Source: Diacronema lutheri (taxonomy: Eukaryota > Haptophyta > Pavlovophyceae > Pavlovales > Pavlovaceae). Taken from it: a stretch of DNA of 64,000 nt. Position 1 is the stretch's first letter. Every line of letters starts with the position of its first letter. Location: the NCBI GenBank assembly GCA_019448385.1, contig JAGTXO010000045.1, positions 187,501 to 251,500 of the forward strand, in the 5' to 3' direction. Below are positions 1-64,000 of the stretch, piece after piece. Both the position numbers and the translations under genes were made by a program. The notes beneath the pieces were generated by a model. It did no database searches. It was given only the letters and a program-made list of their open reading frames with translations, and was not told the origin of the DNA.

Positions 1-108
1 GGGATGAGGCGCTCATGCGCCAGCGCCGTGCTCGGCACGCCACGCTGCGCCGCGTGAGAGATACGCTCATCGGCTGCCCGCCCGTCGCACCGCGCGGCGC
101 ACGGCAGG

Positions 109-233
109 CGGCGTTTCGCCGCTCGGCCTGGGCGCGTCGCTTTGCGGCGGGCTGCTGATTGGTGTATGCTACTTCCTGATGGGCAAGGCGCTGCTCCCGC
201 CCGCGCCGCCCGCCGCCGCGCCTGCCGCCACCA

Positions 234-271
<38 letters not shown>

Positions 272-538
272 ACCACCTCGGACGACGAGTGGTTCGCGCT
301 CGTCGCCGCGCCGCTCGCGGGCGCGTTCGGCTCGGCGGTTGACTCGCTGCTTGGCGCGGCGCTGCAGTTCTCCGGCTACTGCGCCGAGCGCAAGTGCGTG
401 GTCGAGGCGCCCGGCCCGACGGTCACGCGCATCTGCGGCACGCCGCTGTTGAGTAACCATGGCGTCAACTTTGCCGCCGCGCTCTGCACGGCCGCGGCCG
501 CGGCCGCGATCGTCGCGGCGGCGACGTCGGTCCGATAG
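109..538 (+). CDS. TMEM19/DUF92 family membrane protein, C-terminal exon (5' part outside window)
   Basis: This is the last exon of a polytopic membrane protein; the rest lies upstream of the window. The frame gives a hydrophobic segment GASLCGGLLIGVCYFLMG. A Pro/Ala/Thr-rich loop follows, then the family C-terminal block: GAFGSAVDSLLGAALQFSGY, a Cys pair, a TRICGTPLLSNHGVNF motif and a final hydrophobic segment before TAG at 536-538. The order SLCGG...VCYFL, then GS..DS.LGA..Q.(S/T)G, then I.G.P.L.N..VN matches TMEM19. The family also includes the plant phytyl-phosphate kinase VTE6, so an isoprenoid-phosphate role is possible but cannot be decided here. A stop upstream in the same frame at 5-7 and a CAG at 106-108 suggest that the exon starts near 109. 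It converges on the minus-strand reductase gene. Confidence 0.8.
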
Positions 539-573
539 GCGAGGCCGGACTCCCGGACTCGCGCCGGCATTGT

Positions 574-601
574 CCGACAGACAGACAGACAGACAGACAG
601 T
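574..601. repeat. (GACA)n tetranucleotide microsatellite
   Basis: About six to seven perfect tetranucleotide units lie in the short convergent intergenic gap between the TMEM19 stop and the reductase stop. No gene is seen in the gap. Confidence 0.9.
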
Positions 602-735
602 CAGGGGTGAGATGCGCATCAGCGCGGGCCCTGCCGCTGCGACTTGTAACGGCCCAAAGGCGTGCGACTGGCGACTGGCGACATTGGGAAGAAACGGCCA
701 CGCCAACAAAGGGTGGGCCATGGAGGCGGATGGGT

Positions 736-3700
736 CTAGCCGTACCAGATCTCGCGAGTGTACCTGCCTTCCGCCGCGAGCTGTGCGAGGAGTGCATCCG
801 CCTCCGACGCGGAGCGCGCGGGTGCGCCATCGCCCGCGTCCATCTGCAGGAGCGCGAGCAGCTCGCGGTGCACGTCCGAGGCCATCGAGCGGCCATCGCC
901 GCACACGTAGACAAATGCGCGCTTCGTGAGGAGCTGCTGGATGAGGCGCGCGTTGGTCGCAAAAAGGTCCTGAACGCAGCAGCGGGGGGGGGGGGGGGGG
1001 GGGGGGGGGGGATAAGCTGTGTGTATGCGCAGTGTGATGCTCCAGGGGGCAGAGGACAAGGAGGGAAAGGGGAAAACAAGGAGGGGAAAAGGAGAGGAAA
1101 GGGGAGGGGGGGGGGGGGGGGAATGGGAAAGAGCTGAGCCGTGCCTGCACATAATTGAGACAAGGAGGGGAAAGGGGGGGGGGGGGAAAGGGGAGGGGGG
1201 GATGGGAAAGAGCTGAGCCGTGCCTGCACATAATTGAGACAAGGAGGGGAAAGGGGGGGGGGGAAAGGGGGGGGGAAAGGGGAGGGGGGGGATGGGAAAG
1301 AGCTGAGCCGTGCCTGCACATAATTGAGACAAGGAGGGGAAAGGGGGGGAAAGGGGAGGGGGGGAATGGGAAAGAGCTGAGCCGTGCCTGCACATAATTG
1401 AGACAAGGAGGGGAAAGGGGGGGGGGAAAGGGGGGGGGGGGAAAGGGGAGGGGGGAATGGGAAAGAGCTGAGCCGTGCCTGCACATAATTGAGACAAGGA
1501 GGGGAAAGGGGGGGGGGGGAAGGGGGGGGGGAATGGGAAAGAGCTGAGCCGTGCCTGCACATAATTGAGACAAGGAGGGGAAAGGGGGGGGGGAAAGGGG
1601 GGGGGGGGGAAAGGGGAGGGGGGGATGGGAAAGAGCTGAGCCGTGCCTGCACATAATTGACGTTGAGCCTCACAGAACGCCACTCGCCAGCGGAGGCGCT
1701 GTCGATCGCATCGCGCGAGAATGCCTGCGAAACAAGGAAGGGGGAAGGGGAAAGAGGGGGGGGGGGGGGGGGTACGGGTTGGCCCGACGAAGGGCGCGCG
1801 TGGCCGCGACGGCGCGCAGCCACGCGGGCAGCGCGCGCCATGCCCCCCCCCCCCCCCCCCCTCTTGGTGTCACGGCTGCACGCACGGTATGCAGCCGCGT
1901 GAGAGTGCCGTCCGCCTCAAACGTCTCAAGCTCCTCGTCAAACAAAAAGTCGCCAACGCGATGCTGGCAGCCAAAGAAGAGATGTGTCTCGCCAAACGCA
2001 CGCGCGAGCTCGACGCCGCGTGCGCGCGCGTCGGCGCGCAGGGCGCGTAGGTGCTGGAGGAAAGCGATGAAGGGCGCGACACCCGTGCCCGGCCCGACGA
2101 GGAGAAGGGGCGCGGTGAGATCGGTGGGGAGGCGTAGTTCGTTGCCCGTCGGCCTCCGCCTGTACACGCGCACCGCCGGCTTGACCCAGCCGCCGGCATC
2201 GATGAACTCCTCGCCCATGCTCGCGAGCATGCTCGAGCAGAGGCCGCGCCGCGCCTTCGTCCGCCCGTCGGGCAGCGTCTCGGTGTACGTCAGCTGCGTG
2301 AAGACAATGCGCACGCTGTCGGGCGAGTGCAGCGGTGAGCTGGCGATGGAGTAATACCTACGCGGGTGTCACGCGGGTGTGACGCAGGGCGTGACACAGG
2401 GCGTGACGCAGGGCGTGACGCAGGGCGTGACGCAGGTGTGACGGAGGTGTGACGCAGGCGTGACGCAGGGCGTGACGGAGGTGTGACGCAGGGCGTGACG
2501 CAGGTGTGACGGAGGTGTGACGGAGGTGTGACGCAGGGCGTGACGCGGAAGGGGAGGGGAGCGAGAATGGCAGGGCGGGCGGGCACACGTGCGGCGGGTC
2601 AAGCCACGCACGGCGGGTGGGTGGTGGGGGAAGGGTGGTGGGGCTGAGGGGCGCGCTCGCGCACGGCACAGCGCAGCGGCGCGCGCGGGGCGGCGCGCGG
2701 CGGCGGCGGCACACACACCGCTCGGCAAGGGGCGGGAGAGAGTCGAGCAGCGCATCAAGCGGCGGACGCGCCGACGGGTAGTCGCGTAAGAGCTGCGCGA
2801 GGCGTGGCTTGGCCGCGCGACCGTGCTTGCGCGCGCGCGTGCGCGCCATCTCGCGCAGCGCGGCTGCGTCGGCCGCGTCAGCCGCGTGCTCGGCGAGGCA
2901 GCGGAGCAGCGGCGCGCGCGGCCAGTTGGCAGCTGTGCCGATGTCAACGCGCTCGGAGAAGGCAAGGCGAGCGGTGAGCGGCGCGCGCAGGTGGGCGGGT
3001 GCGTCCGGCGCGCCGCGGCGCTGCATGAGCGGCGCGTCGGCGGCCGGCCCGTCGAGCGAGAGGATGGAGAGCAGCTCGTCGACGTCGGCGGGCGGGTTGA
3101 CGGGCAGCACGGCAATGGCGTCGCCGGGCACAAAGCCACGCAGGGCCGGCCCAACGCATCGCGAGATGTCAAGCTCGACGGCCATCACGCGCCGTCCGTC
3201 CTCGTCGCGCGTCAGCCACTCGGCGGCGACCAGCCGCGCCGCGTACGGCACCGCCGCCGAGCCGCCCTCGAGACGGGCCCACGCGAATTCACCGTTCGCG
3301 TCCGCGTCCGGCTCGGCGGCGATGGCCGCAGCGCACGTGACCGCGTGCGCGGCCGGGTCGAGCGGCGGGCGCTCGCCCTGCAGCGCGCCGCCGGCGGCGG
3401 CGCGAGCGCCCGCGCCGCCGCCGTCCGCGGCGGCGTCGGCGCGCGCGCCGTCCGCGGCCGCGGGGCGCGCGTCCGCAGTGGCGGCGGCCGCGTGCGCCGC
3501 GCCGGCGCGCGCGGCGGCGGGCGTGGCCGGCGCGCCCGCCGCCGCCACTGGCTTCGCCGCCGCCGTTGGCGGCAGCGGCGTGCCCTCGCCGCCGTCGCGC
3601 GCGCGCGGCGCGCGCGCGTTGGCATCGGCGGCACAGAGGGCGGAGAGGGTGCCGACGAGCTCGGGTAGCCACGGCTCAACGGTCGCCTCGAGGCCCGTCG

Positions 3701-4412
3701 CCTCATCCGCCTCGGCGCGCGGGAGGGCGCGGATTGCGCCGAGCTTCTCGAGGTGCGTGTCGATGGTGCGCGGGATCGCCTGGTACCTGCGACGCGCGCC
3801 GCACGCGCGCGCGGCTCCGCTGAGCGGCGGCCGGCGGCGCGGCGCGCGGCGGCGCGCGGCGGCGCGCGGCGCGCACTGGTCGTAATTGGTGTCACCGATG
3901 CCGAGCACGGCGTACTGCACGCCGCTGAGCGCGTCGGGCGGCGTGCGCTTGCTCTTGATGTAGCGCACGAACGCCTCGGCGTTCTCGGGCGCGTCGCCAT
4001 TGCCTGCGGCGCGGCGTGGTGGGCGGCGCGGCGAGGGCGGCCGGTCGGCCGCGCGCGCGCGGCGGCCGGGTGGCGGCCGGGCGGGCTGGCGCGGCGCGGC
4101 GCGGCGCGCGGACGCACCCGTGGTCGAGCAGACGACGACGATGAAACGTTCCTTCTCAAGCCCGAGCTACACGGCGCGCGGCGGCGTGGCGGCGGCGGCG
4201 TGGCGGCGGGGTCGGGCGCCAAGCGCGGCGCGCGGTGGTGCACGGCGCGCGCGCGCGGTAATGGGGGCGCGGCGCACTTTTTTGAACTGGTCGAGGCCAG
4301 AGACGGGCGCGTCAAAACCCGCGGCCTGCAGCTCTTCGCTCAGCTGCCCGGCGATGCCGCGCGAGTTGCCCGTCTGCGAGCCATAGAGTACGCGGACGCG
4401 CGTTGGCGCCAT
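736..4412 (-). CDS. MTRR: Methionine synthase reductase-like diflavin reductase, 7 exons, about 724 aa
   Basis: Exons, in minus-strand order, are 4412-4278, 4166-4118, 4003-3877, 3786-2719, 2357-1874, 1724-1647 and 969-736. They join in phase to about 724 residues. Order: flavodoxin-like FMN domain (LYGSQTGNS at 9-17, VVCSTTGNGD, GIGDTNYDQ); linker helix with IDTHLEKLGA and GLEATVEPW; FAD domain with RYYSIASS near 460 and RGLCSSM near 498; NADPH domain with VGPGTGVAPF near 548, FFGCQ and YVCGDGRSM; C-terminal RYTREIWYG. No membrane anchor is visible, unlike cytochrome P450 reductase. The linker and C-terminus are closer to MTRR, which transfers NADPH electrons to cobalamin-dependent methionine synthase. 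The intron between exons 6 and 7 appears to be GC-AG and holds a large minisatellite. A related diflavin reductase is the alternative. Confidence 0.85.
1129..1660. repeat. Minisatellite built from an exon end plus splice donor (reductase intron 6)
   Basis: About seven copies of a G-rich unit of variable length (roughly 70-95 bp) are separated by poly-G slippage tracts. Each copy carries the same 30-base core as the 3' end of exon 6 of the reductase, including the codons for NYVQ and the GC donor. The unit therefore arose by tandem duplication of the exon-intron junction. Only the 5'-most copy in gene orientation (1647) continues into upstream coding sequence. Confidence 0.85.
2362..2548. repeat. 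Minisatellite with GTGACGCAGG-type units in reductase intron 4
   Basis: Roughly eighteen imperfect 8-11 bp units of the GTGACGCAGG / GTGTGACG type lie just downstream, in gene orientation, of the long exon 4, inside the 361-bp intron 2358-2718. They translate without a stop in several frames, which makes spurious open frames here. Confidence 0.85.
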
Positions 4413-4734
4413 CGTGCGATGCTTCGCGGCGGCACGGCACGGGACAACAACGGAGGGGGGGGGGGGGGGGGGGACTGGGGCGAAAATAATCAATAATGTC
4501 GATATGCATACCGTCGGCTCCACGGCTCATGGATCACGATCGCTAGTCGCGCCGCTGCGCACGACGCCGCCGGCGTCCGCGTCGCGAGGTGCCGCTCGCA
4601 CGGCATCGACATTCGACCGGTCAGAACGTGCTGGCAGAACGTGCCGAGCGCATGATCGCCGCAGGCGAACACCGAGCAGAAGGTAAAGAGCAGCGACGAA
4701 ACCGAGCAAGACGAAAAAGAGCGGCGACGCAAAA
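4413..4734. other. Intergenic stretch between reductase start and 5S gene
   Basis: It contains a poly-G run near 4457-4473 (poly-C on the reductase strand). That run may be the pyrimidine tract of a 5' UTR intron about 45 bases before the start codon. The rest is moderately GC-rich with no convincing coding frame. The A-run at 4731-4734 is the TTTT end of the 5S gene. Confidence 0.5.
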
Positions 4735-4848
4735 GAGCAGCACCCAGACTTCGCGCGTGGTCCCCCACCGCACTACTACCTGGGCGGTCGCGGGCTTGAC
4801 TTCGGAGTTCGGATGGGATCCGGTATGTTCCGACACCTGTGGCCGCTC
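4735..4848 (-). rRNA. 5S ribosomal RNA
   Basis: Read on the minus strand, this stretch has the 5S architecture. The 5' GAGCGGCC can pair with the 3' terminal GCTGCTC (helix I). Then come the conserved CCCATCCGAACTCCGAAG loop, the AAGTCAAGC internal-control-region core, a GGTAGTAGTGCGGTGGG block and GGGGACC. A run of four T follows directly, a normal RNA polymerase III stop. The length of about 114-117 nt is slightly short for 5S, so the ends may extend by one or two bases. It is a single copy between two protein genes of the same strand; no array is seen in the window. Confidence 0.9.
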
Positions 4849-5205
4849 CTAGATGAGACGCCTAATTTTGCATTATTGAAGGTCAAAAACTGTCGTCAGC
4901 ACGAGACAGGCACGAGACTAGAGATAGTCAACACGGCCCCACTTCTTCAGTCGTCACCGTTCGGCCAAGCCCTGTCCTCGCGTGCGCTTGCGCCAGGCAC
5001 GCGATGGAACACGGGCCGAGCGGCGGCCTCATGCCTTCTCTCCCTCTTTACAATCTCGGCGGCGGCCTCAGTACTTCCCGCGCTGGAAGCTGGTGGGGAA
5101 GGGGGAGGGGGGGGGGGGGAGGGAAGGGGGGAGGGGGGGGCGGGGTCAGTTGGCGGCCACGCTCGTTTTGGTGGGCGACGCGTCACGGCGCGCGCGCGGC
5201 GCGCA
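4849..5205. other. Intergenic stretch between 5S gene and kinase stop
   Basis: No gene is seen. The first 80 bases upstream of the 5S gene are the least GC-rich sequence nearby. A degenerate G-rich tract lies at about 5095-5145. Confidence 0.5.
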
Positions 5206-8036
5206 CTAGAACGCGTTGGGCAGCTGCGACGTTCCGCCGCTGCCAAGTCCGCCCCCAGCAGGACCGCCCCCACCGCCACCGCCAAGGCCGCCGCCGCCGA
5301 GCCCACCTCCACCAAGCCCGCCGCCTCCACCAAGCCCGCCGCCTCCGCCGAGCCCGCCGAGAGGCGCAATGGCAGGCCGATAAGCCCCGTAGGCGCCGCG
5401 TCCGCCGGCGGCCCCGCCGAGCGCGCCGCTGTTCGGCGGGTTGGCTGGGAGGCCTGGCGCCCTGCTCGGCGCGCGCGCGCAGGCGGGCGCAGGCGCAGGC
5501 GCGGGCGCGGGCGCAGATGCGAGCGGGCGGCGGCGCGCTCAGCTGCGGGGGCAGGGGACAGTTGGCAGGAAGGGGGCGGGGGGGGGGGGGGGGGGGGAGG
5601 GCGCGCACCGGTGCGAAAGTGGGCCACCGCTGCCCACCCCTGCGCATCCGATCGGACCTCGGCCGAGCGCGCCAACGCCGCCGTAGCCGCCACCATAGCC
5701 GCCGCCTGACCCCGCGCCAGCACCATAGCCACCGCCCGCGCCGCCGCTCCCAATGCCCGGCAGCGCGCCGCCGCCGAGCCCGCCGCCGCCAAACCCGCCA
5801 CCGCCGAGCCCGCCACCGCCGCCGCCGAGCCCGCCGCCGCCGAGCCCGCCGCCGCCGAGCCCACCGCCGCCGAGTCCACCGCCGCCGGCAGCGGGCGGCT
5901 GCGGCTGCCCTGGCATGTAGCGCGCCTGTCGTACGTACTTTGAGCCAAGCGCGCCGCCGCTGCCGAGCCCGCCGCCGCCTTGGCCCGCGGCCCCACCCGC
6001 CGCCGCGCCGCCGCTGCCGAGCCCGCCGCCGCAGCCGTAGCAGCCGCCGGCGCCACCGCCGCCGCCAACGCCGGCTGCGAGCGGCTGCGGCTGCGGCTGC
6101 GGCGGCTGTCTCGCATGCGGGTCGCGCCGGACGCCGCCGAGCACGCCCGCGCCGCCGAGCCCGCCGCCGTAGCCGCCGCCGCCGCCGTAGCCGCACGCAC
6201 CCGCGCCGCCGCCGCTGCCACCGCCGCCCACGCCGCCGCGCGCGCCCATGCCGGCGGATCCGAGCTGCTTGCCGCCGACGCCATGCGCTGACTCGCGACC
6301 CGAGCCGCTCGCGCCGCCACGCGAGCTGCGCGCAGACATGCCCACGCCGCAGCCGTGTGTCTGGTACGTGGACGTTGCGGAGGCGAACGCGCCCGCGCCC
6401 GCGCCCGCCGCCGTTGGCGCGGAGAGCCCCTTCAGGCCCACCTTGCCCGCCGACAGCGCCTCGAGCCCGTCCTGCCCGTGCCCCGCCTTCACCACGGGCA
6501 GCTGGCGGCCGCCCAGGTTTCGCTCGCCCTGCTCAACTGTGGACGGACGACTGCCCGGGTGCGCGCTGTGGTGCGGCGGGCCGACGGAGGCGCCGGCCGC
6601 GCCCGACGGAGGCGGCGTGGAACCCTCGCCGCCGATGCCGCGACTCACTTGCTGTCCGACCTGCGCCGCGGCGGGGAAAGGGGGCGGCGGGGGCGGGGCC
6701 AGGGCGAGGCCGGGCGGGGCCAGGGCGGGGCGGGGCATGGCAGGGCAGGGTGAGGGGACGGGAGAAAGGGGCGGGAAGGAAAAGCTGGGCAGCGGATTCA
6801 GCGGGAGAGGGTGAGGGGACGGGAGAAAGGGGCGGGAGGGAAAAGCTGGGCAGCGGATTCAGCGTGCCTGGAAGAAGGGGTACTGCAACGCCTGCATGGC
6901 GGAGGGCCTCTTGGCAGGGTCGTACTTGAGCATGTCCTGGTGGGGTTCGGTGGTGTCCGGGTGATGTCCGGGTGATGTCCGGGTGGAGCGGTGGGAAGGG
7001 GCTTCCAGGTGAGGGGCGCGGCGGGCGGCGGGCGCAGCGCGGCGCACGGCGCGGGCGACGCGCACGGCGGCGCGCGCCTGCATCAGCTGCAACGCCTCGG
7101 GCGACGCGTTCGGGATGAGCACAGACAGGGGCGTGGGCGCGAACTGGGGGAATTTGAAATTCATCGACCGCGCAAGCTGCAGCCCCTGCGGCCACGAGGC
7201 GGCGGTCGGCGTGCCGAGCACGGAGGCGATCTTGTACACCTCGTCCGCCTGCGCGGCAGAACAGGCGTGTGCGCGCGCGAGAGAGAGAGAGAGAGAGGGG
7301 TGGGGGGGGGGGGGGGGGGGGGGGTGAGCTGACCCGACGAGGCAGGCAGGTGCCCGAACGATGGCGGGCGGCAGACGCGCGGCGGGCGGCGCGGCGCTGC
7401 GCGCGCGCGCCTCTGACGATCCGGGGAAGAGGGGACGCAGCGTGAAGAGCTCGGCCATGATCGTGCCCATCGCCCACACGTCGATGGGCGCCGAGTAGTG
7501 GTGCGCGCGCAGCAGCACCTCGGGTGCGCGGTACCAGCGCGTTGAGACGTAGTCCGTGTACGGCGGGCGCGACCTGATCTCGCGCGCGAGGCCAAAGTCG
7601 GCCACCTTCACCGTCTCGCGCGTCACGAGCAAGTTCTCCGGTTTCATGTCCCTGCGCAGAGGGCAGCACGACACGCACGCGGCGGGCGGCGGGCGGCGCG
7701 CTTGGCCTCGGCGGAGCGCGCGGCGCGAGCGGGGGGGGGCCGGCGCGTGCGCTGCGGCGTGGGTCTTTTAAAAAGGGGGGAGGGGCGTGCCTGTGGAAGA
7801 AGCCATGCTTGTGCATGTAGGCAAGGCCCTGCAGGATCTGGTATGTGTAGTTGCGGATCTTGGCCTCGGGCAGAAGCTTCTCGCGGTCCTTGCACAGCTG
7901 GTACAGGTTCATCTGCGCGGACGGGAGAGGGACGGGGGCGGGACAAGGCCGAGCGATGGGGGGCATTGCCGTTGGTTCCCAAGGGGCCGCACACCGCGGA
8001 CGGGAGAGGGGAAGGGACGGGACGGGGCGGAGGGAT

Positions 8037-8072
<36 letters not shown>

Positions 8073-8786
8073 CTTGTTTCCCAAGGGGCCGCGCCACCGC
8101 CGGTTGGGCCTGGGTGGCGTGCGCGCGCGACGCTCGGCGGCGGCGGCGGCGGCGTTGCGCGGCGGCTCTGCGCGACGCGTGCATCGTCCCTGCCCCTGCC
8201 GCACACCTCCAAGAACTCGAAGACAAAGTGCAGCTCGTCATTCTCTCGGATCACCTCCTTGAGCTTGACGATGTTCGGATGCGACAGCTTACGCAGCGAC
8301 TGGGCGAGGGCGGGTGCGGGGGCAAGGGGAGGGCGGTGGCGCGGAGGGGGAGCGCGCGAGGCGCGCGGACGCGCGGGCAGGCGAATATCCGCAGCGACGG
8401 CTGGCGTGTGAGCGCCGGCGGCGCGATCAAGCTGCGCGAGGCGAGGCGCGCGCCCGACGCCGCCGCGTGCGCGCGCGGCGCGCGGCGGCCGACCTGGACC
8501 TCGCGGAGCTCCATGCACTCCTCCCACGTGTAGAACTTCTTCTTCATCTTCTTGATCGCCACCTGCGCGCCGCCGCAGCCCCATCCGCCAGCGTGAGCGC
8601 GGCGCGCCGCGCGCGCGCGCGCGCGCGCGCGCGCGCGCTCGCGCGGACTTGTCGCGCCGTGCGGCGGCCGGCTGGCTCGCGGCGGTGCGGTGCGCGCACC
8701 ACTTCGCCGGTGGAGCGGTTGACGGCGCGAAAGACGGAGCCATACGTGCCGTCGCCCAGCGCCTTGATCACCTTGTAGCGGTTCAT
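5206..8786 (-). CDS. MAK: MAK/ICK (RCK-family) protein kinase with long Gly-rich tail
   Basis: Seven catalytic exons (8786-8700, 8562-8494, 8299-8207, 7912-7791, 7651-7411, 7248-7078, 6936-6868) join in phase to a 284-residue CMGC kinase domain. It has [16 protein letters not shown] (K33), [10 protein letters not shown] (D125), [11 protein letters not shown] (D142), [13 protein letters not shown] (T156-D-Y158) and [12 protein letters not shown]. The TDY activation motif and [16 protein letters not shown] start are those of MAK/ICK/LF4 kinases, which act at cilia and set flagellar length, so a flagellate is likely. Exon 8 starts at 6660 and encodes several hundred residues of Ser/Gly-rich then GLGGGG-repeat tail. 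A last tail exon ends at TAG 5206-5208; the junction between 5,640 and 5,500 is unresolved. Four of the introns use GC donors (after 7791, 7411, 7078 and 6868). Confidence 0.88.
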
Positions 8787-8880
8787 CGCGCCGTCGGCCG
8801 CGCGGCGTGCTCCACCGCCCACAACGGCCAAAGGGGGCGGTGAAGACTGTTGGCCCTTGCCGAGCCCGGCTGCAGACAGC
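8787..8880. promoter_or_regulatory. 94-bp head-to-head promoter region (kinase / sulfotransferase-like)
   Basis: The two start codons point away from each other with only 94 bases between them, so both promoters must share this interval. No clear TATA element is seen. Confidence 0.6.
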
Positions 8881-9678
8881 ATGGCGGCAGCGCGGCTGGT
8901 GTGCGCCGCGATGGTCGCCGTCGTGCGCGCGCCGGAAGCGCAGCGGCCCGCCGGCGCGCCCGCCGCGGGCGCGCAGCGGCCCGCCGGCGCGCCCGCCGCG
9001 GCCGCGCCGCCGCGCTGCGTCGTCGTCATCGACCGGCACAACCACAAGACGGGCGGCACGACCGTGCGCGACATCTTTGCGCACATGCAGGCGAGCGGCA
9101 AATGCCTCTACTGGGGGTACGGCCCTACGCCGACGCATTGGGAGGCGGCGCTCCGGCACCTGGAAGCGACGCTCGGCGCGCGCGCCGCCGACAGTGCCGA
9201 GTCGCCCGCCCTCCGGTTGTGTGTCGAGCTGCACTACGCGATCGTCTACTGGCAGCGCTCGGTCGGGCGGCTCGCCGCGCTCCGCGACGCGGCCGCGCGC
9301 GCTGGCCGGTGCCGCGTGGTGCTGAGCACGCGCGTGCGCCGCCCGCTTGCCTTCTACTGGTCGTACTGGCGCTGGACCATCATGGGCCGGCAGCTGTCGC
9401 ACATCGAGTGCCTGCGCGCGCGCGCGGCCGGCCCCGACGCGCTCGCCGCGCTCCGTTCGCAGCTGCCCTCGGACATGCGCTGCTCGGCCGAGCCGTCAGC
9501 CAGCCAGCCCGACGGGCGCTTCGGTTTCACCTTTGCGCAGTGGGTGCGCAACACGCCCAACCTGCAGGTGGGTGCGCCGCCGCGCGCGTGCGCGCGCGCA
9601 CAGTCGGTGACTGTTGGGGGTGGCCAATCGCAGACAGTGGCGCGGCGGCTGCTGCGCCACCCCGCCTTCCCTTCGCCG

Positions 9679-9717
<39 letters not shown>

Positions 9718-11423
9718 CGCGCGCGGCGCCCCCCGCAGTCACGGCTGCTGCTGCGCGCGGCCAGCTCGACGTGCGTCGAGAACCCCGTCCACGGCTTTGT
9801 CGCGCAGACGCCGAGCTGGCTCTATGACGCCCCGCCGTTGGGTGGGCCACCGACGCCGCGCGCGAGCGCTGCTCGTGGGCCCAGCCGCCGGCGGCGGCGG
9901 CGGCGGTTGGAGCGGGGCGCATTCGGCGCGGCGGGCGCGCAGCTGCCCGCCGGCGCCGCGGCCGCGCCGCCCAACCGCACGCGCGCCAGCGTCGGCAGGC
10001 AGCTGCGTGGCCCTGCACGGGTTCTCGGCGGTGGCCCGTGTGGCGGCCCTTTTGGCGAGCGCGAGCTGAGCGCGCTCTTCGCTCTCCTCGACCAGCACGA
10101 CGTGGTCGGGACGGTCGAAGACTTTGACGCACATCTGCTCCTCGTCCAGGTGCACGCCCGTCGCGCCGGCCGCGCCGCGCCGCGCGCCGCGCCACGCCCC
10201 GCGCCGCACCGACCGAGCCAGCCAGCCGCGCTCGCGACATCGTATCACGTTATGCTCCACTCCCGCTCGCGGCCGCTTCGCCTCAGGACAGGGCGGGATG
10301 GGCGGAGGCGGACATGGCATACGTGCCAATCGTGCCACGGTACCGCAATCTGCCGCGGTACTACAACAACACGCCGCTCCCGTTCGCGCACCCGATGGCA
10401 TGCGCCGACCGCGCCGAGTGCGAGGCAGCGGTTGCTCACGCGGCGCCACTCGACACGCGGCTGTGGGAACGGTGGGGCGCGCCCTTTCGCGCAAAGGCGG
10501 CGGCGGAGCTCGGCGGCGAGGCGCGGCTTGCCGAGCGCCTCGCCGCATTCCGCGCGCGCAACGCTGCGCTCGCCAATGTGTCGCGCGCGCTGCGCTCCCA
10601 TTCTCCGGACTATTCCCCGGACCACTCCCCGGTCCGTTTCCCGGACTTTTCCGCGGCCGAGCTGCGCGCGCACTTGACCGAGCCGCGCGTGTGCACGCTG
10701 GTGCGCGAGCCGTTGTCGCCCGAGCTCAAGCTTGCCACGCTCGACGCGGCCGCTGTCGATGAGCCGGCGCTCGGCGGCGCGCGCGGCCGCGCGCGCGCGC
10801 CCGGCGCAGCCACCGCCGCCACCGCCGCCACCGCCGCCACCGCCGCCACCGCCGCCACCGCCGCCACCACCGCCACCGCCGCCACCACCGCCACCGCCGC
10901 CACCGCCGCCACCACCGCCACCGCAGCCACCACCGCCACCGCCGCCACCACCGCCACCGCCGCCACCGCAGCCACCACCGCCATCGTTGCCGAATTCGAC
11001 ACATTGCGGCGGCAGCCTGCCATTCGGGAGGCGCTTGCGAGGCTGCTCGTCACGCCCTCTGCCGGGCCCTTCGAATCGCCGCTCGACGAGTGCATGCCCG
11101 TGCCGCCGGCGTTCGCGCGCATCTGGCAGGCCAACTTCCTCACGAACCACCGCAAGGCGGTGGCTCTTGTGCCGGTCATGAGGCGCGCGCGCAAAGCGGC
11201 GCGGGGCGTTGCGCTGCTCGCGCACTGGGCCGTCGAGCACGCGGCGCTGCTCGCGCGCGCCGGGTTGCCGATCGTGCCCGCCGCGTGCCACGTGGCTCGC
11301 GGGTATTACCGGTGCGCCACCACCGCGGGCCCGAGCGTGCGGGCGGTCGCCGCCGCGCGAGCACGCGTCGGCCTTCCGCCCGTTGCAGCCGAGGCGGAGG
11401 TGGTGGCCGGTGCGGGCGCGTGA
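8881..11423 (+). CDS. Sulfotransferase-like protein with HxxKTGGTT motif
   Basis: Exon 1 (8881-9567) begins with a hydrophobic Ala-rich segment that may be a signal anchor. It then has DRHNHKTGGTTVRDIF, matching the PAPS-binding 5'-phosphosulfate loop of carbohydrate sulfotransferases (H-x-K-T-G-G-T-T). RVRRPLAFYWSYWRW resembles the 3'-phosphate-binding RDP..R..S block. Exon 2 starts at 9739 after a 171-bp intron that holds a long poly-C tract and a CAG end. DVVGTVEDFDAHLLL lies just before the donor at 10149. Exon 3 starts at 10287 and runs to TGA at 11423. It includes a (GCCACC)n tract at about 10806-10985 that encodes an Ala-Thr stretch. 9,840-10,080 may contain another intron. A secretory-pathway enzyme acting on glycans is the likely role; the substrate is unknown. 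Confidence 0.65.
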
Positions 11424-11567
11424 CGAGTGGGCGACCCGTCGCGCGTCGTGCCTCGTGAGTCGTGCCCTGTCATCATTCCGAGTCCCGTAACGCTCGCGTC
11501 CGGTACGAGTCCGTATGCACGATATCGGACCGTCCGCGCGGCCCACCCCCATCGTGCTCGCCTCGGC

Positions 11568-12737
11568 ATGAGCGGCGCGGGCAGGGGGAAGAAGCGGCGC
11601 TCGACACCGTCGGTGTCGGACCGGCGCAAGCTACCGTACGTGCTGCTGCACTACGACGCCGACGGTGCCGTGCGCAAGCCCACCGAAGCCGAGCTGCTTG
11701 ACGTCGTACGCCGCTTCCCCAGCGTGGCCGCAGCGTTTGAGCCGCCGAGCGCGCCCGCCGGCGCGGCGGCCGGCCGCACCGTCGGCGGCGGCGGCGGCGG
11801 CGGCGGTGGCGGCGGTGGCGGCGGCGCGCGCAAGAGCGGCGCCGGCGTACCGACGCGCTGGCAGGACGAGTGCCGCAAGTGCCTCGACGCGCTCACCAAG
11901 GTCACGAAGCACTCGGTCTTCTTCATGCAGCCTGTCGACCCGATCGCGCAGGGCATCCCCGAGTATTTGAACGTGATCAAGAGCCCGATGGACCTGGGCA
12001 CGGTGCGCGGCAAGCTGCACGCGGAGACGTACACTACGCCTTACGCCTTTAACGACGACGTCTGCCTCACTTTCACCAACGCGATCACGTTCAACGCCGC
12101 GAGCCATCCCGTGCACCTTGCGGCCGCGACGCTGCTCGCAAAGTTCAAAAATAAGGTCGCGCCCATCCTGCAGGTCTTCGACGCGGCTGCAAGCGGCGCG
12201 GGCGACGGCAACGAGCCGGCCGGCGCGGCGGCCGACGAGCAGCCCGCCGCTGACGCCGATGCCGACGGCGCCGTTTCACCCGCCGACGGCGCGCCGGCGG
12301 CCGCCACAGGCCGCGGCGCGGCGCTGCCGGCCGGGGCGGGCGTGGTGCTCTCGGCGCTCGAGAGCGATCACAGGCCGCAGCCCGACCGCGGCGCGGCGGC
12401 GCCGGGCGCAAGCGCCAACGCGAGCGGCGGGAAAGTGGCAGCGCCGCTCGGTGGAGGCGGCGGGAAAGTGGCAACGCCGCTCGGTGGAGGCGGCGGTGCG
12501 CGCGGCGGCGGCAAGACGGTCGCTGATGAGGACGACGATTCAAATGGGGACGGGGACGGGGACGGGGACGGGGACGGGGACGGGGACGGGGACGGGGACG
12601 GGGACGGGGACGGGGACGGTTCGGAGGGCGGCGAGGAGGAGGCGGACGGCGACGACGACGCGGACGTCGAGGCGGGCCAGGCGGATGCGGACGCGGACGA
12701 CAACGACGACGGCGACAACGACGGTGGCGACGGCGGC

Positions 12738-12772
<35 letters not shown>

Positions 12773-13076
12773 CAGCGCACAGGTGATGGGTGGCGGCAAG
12801 GTGCCCCGCCAGCTCTCGGCTGTCAGGCCGCTCGGCAGTGGCGGCAAGGTGCCCGCGCCTCTCTCGGCGGGCGGCAAGCGGGCAGCCCCCCTCGGTGGAG
12901 GCGACGACGACGACGACGTTGACGCGGAGGGCGGGTCGGGCGACGATTGCGACGACAACGCGAATGACGAGCAGGGCGACGCTGACGGCGACGGTGCGGA
13001 AGGTGGGGGCGCGGATGCCGATGCCGACGGCGACGACGCCGACGATGACGGCGACGCCGAGATGGCAGACTCGTGA
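11568..13076 (+). CDS. Bromodomain protein with long acidic repeat tail
   Basis: A single exon of 502 codons. A basic N-terminus (GRGKKRRS) and a Gly-rich linker lead into a bromodomain at about residues 95-205. It shows the ZA-loop sequence PVDPIAQGIPEYLNVIKSPM, then DLGTVRGKL, and FNDDVCLTFTNAITFN with the acetyl-lysine-binding Asn. The rest is low complexity: GGKVAxPLGGG repeats and very acidic stretches, including Gly-Asp dipeptides from a perfect hexanucleotide repeat at 12,546-12,619. BET-type and PCAF-type bromodomain proteins are the known relatives. No second bromodomain or ET domain is seen, so it is probably a chromatin-bound protein of unknown partner. Convergent with LSM4, 93 bp between stops. 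Confidence 0.82.
12546..12619 (+). repeat. (GGGGAC)n hexanucleotide repeat in coding sequence
   Basis: About twelve perfect hexanucleotide units encode alternating Gly-Asp in the acidic tail of the bromodomain protein. A unit length divisible by three keeps the frame open whatever the copy number. Confidence 0.95.
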
Positions 13077-13169
13077 GGCACGGACGCAGAGCCAACAGGG
13101 CAACGCTCGCTCTCACATCTGAAATTTCATCGCATCGTTGTGACGGCAAATTTTGAAGTTTCCCGCGCG

Positions 13170-14223
13170 CTATACACCGCGCCCGCCACGGCCCCCGCGG
13201 CCGCCGCGCGCGTCGCCTCGGCCTTCGCCGCGCCCGCGCCCTGCGCCGCGCCCGCGCGCGCCGTCGCCGCTGCGCCCGCGCCCACCGCCGCGTCCGCGCG
13301 CGCCGTCGCCGCCACGCCCGCCGCGCCCGCCGTCGCCGCGCGCGCCCCGCCCGCCGCCGCCTCCGCGCCCGCCAAATTGCGCCGCGAGGACCTGCGAGCG
13401 CGAGGCGCGGCGGCGTGCGACGCGGCGTGTGGGACGAATGGCGACGTGGCGCGCCGCCGGTGCGCGCGCGCGCACTCGGCAGGCCGCCGGGGTGGGCACG
13501 GGGCGCGCGCGCGTCGGGCACGTGCGCCAACGCGCGTGGCATGGGCGCGGCGCACCTGCGGATCCTCGTCGGGCGTGGCGAGGATGACCTCATCGGGGAT
13601 GCGCACGTACTTGATGTTGTTCCCGCGCACGAGCACCTCGGCCATGCGCCAGAACCGGTCGCCGTCGCGCGCGGTGCAGATAGCTTCCTTGATTTGCAAA
13701 TTCATCCAGCCATCGCAGCTGCCACGCGCAGCGCGCGGGCACGCGCGGGGCGGTGGGCGCGCGCGTGAGCGCGTCAGTGGACGCGTGGGCTAGCGCGCGC
13801 GCGCCGGCTGTCGCGCGCGGCGCGTGCGTGCGGCTGCGGCGGGCGCTCACCCGGCGAGGAAGCCGTTGTACGTCTCGCCGGTCTTGAGCTCTACCAGCTG
13901 CGCCGTGTGGGGCGGGGTGGGCGGACAGAGGAGGGGGCGCGGATCAGCGGAGGAAGAGAGGCGGGGCCGGCCGGTCGCGCGCGGGTTGCCGTGGGCGTGG
14001 CGCGCACCGACGCTCACGCCACGGCCGCGCGCGCGCCGCGCGCTCCCCGCCCCTCGCGCGGTGCGTGCGCGAGCGCCGCGCGCACCATCGGATGGCCGAT
14101 CGCGGCTTTGAGCAAGGAGAGCGGGAGCTGCGACGCGCGAGGGGTGGCGGCGCGGGCGCGCGCAACGCCGAGCCGCGTGAGATGGGAGCGCCCGCGGCGG
14201 CTACCGGCGCGAGCGTGTACCAT
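13170..14223 (-). CDS. LSM4: LSM4, U6 snRNA-associated Sm-like protein
   Basis: Exons are 14223-14221 (ATG only), 14127-14086, 13897-13851, 13718-13556 and 13391-13170, about 158 residues. The joined start MLPLSLLKAAIGHPM matches LSM4. It continues with LVELKTGETYNGFLAG and CDGWMNLQIKEAICTARDGD (Sm1), then RFWRMAEVLVRGNNIKYVRI (Sm2). The C-terminus is Gly/Arg-rich (RGG/RG repeats), as in animal and plant LSM4. It belongs to the LSM2-8 ring that binds the U6 snRNA 3' end and the LSM1-7 decapping ring. The first intron directly follows the start codon. The downstream introns have GT donors (GTGCGC, GTGAGC) and CAG acceptors. Confidence 0.92.
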
Positions 14224-14280
14224 TGTGCGAGGCCGCCGGACGGTCCGGGCCTCTCCGGCGGTTTTTGGCGCGCAGCCAGC
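14224..14280. promoter_or_regulatory. 57-bp bidirectional promoter between LSM4 and a large unknown gene
   Basis: LSM4 starts at 14223 on the minus strand and the next gene can start at 14281 on the plus strand. If a plus-strand ATG at 14179 is used instead, the two genes would overlap at their 5' ends. Confidence 0.55.
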
Positions 14281-14624
14281 ATGAAGGGTGGGAGCGGCGA
14301 GGGCTATCGGCTCCTCGTCTTCGTCGAGTCGGTCGTGCCGGACGCGCCGATCGCGGCGCCGATCCTTGGCTTTCGGCTGTCGGAGCTGCCACCCCTCTTC
14401 ATTCCCGCGCCACCTCCGCCCCTGGGCCTCGAAAGCACGCGCCGGCTCGCGGGCGCGACGATCGCCTTTGGCGTCGGCCGCGAGGCGTCCTTCAGGGCGG
14501 CCGTGCCCCTGCCGCCGTACGTGACGCTGCACCTGCGCCTCGTCGATGAGGCGGACGGCCGCCTCGTCGGCTCGGGCGCGCTCCGAATCCCCACGCGCGG
14601 CGGCGGTGTCGGCGACGGGAGCGC

Positions 14625-14656
<32 letters not shown>

Positions 14657-16533
14657 GCGATGGCGCGGGCGGCTATGCGGGCGACGCGGACGAGGTCGCG
14701 CGCTTCGTCGAGTGCCGGCTGAGCCGCGCGCCAACGGCGCACGCGCCGTCGACGCGGCTCACGAGCGCGCAGCGCCACGCGGCGGAGCAGCGCGCCGCGC
14801 TCAACGCCGCCGCGGCCGCCGCATCCTCTGCCGCGCTCGACCCCGACGCGGCAGGTGCGCACCCATCGGCGCGCACGGCGCCGGCGGACGTGCGCCCGAC
14901 GCGCAGCGGCGCGGCGGGCGCGGCGGGCGAGAGCGCACTCGTGCGATTTCGCTGGCGCCTCGTCCCCGACGCGCTCCGCGGCCTCGCGCCGGACTGGGAA
15001 GCAGCGGCGATCGCCGGCGTGGCGGACGCGCGCGCGGACGGCGGCGGCGCGGGATCGGAGGCGGAGGCGGAGGCGCGCATCTACAGGGCCGAGGCGGCCA
15101 AGGTGGCGACGGCGGCGACGGCGACGGTGACGGAGGCGGCAATGCGCGACGCGGCCATCGAGCGCAACGCTCCGACAGTCCACGCGCACGATGGCTGCGC
15201 CGAGCCTCCGGGCGCGAGCATCTCGCGCGCCGGCAGAGCGCCGCCCGCGCGCGCGCGCGCGCCGCTCGGCGCAGCCGCGGCGACGTCGCCGAGCGGCGCG
15301 GACGCGCGCGCTGCGCCGCCGCCGCCGCCTGCGTGCGAGCCGCTCGCGCGCGCGCTCGGCTGTGCGGGCGGCGGCGCGCCTCCGATGCGCGGCGTGATAC
15401 CGGGAACGCTCGAGGTCCGACGTCCGACATGCGGTGTCGGAACGGCGTCGGACGGCGGCGCGCGCGTCGCGGGCTCCGCCGAGCGCGGCTGGCAGTCCGC
15501 GACGGGCTCGGACGGCGCGCGCGCGCGCGGCGGCCACACCGTCGGCGCGGCGCACGCCGGCGTGGGGCAGCCTGACGCGATCATGTTTGTGCGCGCCGCC
15601 ACGCAGCAGCCGCTGCGCGCGCGGTGGTGGGCGGACGATGAGACGTTGGCGCCGACGGTTGGCCGCACGGAGCTCGCGCCGCCCCAACCGCCCGCGCTCC
15701 ACTTCGTCGCGCCGCCCGGCAGCGGAGGGTGCGGCGAGAACGGCGCACTGCCCGCACGCCGCCGCGCGCCGCACCCTCTGCACGCCGCGTGGCGCGCGGA
15801 CGCGCCGCCGCGCCGCGTCGGCGAGGCGCCGCAGCCGTTCGCCGCGGCGGAGCGCGCCGCGTCGGCGGCCGAGGACGGCGGCGTGTGGCTGCGCGCCGAG
15901 CCGCTGAACGCGGCGGCCGGCAGCGCTGCGCCGGCCGGCGGAACGGGCAACGACGGTCCGGATGACGGTCCGGATGACGGTCCGGCCGCGCGCCCGGCGT
16001 GGCGCCCGTCGGGCGCCGAGGCTGCGCGCGCGGCGGAGGCGCGCTGTGCGCACGCCGCGCCCGCGGCGCCGCCGCCATACTCTCGCCGACCGTTACTCGC
16101 CACGTCGCGCGCGGCCCTCGCGCAGCTCAACCTCGACCTCGAGTACATGGCGAGTCGCGACTACGCTGCGCAGCTGATGCGAGCGCAGATCTTGGAGGCG
16201 AATCCGCAGCTGTACAGGGCGCCTCGCCCGCGGGACGAGCAGAGGCGCGGCGCGAGCGACGACGAGGCCGACGGCAGCGCGTGCGGCGCGAGCATGCCGC
16301 CGAGTCCGCGCGGCGGGCATGGCGCGGGCGCGCGCGGCCCGCGCAGCCCGCGCCGCGCCTCGCCCGGCCGCGCCGCGCCGCGCGACGCGCTGGTCGACGC
16401 GTCGCCGCGCGCCGGCGCGCGTGCGGGCAGCGGCCGCGCACTCGAACCGCCGAGCGCGGGCGCACCGCCGCCTGGTGCGTCGTGGGCGCGGCTCTTTGCG
16501 AGGCCTGCGCCGCCGTCGCGCTGCCGCTCGTGA
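14281..16533 (+). CDS. Unknown 750-residue protein with a folded N-terminal domain
   Basis: I do not recognise the family. From ATG 14281 the frame is open to TGA 16533 without an intron. Residues 1-100 look folded, with alternating beta-type strands (YRLLVFVESVV, PILGFRLSELPPL, YVTLHLRLVDEADG) reminiscent of a C2-like beta-sandwich. A second compact region is ALVRFRWRLVPDALRGL near residue 220. The middle is Ala/Arg/Pro-rich low complexity. Near 620-650 a helical block has LAQLNLDLEYMASRDYAAQL and LMRAQILEANPQLY. The C-terminus is Ser/Pro/Arg-rich. An in-frame ATG at 14179 is an alternative start, but it would lie inside LSM4 intron 1. Confidence 0.6.
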
Positions 16534-16615
16534 GCGGCTGATGAACTCTAGCGTGCCGTGTGGGTGCATCCCTCCGACGATGGAGACGGTCCGATCGGTT
16601 CGGATCCAGGCAGAC

Positions 16616-17158
16616 TCAGTTCCAACAGCCAAAGTTCCAACAGCCCCGCGCTCTTTGCGGCTCGCCACGGAGGCTCGGCTCGCCGCGCGGCTCGCCACCG
16701 CCCCAGTCCCACGCGAGCGGCACGGCGAGGATGGCCGAGTTGAGCGTCAGCCTCGTCACCATCGCCGGCTGGTTGCGCTCGAGCAGCCAGTGGCCGACGG
16801 GCACCTGCAGCAGCCACGAGCCGCACCACGCGCACAGCGCGACGGCCAGGCGGGCGCGCGTAGAAGGTAGCGCAGCGCCGAGCGCGTCGACGAGCGCGGC
16901 GAGTGCAAGCTGCGCAGGGCCGAGCGCGACGGAGATGGGCGGATGCAGCGGCAGCACGTACGCGCCGAGCGCGAGCTGCGCGAGCCAGGGGGCGCGTGGC
17001 GCGAGCTGCGCGAGGGCGAGGAGGCACGCCGCCCATTCGAGTGGGACGCATGCCGCGTGCAGTAACCAGTTGGCGCGACACGCGTGGTGCGCGCGGTACA
17101 GCCGCAGCTCCGATGCGTACGCGGCGCGCAGCCGCGCGAGCGCATCACCGACCGCCAT
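16616..17158 (-). CDS. Mpo1-like / DUF962 family ER membrane dioxygenase homolog
   Basis: A single exon of 180 residues. LYRAHHACRANWLLHAACVP gives the family's early His cluster (H..H...N...H..G/CVP). Hydrophobic segments follow (WAACLLALAQLA, LALGAYVLPLHP), then GSWLLQVPVGHWLLERNQPA, matching the Q.iGH...E.n.PA block of DUF962. Yeast Mpo1 is an Fe(II)-dependent dioxygenase in phytosphingosine breakdown (fatty-acid alpha-oxidation) in the ER; a similar lipid role is inferred. The last 30 residues are atypical, with short Gly/Glu/Pro and Trp-Asn repeats. Convergent with the preceding unknown gene, 82 bp between stops. Confidence 0.78.
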   Translation of the reverse strand: MAVGDALARLRAAYASELRLYRAHHACRANWLLHAACVPLEWAACLLALAQLAPRAPWLAQLALGAYVLPLHPPISVALGPAQLALAALVDALGAALPSTRARLAVALCAWCGSWLLQVPVGHWLLERNQPAMVTRLTLNSAILAVPLAWDWGGGEPRGEPSLRGEPQRARGCWNFGCWN

Positions 17159-17699
17159 CGCCGACGTTACACGGGAGGTTAAGGCAAGGGTTAAGTAACG
17201 TCGAGCGTCGGACGGCCGTGCTCGCCCGTCGCGCCGGCCGCCGGCGCGCTGGCCGCCGGCCGGCTGTGCGCGAAGCTCGAACTCGCGAGCTACGCGCTGC
17301 TCGCAAGCGGCCGCTCGCGGGTGTAGCTCGTGCGGCTTCCGGGGCTGGAACGCTCAAGCTCGCGCCCAACGCGCGCTGGCTTCGCGAGCCCGCGAGCCGC
17401 GCGCGCGGCGGCGCGCGCGCGCCGGGCGGCGACGGTGGCAGCGACGGCGACGGTGCGTCGTCATTTGCCGGCTCGTTGCTCGGATCGTCCGTAGTTTTGG
17501 CGTGCTCGCGCGCGTCGGCCGTCTCCTCACTCCCGAGCGCCTCAGATCGCACCGCGAAGCCCTGCGGCCTCGGCGGGCCGCGCGCGCGCCCCGAGGCGGC
17601 GGCCGCGCGCGCCGTCGGCCGCCTGCGCGCGGACGGCGGCGGCTCGTGCCCGGCACCCGCGCTTTCAGTAGGCTGCGCCGCGCGCGCCCGCTCGAAGCT

Positions 17700-17815
17700 G
17701 CGCCATTGCGCTCGAGATGGCTCCGGTGCTGTCTTAACCGACGCGCTCGAAATGGGTGCGGTGCTGTCTTGCCCGACGCGCTCGAGATGGGTGCGGTCTC
17801 CGGTGCGGCCGACAT
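17700..17815. repeat. 36-37 bp tandem repeat, three copies
   Basis: Three imperfect copies carry a shared CGCGCTCGAGATGGG-type core followed by TGCGGTGCTGTCTT, in the gene-poor block. Confidence 0.75.
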
Positions 17816-17871
17816 TGCGTCTGGTTCGAGCTGTGGGCGCCCGCGCACGGCGTGCCGCTCGGTAAGCACTT

Positions 17872-18048
17872 GGGTGTGCGAGGGGCTGTGGCAGCTTTGT
17901 GTGTGTTGCCGCGGGGCTTCTGTTTCCCTCGGGTGTGCGAGGGGCTGTGGCAGCTTTGTGTGTGTTGCCGCGGGGCTTCTGTTTCCCTCGGGTGTGCGAG
18001 GGGCTGTGGCAGCTTTGTGTATGTTGCCGCGGGGCTTCTGTTTTTCCG
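17872..18048. repeat. 59-bp tandem repeat, three near-perfect copies
   Basis: Copies begin at 17,872, 17,931 and 17,990, each starting GGGTGTGCGAGGGGCTGTGG. They differ by only a base or two, so the duplication is recent. Confidence 0.9.
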
Positions 18049-18945
18049 CTCAGCTGCGGCGCGGACGCGCGCGCATGCACCGCCGCCGGCGGCGGCGGCG
18101 GCGACGACGGCGGCGGCGGTCTGGGCGGCAGGTGGCAGTGGCGGACGCAGCGACGCCCATCGCTTGGACGGCGCGTGCGGCGAGCGGCGAGCGGCGTGCG
18201 GCGTGCGCCACTTCTCTGGCCGCACTCGTCACGCGCCGGCTGCCTGCGCCCGAGGCACAGCTGCGCACGCAGCTCGTGCGGCGTTGCAAAAGTCCGGTTG
18301 GGTCCTGCCCAGTGAGCTGGCCATTGCGTGCGCGGACTGGCGACGGTGTTGCGCTCGGCGCCGCTGCGCCAAGTCAGGGCGCGCTCGGCGCGCGGCTCGC
18401 TGCGCTCAATCTCGTGCTTTGTCACTAATGACAAGTCCATGTGGACTGTGGGTGTGTGGGGGGGGGGGGGGGGGGGGGGGCGGGGGGGGGGGGGGGGGAG
18501 GGACAGTCGGGCTGCCCCTTGTCATCATTCAACTCGCTGTGTAGATGGTCAAGCCAAATCCGATCAGGGGCACGATCGAGCGCCCCGAGTGCAGCGCGGG
18601 CCATTCGGAAGGACGTCCTTGTGAGGGAGCTCTTCGCGTTTGGCGAGCGGGGGAGCACGACGCGCAGCGTTGCTGCGGCGGCGTGCGGGCGGCGAGCAGC
18701 GGTCGGGCTGCTCGCGACGAGGCCGGAGCAGACGGCGCCGTGGCCGCCGGCGCAGGTGACGCGCGCCGACGAGCCGTAGCGAGCGTCCGTGATCCGCACG
18801 GCGGTTGGAGCGGGCCGGCTGGTGCGGCGCGCTCGGCCACGGGTGGCGGCGTGCACGGGCGTGCCGAATGCGGTACGCGTCGCCAGCCGCGCGCGACCTG
18901 GGCAGAGCCCGCAAAGCGTCGACCGCTGCGCGGCTCGGCCGTGCG

Positions 18946-21670
18946 TCAACGCCGGCCGCGCTTCGGCCCGCGCGCGCTGCCGCCGCCGGCACTGGCGCTG
19001 GCAGCTCCGCGGGCGGGGGTGCGGGCGCGAGCGCCGCCGCCGCCACCGCCGCCGCGCCCGCCGCCGTCGTCGCCACCGCCGTCGCCGCCGCCGCCTCCCC
19101 CGCCGTCATCGTCGTCGTCGCCGCCGCCGCCTCCGTCGCCGTCGCCGTCGCCGTCGCCCTCGCCGCCGCCGCCGTCGCCGCTGGCGTCGTCGTCGTCGTC
19201 GTCGTCGCCCTCGTCGTCGCCCTCGTCGCCGCCGTCGCACTCGTCGTCGCAGTCGTCGCCCTCGCCGTGCACCATGCGCTCCTCACGCTCCCACACCTCG
19301 CCGCGCGCCCACCAGGCGAGCACGAGGGCAAAGCGCTCAGGCGTCGACGTGGTGTCGCGCCCGGCCGCGTGCGCCGCCATGTCGTGCACGTCGTAGAAGA
19401 TGTTGCGCGCGGCGTTGTAGTCGCGGTGCACGGGCTTCTTGCCGCCGTTGCACGCCGGGCAGATGACGAGCGCGTGCACCGTGCGCGTGCCGCCCTTTGC
19501 CACGGGCAGGCGCGGGTTCTGCGCGAGCTCCGCGCCGCAGCGCTGCAGCCTGCCGCCCTTGGCGAGCCGCGGCATCGAGCAGTGCATCGACGTGTACGGC
19601 TCGGGCACGAAGACGGCCGCGACGCCGCGCCGCCGCAGCTCGCGCAGCAGCCCCACCTGGAAGGCGGGCGGCGCGCCCTTGGGCTGCGCGCCCTTGTGGT
19701 CGTGCAGCCACTTGCCCACGCACACGAGCAGCCGGTCGCGCGTCACGCCGTCGACGCAGTGCGCCGCGATGAGCGCCTCGGCGACGCGCGCCGCGTTGGA
19801 CCGCCCGCCGCTGTCGCGCCGCCAGCGCTCCTTGCGGCGCGCCGGCGCGTCGTACACGTGCTCGGCGGCGCGCTCGCGCACCCGCGCGCTCTCGCGGTGG
19901 AAGGCGATGTATTTGCCCGCGTCGAGCACCTTGGCGCTGTGCGCCTCGCCAAGCCGCGCCTCGTCCGCCTCCACGCTGAACTCCTCGCCGCGCCCGTCGG
20001 TGCGCACGCGCCGCCGCGCCGCGTTGGTCTTGGCCGTCTCGCGCGCAAAGCCCGCGGCGCGCGCGCGCGCGCGCTGCGTGAACTGCCGCCAGACGGCCGC
20101 CCGCCCGACGTGCGCAGAGTAGGTGGTGATGTTGCCCATGTTCGGGTCGGCCGCGACGACGACCGCCTCCTCGATGTCGATCGCCCGCCGCAGCTCGGAG
20201 CCGAGCGCGACGGCGATGCGCCCGTCCGGCCGGCGCCAGCGGTGCAGGACGCTCGAGCTGCCGGCCGGCGCCTGCGCCTTCGGCACGAGGACGGTCGCGA
20301 CGGCGTGCACGGCGACGCCATCCGTCACCACCGACGTGACGGGCTGCCGGCCCGGGAGCGGCACGCGCGGCAGCGGCGCGAGGCCCACCCACGAGCGCCG
20401 CGCGTGCCACGGCAGATCGGCCGGCGGCCGCTCGCGCCCGGCGTAGTCGAAGACGCGGTTGGAGATGTCGAAGCGCGTCGCGAAGACCGCGTACCTGACG
20501 CGCACGTCGGACATTGGCGGGACAAACGAGCCGCCTTGAGCGGTCCACTTGATCGGCTCGCCATCGTGGTCGCGCAGGTCCAGCGCCTTGAGCCGCGCGC
20601 GCAGCTCCTTGCGCTCGTCGTCCGGGAGCGTCTCCCAGATGGCGTTCGCGGTGAGGCGCACGTTGCGCGGCACCTGCGCGCAGCGCGCGGCGCGCGAGCG
20701 CGCGGGCGCGTGACCAACCTGGCCGCGGGGCGGCGCGCACGGCGGCGGCGCGCGCGCTTGGGCGCTCGGCGGCGGTAGCGGCAGCCGCGCCTCGCGCGCA
20801 CATTGTGCGTGCGCAGCGGCGCCACATTATACCGCGGCGGCCGGTCGGTGAGCTGCGTGTACAGGCGCGCGAGCCGGCAGAGCAGCGCCTGCCCCTTGGC
20901 CACGTGCTGCAGGTTGCGGATCTGCACGAGGAAGTAGCGCGTCGTGTGCCGGTCGTAGTTCCACCTTTTCGTGGGCGCGCACTCGTAGTTGATCTTGTGG
21001 AGGACCATGTCGGGCAGGTGGCGGTCGAGCGCGGCGGGGCAGCCGACGCGCGCGCCCTCCACGTCGCCGCGCAGCAGCCGCTCGCACAGCTCGCGCACGC
21101 GCGCGTTTCGCTGCATCTCGGGCAGCGCGACGAGCGCCTCGTCGCGCTCGACTGCCGCGCGGACGACGTCGCGGAGCAGCCCGTTCACGACGCGCGATGG
21201 GTGCATCAGGCACGCGGTGGACACCTGCGTCGCCTCCTCCGCGAGGATCTTATCGAGGCCCACCGCGCAGACGGGCTGGACGCCGTCGGCCATCTCGCCG
21301 ACGGCGCGCGCCGTCGCCGCCTTGGTCTGCGCGGCGGCTTGCTCGGCGGGCTTGCCTCGGGCCGCTGCACCGTACGTGCTCACGTCCTTGTGCCAGCCGA
21401 TCGCCGAGAAGATCGCACGGACGGTTCCCTTGTCCATCGTGGTCGACGTGTGCACGCTTGTCGACGGGCCGCCCGACGCCGCGCCGACGGCCTGCGCGCT
21501 CGCCACCGCAGCCTCGTCGCGCACCACCTTGTTGATGGCGCGGTACGCCTGTGTCGTGAGCCTGTGCACGGCCGCCGCGATGCGCCGCAGCTCCTTCCGC
21601 GCACCGGGCTGCGCCGTCACCGCCTGCGGCCCCGCGTTGAGCGTCGAGCGCTTGACCACGAAGCCCGGGA
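18946..21670 (-). other. Fanzor (TnpB-like RuvC RNA-guided nuclease) domain of the polyprotein
   Basis: The N-terminal helical part begins near 21,670 (RIAAAVHRLTTQAYRAINKV) and runs through KINYECAPTKRWNYDRHTT and RYNVAPLRTHN. After the 128-bp intron come VPRNVRLTANAIWETL and the RuvC core. Numbered from 20673, D176 lies in VVAADPNMGNI (RuvC-I), E358 in VFVPEPYTSMHC, and D418 in VHRDYNAARNI (RuvC-III). The usual RuvC-II glutamate position falls at CVGKWLHDHKG, where a Gly is present. The zinc ribbon has C365, C379, C405 and C408, so the first C-x2-C knuckle is altered (C365-S-M-P). Fanzors are eukaryotic TnpB relatives that use a guide RNA from the 3' end of their locus. The acidic and Gly-rich tail after residue 460 is extra. 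Confidence 0.85.
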
Positions 21671-24600
21671 GCACGCTGCCGCGCGTGCGCGCCGTCGCGC
21701 CGCCGGCGGCGCGCGCGCTCGGCGCAGCGGGCTCGTCCACGCGCGCGCGCTCGACGCCGCGCGCGCGGGGAACGCTCGGCGCGCGCGCGCCCGCGGCGTC
21801 GCGCGCGCTCGCGGCAGCACCCGCCGCGGCGCGCTTGCCCGCGGCGCCCGACACGCCGTGCGCGCGAAGCGGCGCCGACGCCAATGCCGACGCCGCGCCC
21901 GCGCCGCCGCTGCCGCTGCCCGATCCGCCCGCGCGCCGCTTCTGCTCGTCGCGCGTCTTGCGGAACTGGGCGACGAGGTCGCTGCTCACGTTGGCCTCAG
22001 GCTCCCACGTGTCGGCGCTCTCGTCGTAGCCCCGCCACCTGATCCGGAACTCGAACGTCAACTTCTTGCCCGCCTTGCGGCGCTCGTCGACGACCGCCTC
22101 GACCTCGTACGTGCGCGCCTCCTCGTCGACGCTCGCGCCCGCCGCGCTCGCGCCCGTGTCCGGCCACCCAGCGACCGTGCCGCCCAGCCTCTCGGCGGCC
22201 GCGCGCAGCTGCCGCTCGCGCTGGGCGGCCGCGGCGCCTCGCGCGACCAGCGCGGGCAGCATGCCCGCGCCGCCCGCGAGGCCGTGCGCGCCGACGCTGG
22301 CGGTCATCAGCGCGTCGAGGCACGCGAACGTTGCGAGCGCACGCGCGCCATCGTCGCCGCCGCGCGGCTGCGAGCGCACGACGGGCGATGGCTGCGGCTC
22401 CCCCTCGGCCGCGAGCAGCGGCCAGATCGCACTGGCCAGCGCGACGGCATGCGCGCCGACCGCGGCGGCCACGTCCGCGTCGAGCGGCGCAAAGTCGTAG
22501 CGCACGAGCGCGGCCGGGCGCGAGTCGTCCGTCGGCCGGTCGGCGACGAGCAGCCCGACCGGGCGCGGCGGCTCGCCGGACGGCGCGGCGACGGGCACGC
22601 AGAGGAGCACGACGAGCAGGCGCGGCGTGCCGCCGAGCAGCGCGCGCGCGGCATCCGCCCCGTCGGCTCCGCAGCGCGCGGCCGCGGCGAGCAGCTCGGC
22701 CGCGCGCGTCGGGCCCAGCGCCGTGCGCGCGTCCTTGCGCGCGCGTGCGCGCGCCGTGTACGCGGCGCAGGCGTCGTCGAGCGCCGCCGCGCTGGGCGCG
22801 GTGCCAGTCGTCGCCCACGCGCGCAGCGCGTCGCGCACCCGCGTGACGATCGCCTGGTCGACTGCCGCCTCGCCGGCAGCGTGCGCCGGCGCGCACGCCG
22901 GCGGTGCGGCGGCAGGCGCGAGCGCGGGCGCGCCGTCGGCGCCGTCAACGCCGACGGCGCCGTCGGCGCGCCGCCACGCGAGCTTCGCCTCGATCTGCTG
23001 CCGGACGGCGTGGCAGTGCCGGTCGATGCCGCGCGCGTCGTCGAGCGCGGCCAGCGCGTCCTCAGCGGCGGGACGGTCGCTCGCGTCCGCGACGGCCTGC
23101 AGGCAGAGCAGCGCGGCCGCACGCGCGTTGCACGCGCTCTGCGGCTCGGGCGCGAGCGCGAGCTCGAGCTCGAGCGGCGACGCGCCTCGCGCCGCGGCGA
23201 TCGCGTCCATCAGCACGTCCAACCGCTGCACCAGCGCCCTGTGCGCGTCGCGCGGCGCGCCCGTCGACGGCGCGCGCGAGCGCGTCGCCACGAGCCCGAG
23301 CGCGCGCGCCGGCGCGCCCGCCGGCGTGTGCAGCACGAGCAGCGCCGCGCCCGCCAAGCTCGCGTTGCGCGTGACGAGCGCGAAGATGCGCGACGCCTCG
23401 TGCGCGCCCACCGACGCCCAGATCGCAGCGCGATCGGCGTCCGTCTGCGCGTCGCACAGGTCGCGCACGTCGTCCGGCGCGAGCAGCGCGCCGCCGCCGG
23501 CGGAGCGCGCGACGATCGCCCGCGCCTCCGCCACGAAGACGGCCTGCGGCAGGTCGGCGTGGCGCGCGTCGACGATGGCGCGCGTCGCGTGCACGCCGAG
23601 CTCCACGCCGCGGTAGAAGGCGCGCGCGTTGGCCGCGCGCGCGTGCGCCGGCCGTCCGTCCGCGTTGCGCCTCGCGCGCGCCTGCTTGCTCGTGCGCGCG
23701 AGGCCGTCGCGTGGCGGTGGCGGCAGCGTAGCGAGGAAGCGCGCGGTGGGCGGCGGCGCGCGCACGCCGCGCTGCCGCCGTGCGATGGCCGCGAGCCGCC
23801 GGCCCGCCGCGCTGCCGCCCGCGCCGACGTGCTGCCAGCGGTTGAGCGCCGCCGGTGGCGGCGGCGGCGGCGGCGCGGCGGCGGGCGGCGGCGCGACGGC
23901 GGGCGGCGGCGCGGCGGCGGGCGGCGGCGCGGCGGTGGGCGGCGGCGCGGCGGCGGGCGGCAGCGGCGGCGGCGCGCCGGCGACGGCAGCACCAGTCGGC
24001 TTGTCCGCCCACGCACCCGAGACGCTGTCCCAGGCCTTGCCCGGTGGCGCGCGCCCACGCGGCCGCGGGTGGCGGGCTCGAGCGGCGGGGGGCGGGCGGC
24101 CGGCGCGCCAGTCGAAGACAGGTGCAACCGTGGCGGCAGGCGCTGAGTGCCGCGCGTCGGTCACAGAGCGCGTGGTGCGCGCGGCGACCGTCGCGCGCAT
24201 GGCGGGCGGGCGGTGAGCAGCGCCCGCCGGCGCGCCGGCGGGCGCGGCAGCCGGCGCGCCGGCGGGCGCGGCCGCCTCGAGCCCGGCGGAGGCGCCGCGC
24301 TTGCGCTTGCGCGTGCCGCCGCGCGTGCGCCTGCGCGCGCGCCCGCCGCGCGCCCGTTCGGCCTGCGCGTCGCCAGCCGCGTCGCCGGCCGCGTCGCCGC
24401 GCCGCACGTAGACGACCGCGAACGCCTCCTCGCCGGTCCCGTCGACGCCGCCGCGCGCGCGGCGCAGGACCGACCGCCACTGCAGCCGCCGCGCGCGGCC
24501 GGGCTCGCACGCAAACCAGCGCCCACCGCGCCTGACGACGGCCACAAAGTCGTCGTCGCGCCGCCCGCGCCGGCGCGTGCGCAGCAGCACGCACTGCACG

Positions 24601-27600
24601 TCGAGCCAGGCCTCGTGCCAGTCGGCCGTGCTGGGGGCGACGCGAATCGACTGCGGGAGCTCGACGCCAAAGCCGGCGAGCCGCACGATGTGCGCGACGA
24701 TGACGCTCGAAATGGCGGGGGCGCTCGACGGGTCGCCCGCTGCAGCGAGCACCGCCCCGCCCCAGTGCTCACGCGTGACGCAATCCGCGTCCTCGACGTG
24801 CACGTGCGCCACGCTCGCGCCGAGCTGGTGCAGCAACGCGCAGATGTCGGCGTCGACCGTCCTCTCCTCCTCGGCCGCCTCGGCCGTGCCGCGGGCGGCG
24901 GCGTCGCCTGCCGGCTGCCCGAGGTACGCGATCGCCCGCTCGACGGCCGCGCGCTCCGCACGCGCTGCGCTGTCGATCGCCGCATTGCCGACGGGCGCGC
25001 GCAGCGCCGCGATCGCGTCTTGCAACGCCGTCGCGTCGCCCGTCGCCGCCGTCGCCGCCACCGCCGCCGCGCTCGCGGTGCCGTGCGCGACGGCGTGCAG
25101 CGCGGCGGCGCGCGCGGCGGGGATGCGCCCGTCCAGCGCGAGCACGAGCGGCGGCCCGGCCGGCGTCTGCTGCCGCCGGTGCCGCCGGCTCGCAGCCGGG
25201 TGGTCGGCGCGCGCGCGCTCGAGCCGCGCGCGCCGCTCGACGACGCGCGCCCAGAAGGCCTGCACCCTCGGCTGCGCGAATGCAAGCCAGCCGGCGCCGC
25301 GCGTCACGACGTGCACGACGATCCGGTCCTCGTGCCTGAGGTACTGCACGTAGAGCGCTTTGCGCACGCCGAGGACGTGCATGCCGAGCTGCAGCTGATC
25401 GCGGTGCGGCTGCGGCGGCCCGTCCTCGTGCGCCTTGGCGTCCGCCTTGGTGAGCGTCTTCACCTCGACGAGGACCTGCTCGTTGTCTTCGGGGAGGATG
25501 GCGAGCCCGTCCGGCGAGAAGGCGAACGGCGCGCTCTTGTCGTGCGGGTCCGCACGCACCATCGGCAGGTTGCACACGACGGTGATGCCGTACGCGGCCG
25601 CCAGCTTGCGCAGCGCGACGGCCTCGCCGAGGATGCCCGCGGTCGTCGCCTTGGTCCGCACCTCGCGCCGCCGCCGGTGCACGTACTCGTCGGTGAGCGT
25701 CTCGTGCGCGACGCCGGCGTTGTCGTTCACGACGTCGCCAACCTTGCTGCCCGTGACCTCCTCCCATCGCTCGTCGTGCCAGCGCGGGCTGCGCTGCGCG
25801 GGCGCGCCCGCGCCGACGGCGTCGAGCACGCGGCGCAGCGCTGTGCCGTCGGGCGCAGCAGGCACGCGCGCGCGGTCCTGGGCCTCGCGAGCGTCGAGGA
25901 CGCAGCCCGTAGTGGAATCTTGGGGTAGGTCGAGCTTGCTCGCCTCGCCGTAGCGGCTCTCCAGCTGGCGCGGTGCGTCGGCAGGGCCGCCGTCCGTGCG
26001 CGCACCCGACGCGCCCGCCAGTGCACGGGGCGCAGCGTCCGAGGCGCCCGCCGCGCCCGCGCCGCCGCCAATCGCGCCAGCGCACGCGCGCGCCGCGACC
26101 TGCGGACGGCCAGCCGCAGGGACCTCGTCCGCTCGGCCGGCCGCTGCGTCGGCCGTCCGCTTGGCCACCTCGCGCACGTCTCCGAGCGCGAGCGTGGCTG
26201 GCGCCGTCGAGCTCCCGTGGCGTTTGTTCCAAAACTCGAGCAGCCCGCCAAGGAAGGGCGTGCCCGTCGGGCGGTCCTCGGGCACCTCCGCCAGGATCGC
26301 GTCGACGCGCAGCGCGGCCGCCACATCGCAAAACGCGCGCGCGGCGCGCGCCATCCGCTCGGCGCGCGCGCCGCCGTCGTCCGCCGCGCGGCGGATGGCG
26401 TGGCTCACGTGCGCGACGCGGAGCGAGACGACGGCGTGCGCCGGCGCGTCGGCGCCCGTGCCGAGCGTGTGCCGCCGGATGGCCAGCTGCCCATCGCCCA
26501 TGCGCGGCGGGAGCGACGCGCACGCCGCGACGGTCGTCTTGCCGGCCGCGCTGTCGCACAGCCAGCTCGCCTCGCCGCCGCCCGCAAACTCAAAGGTCGC
26601 GAAGCCCTCGCGGCCGAAAAGCGCGACGAAGTGGTCGAGCACCGCCTTGTTGATCGCGCGCGCCGCCGGCCGCGTCGATGCGCCGCGGGCAGCGCCACCC
26701 GCCGCGCCGCGCGCATCGCTGCACGTCGCAGGGCAGGTGCAGCCGGACGCGCGCACGCCGTCCGACCGCGTCCGCGGCAGCTCGAGCTCGCGCACCTTGG
26801 GGCAGAACCAGAGCGGGTTGGACGCCTCGAGGCACAGCACGACGAGCCGCCCGTCCGTGCCGGCCAGCGCGCGCGCGTCGCGCAGCAGCTCGACGGCGAG
26901 CTCGGACGTCGCCGCGTGCACCGCCGGCTCGCCCGTCGCGCGGTCGGGCGGGAAGAGGCCGCCGCCGACGAGCGGGCTGGGGCAGCGGCCGAGCATCACG
27001 AGCAGCGGCGGCGGCGGCGTCTGCGGCGCCTGCTGCCCGACCGCAGCCGCCGTCAGCCCGGCCAGGTCGGAGCTCGTGCGGAGGGCCTTGAGCGCGACGC
27101 GCGAGCCGGTGCCCGCCTGCTCGGAAAACGTGGCGAGCATGGCGCACGTGCTCGCCCTCGCGCCGCACTGCCAGCTGACGCGCGCGAGGAGGCCTTCCAG
27201 CGTGTCGTTTTCGCGCGGCCGCGTGACCGCGTCGAGCGCCGCCGAGTCGAGCTGGAGGCTGCCGGGCGTGACGCACAGCACCGCCTCGTGGTAGGCGCGC
27301 AGCAGCTCCCTCGGCAGCTGCTCGGCGGGCGTCGCCGCCTGCCCGCCCACCCACCGTGCACCGTGGCCGCCGTCGCCCGCGCCCGCGAGCCGCACCGCCG
27401 GCCCGCCCGTGATCGCCGAGGTCGGTGGCGTGCCGAGCGCGTCGACGAGCGCGCGCACGGGCGCGACACGCCTGCGCGCAGCGTCCGCGCCGACGGCGAG
27501 CGCGGCGATCCGAGCGCCCTCCCATGCGCGCTCCCTCGCGTCGTCCCGCGCGGCCGCCGGCGCGGCGCCCGGCCGCGCGCCGGGCGGCACCGCGCACGCC

Positions 27601-29490
27601 GCCGCGACGACCTCCGCGCGCGCGCCGGCGGCGTCGGGCGCGTGCAGCTGCGCGAGCGCGCCAGAGAGCGCGGCGGCCGAGCGGTAGCGGCCGTGCGCCG
27701 CGACGAGCGCGTAGAGCACGCGCAGCGCGGCCACGCCCGCCTGGTCGGGCGCGTCGTCAGCGATGCGCTCGACCTCCCACGTGCGCGTGGGCGGCGGGCT
27801 GCCGTCGGCCGGGTCCGGACGCAGCGCCCACGCGCGCTCGACGATCGCGTTGAACACGCCGTGCGCGGCGCCCTCGTCAAACTCGGCGGCGCCCGCCGCG
27901 TGCGCGCACCACCCGTGCACGCGCGACGTGGGCGCGTCCACGGCGCGCTGCACGACGAGCACCGCCGGCCGGTCGACGCAGCCGAGGCTCACCGCCGCGT
28001 GCTTGCCCTCGAGCAGCGCCGCCGCCGCAGCCTCGACCAAGGCGTCACCAGGCGCGTCGCCGACGACGACGGCACAGCCGTCGCCGTACTCGGCCTGCAT
28101 CGCGGCGACGCACGACGCGACAAAGTCGCCGCCCGCGGCCGCCGCGTGTCGCGCCGCCAGCATCCGGCGCGCGATGGCAAGCCAGACGTACTCGGCCGGC
28201 GCGCGCGCGGCGCGCGCGCGAGGCGCGCCGGCCGCGCCGCGTGCGCCAGCGCGTGCGCCTCCAGCGGCCGCAACGGCCGAGGCGGCTGGAGCGGCGGTGA
28301 GCGTGCGCCGCGCGCGCTTCGCCGGCCGCGTGATGGGCGATGCACCCGCCGTCGCCCCGCCCGCAGCAGCCGGTGCGGCCGCCACAGCGCCCGCCGCAAC
28401 GCCACTCGTCACGACGCCCGTGGCGGGCGGCGCGGCGGCGGACGCGGCCGCCTCGACGGGCGTCGCGCAACTACCGCCAGCGGTCGCGGACGCGCCCGGC
28501 GACGCGTCGGCGAGGAGGTGGCGCAGCACGCCGCGCGCGAGCGCGACTCGCACGGCGAGCGTCAGCGCGCGCAGGCGGTCGGAAGGCGAGGCGTCGCGCT
28601 CGGCGTCGGCGGACGTGGCGGCAGCAGGCGAGGCGGCGGGCGGCGCGGCGGCGGGCTGGGCGGCCGCCGGCGCAACCTCGTCGGCCTTGGCCAGCCAGAC
28701 GAGCCCGGCGACTGCGAGCACGACGCTGTACGCGCCGACATCGTCACCCGCAACGCGCGCCAGCCGGGCGTGGGCGTCGGCCTCGGACACGGCGACGTGG
28801 AAGAGCACGTCGTCGCGGGCAGCTTGCTCGGCAAACTGACGCAGCTGCTTGGCCATCGTCACGCCGGCGACGCACGCCTCGCCCGCCTCTGCCTCGACCT
28901 GCTCGTCCTGGCCGATGGCGGACGCGCCGGCCTCGGCGCCAGCGTCGAGTGTCCGGCGGCGCTCGAGGGCGAAGCCACGCACACAGACGCTCTGGAGGCC
29001 GCCGAGCGCGCCCGCCTTCTCGTGCAGCGCGCACGACAGCTCGACCACCGAGTCCACGCGCCTCGCGGCGGCGCCCCCCCGCTCGCCGCGCGTGGCCGCG
29101 CGCACGACGAACACCGTGAATTGCGCGCGCTTCGCCGCGCGCGCCGACGCGCACGCGTGCTTCAGGAGCCGGCAAAGCGCGGGCCTTTGCGCCGCTGCGC
29201 CCCGCGTGCACAGCAGCAGTTGGCCGCGCTCGTCGCCCAGCTCCTGCTCGATGGCGGCCTCGAGCGCGTCGTCCGTCAAATCGCCGTGCTCCGTCGAGGC
29301 GAGCGCGCGCGCAGCCGCGAGCGCCAGCTCGCCTGCGCCCGCGCGCCGCCGGCGGCGCGCACCGGCGGGCGCGTGCGGCGCCGACGCGTGTGACGACGCC
29401 GCCGCGTCCGCGCGCGCACACGCGGCGCGCAACGCCTCACGCGCCGAGGCGGCCGCGCGCGCCCTGGGCGCGAGCTTCAAGAACGTGCGC

Positions 29491-29583
<93 letters not shown>

Positions 29584-32500
29584 TCGCCCTCGTCGCCGGC
29601 CGGCGGCGGCGGTGGCGGCGGTGGCGGCGCGGCCACGGCGGCGGCAGCAGCGGCGGCGGCGGCGGTGGCGGCGGCGGCGGCGCCCAGCGCGGGCGGCGGC
29701 GGCGTGGCGGCGGCGGTGGCGGCGGCGGTGACGCCAGCGGCGGCCTTGGCGCCGCGCGTCTGCGGCGGCGTTTCGGCGCGATCGGGGCTGCCCCCGCCAC
29801 GCACCGCGCTCGTGACCGCGCAGACGCCGCCCGGCGCACGATCGCTGGCCGCGCCGGTCAGCGCGACGCGGAGGCGCTCGCCGACAGCGTACATGTCCGC
29901 CACGCTGAACGTGCGCGGCGCGGACGAGCAGCCCGCCGCGGCGAGCGCGTCGTTGAGCGCGCCCACTATCGCGAGGCCGCACGTCGCGCCACGCTGCGCC
30001 GCCTCGTTGAGCAGCAGCGCGCGGCGCACGCGCGAAATGTCGAGACCCGCCGCGTGCAGCGTGGCAGTTATCGCCTTGGCGAGCATGAGCGCCTGCCTGC
30101 AGGGCGACGCGAGCGTGTCGACGAGCACCGCGTCGTAGCGATGCTCGCCCGCGCGCGCGACGCGCACAAGGCGCAACGCGGTGAAATGGCCGGAGGCGAG
30201 CTGCGCGCCGTCGTCACCGCCCGCGCCGCCGCGCTCGTCCGACGGGCTCCACACGCCGATGACAGCCTGCGTTGTCGCCTCGCTGCGCAGGCGGTGCAGC
30301 AGCGCGGCGCGCTCGGCGCCGTCCTGGAACACCGCGGGTTGCGCGGCGAGCGGCACGTGGCAGACATGCCCGCCGCCGGCCTGCCCGTGCACGCGCAGCA
30401 CGACCTCGCAGCACGCGTCGACGGTTGAGGCGAGCATGTCGCCGCTGGCGATGCGCTCCACCTCTGCCTGCGGGAGGCCGGCGCTCGCGGCGGCGGAGGC
30501 CAGCCGGCGCGCAGCCGCGTCGCCCGCCCACGCCAGCAGCGCCGAGTTGGCGGGTTGGAGGGGAAGCTCAAGGGCGGCTGGTTCGGTGGCGGTAGCCTCG
30601 TTGGCAACGGGCACGTTGGCGGTGCGCACGTTGGCGGCGGGCGCGGCGGCGATGGCTGGTGGGGCGGAAGACACGCCCGCGGCGGCAGGCGCGGACGCGA
30701 CAGCGGCAGCGACTAGTGGGGCGGGGAAAACGCCGTCGGTGGCTGGCGCGGAGGCGAGTGCAGGAGCAACTAGTGGGGCGGGAAAATCGGCGGCAGGCGC
30801 GAAGGCGGATGCAGCAGCGGCTAGTGCGGCGGGGAAAACACCGTCGGCGGCAGGCGCGAAGGCGGATGCAGGAGCGCCCAGCGGGGCGCAGAAAACACCG
30901 TCGGCGGCAGGCGCGAAGGCGACAGCAGCAGTGGCCAGTGGAGCGGAGGCGCAGGGCCACGCGCGCGCCAGCCGTGCAAGCCCAAGCCGCGCGCGAGCGA
31001 CGCACGCGCCGATGGCCGAGGCGGCGGCGCAGGCCACGACGTGGCCTGGCACCGGTGTGGCCAGCCGCTCGCGGGTGTGCACGTCGAGCCGCGCCCCACG
31101 CCAAGAGCGGCGGCGCGCTGAACGGAGGCGCGCGACCCCGATCGATCCGCCCGCGCACGCGCGCGCCGGCTCAGTGTGGCCAACGCGCGCCGCTATGCAA
31201 GGCGCGCGCGCGATAACGGCGGCTGTCGGCCGTGGCGTGCGCGTGGCGGCGCCGCGGCGACGGGCGCGGCACACGAGCCGCTCGGGCGCGCCGCCGCCGC
31301 GCGGCACGATGTCGAGCAGCACGGTCACGCCGCGCGCGCGCGCGACCGCCGTGCACGCGAGCCGCACGGGCAGCGGCGGCCCGTCCGGGCGCGCGAGCGC
31401 CGCCACCTCGGCGTCGGTGAGGCTGTGCAGCTCGCGGCGCGCGCGCGCGAACGCGGCGATGTCCGCGCGCAGCTCCGCGTCCGTGCCGAGCGCGGCACGC
31501 GCGTGCACGGGGAGCGACGCGCGCAGCGCGTGGAGCACGCCGCCGCGCGCGCCGCGCGGCGCCGGCGCGCGATCGCGCTCAGCGCGCGCGGCGCGCGTGA
31601 GCTCGCGCACCGCGCGCGCGAGATTGCGCCGCGCGGCCGCGACGGGAGGGCTAGGTGCGCGCGCGCGCCGGTTGTAGCGCGGCCGCGCCGAGTCGAGGGG
31701 CGGCGGACGCGGTGCGTACGCCGCGGCGCGGCCCGCGCGCCAAAAGGCCGGCGGCGGGCGCAGCTCCGTCGCGTCGACCGCGGCCGCGAGCGCGCCGAGC
31801 GCGGCGTCGCTGTCGCCCGCCGCGTCGGCCGCGTCGACGAGCACGAAGAGCGCGCCGAGCGCGCGCGACGCGGCCGCCTGCGCGGCGGTGGGGCGGGCGC
31901 AGGCAGCGACGCATGCGGCCGCCATGCCGCGCGCCGCGGCGAACGCCGGTGACGTGACGGCCGCGCCGATGGCAACGGCGGCGGCGGCGACGGTCGAGGC
32001 GGCAGCGCCGGCGATGGAGGTGGCAGCGGCGGCGGCGCTTGCCATCGCGCGGCGCGCGAGACGCGAGGCGCCACCGACCGCCGCCGCCGCAGCGCGCGCT
32101 GCGCGCGCGCCGGTGGCGCGCATCGTCGCCGCGCCAGGCGCCGCCGCGCCGACGCCGCCGGCGCCCGCGCCGTCGCCGCTCTCGGCCGTGCAGGGCTCCG
32201 ATGGCGAACCCGGCGTGCGCTGGCGCGTGATGCGCGCGCCGAGGCGCGCGCTCCGCGCCGCGCGGCCGGCGACGTCGAGGAAGCGCCGTGCGCGCGCCGC
32301 GCGTAGGCCACGCGCGCGCGGCGGCGCACCGACAGGCGCCGAGCGCCGCGGCGCGCACGCCGGCGCGTCGCTGTCGGGTTGCGCAGCGCGCGCGCGGGAA
32401 CTCGGCGCGGCGTGTGCGGGCGGCGGGCGCGCGCCCGCGCGGCGCAGAGGCGCGAGGCGCCGGCCGCAGACGAGGCGTGTGCGCAACCAGGACGGCGAGG

Positions 32501-35500
32501 GCCGCAGGGCGCCGTCGACGTCGCGCATCGGCGGGCCGCGAGCCCGCCGCGCAGCCGTGCGGCGCGCGCGAGGCGCTCGGCGGCGCGCGCGCCGCACGGC
32601 GCGCGCGGCGGCGCGCACGCCAGCGACGGCTGCGGCCACGCCGCGCGCCAACACGGCCGCGGCGTGCGCCATCGCACCGAGCACGGCGCGTGGCGCGCCG
32701 AGCAAGCGCAGCAAGCGCGACGCCGTCGCGCGCGCCGGCGCACCGTGTGCAGGGGCCTCGCCAGCGCCAGCACCGACGCCGCCATCGCCGCAGCCGCAGG
32801 TGGCGTCGCCGCCGCCGCAGGCGTCGCGACGGACGCCGCCGCCGCCGAAACAATCGCCGCACACGTCGCCGCCGACGTTGCCACCCCAGCCGCCGTTGCG
32901 TGCGCAGGTGGCTGCGGCGCGTGCGTGCGGGAGGCGTGCCGTGCGGCGCGCATCACACGGGCTGCGCGACGCGAGCGACGCCGCCGGGGTCCCCGCTGCG
33001 CCAGGCGCGCCGTGCGCGCCAGCCTCGCCGGCCTCGCCGGCGCGCGGTCGCGCGCTCGCCTCGACGTGGCCGCCTCCGCCGCCATCGCCGCCGTCGAACC
33101 GGGCGGCGGAGGGCTGCCGCTCGAACCGCTCGTCGGCGTCGGCCGCCACCGCCGCCTCGCGCTCCGCCGCCGCGGCGGCCGCCGTACGCGCGTGGCGGAG
33201 CGCGCGGCCGCCGTCCGCTGCGCGGCGTGGCGGCGCGGGCGCCGCCTTCGGCGCGCGCGGCCCCTCGGCGCGCTCGCGGAGCACGGCGAGCGGCGTGCCC
33301 GTGGCGACGCTCGTGCAGACGCGCCGCAAGGCGGCGCTTACGCACGCGTGGACGACGCGCGCCGTCCGCTTGTCGGCGGCGCGCGCGGCGCGGCGCGCGG
33401 CCTTGGCGGCGGCCTTTTTGGCGCGCCTCTGCTCCGCCTGCTCCGACAGCGCGCGCGCCTGGCGCTCGGCTGCGAGCGCGTCCTCGGGCGAAACGGTCGG
33501 CCTCGGCGGCCGCGCGCGCGCGCTGCGACGCTGCGCGCTGCGGCGGTCGGACGGCGGCTGCCGCGGCGGCGAGGATGGCGAGCGCGAGCTCGGCGTGGGC
33601 GACCAATCGCCGCTGACGGTTGCGAGCGGCGCAAACGGGTTGTCGTCCCCGCGCCCCGCGGCGTGCGACAAAGCACGCGGCGTCGGGCGCCGGCCGACCG
33701 CTGGCGGGCCCCACTCGGACGGCGGCTCCGAGGGCGAGCGCGCCGTCGGCGCCGCGCGTTGCGCGGCCGGCGGCGCCTCCCGGTCCAGCGCCGCCTGCTC
33801 TCTCGCCGCGGCCTGCTCGTCACCCTCCGGCACGCCACGCGGCGCGAGCACCGCGGTGGCGCAGCGCGTCGCGTTGAGCAACGCCGCCTCCATCTGCCGC
33901 ACGCTGGCCTTGGCGCACGCCACACCCTGTCTCGCCCGGCGCAGCGCCTCGTGCGCGCGGCGCACATCCGCGTCGGCATCTTCGCGCATGCCAAAGTGCG
34001 CCTGTTGCAGCCGCAGGTCCGCAGGGCGCCCCTGCGCGCGAGGGGCACGGGCGCGGCGGCGCGCGGGTGACGGAGCTGGCGCGCCGTTCTGCGCTGCGCG
34101 CACGCCAATCGACGGGCGCGCGCGCGGCGGGGCGCGCGCGCGCGCGCGCGCGCGCGCTGCCTACCCAGCCGCCGGCCGGCTCGCGCGAGCGCGCCAGCTG
34201 CTCCGCCGCCTCGGCGTCGAGCACGCGCTGCTGCGCCTCCTCCTCGCCCAGTGCAGCGAGGTGCAGCCGGCGGGCTGCCTTGCGGCAGTTGCCCTCCGCC
34301 TTGCCCACGGCCTTGCGCGCCGCGTCGACGGGGTCGTCGTTGGCTCTGGCGCGCCTGCGCTTGCCCTTGTCGGCGGGCGGCGGCTCGGCGCGCTGCGGCG
34401 CGCCGAGCGCGTCGTCGGCTCCGCGCGCGGCCGCCCGCGGGCGGCGGGCCCCAAAGAGCGCACCGGTCGCCGTGCGCGCCGCGCAAGCAACGACCAGCGC
34501 TGACACGCCGGCGAAGACCGCACCGCCCAGCGCCACGGTTGCCACGATGCGCAGCGTCCCGTGCGCAGGCCGCGCTGCCTCCGCCGCCGCTTTGGCGGCC
34601 TCGCGCGCGCGCGCATCGGCGGCTCTCATCTCGTGCAGCAGCCCGGCCGCGCCGCTCGCGCCGTCGCGGCCGCGCGCGAGCTCGCACAGCACCGCCGCCG
34701 CGCGCCGCGTGGGCTCGCGCGCGAGCAGCTGCGCGCCGCCGTCGGGGCGCAGCTTCTCAACGAACTCGGCAAACGTCGCGTCGCGCCAGAGGGACATGCG
34801 GAAGGCCCTGTGCACCGCCCCCTCTTGCTCGCGCATCCGCCGTGCCGCCCGCCTGCCGTCGCGCGCGTGCGCGTGCGCGGCCGCGTCGAATCCCGCGACG
34901 CCGCGCTGCGCGTCGCGCGCGTCCGACGACGGCGCCGCCGCGCTGCCCGCCAAGGGCGCCGCAGCGGCGACGCGCGCGTGCGGAGCGACGGGATCGCCGG
35001 CGGCCGGCGGCTCGGCGCGCTGCGGCGTGCCGTATGCTCCGCGCGCGGCCGTCCCGGGGGAGATGGCCGCGATGGCGCCGCCAGCCGCGCCGTGCGCCAG
35101 CCACGCGCATAGGCTGCCGACGAGCTCGCCGAAACCCCCGACGGTCGCCGCGGCGGCGAGTGCGCCGGGCTTGCCGGCCGACAGCGGCTCGCGAGCGTCG
35201 TCGTCGCAGCCGCCGGCACCCGTCTTGGCGAGTGCGTCGCGCTCGCCCTCGACGCCCGCCACGACCGCCGCCCCTCCGTCGTCCGCCGCGCCGGCCGCGC
35301 GCGCGGCCGGGCGCAGAGGAGGCGTGCCGGTGCAGCCGTCGCCGCTCATCTTCGCCGTTTCCTCCACCTTGATCGCTTCGTCGCCACCTGCGCCATCTCC
35401 GACGCCGGGGCCCTTGGTCACGCTTGCCGCCATGCGCGCCGTGCCCGCCGGCCAGCCCGCCGACTGCTCGAGCGCGGCGGCGAGCGGCGCGACGCGCGCC

Positions 35501-37842
35501 GACTCGGGCGCGCTCTCGTCATCGGGCTCGGGCGCGTTGTGCAGGCGCGCGAGCGCGCGCTCGACGGCCGCGGCGCCACTGCCGGGGGCGCGGCTCGCCG
35601 CGCGCACCGCGCGCCGCCAGGCCGGCGCGAACATGAGCGCCGACTCGAGCGCCGCGAGCGCGCGCGCCTCGCGCGCGTCGCTCGCGCCGAGGCGCGGCGG
35701 CACGCGCGCGGCGCCGCGCGGCGCGGTGCCTCGGAAGCGTGGGCTCAGCGTGTAGGCGAGGTGCTGCGGCACGCCGCGCGCCTCCGCGCGCGCGCGTCCG
35801 TCCTCGACCTCGCGCCGCGCCTTCGCGATCGCCGGCGTGGCGCGCGCGAGCCAGTCGGGGTCGGCGGGCAGGTGGATCACGACGAGAATCGGCGCCCAGT
35901 CCAGCCGCGGGTTCTTGTGACGGTCGGGCACGACCCACACGAGCAGCACCGTGCCCTCCGCGCCGCACGCCGCCTCGTAGATCCTGGGCTGCGAGCGCCA
36001 ATCGGGCCTGACGCGCAGCGCCCGCGCGTGGTCGATGGCGGCGGCGCGGTCGCCATTGAAGTGAACCGTCGTCACCTCGCCGTTGACGGACCGGCCGGAC
36101 CGCCAGCAGAACACCGCGTCCGCCGACCCGCCGGCGATGGCCGCGAGCGATTCGGGCGCGGCGAGCCGCGGCAAGCCCTCGAAGGCGGCAAAGTCCTCGT
36201 GCGCATTGTACACGCCGCCCCAGCCGTCGTGCGCGTACGCGCGCGCGGCCGCTCGTACCGCGCGCGGCTGGTTCTCCACGCCCGACGTCATGTGCCGTGT
36301 CGTCCCCGCGAAGCCGGGCTCGCCCAGCTCGGCCCGCACGACGGTACCGTACCCCGCGCCCTGCGTCGGGGCGGCGAGGTGGTGCATGCCCGCGCCGGTC
36401 ACGCCCTCCGTGCGCTGCCGCGTGACGATCGTGCCCGTCGCGTGCGCGAAAAGCGTGTCGACCACGGCGGGCGCGCGCCCGCTGTTCGCCCGCAGCCGCG
36501 CCCTACCCGCTTTTAGCTGCTCGGGGTCCTTGGCGTCGTACACGCGCGCGTCCGCGTCGCCCTCATCAGGCGCAGTGTAGACGCAGCGGCGTTCGAGCGG
36601 CGCCGAGCCACCGCCGTCCGCCGCCGCCGGCGAGGTTGGCGCCGCGCCCGCCGCCACCGCGCTCGTCGCCGCCGTGCCCGTCGCCACCGCCGCAGCCGCC
36701 GCGCCCGCGAGGTCGTCGTCCCCGTCCTCCGCGCCCTCCCCGTCGTCAGCGGTGGTGGCGTCGCCATCGTCCCCGTCGCCCTCGCCCCCGCCGAGGAGGC
36801 TGAATGGTCGGGGCCCCCACGCCGAGGCGGCGCGCCGCTGCGGCGCACGCGGCGGTGGCGCTCGCGACGGCGGCCTTGGCGCCGCCGCGCCGCGCGGCCT
36901 GGCCGCCGTCGACAGCGCGCGGCCTGCAGCGCCCGTGAGCGCGTCGAGCGCGGCCGTGCGTGCGATGCGGTCGTCGGGCGCGCGCAGCGCCGCCTCGACG
37001 GCCTGCAGCAGCCCGTCGGGCGCGGATCCGCCGACACTGGCATCGCACGCCTCGGCGAGCCGCGCGGCCTCGGCGAGCCGCGCGGCCTCGCGGGTGAACG
37101 GGCCGAAGCGCCTGGCGCGGTCGCCGAGCAGAGCGCCGATGGCGGCGCGGAGCGTGCGCGCGCGGGTCTCCTCGTACGCGGCCGTCGTGAGGCGCGCGAG
37201 GCGCGCGTCCAAAGCCTTCTTGATCTCGACAAGGACATTCGCGCGGCGGCCGTAGAGCGTCGATGCGCTCGCCGCGACCTCGGCCGCGACTGTTGCCGCG
37301 GCGAAGCAACACGCGGCCCCACTCTGCGGGGGCGCCTTGAAGGCATCGATGGGCGGCGCTGTTCTGCCGATGCGCTGCGCAAGCTTCTTGATGAGCACGC
37401 CGGCCGCCGTGGCGTACGCCGATTCGCCGTTGCCCAAGGTGCGCGAATCGGCGAGCAGGGCGAGCGCGGCGCCGGGCGGCGCGCCGCGCTGCGCGGGCGG
37501 CGCGAGGAGCAGGTACGCCGCCGTCCAGTGCGCGAGGCCGCTGGACGCGCGGAGGCAGAACGGTAGCACGACCACGAGCACCTGCCCAAACCGGTCCGCA
37601 TCCGCGCATGCTTTGCGCAGGTTGCGCAGCGCCACCTTGAGCGCATGCTGCGAGCACCCCGTGTCGCCCACCCTAACCCTGCTCGTGCCGAAATCCGCGT
37701 AACGCAGCAGGGCGATGAGGCAAGTGGATGGGACCACGTGGGGGTGGGTATCTCCCGGCGACAGAATGGTGCTGAGGGCCAGCGAGAAACTGTCCGAGCC
37801 GCCCCGCCCGCCGGGCAAAGCGTCCTTCACGGAGTCCTCCAT
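18946..37842 (-). CDS. Giant Fanzor polyprotein: C48 protease - C48 protease - YqaJ exonuclease - chromodomain - Fanzor nuclease
   Basis: Three exons (37842-34165, 34031-20802, 20673-18946) encode about 6,211 residues. Introns of 133 bp (donor GTAGGC) and 128 bp (donor GTGCGC), both ending GCGCAG, are phase 0. The second rejoins PLRTHN with VPRNVRL inside the Fanzor part. Domain order: C48 protease A (about 20-200; H105, D132, Q173, C178); unrecognised folded block (about 420-715); predicted membrane helix near 1095-1125; low-complexity regions; C48 protease B (about 2,450-2,620; H2508, D2531, Q2572, C2577); poly-Ala and unrecognised blocks; YqaJ nuclease (about 3,970-4,160); Pro-rich linker; chromodomain (about 5,200-5,257); Fanzor (about 5,350-6,211). 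The combination looks like a large transposable element product, perhaps self-processed. A CTGCAG directly before the ATG means an upstream exon is possible. Terminal repeats were not found. Confidence 0.8.
21935..22115 (-). other. Chromodomain within the polyprotein
   Basis: The frame reads TYEVEAVVDERRKAGKKLTF, then EFRIRWRGYDESADTWEPEA and NVSSDLVAQF. This has the chromodomain pattern of an initial aromatic YEVE, the F.I.W.GY core with the second and third cage aromatics, the TWEPE turn and a C-terminal helix. Chromodomains bind methylated lysine, mostly on histone H3. In chromoviral integrases they bias insertion toward heterochromatin, so a targeting role is inferred. Confidence 0.88.
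25230..25800 (-). other. YqaJ-type viral recombinase exonuclease domain within the polyprotein
   Basis: The domain opens with RSPRWHDERWEEVTGSKVGD and has a GILGEAVALRKLAAAYG helix. It then shows the PD-(D/E)xK core: FSPDGL (D4067) followed by VEVKTL (E4082, K4084). RDQLQLGMHVLGVRKALYVQ is the Gln-rich C-terminal motif of the family. YqaJ/lambda-Exo enzymes degrade one DNA strand from a double-stranded end and work with a single-strand annealing protein. No annealing protein is recognised in the window. Confidence 0.82.
29494..29590. repeat. (GGC)n repeat encoding poly-Ala in the polyprotein
   Basis: About 30 GGC/GCC units encode a run of roughly 30 Ala between C48 protease B and the next block. 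The frame stays open for any triplet copy-number change. Confidence 0.9.
29930..30560 (-). other. C48/Ulp1-like cysteine protease B within the polyprotein
   Basis: The catalytic order is His (SGHFTALRL, codon 30186-30188), Asp (AVLVDTLASP, 30117-30119), Gln (29994-29996) and Cys (29979-29981) in AAQRGATCGLAIVG. This is the H-D-Q-C arrangement of the Ulp1/SENP clan, with the helix after the Cys preserved. Ulp1 relatives cleave SUMO or, in adenoviruses and polintons, process viral polyproteins. Here processing of the giant protein is an inference. Confidence 0.75.
30690..30950 (-). repeat. Tandem protein repeat, about five copies of an 18-20 residue unit
   Basis: The unit reads approximately ASAFAPAADGVFPAPL at the protein level, with matching DNA-level repeats. 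It lies just N-terminal to protease B and looks like a flexible linker. Confidence 0.8.
37240..37790 (-). other. C48/Ulp1-like cysteine protease A at the N-terminus of the polyprotein
   Basis: From the start codon at 37842, the domain shows VVVLPFCL followed by GLAHWTAAYLLL (H105), ALALLADSRTLG (D132) and APPQSGAACCFAAATVA (Q173, C178; C179 adjacent). The order is H-D-Q-C as in Ulp1, and the Gln-to-Cys spacing of five is the same as in protease B. The HW pair is typical of Ulp1. The two domains look like diverged duplicates. Confidence 0.75.
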
Positions 37843-40464
37843 CTGCAGACTGTGGGCACGTCAGTGTCCGGATGGCGGCCCGGATGATACTTGGGAGAAT
37901 TTACATGATGCCCTGGAGAATGCCCCGCTCTCCCACAACCAGGACCCGCCAGCGCGCCGAGCCTACTCGTTTGCCCGCGCCGCCTCTCTTTGCGCGCCCG
38001 AGCGCGGCCTCCGAGCGCGGCCAACGTCCTCCGGGGGCGTGCATCGTGGCTGCTCGGAGGGGCTGCGACGCGGCGAAAGCTCGCTGCGCGGCCGCAACGT
38101 GAGCGCGCGCGCGCGGCCGCGCGCCGGCCTGCGCTGCTCTGCACGGCCGCGCGCCGGCCTGCGCAGCCTCGTCGCGCAGCGTGAGCGCGAGCGCGCGCGC
38201 GGTGAGCTCGGCGGATGGGTGCGCGGCGGCGTTGGCGGCGGGTGCGGCGGCAGGCTGGGCGGCGGGTTTGGACGGAGAGTGTCGGGGAAGAACGGGGCGC
38301 ATCCTGGTTGGGAGTTGGACGGCGCCCACCACGCGCTGGCGGATCCTGGTTGCCACCACCACCAAACCCCCCCCCCCCCCCCCCCGGAGACGAGGACCAG
38401 GGGCATGGCCGACTCGCTGCGCCGCACAGCGCGCGGCGCGCGGCATGCTGCGCGACCTCAGGCACATCCAGCCGCGCTCCGCGCACGCAACGCGCGCAAT
38501 GCCGCGTTGCACTGCAGATGTGCACGTGCGGCTCTCACGCGCACTGTGTTGCACGAACGGCATCACGCCACCGAGCTGCGTCCGGACCACGCGCCGCGCG
38601 CAGGCGACCACACAGGGGCGCGCCGCGCCGCGCGTGCGCGCCCTCGCAACCGTTGCAGCACGCTCTGCCTTGCACTGCGCCGAGCCGCCGCGCGCTGTGC
38701 GCGTGCATGCAGGGCGCACGCGTGCGACGAAGCGCGCGCGCGGCGAGGCGCGCGGGCGGCTCGCTGCGCGGGCGGCAACGCGCCAAGCTGCGCCCAGACC
38801 AGGCGCGCGCCCGCGAGTGCCACCGGGACGCACTGCCCCCGCCGGGGTCGCCGCGCGCTCTGTGTGTGCGCTCGCGCGCTGCGAGCGCGGCGGAACGTTC
38901 GTGCATGGCGCGAAGAGCGCGGCACCCGAAGACGGCTGCCCCGAGCCCGCGCCGGGTGGCAGCGAGCGGCGGCACCTCCTCGGCGAGCCCGCCCCGCGCC
39001 TTCCCCTCCACGTGGCGTTTTGAGGCAGACGGACACGCGCCCACACTGCGACTGGGCACGCTGCTCGAGGCAGACACGCACCCAACGCGCGCGCACCACG
39101 CGCCCGCGTCGGCGGGCCGGTGTGAACGAGCGAGAGCTCGGTGTCGCCAACGGGGGCACGGGCGCGAGTTCGGTCCGCCTCTCGACGGACGCAGGCGACG
39201 CTGCCGGGAACTTCCCCGACGCCTGCACATCCAGGGCTTCGAGGTACAGAGCTGGGCAACAGTGCCGCTCGTCACCGATGAGGCGGCCAAGCTTGCTATC
39301 CTTGCTGCCCTCGGCTCCACCAAACAGCCGGGCGACCCAACGGTTCGTGATCGCCTGGCCGCCAGGTGCGAACCGCGTTCATGCAGGCGCTTCGCCCGCA
39401 TTCTCCGCCCCGCTGCGGACGTCCGCCTGCCGGCCGCGAACACGGCCGGTGCGCGCTGCCGCCTGGCCCAACACGAAAACGCGCCCGCCCCCGAGGCCGC
39501 AGGTCCTACCTGCCCAAGCGCAGCCCAACGGCACGCAGACAGCCCGCCTTGGCAACCGACTCGTGCGCGAGCGCTCCGCCCTCCACAAGAGCCTGCCCCA
39601 CGCCACCGCCGACGCGGAGCCAGCGCAGCCGACGCCCCTCCGCGACGCTCGCGCCGCAAGGCGCAAGGGCCCCGGCGAGACGGCGTCAACCAAGCCCGCC
39701 GCTGGCACAGCGCCGGCACCCGGAGCCCACCCCAAGCCCGCACGCCTCGCCCCCCCCCCCCCCCCCCCCCCCCCCCCCGATCGGCGGACCGATTGCGTTT
39801 TGGTGCGCCAGGCTCAAAGCGCCATCGCAGTGGCGGGCCCGCAGACGCAGACGCTGACATGCCCAACGCTGGGCACTGAGGCCGCAGGCCGGCCCTCCTG
39901 GACCTGGCGGGCGAGCTGCCCGCGCAGCGGCCACGCGAGCCTCGCACTGACCGTGGCGGTCGCTGCCACCGTGATAGCTGCGGGTGCGGCGGCCTTGGCC
40001 CCAACCCCATCATCCGTCTTCATCCCCGCCCTGCTCGCGCTCGCGGCCTACGTCGGCAATCCCTGCACCGGGATCCGCCCCGCGAAGTCCACACAAGACT
40101 TATCCGTGCTGCACGCCAGCCGCGCGCGCCGACGCGCGCCGCTCCCACACGCTCACCTCCGTTTCCGCGGGCGGCCCAACGCGCCCCCCCCCCCCCCCCC
40201 CCCCCACCCCCCCCCCCCCCCCCCCCCCCCCCCGGCAGGCGGCCATCGAGCCGCATTAGCACACCCGCCCGGGGCCTCCCGCCGCACCCGCAGCGGCTCG
40301 GCGCCTTGAATCCTCCCGTCCCCTGGGGTGAGGCCTTCAACCCGGGCCCAGCGCGCTCCGACTGCCTCACGCGCGCCAGCGCCAACCTCGGCGGCATGGT
40401 AGGCCCCGAGCGAAAAGCCGCACTTCTCGCCGTCCTCGTCAGGCGCAAGTACGTTATCCTGCTC
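37843..40464. other. Degenerate region upstream of the polyprotein, possible plus-strand retroelement remains
   Basis: No intact gene is seen. Three plus-strand poly-C tracts (about 38,367, 39,751 and 40,183) suggest plus-strand introns or slippage tracts. Short plus-strand segments look coding but sit in different frames: DDTWENLHDALENAPLSH near 37,885, IQGFEVQSWATVPLVTDEAA near 39,230, and LGNRLVRERSALHKSLPH near 39,550. The 5' regulatory sequence of the Fanzor polyprotein gene must also lie here. Confidence 0.4.
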
Positions 40465-40575
40465 CTACTGCCGACGCGGTTCCCGCGCGCGCGGACTACT
40501 ACGCCGGGCAGATCGCCGCAGACGCACGTAAGTGCACACGTGCGGACAAGGCGCACACGCTCGACGTCCAGTTAG
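40306..40575 (+). pseudogene. Possible truncated non-LTR retrotransposon ORF2 start
   Basis: The frame reads WGEAFNPGPARSD, then ASANLGGMVGPERKAALLAV and KYVILLLLPT before it degenerates. A GEA.NPGP-type segment followed by N.GG...(K/R)...L......D/Y.ILLL is how many LINE ORF2 products lead into an APE-type endonuclease. No endonuclease catalytic motif or reverse transcriptase follows, so at most this is a short fragment. It overlaps the 3' exon of the minus-strand USP gene. Confidence 0.25.
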
Positions 40576-40772
40576 CGCGCCACTGGTCACATTTAAGCGT
40601 CCGTGCTCGCCCACAGCGTCGCCATCCACAAGATGCGCGCTGGAGCCATCCAAGCAGGGCTCTGCCTGCTCGGCTTCCGCAAGGCAATTTGGGCCGCGGA
40701 CAGCGGGCAGCGGACGGCGTGCGCGTGCGAGGTGCGAAAGGAGGAAGAAGGTAGGGAGAGTGGTGTGTGTGT

Positions 40773-40805
<33 letters not shown>

Positions 40806-42228
40806 CGGCCGCCGGAGACGAGGACGCACTCACCGCTGTTGGCAATGCGCGCGTCACGGAGACAACTTGGCGGGCCTCGCGCGCAGCTGGGCCGATCGCC
40901 GCCGTAGAGATGTCTGCAGCCGTCTCCGCGATGCCGATCGTCGCATCTGTTGGCACCGCTGCCATCTGCCGCACCCGCGGCCAGGCTGCCGGCAAGGTCG
41001 GCGCGTCGGGCTCCGAGCTCGGCCACGCAGGCGATGCGGCCGACGGCGGTGACGCTGAGCCCGGCGCCGGGTCCAACGGCTCCACGTCGAGCCGGCTGTG
41101 AACGAGCATGCTCGCACCACTTGCCCACGCCAGCGCGTCGGACTCAGGCACGTTGTAGATCTGCGCGGGCAACGCGCGTGCGTGCGGCAGGCGCGCGCGC
41201 GAGCTTTCAGGCCACGCGCGCGTGCCGCGCGGGAGGACGGGGCGGTTGCGGCTGCGCTCGACCGCCGGTCGCGGCACCGAGCGACCGTGCGCGCCGCCGC
41301 ACGTTGTAGTCGTCGCACGGAAGCCAAGCCTCGTTGCGGAGCACGATGGCGACAAGGTGCCCGCTCATCGGCCCCTCGCCCACGTGCACCACGCCGGCGA
41401 CGAGGAGGTGGTCGCGCCCGCCGAGTAGCAGCCGCGGCGCGCACACGAGCGCGCGGTTGTTCTTGCACTGCGGGCCATTGCCGCGCGTCGTGCGCGGCGC
41501 CTCGACAGCGATGCTGGCTGGCGTGAGCACGCCCGAGTGGCCCGCGTTCGTGTGGCGATCCCGCGGCGGCCCAGCGGCGCACCCCAGAGCGTGTGCAAGC
41601 GCGCGCGCCGCATCGCCGCCGACGCTGACGAGTACGGCGATGCCCTCGCCGGACTCTGAAGGCACGGCGATCTGCTCGAGCACTGGCCCGACGCGTGTGT
41701 CGGCTCCGAAGGCCGCAGCGAGCCCGGGCACTCGGCCGAGTAGCAACCGGAAGAACTCAGCGGCATCCTGCGGCGTCCTTCGCGCGCCACGGCCCGAGAT
41801 GACGTCGATGACGGACACAAGACACAGCCGTGTCGGCGCCTTGGTGTCCTCGATCAGCGTGCCAAAGTCCCGAAAACGCGCCCTCTCGACGCTGTTGGCA
41901 CGGCGCGAAGCGGAGCGAAGCATCGCACGGAGCACGTTCAGGGCGAAGAGCGATTGCATAAGGACGTCGTGTAGCACGCGTTGCCCTCGTTCTTCGCGCC
42001 TGCGCCGCGCCGCGCAGCGCCGGGTGTGCGGGGTGCGCACGCACGGTTTGCGGCGGGGTGGAGGGAGGCTGGCTGGGCGCGCGCCGAGCCCGGCAAGCCG
42101 TGCAGGCGCTCACCACGCGGCACGCCGGGCACTCTCACCGGCCACATCGGGCCGTCAAACGCGTCTTCCACAGGCTGCCGACCGACGACGTAAAACTTGC
42201 TCAAGGCGCTGCGCCGTGCGCGCGCCAT
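40465..42228 (-). pseudogene. USP-family ubiquitin C-terminal hydrolase-like gene with a 1-nt frameshift at the Cys box
   Basis: Exons are 42228-42114, 41999-41303, 41160-40834 and 40665 to about 40465. Joining exons 1 and 2 gives VPRGAKNEGNACYTTS, the USP Cys box (Cys codon 41974-41976). Immediately after it the frame changes by one base (at about 41959/41960) into MQSLFALNVLRAML, which is exactly where the family's VLQSLF should follow. The rest is intact: PQDAAEFFRLLLG, the His box VHVGEGPMSGHLVAIVLRN, WLPCDDYN, then after a 142-bp intron ALAWASGASMLVHSR, matching the final aY.L.Y.r strand. USPs remove ubiquitin; mobile elements sometimes carry deubiquitinases. Either a pseudogene or a sequencing error. 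The last exon's frame overlaps other signals, so the 3' end is uncertain. Confidence 0.7.
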
Positions 42229-43499
42229 GCGCGCGCTGTTGCGGGCTGCGCAGCAGGGACGACGGGGGAATTGGCGAGCGAGGGTTGGGCGCAGATCAGC
42301 GTGGTGGCGCGGCAAGACGAGCGCGCGCCGGGCGCCTGGCGCGGAGGCGCCCCGCGCGAGGACGCGAGCCGCTTCTCGCACCGGACGGGCGCCCACGCGC
42401 AAGCCGGCTTTCGAGGGCTGGTGGATGGTGGCAGATGCCGAAACGGACACATGGAATGATGCGTCGGCGGCGCGAGCGCGGGACGATCTTGCCCGGGCAA
42501 TTGTGCGCACGCTGCCAGCGCGCGTATGCGTGCGCATGCAGCGGGCGGCGCGCACGTTGCGCGTGACGGGGCGCCGAGCGGCACACCGGCGGGGACGCGC
42601 TCGCCGCTGCCGTGGCATCGTACGCTGCCTGCGTGCTGGCCCGCACGCACGTTGCCGGCGCGAGGGGACGGCGAGTGCGCCTCGGCCGAACAGGCGCGAA
42701 CGTTACGCCCGAGCGCGTGGCTGGGCCCCGCCGACTGCACGCAGCGCCGGCCCAGGCGCGCACCCGCCCGACGCGGATTTGGACGACGCATCGACCGGCA
42801 CGCCGAGCGTCTGCGCCCGCCTCGCGGCCGGTCGCGCCGGCCCCTCTTCGGCCCGAGGCCGCACGTGCGCCGCGCGCCGCTTCGGCGCGCGGCGCGGCGC
42901 TCCCGGAACGCGCATGGCACACGCGCGGTGCGCGGGCACGCCCGCAGCGCGCCATTCCAGCGCGAGCAGTTCGGCAAGCTTGCAGCGCGCGAGCAGCCGG
43001 GCATGTGCCGCGGACACACAGTTCGCTGTGTGCGCCGGCCGCGACGACACGGCGTAGCGGCGCGAGGCTGGCCGCCGGGGCCACGGGCGTCATCGTGGCG
43101 CGACGCCATGGCATGAGTAACAAATCCATGCCGAACGCGCTGTACGGCCACGGCGTGTCGGATCCGCCCCGCAGCCAGGACCGCATTTTCGCCCGGCCGC
43201 GCAGCGGACCACGGCGCGTTGTGCGCGCCCGGCGCGAGTGGTGCGAGTGGCGGGCCAAGCCGCGTCGCCCACGGAGCCCGCCCCCGGCTCGGCGGCACCG
43301 CTACCGCTTGCTCGCCGGGCCACGCACCGCCGTCGCCGCCGCTGCGCGCTTGCCCAGCTTGCCGGCAGGCGGCGGCGGCGGCGGCGGCTGCGGTTGCGGC
43401 AGCGGCGCGAGCGCGACGCCGGACGGCGGCAGCGCCGACGGCACGCGCGCGGCGGCGACCCACGCGGCGGCGGGCAGCGCGCCGGCTTGAGGCCCCTGC
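42229..43499. other. Degenerate stretch between helicase and USP remains
   Basis: No intact gene. Minus-strand fragments that look coding occur in alternating frames: PWPYSAFGMDLLLMPWRRAT near 43,120 and HARLLARCKLAELLALEWRA near 42,990. Both are consistent with decayed sequence of the same element as the helicase. Confidence 0.4.
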
Positions 43500-45385
43500 G
43501 CGCCCTAGAAGGGCGCGCAGGTACGCGGGCCAGTCGCGCGGCGCGCGGTGTTGGCGAGCACCCGCCGGCTGCGTGTCGGCCGCGAGCGGCGCGACGGGCG
43601 TCGCGCCGGCGGGTGCTGGGCAGCACCGCGCGCCGGCGTCGCGCCCGCCGCCAGCGCGCCGCCCGCCGCCGGCGCCGCGCGCGCCGTCCGAGCCGCGCCC
43701 GCCGCGCCCGCCGCCACCGCGCGCCGCCGCCGCGCATTCGCGCGCGGCGGCGACGGCGGCCGCGGCGAATGCCGCCGCCGCCGCCGCCGCCTCGCCACCG
43801 CTGACCGCGCGGAGCACCTCTTTGAAGACGACGGTGCGCGTCACATGGTCCGGGCCAAGCGCAAAGCGGATGCGCGACGCGTGCCCGACGCGCGAAGCGG
43901 CCACGTAGAGCTGGCCGTGCGTGAAGCACGGCTCGGCGAGCCACACGCCCGCGCACCCGAGCGCTTGACCCTGCGCCTTGTTACGCCGGCCGCACCGGGA
44001 ACTGGCGGTGCAGCCATGCAAACGCGAACGTGCCCTCGTCGGGCGAGTGGTGGTCGATGCGCGCGATGAGCACGGTGCTGTCGCGCCCGGCGGCCGCGCC
44101 GGGTCGCGCGCACTCGAGCAGCCGGCCGCCGGCGCGCACGCCGCGCACGACCAGCCGCGTGCCGCTGCACAGCCCCTCGCCGAGCGAGAGGAGGCGAGTG
44201 GCTACGAGCTCCGCCGGGTAGGCCGAGACGCCTCGGGCAGCTGCACGGGATCGAGCGGGAATGCGCCGGGCATGGCCCCCGCAGGCGGCACCGCCGCGGG
44301 AAAGGCGCCGTCGCCGAGGCTGCGCGGCAGCTTCGCCCACTCGCCCGCGCCGAGCGCGTCGCCCGTGTCGCGCGCCGCGTTCGAGGCGCGAGAGTTCTCG
44401 ACCAAGGCGTACGGCCGATCGTGCTGCCACGATGCCGAGTACTCGAGGCAGGAGCGCACGATCTGCGCGCGCGAGCCGCGCCGCACCACCGGCAAGCACT
44501 GGCAAAAGTCGCCGGCGAGCAGCAACGTCTTGCCGCCGAAGCGCTCGTCGACGCCCGTCACGTCGCGCAAACACCGATCGAGCGAGTCGAGGCGGCCCCG
44601 CTTCTGCATCGGCGCCTCGTCCCCCACGATCATTCGCCGCGGCGGCCACGGAGCGCCCGCGCTCGGAGCGCGGCACGCCATTGAACGGCTTGCCCGTCCG
44701 AGTCGGCGCCGACGGGCACCTTGAAGGTCGAGTGGAAGGTGCGGCCGTCGGGCAGCAGCGTGGCGGCGACGCCCGAGGACGCGCACACGACGACCGCGTG
44801 CCCATCCGCGCGCACGGCGGCGATGATGGCGCGCTCGACGAACGTCTTGCCCGTGCCGCCCGGCGCGTCGCAAAAGTGCAGCCGGTCGCCCACGCCGCGC
44901 AGCGCCGAGTCGACGACCGCGCCGTGGAGCGCGCGCTGCTGGCCGGTCTCGGCCATCGCCGCGCGCGCCGCCGCCGCGCTCGCAGCCTGCTCGGCGCGAT
45001 CGTAGCCCTGCGCGCGCGCGAGCTCGCGCCCGCCCGGCCCGGCCGGCGCGCGCGCCGTGCGCAGACCGGCCACCGCCGCGAGCGCCGCCGCGCGCTCGCG
45101 CTCGTCGGGCACGTACAGCCCCGTGGAGTCGAACGTGTCGGCCCAGGCGGCCACGCTGTACGAGGCGAAGGCGTCCGAGCCGGGCTGCGGCCGCTGCTCG
45201 GCGCGCTTCGGGAGCATGACCCCGCACACGTTCCACTTGGTGCCAAACATCGAGCCCGTGAGCCCCGTGTAGACGCAGTCGAGCTGCGTGGCGATGGCGC
45301 AGACGTCCTCGTGCCGGATCTCGTCGACCGGTTCGCCATCCGTGGCGTCCAGGATGGCGACTGCGCCCGGGCCGTGACGCCGCGG
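43500..45385 (-). pseudogene. PIF1-like helicase, fragmented by frameshifts
   Basis: Helicase motifs appear in correct order but in three frames. Frame 1 (45,385-44,690): TDGEPVDEIRHEDVCAIATQ, FGTKWNVCGVML, CDAPGGTGKTFVERAI (Walker A) and CASSGVAATLLPDGRTFHST. Frame 2 (44,640-44,260): MIVGDEAPMQKRG (Walker B, DEAPM) and LLLAGDFCQCLPVV. Frame 3 (44,220-43,984): LGEGLCSGTRLVVRG and WLHRQFPV. Back in frame 2 (43,975 on): NKAQGQALGCAGVWL and FTHGQLYVAASRVG. The motif spacing leaves no room for introns, so at least three indels are present. PIF1-type helicases are carried by Helitrons and other eukaryotic elements; no Rep/HUH motif is seen. N-terminal parts are missing, and the region abuts the palindromic element at 45,515. 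Confidence 0.75.
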
Positions 45386-45514
45386 CGTCGTTCGGCTGCG
45401 TCACGGAGGAGCGCCATCCGTGCGCCACGGAGGAGCGGCAGGACCACGACGCGGCGTGACGCTGGACGACGCCATGCTGTCGAGGCGCCATGCTGTCGAG
45501 CCGCCATGCTCCGA

Positions 45515-45836
45515 GGCGCCGCCGCTTTCTAAAAGGGTGTAGGGTGTAGGGTGTAGGATGCAAACCAAGCCCTCCCCACATTTGGGCCCGACGTCACTCC
45601 TTCTTCCGTCACAGCGTCATTCCTTCTCCCCCTATGGGACTTTCATAACCGTACTTATCCTACACCCTACACTATGTAAATACTTAGAGAATAGATCCAT
45701 CCTACACTAAGTAAAAGTACTCGTATGTGAGTAACGTCACGGCTTCGAAGAAGGAATGACGTCGGGCCCAAATGTGGGGAGGGCTTGTTTTGCATCCGAC
45801 ACCCTACACCCTACACCCTTTTGAAAAGCGGCGCCG
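45515..45836. mobile_element. MITE-like palindromic element with 85-95 bp terminal inverted repeats
   Basis: The left arm (45,515 to about 45,607) and the right arm (about 45,747-45,836) are near-perfect inverted copies. Each runs inward from GGCGCC through CTTTT/AAAAG and a (GGGTGTA)n block, then TGCAAACCAAGCCCTCCCCA, CATTTGGGCCCGACGTCA and CCTTCTTC. The 140-bp centre is AT-rich by local standards and repeats CCTACACC/CCTACACT motifs. There is no coding capacity. A palindromic GGCGCC at both outer ends could be part of the arms or a target duplication. Confidence 0.85.
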
Positions 45837-46199
45837 AAGGTGGGAGGAAGCCACCCGTATGCGCGCGTTTGAACGTGCGCGGACGGCCGTTGGCTTCGCG
45901 CCCTTTCGCCCACGGTTTGCGCGCCAACGGACCAGTCCTCCGCAGGCGCCGCGCATCGTCTCAGAGGCGGTCGGTGTGGTATGCCGCGCGCATCGTCAGC
46001 GCCGCGGCGTCGAGCTCGGCGGGCGAGGGCGCGTACGTGACGCCGCTCAGCACCTCGTCCGCGCCCGCCCTCGTCGCGCTCGCCGCCTCCGCAGTGCGCG
46101 CAGGCGGCTTCGTGACGGCACGCGAGGCCACGCCGCGCGCTGCAGGTGCCTTCGCGCGCTGCATCGTCTGTCTGCCGGTCCGACGCGCTCTGCTCTGAA

Positions 46200-47152
46200 C
46201 GAACGGACGGCACGCCCGACGAGATCTCGTCGCGTGCTCGCTCGCACAACATGTACCCCCAGAACGTCTCCGAGCTGCTGCCCGACGAGATCTTCGGCGA
46301 CGAGCTGCTCGTCGACCGGCACTACCGCGTGCGCATCCTTCAGCGCGTCGCCCGCCGCCGCGATGCGGCCGAGGCCAACTTTTGGCTCGACGGCGGGCCC
46401 GCCGACTCGGTCGTCGGCGCGTGCATGTGCGGCCGAATCTACGCGCTCAAGTGCATGGGCCGGCTCGTCCGCGGCGCCCGGATCCTCGCGCTGCTGCGCA
46501 AGAACGTCGCGCTCGCCACGTGCCGCGCGCACCTCATGGGCCACATGCTCCAGCGCATCGTCGGCGACAGCGGCGTCGCGCGGCTGCTGCAGCTGGTTGC
46601 AGCTCGTTCGCGTGGATCACGACACGCTCAACGCCGAGCACCAGGCCTTGGAAGCACAGCATGACACCGGCCAAATCATGCGACGGCATGTGCGCGCGCG
46701 CCGACGCGCTCTCCAAGGACCTCGCACGGGCGCACGAGCACGCTCACAAGCTCGATGGCTATCTGGTGTAATGCAGCGAGCGCCTCCGTGAGAGTGACTC
46801 TTTCAACGGAGCGCTCAAGAACCTGATCACGCGGTGCAGCATGAGATGTGCTGGCTCCACGCCGAGATGTCGTCGCTCGTTGCGAGTTCGCCCGAGGCTT
46901 ACGCGAACGACAGCGAGGCCACCGACTTCGAGGACCACGGCGTGTGCGTCGAGTTCGATGTCTTCAACCGCGACGGGGTCGAGGGCGCGCCCGTGCCCGC
47001 GACCGCGCCCACGAAGGCAGAGCCGGGCATCGAGTCCGAGTGCATCGCGCCCGCACAGGCAGAGCCGGGCAGCGAGTCCGAAGCGTCGCGCCCGCGCCCG
47101 CGCACGCGCCCGCGCCGGCAGAGCCGCGCACCGCGCACCGAGCCCAAGTGAG
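46200..47152 (+). pseudogene. Unknown gene, reading frame broken
   Basis: I do not recognise it. Frame 1 from about 46,252 reads MYPQNVSELLPDEIFGDELL, then DRHYRVRILQRVARRRDAAE and a Cys-containing stretch to LLQLV near 46,605. A different frame continues VDHDTLNAEHQALEAQHDTG. A third gives ARADALSKDLARAHEHAHKL, a coiled-coil-like segment, to a stop near 46,770. A separate frame from 46,834 encodes 105 residues with DSEATDFEDHGVCVEFDVFN and a Pro/Arg/Glu-rich tail. A short GCAGCTGGTTGCAGCTC duplication at 46,588-46,604 marks one break. Probably a decayed gene belonging to the same accessory block. Confidence 0.4.
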
Positions 47153-47735
47153 CTAACATGCTGTCGAGGCGCTGGTTCCGGCCACCGGCGCATCGAGGCG
47201 CTGGCTGCGCAGCACGGCCGTGCGCGACACCCGCAGCTCGGCCAACGGCAAGTAGCGCGCCGGCGCAGCGCACGGTATGCCGCGGCGAGCTCAGTCGCGA
47301 AGAGTGTCCGACTGGCCGCGCCCTCCACGGGGTGCACGCGCACTCGGCGCGGTCCGGTCAGTCAGAGGGCCTCAGCTTGCGCGATGCCAGTTGCGATCCC
47401 CCCCGGAATCCGCCATTCTATTCTACTCTGCGTCAATCACCCAAGCCCTTCCGGTCGCCCGCATTCCGGGGTCGGTAACTCCGTCGGCCCGGCTCGGGCC
47501 CTCCGTCCGCCGCGCCCGCTCGACCCCGAATTCTACTCAAAATCGGCCGGTCAGGAGGGGGGTCTCGGTCCTAGGCTCGTCCTAAGCATCGCTCCGACCC
47601 CTCGAGCGCTCATTGCCTGGCTTTTAACCCTTGATTGTACGACCCGGGTCGTACTCTCAGCCTTACACTGGCCGGACCAGCCCGGACCGCGCCGTATATA
47701 GCTGTGAGAGACGCCTGGCGCGCTCTAGCTGCAGC
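47153..47735. other. Gene-free stretch 3' of the ankyrin gene
   Basis: No supported coding frame. This is the least GC-rich sequence of the accessory block, with several short AT-containing patches (near 47,405-47,450 and 47,610-47,700). It marks the return to the compact region. Confidence 0.5.
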
Positions 47736-48788
47736 CTAGCGCAAAGCGGGCGGGGGCGACGGCAGCAGCGCCAACTCAGCGAGCTCGGCGAGCAGCCCGA
47801 CGAGCGCCGCGCCGGCGGCGGCCGCGGGCGCGGCGTCACCAGCTGGCGCGGCCTCGGCCGCGCCGCCGTCGCCGTCCGCCGTGCCGGCGTCTGCGCCGGC
47901 GAGCGGGCCGAACGCGCTGCCCACCCACGCGGTCCAGCCGAGCTTGCCGATGAGCTCGCACTCCTCGCGGTTGTACGGGCAGCCGTTGGCCACCGCCCAG
48001 CGCAGCGTCTCGCCATGGCCGCCCGCGGCCGCGAAGAAGGCGGCGTTCGCGCTCAGCGGGCAGCCGTTGGCCACCGCCCACTGTAGCACGGCGAGGTGCC
48101 CCTCGCCCGCCGCGCGCTCGCACGTCTCTTCGTCCCATGCGCAGCCGTGCTCGCGCGCCCACCGCAGCACCGCAAGGTGCCCGCCACGCGCCGCGCCGCT
48201 GCATGTCTGCTCGTCCCACGGGCAGCCGTGCTCGCGCAGCCAGCCTAGCACCGCCAGGTGCCCGCCACGCGCGGCGGCGGCCGGCGCCTTCTCGTTCCAC
48301 GGGCAGGCCTGTGCGCGCAACCAGCGCAACGCTTCAAGGTGCCCGCCGCCCGCCGCTCGCGCCGCCGTCGCCGCCGGCTCAAAGGCCACGCCGCGCGCGC
48401 GCAACCAGCGGAGGCTCTCGAGCGAGCCGGCTGCCGCCGCCGCGGTGCAAAGGACCGCGCTGGCGCCGTCACGGAAGCCGGGCAGGTGCTCCCACGCGTA
48501 GACAAGGAGCGCGGTCGTGCGCGCAAAGTCCGAACGACGCCGCTCCTTTGGCCGGCCCGCGCTCGCGCGGCACTCGGCGCTCGCGAGGCGGAAGCACGTG
48601 CGATCGCCGCCGTCGAGCAGCGAGCCGATGCGCGCCAGCGGGTCGCCGGCAAGAAGCGCGAGGAGAAGCGGCGGCTCTGCCGCCGTGGCGGTTGTCGCCA
48701 GATCTGCGGCCGGTGCCGCCGCCCGGCGCACCGCCCTCGCCTCCACGACCACAACTCGTCCCGCCGCGCGCCGTCGACCTCGCGCCAT
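47736..48788 (-). CDS. Ankyrin-repeat protein
   Basis: A single exon of 350 residues. An Ala-rich N-terminus and an F-box-like or linker region (LLLALLAGDPLARIGSLLDG, CFRLASAECRA) precede six to seven repeats of about 27 residues. Their core reads AARGGHLAVLRWAREHGCAW, including GGHLEALRWLRAQACPW and GEGHLAVLQWAVANGCPL. This short repeat with H-L-x-V/A-L-x-W and G-C-P-W is the form common in algal and giant-virus ankyrin proteins. The C-terminus is Ala/Gly/Asp-rich. The role is probably protein binding, partner unknown. Starts 38 bp from the divergent Cys-rich gene. Confidence 0.85.
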   Translation of the reverse strand: MARGRRRAAGRVVVVEARAVRRAAAPAADLATTATAAEPPLLLALLAGDPLARIGSLLDGGDRTCFRLASAECRASAGRPKERRRSDFARTTALLVYAWEHLPGFRDGASAVLCTAAAAAGSLESLRWLRARGVAFEPAATAARAAGGGHLEALRWLRAQACPWNEKAPAAAARGGHLAVLGWLREHGCPWDEQTCSGAARGGHLAVLRWAREHGCAWDEETCERAAGEGHLAVLQWAVANGCPLSANAAFFAAAGGHGETLRWAVANGCPYNREECELIGKLGWTAWVGSAFGPLAGADAGTADGDGGAAEAAPAGDAAPAAAAGAALVGLLAELAELALLPSPPPALR

Positions 48789-48826
48789 GCTGCGGCGCCA
48801 ACAGCAGCGGCAGCGAAGTATCCACG
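48789..48826. promoter_or_regulatory. 38-bp interval between divergent start codons
   Basis: The ankyrin gene (start 48788, minus) and the Cys-rich membrane protein (start 48827, plus) are separated by 38 bases. Transcription start sites must therefore be shared, or lie inside the partner's coding region. Confidence 0.55.
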
Positions 48827-49747
48827 ATGGGGAGAAGAGGAGGCTGCTGTGCGTTGCTCCTCCTCGCGCTCGGGACGAGGGGCGAGCCGTGCCCGCGCGC
48901 CTACTACCTGCACGTCGATTCTCCCGACGCGCTCCGCGCGCCTGCGCTCGACGCGGCGCTCGGCGCGTGGGGCGGACGCGCCGCGTACGGCGCGTGCGCG
49001 CGATGCGAGGTGGGCTGCGCGCGCTGCCTGCGCGACGGGCGGTGCACTGCCTGCCTCCGCGGCTACTACCCGGAGGGCTTAGCGCGAGCGGCCACGCCCG
49101 CGCCGGTCCCGCCCAATGCGACGGGCGTTAACGAGACGGATGATGAGAGCGGCGCGCCCTCGGCCGCCAAGCCGGCGACGTCGTGCGCGCGCAACGCGTC
49201 TGAGTCTGCGGAGGTGCCGTGGTACGGCCTGCAGGTTGGGTTCGCGCCGCCCGTCGCCACGTGCGACGATGTGCTCGCCGGCAACGCGTACGCGCCGCCC
49301 GACGTCGTCGCGCGCTGCCAGCGCGGGCGACTCTGCTCGCCGCTCGACCGCGCGGCGGGCGCGGCCAGTGGGGCCGGCGGCGCGTGCCGCGACGTGCGCC
49401 AGGACGTGTCGGCCGTCAGCGCCATCTTCGTCTGCGCGTGCTGCCTCAGCGCCCTGCTCTACGGCGCTGAGCGCCACGCGCGCGCCCTCGCGGCGCGTAC
49501 GCCCGCCCGTGCCGCCGCGGCGGCGGGCGATGGCGGCTTGGCGGCGCGCGCGAGGGCCTGGCGCGCGCGCGGCCTCGGCGAGCGCGTGCGGGCGCATGCG
49601 TTCTTCTCCTCGCGCGTGCGGCCCGTCCGCACGCGCGCCGCCGCGGCGGGCCCCACCACCGAGCCGCTGCGCGCAGCCGACGAGCCCGTCGAGCGCGTGC
49701 CGCCGCGGCTGCCCGCAAGAGCTCCGAGCCCATCGCGTGGGCAATAG
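48827..49747 (+). CDS. Cys-rich single-pass membrane protein, 306 aa
   Basis: The N-terminus MGRRGGCCALLLLALGTRGE is a signal peptide. The ectodomain has a dense Cys cluster (CARCEVGCARCLRDGRCTAC) similar to furin-like or EGF-like cysteine-rich receptors. It also has three N-glycosylation sequons (NATG, NETD, NASE) and further Cys residues. VSAIFVCACCLSALLYGAE is a transmembrane helix near residue 200, followed by a basic cytosolic tail of about 90 residues. Family not identified. A surface or endomembrane receptor-like role is inferred. Convergent with SURF4, 89 bp between stops. Confidence 0.7.
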   Translation: MGRRGGCCALLLLALGTRGEPCPRAYYLHVDSPDALRAPALDAALGAWGGRAAYGACARCEVGCARCLRDGRCTACLRGYYPEGLARAATPAPVPPNATGVNETDDESGAPSAAKPATSCARNASESAEVPWYGLQVGFAPPVATCDDVLAGNAYAPPDVVARCQRGRLCSPLDRAAGAASGAGGACRDVRQDVSAVSAIFVCACCLSALLYGAERHARALAARTPARAAAAAGDGGLAARARAWRARGLGERVRAHAFFSSRVRPVRTRAAAAGPTTEPLRAADEPVERVPPRLPARAPSPSRGQ

Positions 49748-49836
49748 CGGAGGCTGGCACTTGCGCTATGACATGTGTACACAGGGGAGTGCCCCACAGC
49801 GATTCACCAGTGGCAACGCCGACGCTGTCTCGATTT

Positions 49837-49995
49837 TCAAATGCCCTTCTTACTGCCGTGGTCCATCGAGAGGCCGCCGGGCCCGTAGGAGACGAGGAGG
49901 AGCAACCCGCCCATCAGCGAGAGCGTGTTGAAGAAGTAATACTTTGTGAAGTCGCGGGCACGACCGCTCACCTGCGGACGGGGAGGGGCCCCCAA

Positions 49996-50030
<35 letters not shown>

Positions 50031-51381
50031 CACGGGTGCGTGCATGGTGGCTCGGGGGCCACGAGGGCAGGCGGGGCCACGAGGGGGCGCAGGGGGGTGG
50101 CGAAGGAGGGAGGAGGACGCAGCCGTTACCATCCAAAACGGGTACATCCACAGGTTTGAGAGACCGAGTGACGTTGCGAGGATGAGCGCAGACCAGCGCG
50201 CCTTGAAGCCGATGACGACGAGCGCCGAAAGCGAGAGCAGCGCGCAGAAGCTGCGAGGACCCAGGGCAGCAGGGAAGGGGGGGGGGGGGGGGGGGCAGGG
50301 GTGTTGCCCCGGTCGGCCATAGCAGCGGTAGCAACAGCGGCAGCGGCGGGCGCGGGGCAAAGCCGGTGCGCGTCGGCGGCGCAGCTGAAGCCATCGCGAG
50401 CGGACGGCCGAGGGCTGGCCGCTGTGGCGCGCGAGAGGACGCGCGAGCTGCTCGCCGCTGTGGCGGCGTGCGCGGCGCGCGCGGCGGTGGCGGCCGCGCA
50501 CCCGAGGGCGGGGAGCAGGGCAAAGCCGCGGGAGAAAAGATGGCGCCCGCCCTGCAAGAAGAAGATGCCCATCAGCAGCACGCGGCCAATCAGCTGCAGC
50601 CGCGCGCCGCTCGCGACCCCGCGCCCGCCCGCCGCCGCGTCCGCGCCGAGACCGGCGAACGCGAGATCGGCGGATTGACGGCGCGTGCCGCGGCCGAGAG
50701 AGTCCTCGTGGCGCAGGAGGAGGAGGAGGCCGCCGAGCTGCGTGAGGCTGCGGAACACAAAGTCCGCGTCTCCCAACTGCCCGTACACGATCGGTTGCAC
50801 CACTGCGCACCAGACGGCCCGCAGGCGCGGGCGGTGTGTGCCCCGCGGGTGGTGCACGGGGCGCGGCGGGCGGTGCGAGCGGCGGGGAGGCCCGACGTGA
50901 GCTGGCACAACGCTCGCACGCGCGCGCACGTGGTGCGCGGCCGACGCGCGGCGCGCGCCCACCGGTGAAGACGAGGAGCGTGTAGCACGCCGGCCGCATC
51001 TGTCTGCGCAAGATCACGCCTGTCGAGCCGGCGGCCTGCGCGAGGCACGAGGCGGCGAGGATGAGCGCAGAGAGCACGCGGCCCCACTTCATCTGCATCT
51101 TCATGTACATCATCTGCTCGTCCCACCGCGTTACCACGCTGCGCAACGCGCGCCGCGGCGGCGAGGGCGCGCGCGCCAACGTTGAGCGAGCGGCGCGAAC
51201 GCGTACCGCCGGCCGCGGGGCGTAGCGCAGCGCACCGCAGGGCGTCCTCGGCATAAGTGACAATGAGCAGGAATGGACCGACCATCTCGAGGAATCGTCG
51301 CAGCTTCCTCGGCGACAGGTTCCGCTCGAGCTGGTCCTCGATCACGTCCTTCAGGTCGGAGGCAAAGCGCGACATCATCAT
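49837..51381 (-). CDS. SURF4: SURF4/Erv29 cargo receptor
   Basis: Exons are 51381-51236, 51138-50963, 50802-50502, 50250-50130 and 49971-49837. All junctions are in phase and give 292 residues (human SURF4 has 269). Motifs in order: [113 protein letters not shown] and YGPGGLSMD. The C-terminus ends KKGI, a KKxx dilysine ER-retrieval signal. SURF4 is a multi-spanning receptor that packages secretory cargo into COPII vesicles and cycles between ER and Golgi. Two introns carry long poly-C tracts on the gene strand. Three consecutive Met codons start the frame; the third may be used. Confidence 0.93.
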
Positions 51382-51443
51382 TCTTTGCCGACTCTTTCAA
51401 CTTTGATCACAGCCATTTCTTTGCCGCAAGCTAAGCGCACAAA
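51382..51443. promoter_or_regulatory. 62-bp bidirectional promoter (SURF4 / giant surface protein)
   Basis: Divergent start codons at 51381 (minus) and 51444 (plus) leave 62 bases, which are less GC-rich than either flank. Confidence 0.55.
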
Positions 51444-57867
<6,424 letters not shown>

Positions 57868-57981
57868 CGTGTCTCGTTGAGATCGCTCTGTCTGACTTTG
57901 TGGCAAGTCCGACGCCCGGTTGCGTCCCTTGCACTCTCTCGCTCGCTACGTTCGTCGCGGCCCCGTGCGTCGCTAGTCGCG

Positions 57982-60633
57982 TCACATGTCACTGTCCTCG
58001 TCGTCCCACCCCATCGAGTCGCCCCGCTCTGCGCGCGCACACGGCCGGGGCAAGGCCGCGTCGCGGTACGCCGGCGGCTCGTGCGATGCTGGTCCGGACT
58101 GTCCGGGCTGCGCGCACGCGCCCAGCCAGCCGCCGCTCTCCGCGCAGCCGAGCGTCGGCATCGGCACGCGCGGCGGTGGCGCGCGATCGGCGGCGCTGCT
58201 CAAGGCGGCGGCTTCCGCGGGCGACGCGCCGCGTCGGCGGTGCGCCCACGCGTGGATGGGCGGCGGCGCGTGCACCACCGGGATTTGGCCGAGGCGGTCC
58301 ATAGCACAATTTGAAAAGGGCGGGAAGGGCAGCGGCGCCATTGGCGGCGCCGCGGCGGGCTGCAAGGGGCCGCCGGGCGCGAGGGCGAGAGCATGGGTGC
58401 CGAGTGCACCGGTATGGTCCGTCGGGCCGTTGCATCGGTCCCACGCGGGCGGTAGCGGCAGCGGCGGCGGCGGCGGCGGCTGCGGCGACGGCTGCGGCTG
58501 CGCGCGCGTCACGCAGCTCGAGCAGAACACGGCGCTCGCGCCGAGCGCGGCCGGCGCGGCGACGCGCGCGCACGTGCCGGCCGCCGAGAAGAAGGCAAGG
58601 CCACGCTCTGCGGGCAGCGCGCCATCCGTGCGCATGGCGTCAGTGAGTGAGCCACGCGGCGGCGAAAGCTGCGACCACTCCGGCAGCGGAGGAGTCCGGG
58701 CCTCCGCCCACTCGTCCGCGGCGTCCTGCGCGACCGCGCGCGCGCCGCTCATCGGGGCGGCGCGATGCGCGGGCGGCGCGCACGTTGCGGCGGAGGGGAC
58801 GGCGGGCGCGGTGGGCTCGGGCGAAGAGGGCCGTCGTGGCGCCGGCTGCTCCGAGCGATCGGACTGTCGGACGCCGTCGGACTGTCGGACGCCGTCGGAC
58901 TGTCGGACGCCGTCGGAGAGCCCAAGCAGCGCGCCCAGACCCGCAGCGATGGCGGCCCAGCGCGGCCGCGGCCGAGCGGACTGCGCCACCCAGCCGGCAG
59001 CGCGCGTCGGCTCGTGCGCCGCCAGGAGGAGCGCATGCCGTGTTGGCTTCGGCTGCTGCGGCGGCAGCGACCCTGCCCCCTCCCATCCCCCCGGTGTTGG
59101 CTTCGGCTGCTGCGGCGGCAGCGACCCTGCCCCCTCCCATCCCCCCGGTGTTGGCTTCGGCTGCTGCGGCGGCAGCGACCCTGCCCCCTCCCATTCCCCC
59201 AGCTGCGCGCGCGTGCCGATGAGAGCGCCGTGCGCCGACGTGTACGCGCCCACGCCGCCCGCCGTCCGTTCCGGCGAGTCCGGCGAGCGGGTCCGGCGGG
59301 CGGCGTGGGAGGGTCCGGGCTCGACGGATACGCCGTCCGGCGAGCCCGCGGGCGCGCAGCCGCGCGGATCCGGCGTGTGGCCGGACTCGATTTCGCGGGC
59401 GCACCCGGCTGAACGCCCGCAGTGCCACGGCCACGCGAAGGACAACGCCGCGGCCGCGGCCGCGGCGTCACCATCACCATCACCATCACCATCACCATCA
59501 CCATCACCATCACCATCAGCATCGCTGCCGTCGCCGCCATCGCCGCCACCGTCGCGTGCATCCACGCCCGCACCTGCGCCCGCGCCTGCCGCGCGCTCTC
59601 GCGCCGTGCCGCCGACGCGCGCATCGCACACGAGCGTGCCGCCCACCCCGCCCTCGCCAGCGGCGCCGCGCACGCCGCAGACGGGCCCGCCGCCGCCCGC
59701 GCGCGGGCGCGGCGCGGCCGCCGCAGCGGTCAAACCACCGGCGCGAGCGGCGTGGCGCGCACCCTCTCGCAAGGCGCTGCAGCCGGCGTGCGCGGCGAAG
59801 CGGCCGTCGCGCGCGGCGGCGAGGCGCGCGCGTGCCGCCGCGCGGCGCTCGGCGCCGAGCAGCCGGTGCGGTGCGCCGCCTTGCGTCAGCATGGCGGCGC
59901 CCGCGGCGCGCGCCCACCCGCCGGCACGATGCCAGCCAGCCGCCGCAGCGCGGCACTCGCACAGCTCGCGCTCGCACGCGTCGGTGCGCGCATGCAGCCT
60001 GAGCAGCTCGGGCTCCGCCTGCGCGAGCCGCGCGCGCACGCGCGCGAGCTCCTCGTACGCGGCTGCGAGTTGGGCCGCGAGATCGTGCGCATGCTCGCGC
60101 GCGCCGTCGACGGCCCAGCGCGCATACCTGTGCGCGGGGGGTAGCGCGTGGCGACGCGAATCGAGTACGCTGAGCACACACACCGGCCGCGCGCGCGTCG
60201 CGCGCCGCGCCGCTTCGCAATCGGACGCGCGATCGCGCGATGGAGCGCGCGCGCACGCGAGATGCTGCTGGTAATGCCAGAAGAGACGGCTGAGCGAGGC
60301 GGGCTCGAGGCGCTCGGCGCCCGACAGCGCGGCGCGGAGCTCAGCTAGGCACAGACCGCGCACCTCCGACGAGCCCTGCCCGCGCGCCGGTTCGTCGAGC
60401 GCGGCGACGGCGGCGCCGGCCGCGAGCCGCCACGCGCCGCGCTCGAGGCGCACATACTCCTCGGGCTCGGCGGCGCGCGTGCCGAACCAGCGGCCGTGGA
60501 CGCGCGCGAGCGCGGTATTCGCCGAATTGTGGTAGATGTCAAAGTCGCTGTCGCTCCACTCCTCCTCGATCCTCCGCCGCTTGTGCCCGCCGGCCCTGTC
60601 GGCGCGGTCGCGCACGCCCATGGCCGATACCAC
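57982..60633 (-). CDS. Unknown 880-residue coiled-coil protein with acidic ends
   Basis: I do not recognise the family. From ATG 60633 (or 60621) the N-terminus reads GGHKRRRIEEEWSDSDFDIY, with a basic nuclear-localisation-like cluster next to an acidic patch. LARVHGRWFGTRAAEPEEYV and ASLSRLFWHYQQHLACARAP follow. A helical coiled coil (LAAQLAAAYEELARVRARL) lies near residues 180-215. The second half is low complexity, with a Gly-Asp run from a hexanucleotide repeat, and three copies of GGWEGAGSLPPQQPKPTP. The last residues, GDSMGWDDEDSDM, echo the acidic N-terminal motif. No introns are evident. Probably nuclear or regulatory; this is inference. Convergent with the giant surface protein. Confidence 0.6.
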   Translation of the reverse strand: MVSAMGVRDRADRAGGHKRRRIEEEWSDSDFDIYHNSANTALARVHGRWFGTRAAEPEEYVRLERGAWRLAAGAAVAALDEPARGQGSSEVRGLCLAELRAALSGAERLEPASLSRLFWHYQQHLACARAPSRDRASDCEAARRATRARPVCVLSVLDSRRHALPPAHRYARWAVDGAREHAHDLAAQLAAAYEELARVRARLAQAEPELLRLHARTDACERELCECRAAAAGWHRAGGWARAAGAAMLTQGGAPHRLLGAERRAAARARLAAARDGRFAAHAGCSALREGARHAARAGGLTAAAAAPRPRAGGGGPVCGVRGAAGEGGVGGTLVCDARVGGTARERAAGAGAGAGVDARDGGGDGGDGSDADGDGDGDGDGDGDGDGDAAAAAAALSFAWPWHCGRSAGCAREIESGHTPDPRGCAPAGSPDGVSVEPGPSHAARRTRSPDSPERTAGGVGAYTSAHGALIGTRAQLGEWEGAGSLPPQQPKPTPGGWEGAGSLPPQQPKPTPGGWEGAGSLPPQQPKPTRHALLLAAHEPTRAAGWVAQSARPRPRWAAIAAGLGALLGLSDGVRQSDGVRQSDGVRQSDRSEQPAPRRPSSPEPTAPAVPSAATCAPPAHRAAPMSGARAVAQDAADEWAEARTPPLPEWSQLSPPRGSLTDAMRTDGALPAERGLAFFSAAGTCARVAAPAALGASAVFCSSCVTRAQPQPSPQPPPPPPLPLPPAWDRCNGPTDHTGALGTHALALAPGGPLQPAAAPPMAPLPFPPFSNCAMDRLGQIPVVHAPPPIHAWAHRRRGASPAEAAALSSAADRAPPPRVPMPTLGCAESGGWLGACAQPGQSGPASHEPPAYRDAALPRPCARAERGDSMGWDDEDSDM
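59467..59518 (-). repeat. (CCATCA)n hexanucleotide repeat in coding sequence
   Basis: Eight to nine units encode alternating Gly-Asp on the minus strand in the unknown coiled-coil protein. This is the same type of in-frame hexanucleotide expansion as in the bromodomain gene. Confidence 0.92.
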
Positions 60634-60732
60634 GTCGCGGTGCGGACGTTACGTCTTGCCTCCCGACGTTTCCGACGTTTCACATCGGGTAGGCGCTTAC
60701 ATACGTCCAGGCGAGGGAGGCATCGACCCGCG

Positions 60733-60760
60733 CGCGCAGCCTCAGCGCTGAGGCTGCGCG
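60733..60760. repeat. 28-bp perfect palindrome plus GC-rich direct repeats
   Basis: The sequence centred on AGCGCT is a perfect 28-base palindrome containing CAGCCTCAGC and its complement. It is followed by three CCTCAGCGCGCGCA-type direct repeats up to 60,795, in the 162-bp gap between two tandem minus-strand genes. It could form a hairpin in RNA (3' end of one gene, promoter of the next) or bind a dimeric factor. Confidence 0.85.
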
Positions 60761-60795
60761 TAGCCTCAGCGCGCGCAACCTCAGCGCGCGCAGCC

Positions 60796-63026
60796 TCAAC
60801 GCGTGCCGCTCGGCAACGACAGCCGCCCGGCCGAGCGGCTCGTCGACAGCGCCGTGCGGTGCCGTCGCGCCGCGCGCCCTTCACGCGCGGTCGCGGCGCG
60901 CGCGTCGGCCTCGGCCGCCGTGCGCTCCTTGCGCGCGCGTCGGCTGGAGGTCTCCTCCGTCGCGCCACCGCCTCCATTCCCCGCGCTGCCGTCGCCGCCG
61001 AGGAACACGTGCGCGCGGATCTGCAGCTCGGTCGAGTTCGCGGTGTGCGCCGAGTGGAGCCGCGCGACCGCCGTCATGAGCCGAACCCTGAGCTTCGGCA
61101 GCGGCGGCGGCGGCAAGCGCTCGGTGGCGCGCTGCGCCGAGTGCACGACGCGCGCAATGCCGGACGTGGCGCCCTCGAGCGCGGTGAGCGCGCGCAGCAC
61201 CTGCTCGCGCTCCGCCTTGTGCGCGCGCAGCTTGTCCGTCTCGCTCAGCGTCGCGCGCATGAGCGCCGCACGCCGCGCGAGGTCGGGGATGCAGCCGACG
61301 AGCCGTGCAAAGCTGCTCGCGCCCACGCGTAGCAGCCACACATCGGAGGTCGCGACCACCGACGCCGAGCGGCGCGCGGGCGCGCGCGCGGCGGCGGCCG
61401 AGATGGGCGGCGTGCTGTTCGCTCGCTCGGCCGTCCACGCGGTGAGCGCGACCTCGCCAAACCACGAGCGGCCGGCGTGCGGGCCGATGCGCCCGACAAT
61501 CTCATCGTCGTCGTCGTCGTCGGCGTGCGTGGGCGCGTCGCACCCGCCGTGGCCGGCGGCGTCGCACGTGGCGACGGCGGCGGCGGCAACGGCGGCGGCG
61601 GGCGCGCGCCGGCGAATGGTGACGGCGAGCCTGCCGGCGGCGACGACATACATACAATCGGCCGGCTCGTCCTGTCGGATGAGCGTTTCGCCCTTGCGGC
61701 ACTGCACGAGCTCAAAACACGGCGCGAGCTGCGCGAGCACCGCGTCGCCCTCCTGCCCCGGCCGCAGCAGGCCGCGCGCCGAGCGCAGAAGCTTCGCGAC
61801 GAGCGCGAGGCGGAGCGGAGCGCGGAGCGCCGTGCAGATCGCGTCGCGCGGGATCGCGACGCACGCGCAGTCGTCCGAGGCGGAGAGCGCGGTGCCAAAG
61901 CGCGGCACGGCCTCGCTTAGCCCGCCCTCCTCGCCAAAGAGCAGCGGGCTCGAGTTGCCGTGCGCGCGCTCGAGCTCTCGCGTCCGGCCGGCCGCGTCCG
62001 TGTACGCGACGCGGCCAGCGAGCAACACGGCGACAAAGCTCGAGCGCGTGCCCTCGCGAAAAATGACATGGTGGCGTGCGTGCAGCGCCACGTGCGATGC
62101 GCGGCACAACGCCTCGAGCTCGTCGTGCGCGAGCGTCGCAAAGGCGGGTACGAGCGCGAGCGCCGCGACGAAGCCGTCGAGCTGCGCGCCGTCGCCGAGC
62201 ACGTACTCCGCGCCGCACGCTGTTGCCCTGTCGTCATCGGTGGGCACGAGCAGCAGAGGCGGCGTGCGCGGCGGAAGCAACCCGTCGCTCGGCTCGCCGC
62301 TGCTATTGCGCGGCGCGCCGCCGAGCCCAAGCTGCGCGGCGCTGAGGCCGCGCGGCAGCTCCTGCAGCGGCAGCTTGCGCGTCGTCGTGCGACGTGCGAG
62401 GCGGCCGTCACCATCGCCGGGCGTCGAACGCGCAGACGAGGCGCTCGCCCTGGAGAGAGTGGGCGAGCGGTCGAGCTCCGCAACCGAATCGGGCAGCTCG
62501 ATCGGCGGCGGGATCAGCGCGCGCTCGGGCGCGAGCAGCGGCACGCTCGGCACCATTCTACTCGTGCCCGCGTGCCACGCGCTAGCCGCCGGCGTGCCGT
62601 CGGCGCTCGGCGCGGGCGTGGCGCCGAGCGGTGGCAGCGCGGGTACGGCCGCGGTCTCGGCGACGAGCTGCCGCCGGAGCTCGCGGAACCTGCGGGCACG
62701 CGCGGTGCGCGCGCGTGCGTGAGGGCAGGAGCGCGCGCGCGCAGACGCACGCGCGGAGGCGCACACATGGTGCCTCTCGCCGACGCAGCGTACGCGCGCG
62801 CGGCGAGGCCGTCGGGCGCGAGCGGCTCGTGCGGGTCGAGGAGGTCCGCGACGGCCGTGCGGATCTCGTGGGCGAGCCGCTGGGCCTCCGACGTGAGGAG
62901 CGAGCGCACGGGAGGCAAGCGCGGTAGCGCGCGCCTTCGGCGCGGCGGTCTGGCGCTGCGGCTGAGAGTGAGCGCGTCCGTCGTGCGAGCTTGCGCTGCG
63001 CGCGGCGGCAGGGAGACCGTGCTCAT
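60796..63026 (-). CDS. Protein with two cyclic-nucleotide-binding domains, 717 aa
   Basis: Exon 1 (63026-62767) and exon 2 (62689-60796) join at a split Met codon to give ARGTMFRELRRQLVAE. The first cNMP-binding (CAP_ED) domain is at about residues 240-370: LVPAFATLAHDELEALCRAS, HVIFREGTRSSFVAVLLAGR and LFGEEGGLSEAVPRFGTALS. The second is at about 390-560: QLAPCFELVQCRKGETLIRQ, DCMYVVAAGRLAVTI, an acidic insert, and RSWFGEVALTAWTAERANST as the phosphate-binding cassette. The first cassette has GEEGGLSE rather than the usual GE.AL.....R.A, so it may not bind a cyclic nucleotide. There is no kinase, channel or GEF domain. The architecture resembles a PKA regulatory subunit or an orphan sensor, but no inhibitor (RRxS-type) site is obvious. 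Confidence 0.8.
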
Positions 63027-63258
63027 GCGTGTGGGACGACCACCAACTTGGAGACTTTGTGGTCTTGCAGCCGTGAGCACGTTTGGCGTTCGGAAGCTGG
63101 AACTGTCATTAGAGGAAACACTAGGAAACCGTATATGACTTTTCACAACGAATTCGCTGGCAGGCAACTCAGCGCTCTTACCGGCTTGTACTGTCGCCTG
63201 CCGCAGCAGCTCCGCGGCCACGATGCGTGATGGCGCTCGCACCCCCCATTCGCTCTGC

Positions 63259-64000
63259 TCAGTACCCGCCACAGCTGCCCCCCTCCGCGCGCTGCCGCTT
63301 GAGCGACGGCTGCGTTGGCGCAGATGCGTCCGCGAGCGCGGCCGCGGAGCAACGCGCGGCCGACCCGCGCCCACCAACGGCGAGCTCCAGCGCGCGCAGC
63401 TGGCCGCGCACGTCAGCAAACTCGTCCTCCTCGCCGCCCTCCGCGTCGTCGGGCGCGGCCTCCGACGGCGAGCGCGGCCGGCGCGGCGTGGCGCTCGGCT
63501 TCACCGAGCGGTAGGTGGGCTGCTCGAGCTGCAGTGCGTGGTGGCCGAACGGCAGCGCGTGCGGCGTGTGCGCGACGGGCGCGAGCGGCGCCCGGCGCTG
63601 CCGCTCGTCGTGCCGCGCCGCCTCCTCTGCGACGAGGGCGTCTGCGATGACAAGGACAGGGAGAGGGAGGGGAAGGGGGTGGGGTGGTTGTGGTGAGCGC
63701 GAGCTCCACGGGCCGATGCGCGCGGCCAACGCGCACGCGTTGGCATCGGCGCGTTCGCGGCGTGCGGCGCGCACCGAGCGTTGCGCGCGAGATACAGAGC
63801 GAGCGGTAGACGGGCTCGGCGCAGTAGGCCAAGCCCGGCTGCAGCGCGGCGCCGTCCGCGCCCGCCGTGCCGCCGCCCGTGTCCATCGGCGAGGGCGCGT
63901 GACCGGGCGGCGCGTCGAAACGCGCGTCGGCGCCAAAGCCCACGCGCGCACCGCCCGCGCCCGGCGCGCCAACCGCGGCGACGATCGCGGCGCGCTGCGG
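63259..64000 (-). CDS. Unknown protein, C-terminal two exons (5' part outside window)
   Basis: Exons are 64000-63796 and 63641-63259, joined across a GTATCT...CAG intron of 154 bp. They give EPVYRSLYALVAEEAARHDE. Then come HTPHALPFGHHALQLEQPTY and RSVKPSATPRRPRSPSEAAP, an acidic EGGEEDEFADVRGQLRALEL helix, and a basic end (SLKRQRAEGG) before the stop at 63259-63261. The mix of phosphorylatable Ser-Pro sites, an acidic helix and a C-terminal KRQR suggests a nuclear or regulatory protein. Family not recognised. Confidence 0.6.
   Translation of the reverse strand, partial: RSAPRSSPRLARRARAVRAWALAPTRVSTRRPVTRPRRWTRAAARRARTAPRCSRAWPTAPSPSTARSVSRAQRSVRAARRERADANACALAARIGPWSSRSPQPPHPLPLPLPVLVIADALVAEEAARHDERQRRAPLAPVAHTPHALPFGHHALQLEQPTYRSVKPSATPRRPRSPSEAAPDDAEGGEEDEFADVRGQLRALELAVGGRGSAARCSAAALADASAPTQPSLKRQRAEGGSCGGY

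Follow-up and report, generated by a model that had tools for sequence, protein, structure and literature searches.

Does the giant minus-strand reading frame at this Diacronema lutheri locus encode one fused protein that ends in a Fanzor nuclease, and what kind of mobile element carries it? The locus lies on contig C42 of the 43.49-Mb D. lutheri assembly, and the whole stretch of 64,000 nucleotides that we have analysed is called the window, to whose positions all coordinates below refer unless another contig or locus is named. A first-pass annotation had treated the region 18946..37842 as the entire system. The giant ORF does fill this region, but the mobile unit proves to be larger (18542-47700).

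When the minus strand is spliced at two predicted GT-AG introns, an ORF of 6,211 codons plus a stop is obtained, with no internal stop. This confirms the single minus-strand frame of ~6,200 codons with two introns that had been proposed from the letters alone. On this strand, exon 1 (34165..37842, with its ATG at 37842), predicted intron 1 (34032..34164), exon 2 (20802..34031) and predicted intron 2 (20674..20801) were placed by splicing to the open frame, where exon 2 draws in addition on the indels of the copies and intron 2 on their splice sites and on the junction in an annotated protein. Exon 3 (18946..20673), which encodes the RuvC/TNB half of the Fanzor and an acidic tail, was placed by splicing, by Pfam and by comparison with the related protein P0005. 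All 11 fetched copies have the same splice sites at intron 2, whose length is either 128 or 130, the sole indel being a +2 in L024 and L057. The annotated D. lutheri protein P0006 (KFE25_006464) carries the spliced intron 2 junction, RTHN directly followed by VPRN. P0006, on contig C69, is a SAM-domain protein whose N-terminus is a Fanzor piece spliced at the element's own intron, and it may represent either a chimeric gene model or an exaptation. In the accessible part of the genome paper, it is stated for the genome as a whole that the annotation had RNA-seq support.

The length of the frame is not explained by base composition, since the longest open frame in first-order Markov sequences simulated from the same region averaged 754 codons and never exceeded 1,347 (100 runs), compared with the 6,211 observed. 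About 47 stops per frame are expected by composition in the giant frame.

The Fanzor1 region, approximately residues 5346-6074 of the 6,211, occupies 19264..21674 on the minus strand, interrupted by intron 2, and is recognised from its D/E/D residues, four cysteines and TDG motif. Its catalytic codons, on the same strand, are D at 20148-20146, E at 19602-19600 and D at 19422-19420, and Pfam PF07282 (Cas12f1-like TNB) matches it with 1.9e-6 and 28.4 bits, against a cut-off of 26.3. The D-E-D residues and the zinc-finger cysteines are present in the window, in 11 of 11 fetched copies and in P0005, which lies on a 2.3-kb contig and is 50% identical to the window Fanzor (45% by BLASTP). The positions invariant between the window and P0005 are D176, E358 and D418, together with C365, C379, C405 and C408. 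With the TNB match and the residues kept in all these copies and in P0005, the proposed Fanzor with an intact D/E/D triad is well supported. In the PDB, the Fanzor core gave only a non-significant match to Cas12f1 (E 0.48), ranked under an unrelated match, and the fold predicted from a 3-row alignment gave no fold support (pLDDT 40). The TDG motif of the WED domain reads VVTDGVAVH in the window and all 11 copies, and SDG in P0005. The RuvC-I DPG motif is absent, the corresponding segments being ADPNMGN in the window (that is, DPN) and ADTGPGG in P0005. TDG and DPG are described as marks of Fanzor1 in the accessible part of PMC10711439, and as DPG is replaced by DPN, we regard the window protein as a divergent Fanzor1-like protein. 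Compared with viral and transposon Fanzor1 as presented in the accessible parts of PMC10432273 and PMC10711439, it shares the RuvC D/E/D residues, the zinc-finger cysteines and the TDG motif, while it differs in having DPN rather than DPG and a giant N-terminal part fused to it.

Downstream of the coding region, 404 nt of 3' non-coding end (18542..18945, minus strand) lie between the Fanzor and the element terminus, and from this position it would be the expected place of a Fanzor guide RNA scaffold. In a search of this end for a structured guide RNA, the RNA fold was no better than shuffles (z -1.12) and Rfam gave no match.

Within exon 2, a lambda-exonuclease/YqaJ/RecE-like domain is found at 25230..25805 (minus strand) by profiles and by the motifs E, PDG and EVK, which are exact in 10 of the 10 copies that reach them. 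The RecE-like PHROG profile matches with 6.2e-16, whereas TIGR03033 (8.1e-6) falls far below its cut-off and Pfam YqaJ (0.018) is below cut-off in the window copy; the domain first labelled a YqaJ exonuclease is thus supported as a lambda-exonuclease by the PHROG match and the motifs. The chromodomain, also expected from the first reading, is of HP1/CDYL type and lies at 21957..22109 (minus strand), with a Pfam Chromo match of 5.5e-12 and with CDYL (1.2e-11) and HP1 (1.5e-9) as the closest solved structures in the PDB. It has a Y-W-Y triad that we take to be the aromatic cage, its positions being read by eye against HP1.

Two further segments, at 29859..30542 and 37093..37842 (both on the minus strand), are candidate cysteine proteases, unconfirmed and recognised by eye from an H-D-C pattern. 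They had been named C48 proteases, a name that we have dropped since neither candidate matches Peptidase C48 in Pfam, either as full frames or as isolated segments. A single-sequence fold of one of them was uninformative (pLDDT 41.6).

YqaJ loci were searched at E up to 1, and of the 150 scored among 203 candidates, 105 sit within open frames that reach 4,000 codons or more (median 4,502). We then compared indels in 13 stretches of 10 copies aligned to the window, a first table made without L011, L016, L019, L021 and L023. The net length of the exonic indel clusters is divisible by three in 13 of 14 cases, as against 7 of 27 outside the exons (Fisher p 5e-5); these 13 include one +1/-1 pair, and the single exception is a copy that has lost one base of the acidic tail. 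When all five mostly broken loci are added, the counts become 15 of 20 in exons and 7 of 28 outside (p 0.001). Two of the five contribute exon indels: those of L011, a rearranged copy on C8 that is 96% identical, are -25, +1, -5 and +15, and those of the truncated L021 are -2 and -21, with the -2 lying in exon 3. From these enlarged counts, we conclude that most copies keep the frame and that some broken copies have lost it. In 10 of 11 fetched copies, a single open frame runs through both the chromodomain and the Fanzor N-terminus, while in L011 the 25-base loss falls in the linker and breaks the frame between them. The same domain order, for which other copies were to be searched, is indeed present in the family copies read.

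Substitutions among the copies speak against the fused-protein reading, in that they show little sign of amino-acid constraint: a crude dN/dS-like ratio lies between 0.2 and 1.6 in the different segments, with 0.51 in exon 3. In this exon, one substitution also creates a stop. Such low constraint at codon level is expected of young copies.

The mobile element as a whole is 29 kilobases long and spans 18542..47700, with its genes on the minus strand, as judged from copy breakpoints and end-pattern matches; the ORF region 18946-37842 is only part of it. On the left, the similarity of several copies to the window ends at 18539-18542, and the 3' terminus at 18542 is preceded by GTG in the window and by GTA in most copies. 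The right boundary, at 47700-47702, is given by copies on C50, C37 and C30 (99.7-99.8% identity) and on C1 (96-99%). The termini are TATATACGG and CCATCTATA(C), and the terminal inverted repeat, TATATACGG against TATAGATGG, is 9 bases long and imperfect, with 7 of 9 positions pairing. TATA(G) stands at both termini as a short direct repeat. Near the 5' end there is a perfect 18-bp palindrome (47637..47654, no strand assigned), and folding of the terminal DNA gave z -1.90 for the 5' 100-nt end and z 0.83 for the 3' end.

Allowing up to 2 mismatches, the end patterns match the genome 227 times for the 3' end and 248 times for the 5' end, and reversed-pattern controls gave 0 matches. Ends were paired by hand for 97 of 100 listed left ends (of the 227), three on C45-C46 being left out, with right ends taken through C44. 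For 67 of the 97, a correctly oriented right end is found within 45 kb, and 62 of these 67 pairs fall into length classes of 21.4-22.2, 26.0-26.9, 29.1-29.4 and 30.4-31.6 kb. The 67 paired copies sum to 1.88 Mb, and by extrapolation from 67 pairs to 227 ends we estimate that the family makes up about a tenth of the genome. The accessible main text of the genome paper reports 22.9% repeats, the annotated ones being mostly LTR, and has neither 'Helitron' nor 'transpos' in it.

The 3' terminus of the element is also the exact start of contigs C1, C5, C6, C10 and C12 and the end of C8 and C57. A telomere reading of the contigs that start at the element end was considered and set aside; these are probably assembly breaks at a repeat boundary. 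At the other end, several copies (L048 on C21, L046 on C57, L038 on C37 and L042 on C9) have parts of ACTAACGACGCTT in common immediately outside the 5' end, at differing offsets, as if 5' ends had been captured or were imprecise.

In the 21.5-kb class, of which one copy (on C47) was read, 2.4 kb of other sequence replaces window 30544-40802, so that approximately the first 2,400 codons differ, and the candidate protease at 29859-30542, the exonuclease, the chromodomain and the Fanzor are kept. Upstream of the giant ORF and on the same minus strand, the window element has two relics. One, at 41210..42109, is what is left of a gene for a ubiquitin carboxyl-terminal hydrolase; the open frame is longer in the 21.5-kb copy, with 439 aa (UCH 7.3e-15). 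The other, at 43840..45400, is a Helitron-type Pif1 helicase relic spread over several frames and identified by profile and PDB searches. Pif1 is in several frames in the longer (31-kb) C1 copy as well, and when a piece of it was compared with the PDB at a limit of E 0.01, the Helitron transposase Helraiser (1.2e-6) was all that matched. In that copy (L028 6298-7830, minus strand), ~300 residues with no family assigned stand ahead of the Pif1 part and in frame with it. A MITE-like insertion with 90-bp inverted arms lies at 45517..45836 (no strand assigned), and in the C1 copy (L028 8166-9052) it is partly inverted and duplicated.

We found no Rep in the element, and a Pfam search of the assembly gave only one partial Helitron_like_N match, on C63 and outside the element. 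The Pif1 relic shares 128 bp at 92% with this Rep-bearing locus, which is itself in several frames. The Rep remnant at this locus (L055, C63:31000-40999) adjoins an array of ankyrin repeats, and this array is related to an ankyrin gene that neighbours the element in the window (47736-48788). Among the element ORFs scanned there are no integrase, reverse transcriptase or recombinase families, and of 16 reverse transcriptase matches genome-wide, none is on C42.

How, then, does the element move? Both flanks were read for seven full-length copies (one each on C50, C30, C28, C9 and C21, and two on C37), none of which has a junction repeat longer than 3 bases. The window copy, an eighth, has the 6-bp GCTGTG on both sides (18536-18541 and 47701-47706); a 6-base target duplication, first suspected from it, was rejected as it is not repeated in the seven others. 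Another C9 copy (L018) has GCTGTGAG at its 5' flank, and this and the GCTGTG flanks may reflect target duplication, shared history or chance. The 5'-truncated copies have a common 3' end. Three of them were read at both breakpoints, and a target duplication of 10-12 bp is present in one and absent from the other two.

The Fanzor1-bearing elements CRe-1/2/3 of Chlamydomonas reinhardtii offer the closest comparison, and they are reportedly a few kb in size, compared with 29 kb for the window element. According to the accessible part of their description (Bao & Jurka 2013, PMC3627910), they share with the window family the Fanzor1 cargo in an alga, 5'-truncated copies with a common 3' end, full-length copies without target duplication next to a truncated one with it, the lack of an intact RepHel of their own, and short terminal inverted repeats, which in the window family may likewise be asymmetric. 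Unlike the elements described there, the window family has its Fanzor as the C-terminus of a 6,200-codon ORF with a lambda-exonuclease and a chromodomain, has no TTTT target in the flanks read, and has a duplication in only one of three truncated copies. Based on the termini, the absence of target duplication at full-length copies, the 5'-truncated copies and the broken Pif1, we read the element as a putative non-autonomous member of the Helitron2 type, nearest to the Chlamydomonas Helitron2-type Fanzor1 elements. Because Pif1 is in several frames and the element has no Rep, it should be at most a non-autonomous Helitron member. The idea of a self-contained mobile system is not supported: no Rep, integrase or reverse transcriptase is present among the ORFs scanned, Pif1 is broken up into several frames, and the most similar elements on record are themselves non-autonomous.

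Overall, we observe an open frame that is kept up in most copies read, intact motifs, defined element ends and a frame-broken helicase. The reading that we consider on balance probable is a Helitron2-like family whose three-exon ORF of ~6,200 codons ends in a Fanzor1, includes a chromodomain and a lambda-exonuclease, and has a proposed role in cutting and copying. It is rather unlikely, though deserving of weight, that two or more genes are present instead, with a separately initiated Fanzor gene behind an exonuclease/chromodomain gene and a long frame that results from rare stops. Stops are indeed rare at about 78% GC, but about 47 would still be expected by composition. A low-complexity linker of ~95 residues separates the chromodomain from the Fanzor, and an ATG lies within the Fanzor N-terminal part, as two genes would allow; yet the frame is open across this linker in 10 of 11 copies, and indels on both sides of it are mostly multiples of three. 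The 25-base linker loss of L011 does separate the two frames, and because of it we have slightly lowered our confidence in the favoured reading and slightly raised that in two genes. The failure of the polyprotein to find a tblastn match in two other Fanzor families, with TNB alone in the frame of the third, also speaks for separate genes.

The mode of movement admits another explanation, which we hold to be unlikely: site-specific recombination at the TATA core, or target-primed reverse transcription in trans, with Pif1 as a passenger. The TATA(G) repeat at both termini and the absence of Rep would suit it, and a fixed 3' end, 5' truncation and one 10-12 bp duplication also fit LINE-type priming. 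Against this, the seven full-length copies show no target duplication, the ORFs scanned include no recombinase or reverse transcriptase family, and the 16 genomic reverse transcriptase matches leave out C42. An integrated large virus or Polinton-like provirus is highly improbable. Exonucleases, proteases and Fanzors are found in giant viruses, and 29 kb is within the Polinton range, both of which we have counted in its favour. The occurrence of Fanzor in giant viruses is described in the accessible part of PMC3627910. However, no polymerase (PolB), capsid or packaging family is found among the selected ORFs scanned, two queries (P0005 and the exonuclease region) found no relative in IMG/VR, and the terminal inverted repeat, 9 bases and imperfect, is not a long one.

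For the favoured Helitron2-like reading, it is further relevant whether the fusion exists elsewhere. The assembly has at least 148 TNB matches (150 of 306 candidates scored), other Fanzor families included. A second family (L001-L008 and L054, C9:377167-388394) has DPGK and DFNAARN motifs and long open frames, and its 3' end, TATATAGGGCGCC, includes a hairpin-like repeat; it shares stretches 97-98% identical to the 5'-terminal region 46163-47612 of the window element. In a third (L058 559-4794, C86:1017000-1026900), the frame has 1,412 codons and an N-terminal part rich in alanine, and Pfam finds TNB only in this frame. Both have long N-terminal parts, and tblastn with the window polyprotein gives no match in either of these two families as read, so that the fusion, as far as the evidence now goes, belongs to the window family alone. 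Outside the family, the exonuclease-to-Fanzor part found no long protein at E 0.001 (1,302 scored), and the chromodomain with the Fanzor N-terminus found one match, at 35% over 20%. As this sole junction match is a chromodomain protein, no independent fused lineage was found, and the same domain order in another lineage, which was asked for at the outset, did not appear in either search.

Among known rolling-circle elements, Helentrons with OTU/VTD deubiquitinases, as far as the accessible parts of PMC4067079 and PMC9741609 describe them, resemble the window element in having cysteine proteases and a Helitron helicase, the window element having a USP-type hydrolase relic and candidate proteases. 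They differ in that no AP endonuclease or Rep was found in the window element and its hydrolase is USP, not OTU/VTD; the same parts of these reports do not mention Fanzor or lambda-exonuclease. In the literature searched, outside which most subscription papers and preprints lie, we met no description of a Fanzor fused to a chromodomain or exonuclease. To the extent of these searches, the fusion is new among Fanzor-bearing rolling-circle elements.

What could such a protein do? We propose that the RepHel of an autonomous relative would move the element in trans. The 3' end of the element may encode the Fanzor guide scaffold, with flanking DNA supplying the guide, and the Fanzor could then cut alleles or sites that match the flank. 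The exonuclease would resect the cut ends, repair would copy the element back in, and the chromodomain might steer the nuclease to methylated-histone chromatin. By these steps of cutting, resection and repair copying, the gene would retain and multiply the element rather than transpose it. The strongest form of this proposal, in which the fused protein is a chromatin-guided machine for cutting, resecting and copying at silent chromatin that drove the copy number without a conventional transposase, is a speculation that we rate as improbable.

The finding bears on what Fanzors do for the eukaryotic transposons that carry them, as here a motif-complete Fanzor shares its reading frame with a reader of histone marks and with a homologous-recombination exonuclease, in a family of many near-identical copies. 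The cut-and-copy idea is testable in one culturable alga, for which guide RNAs and target sites can be predicted from the copies. If true, it would provide a case from nature of an RNA-guided nuclease that is targeted to chromatin by a fused domain.
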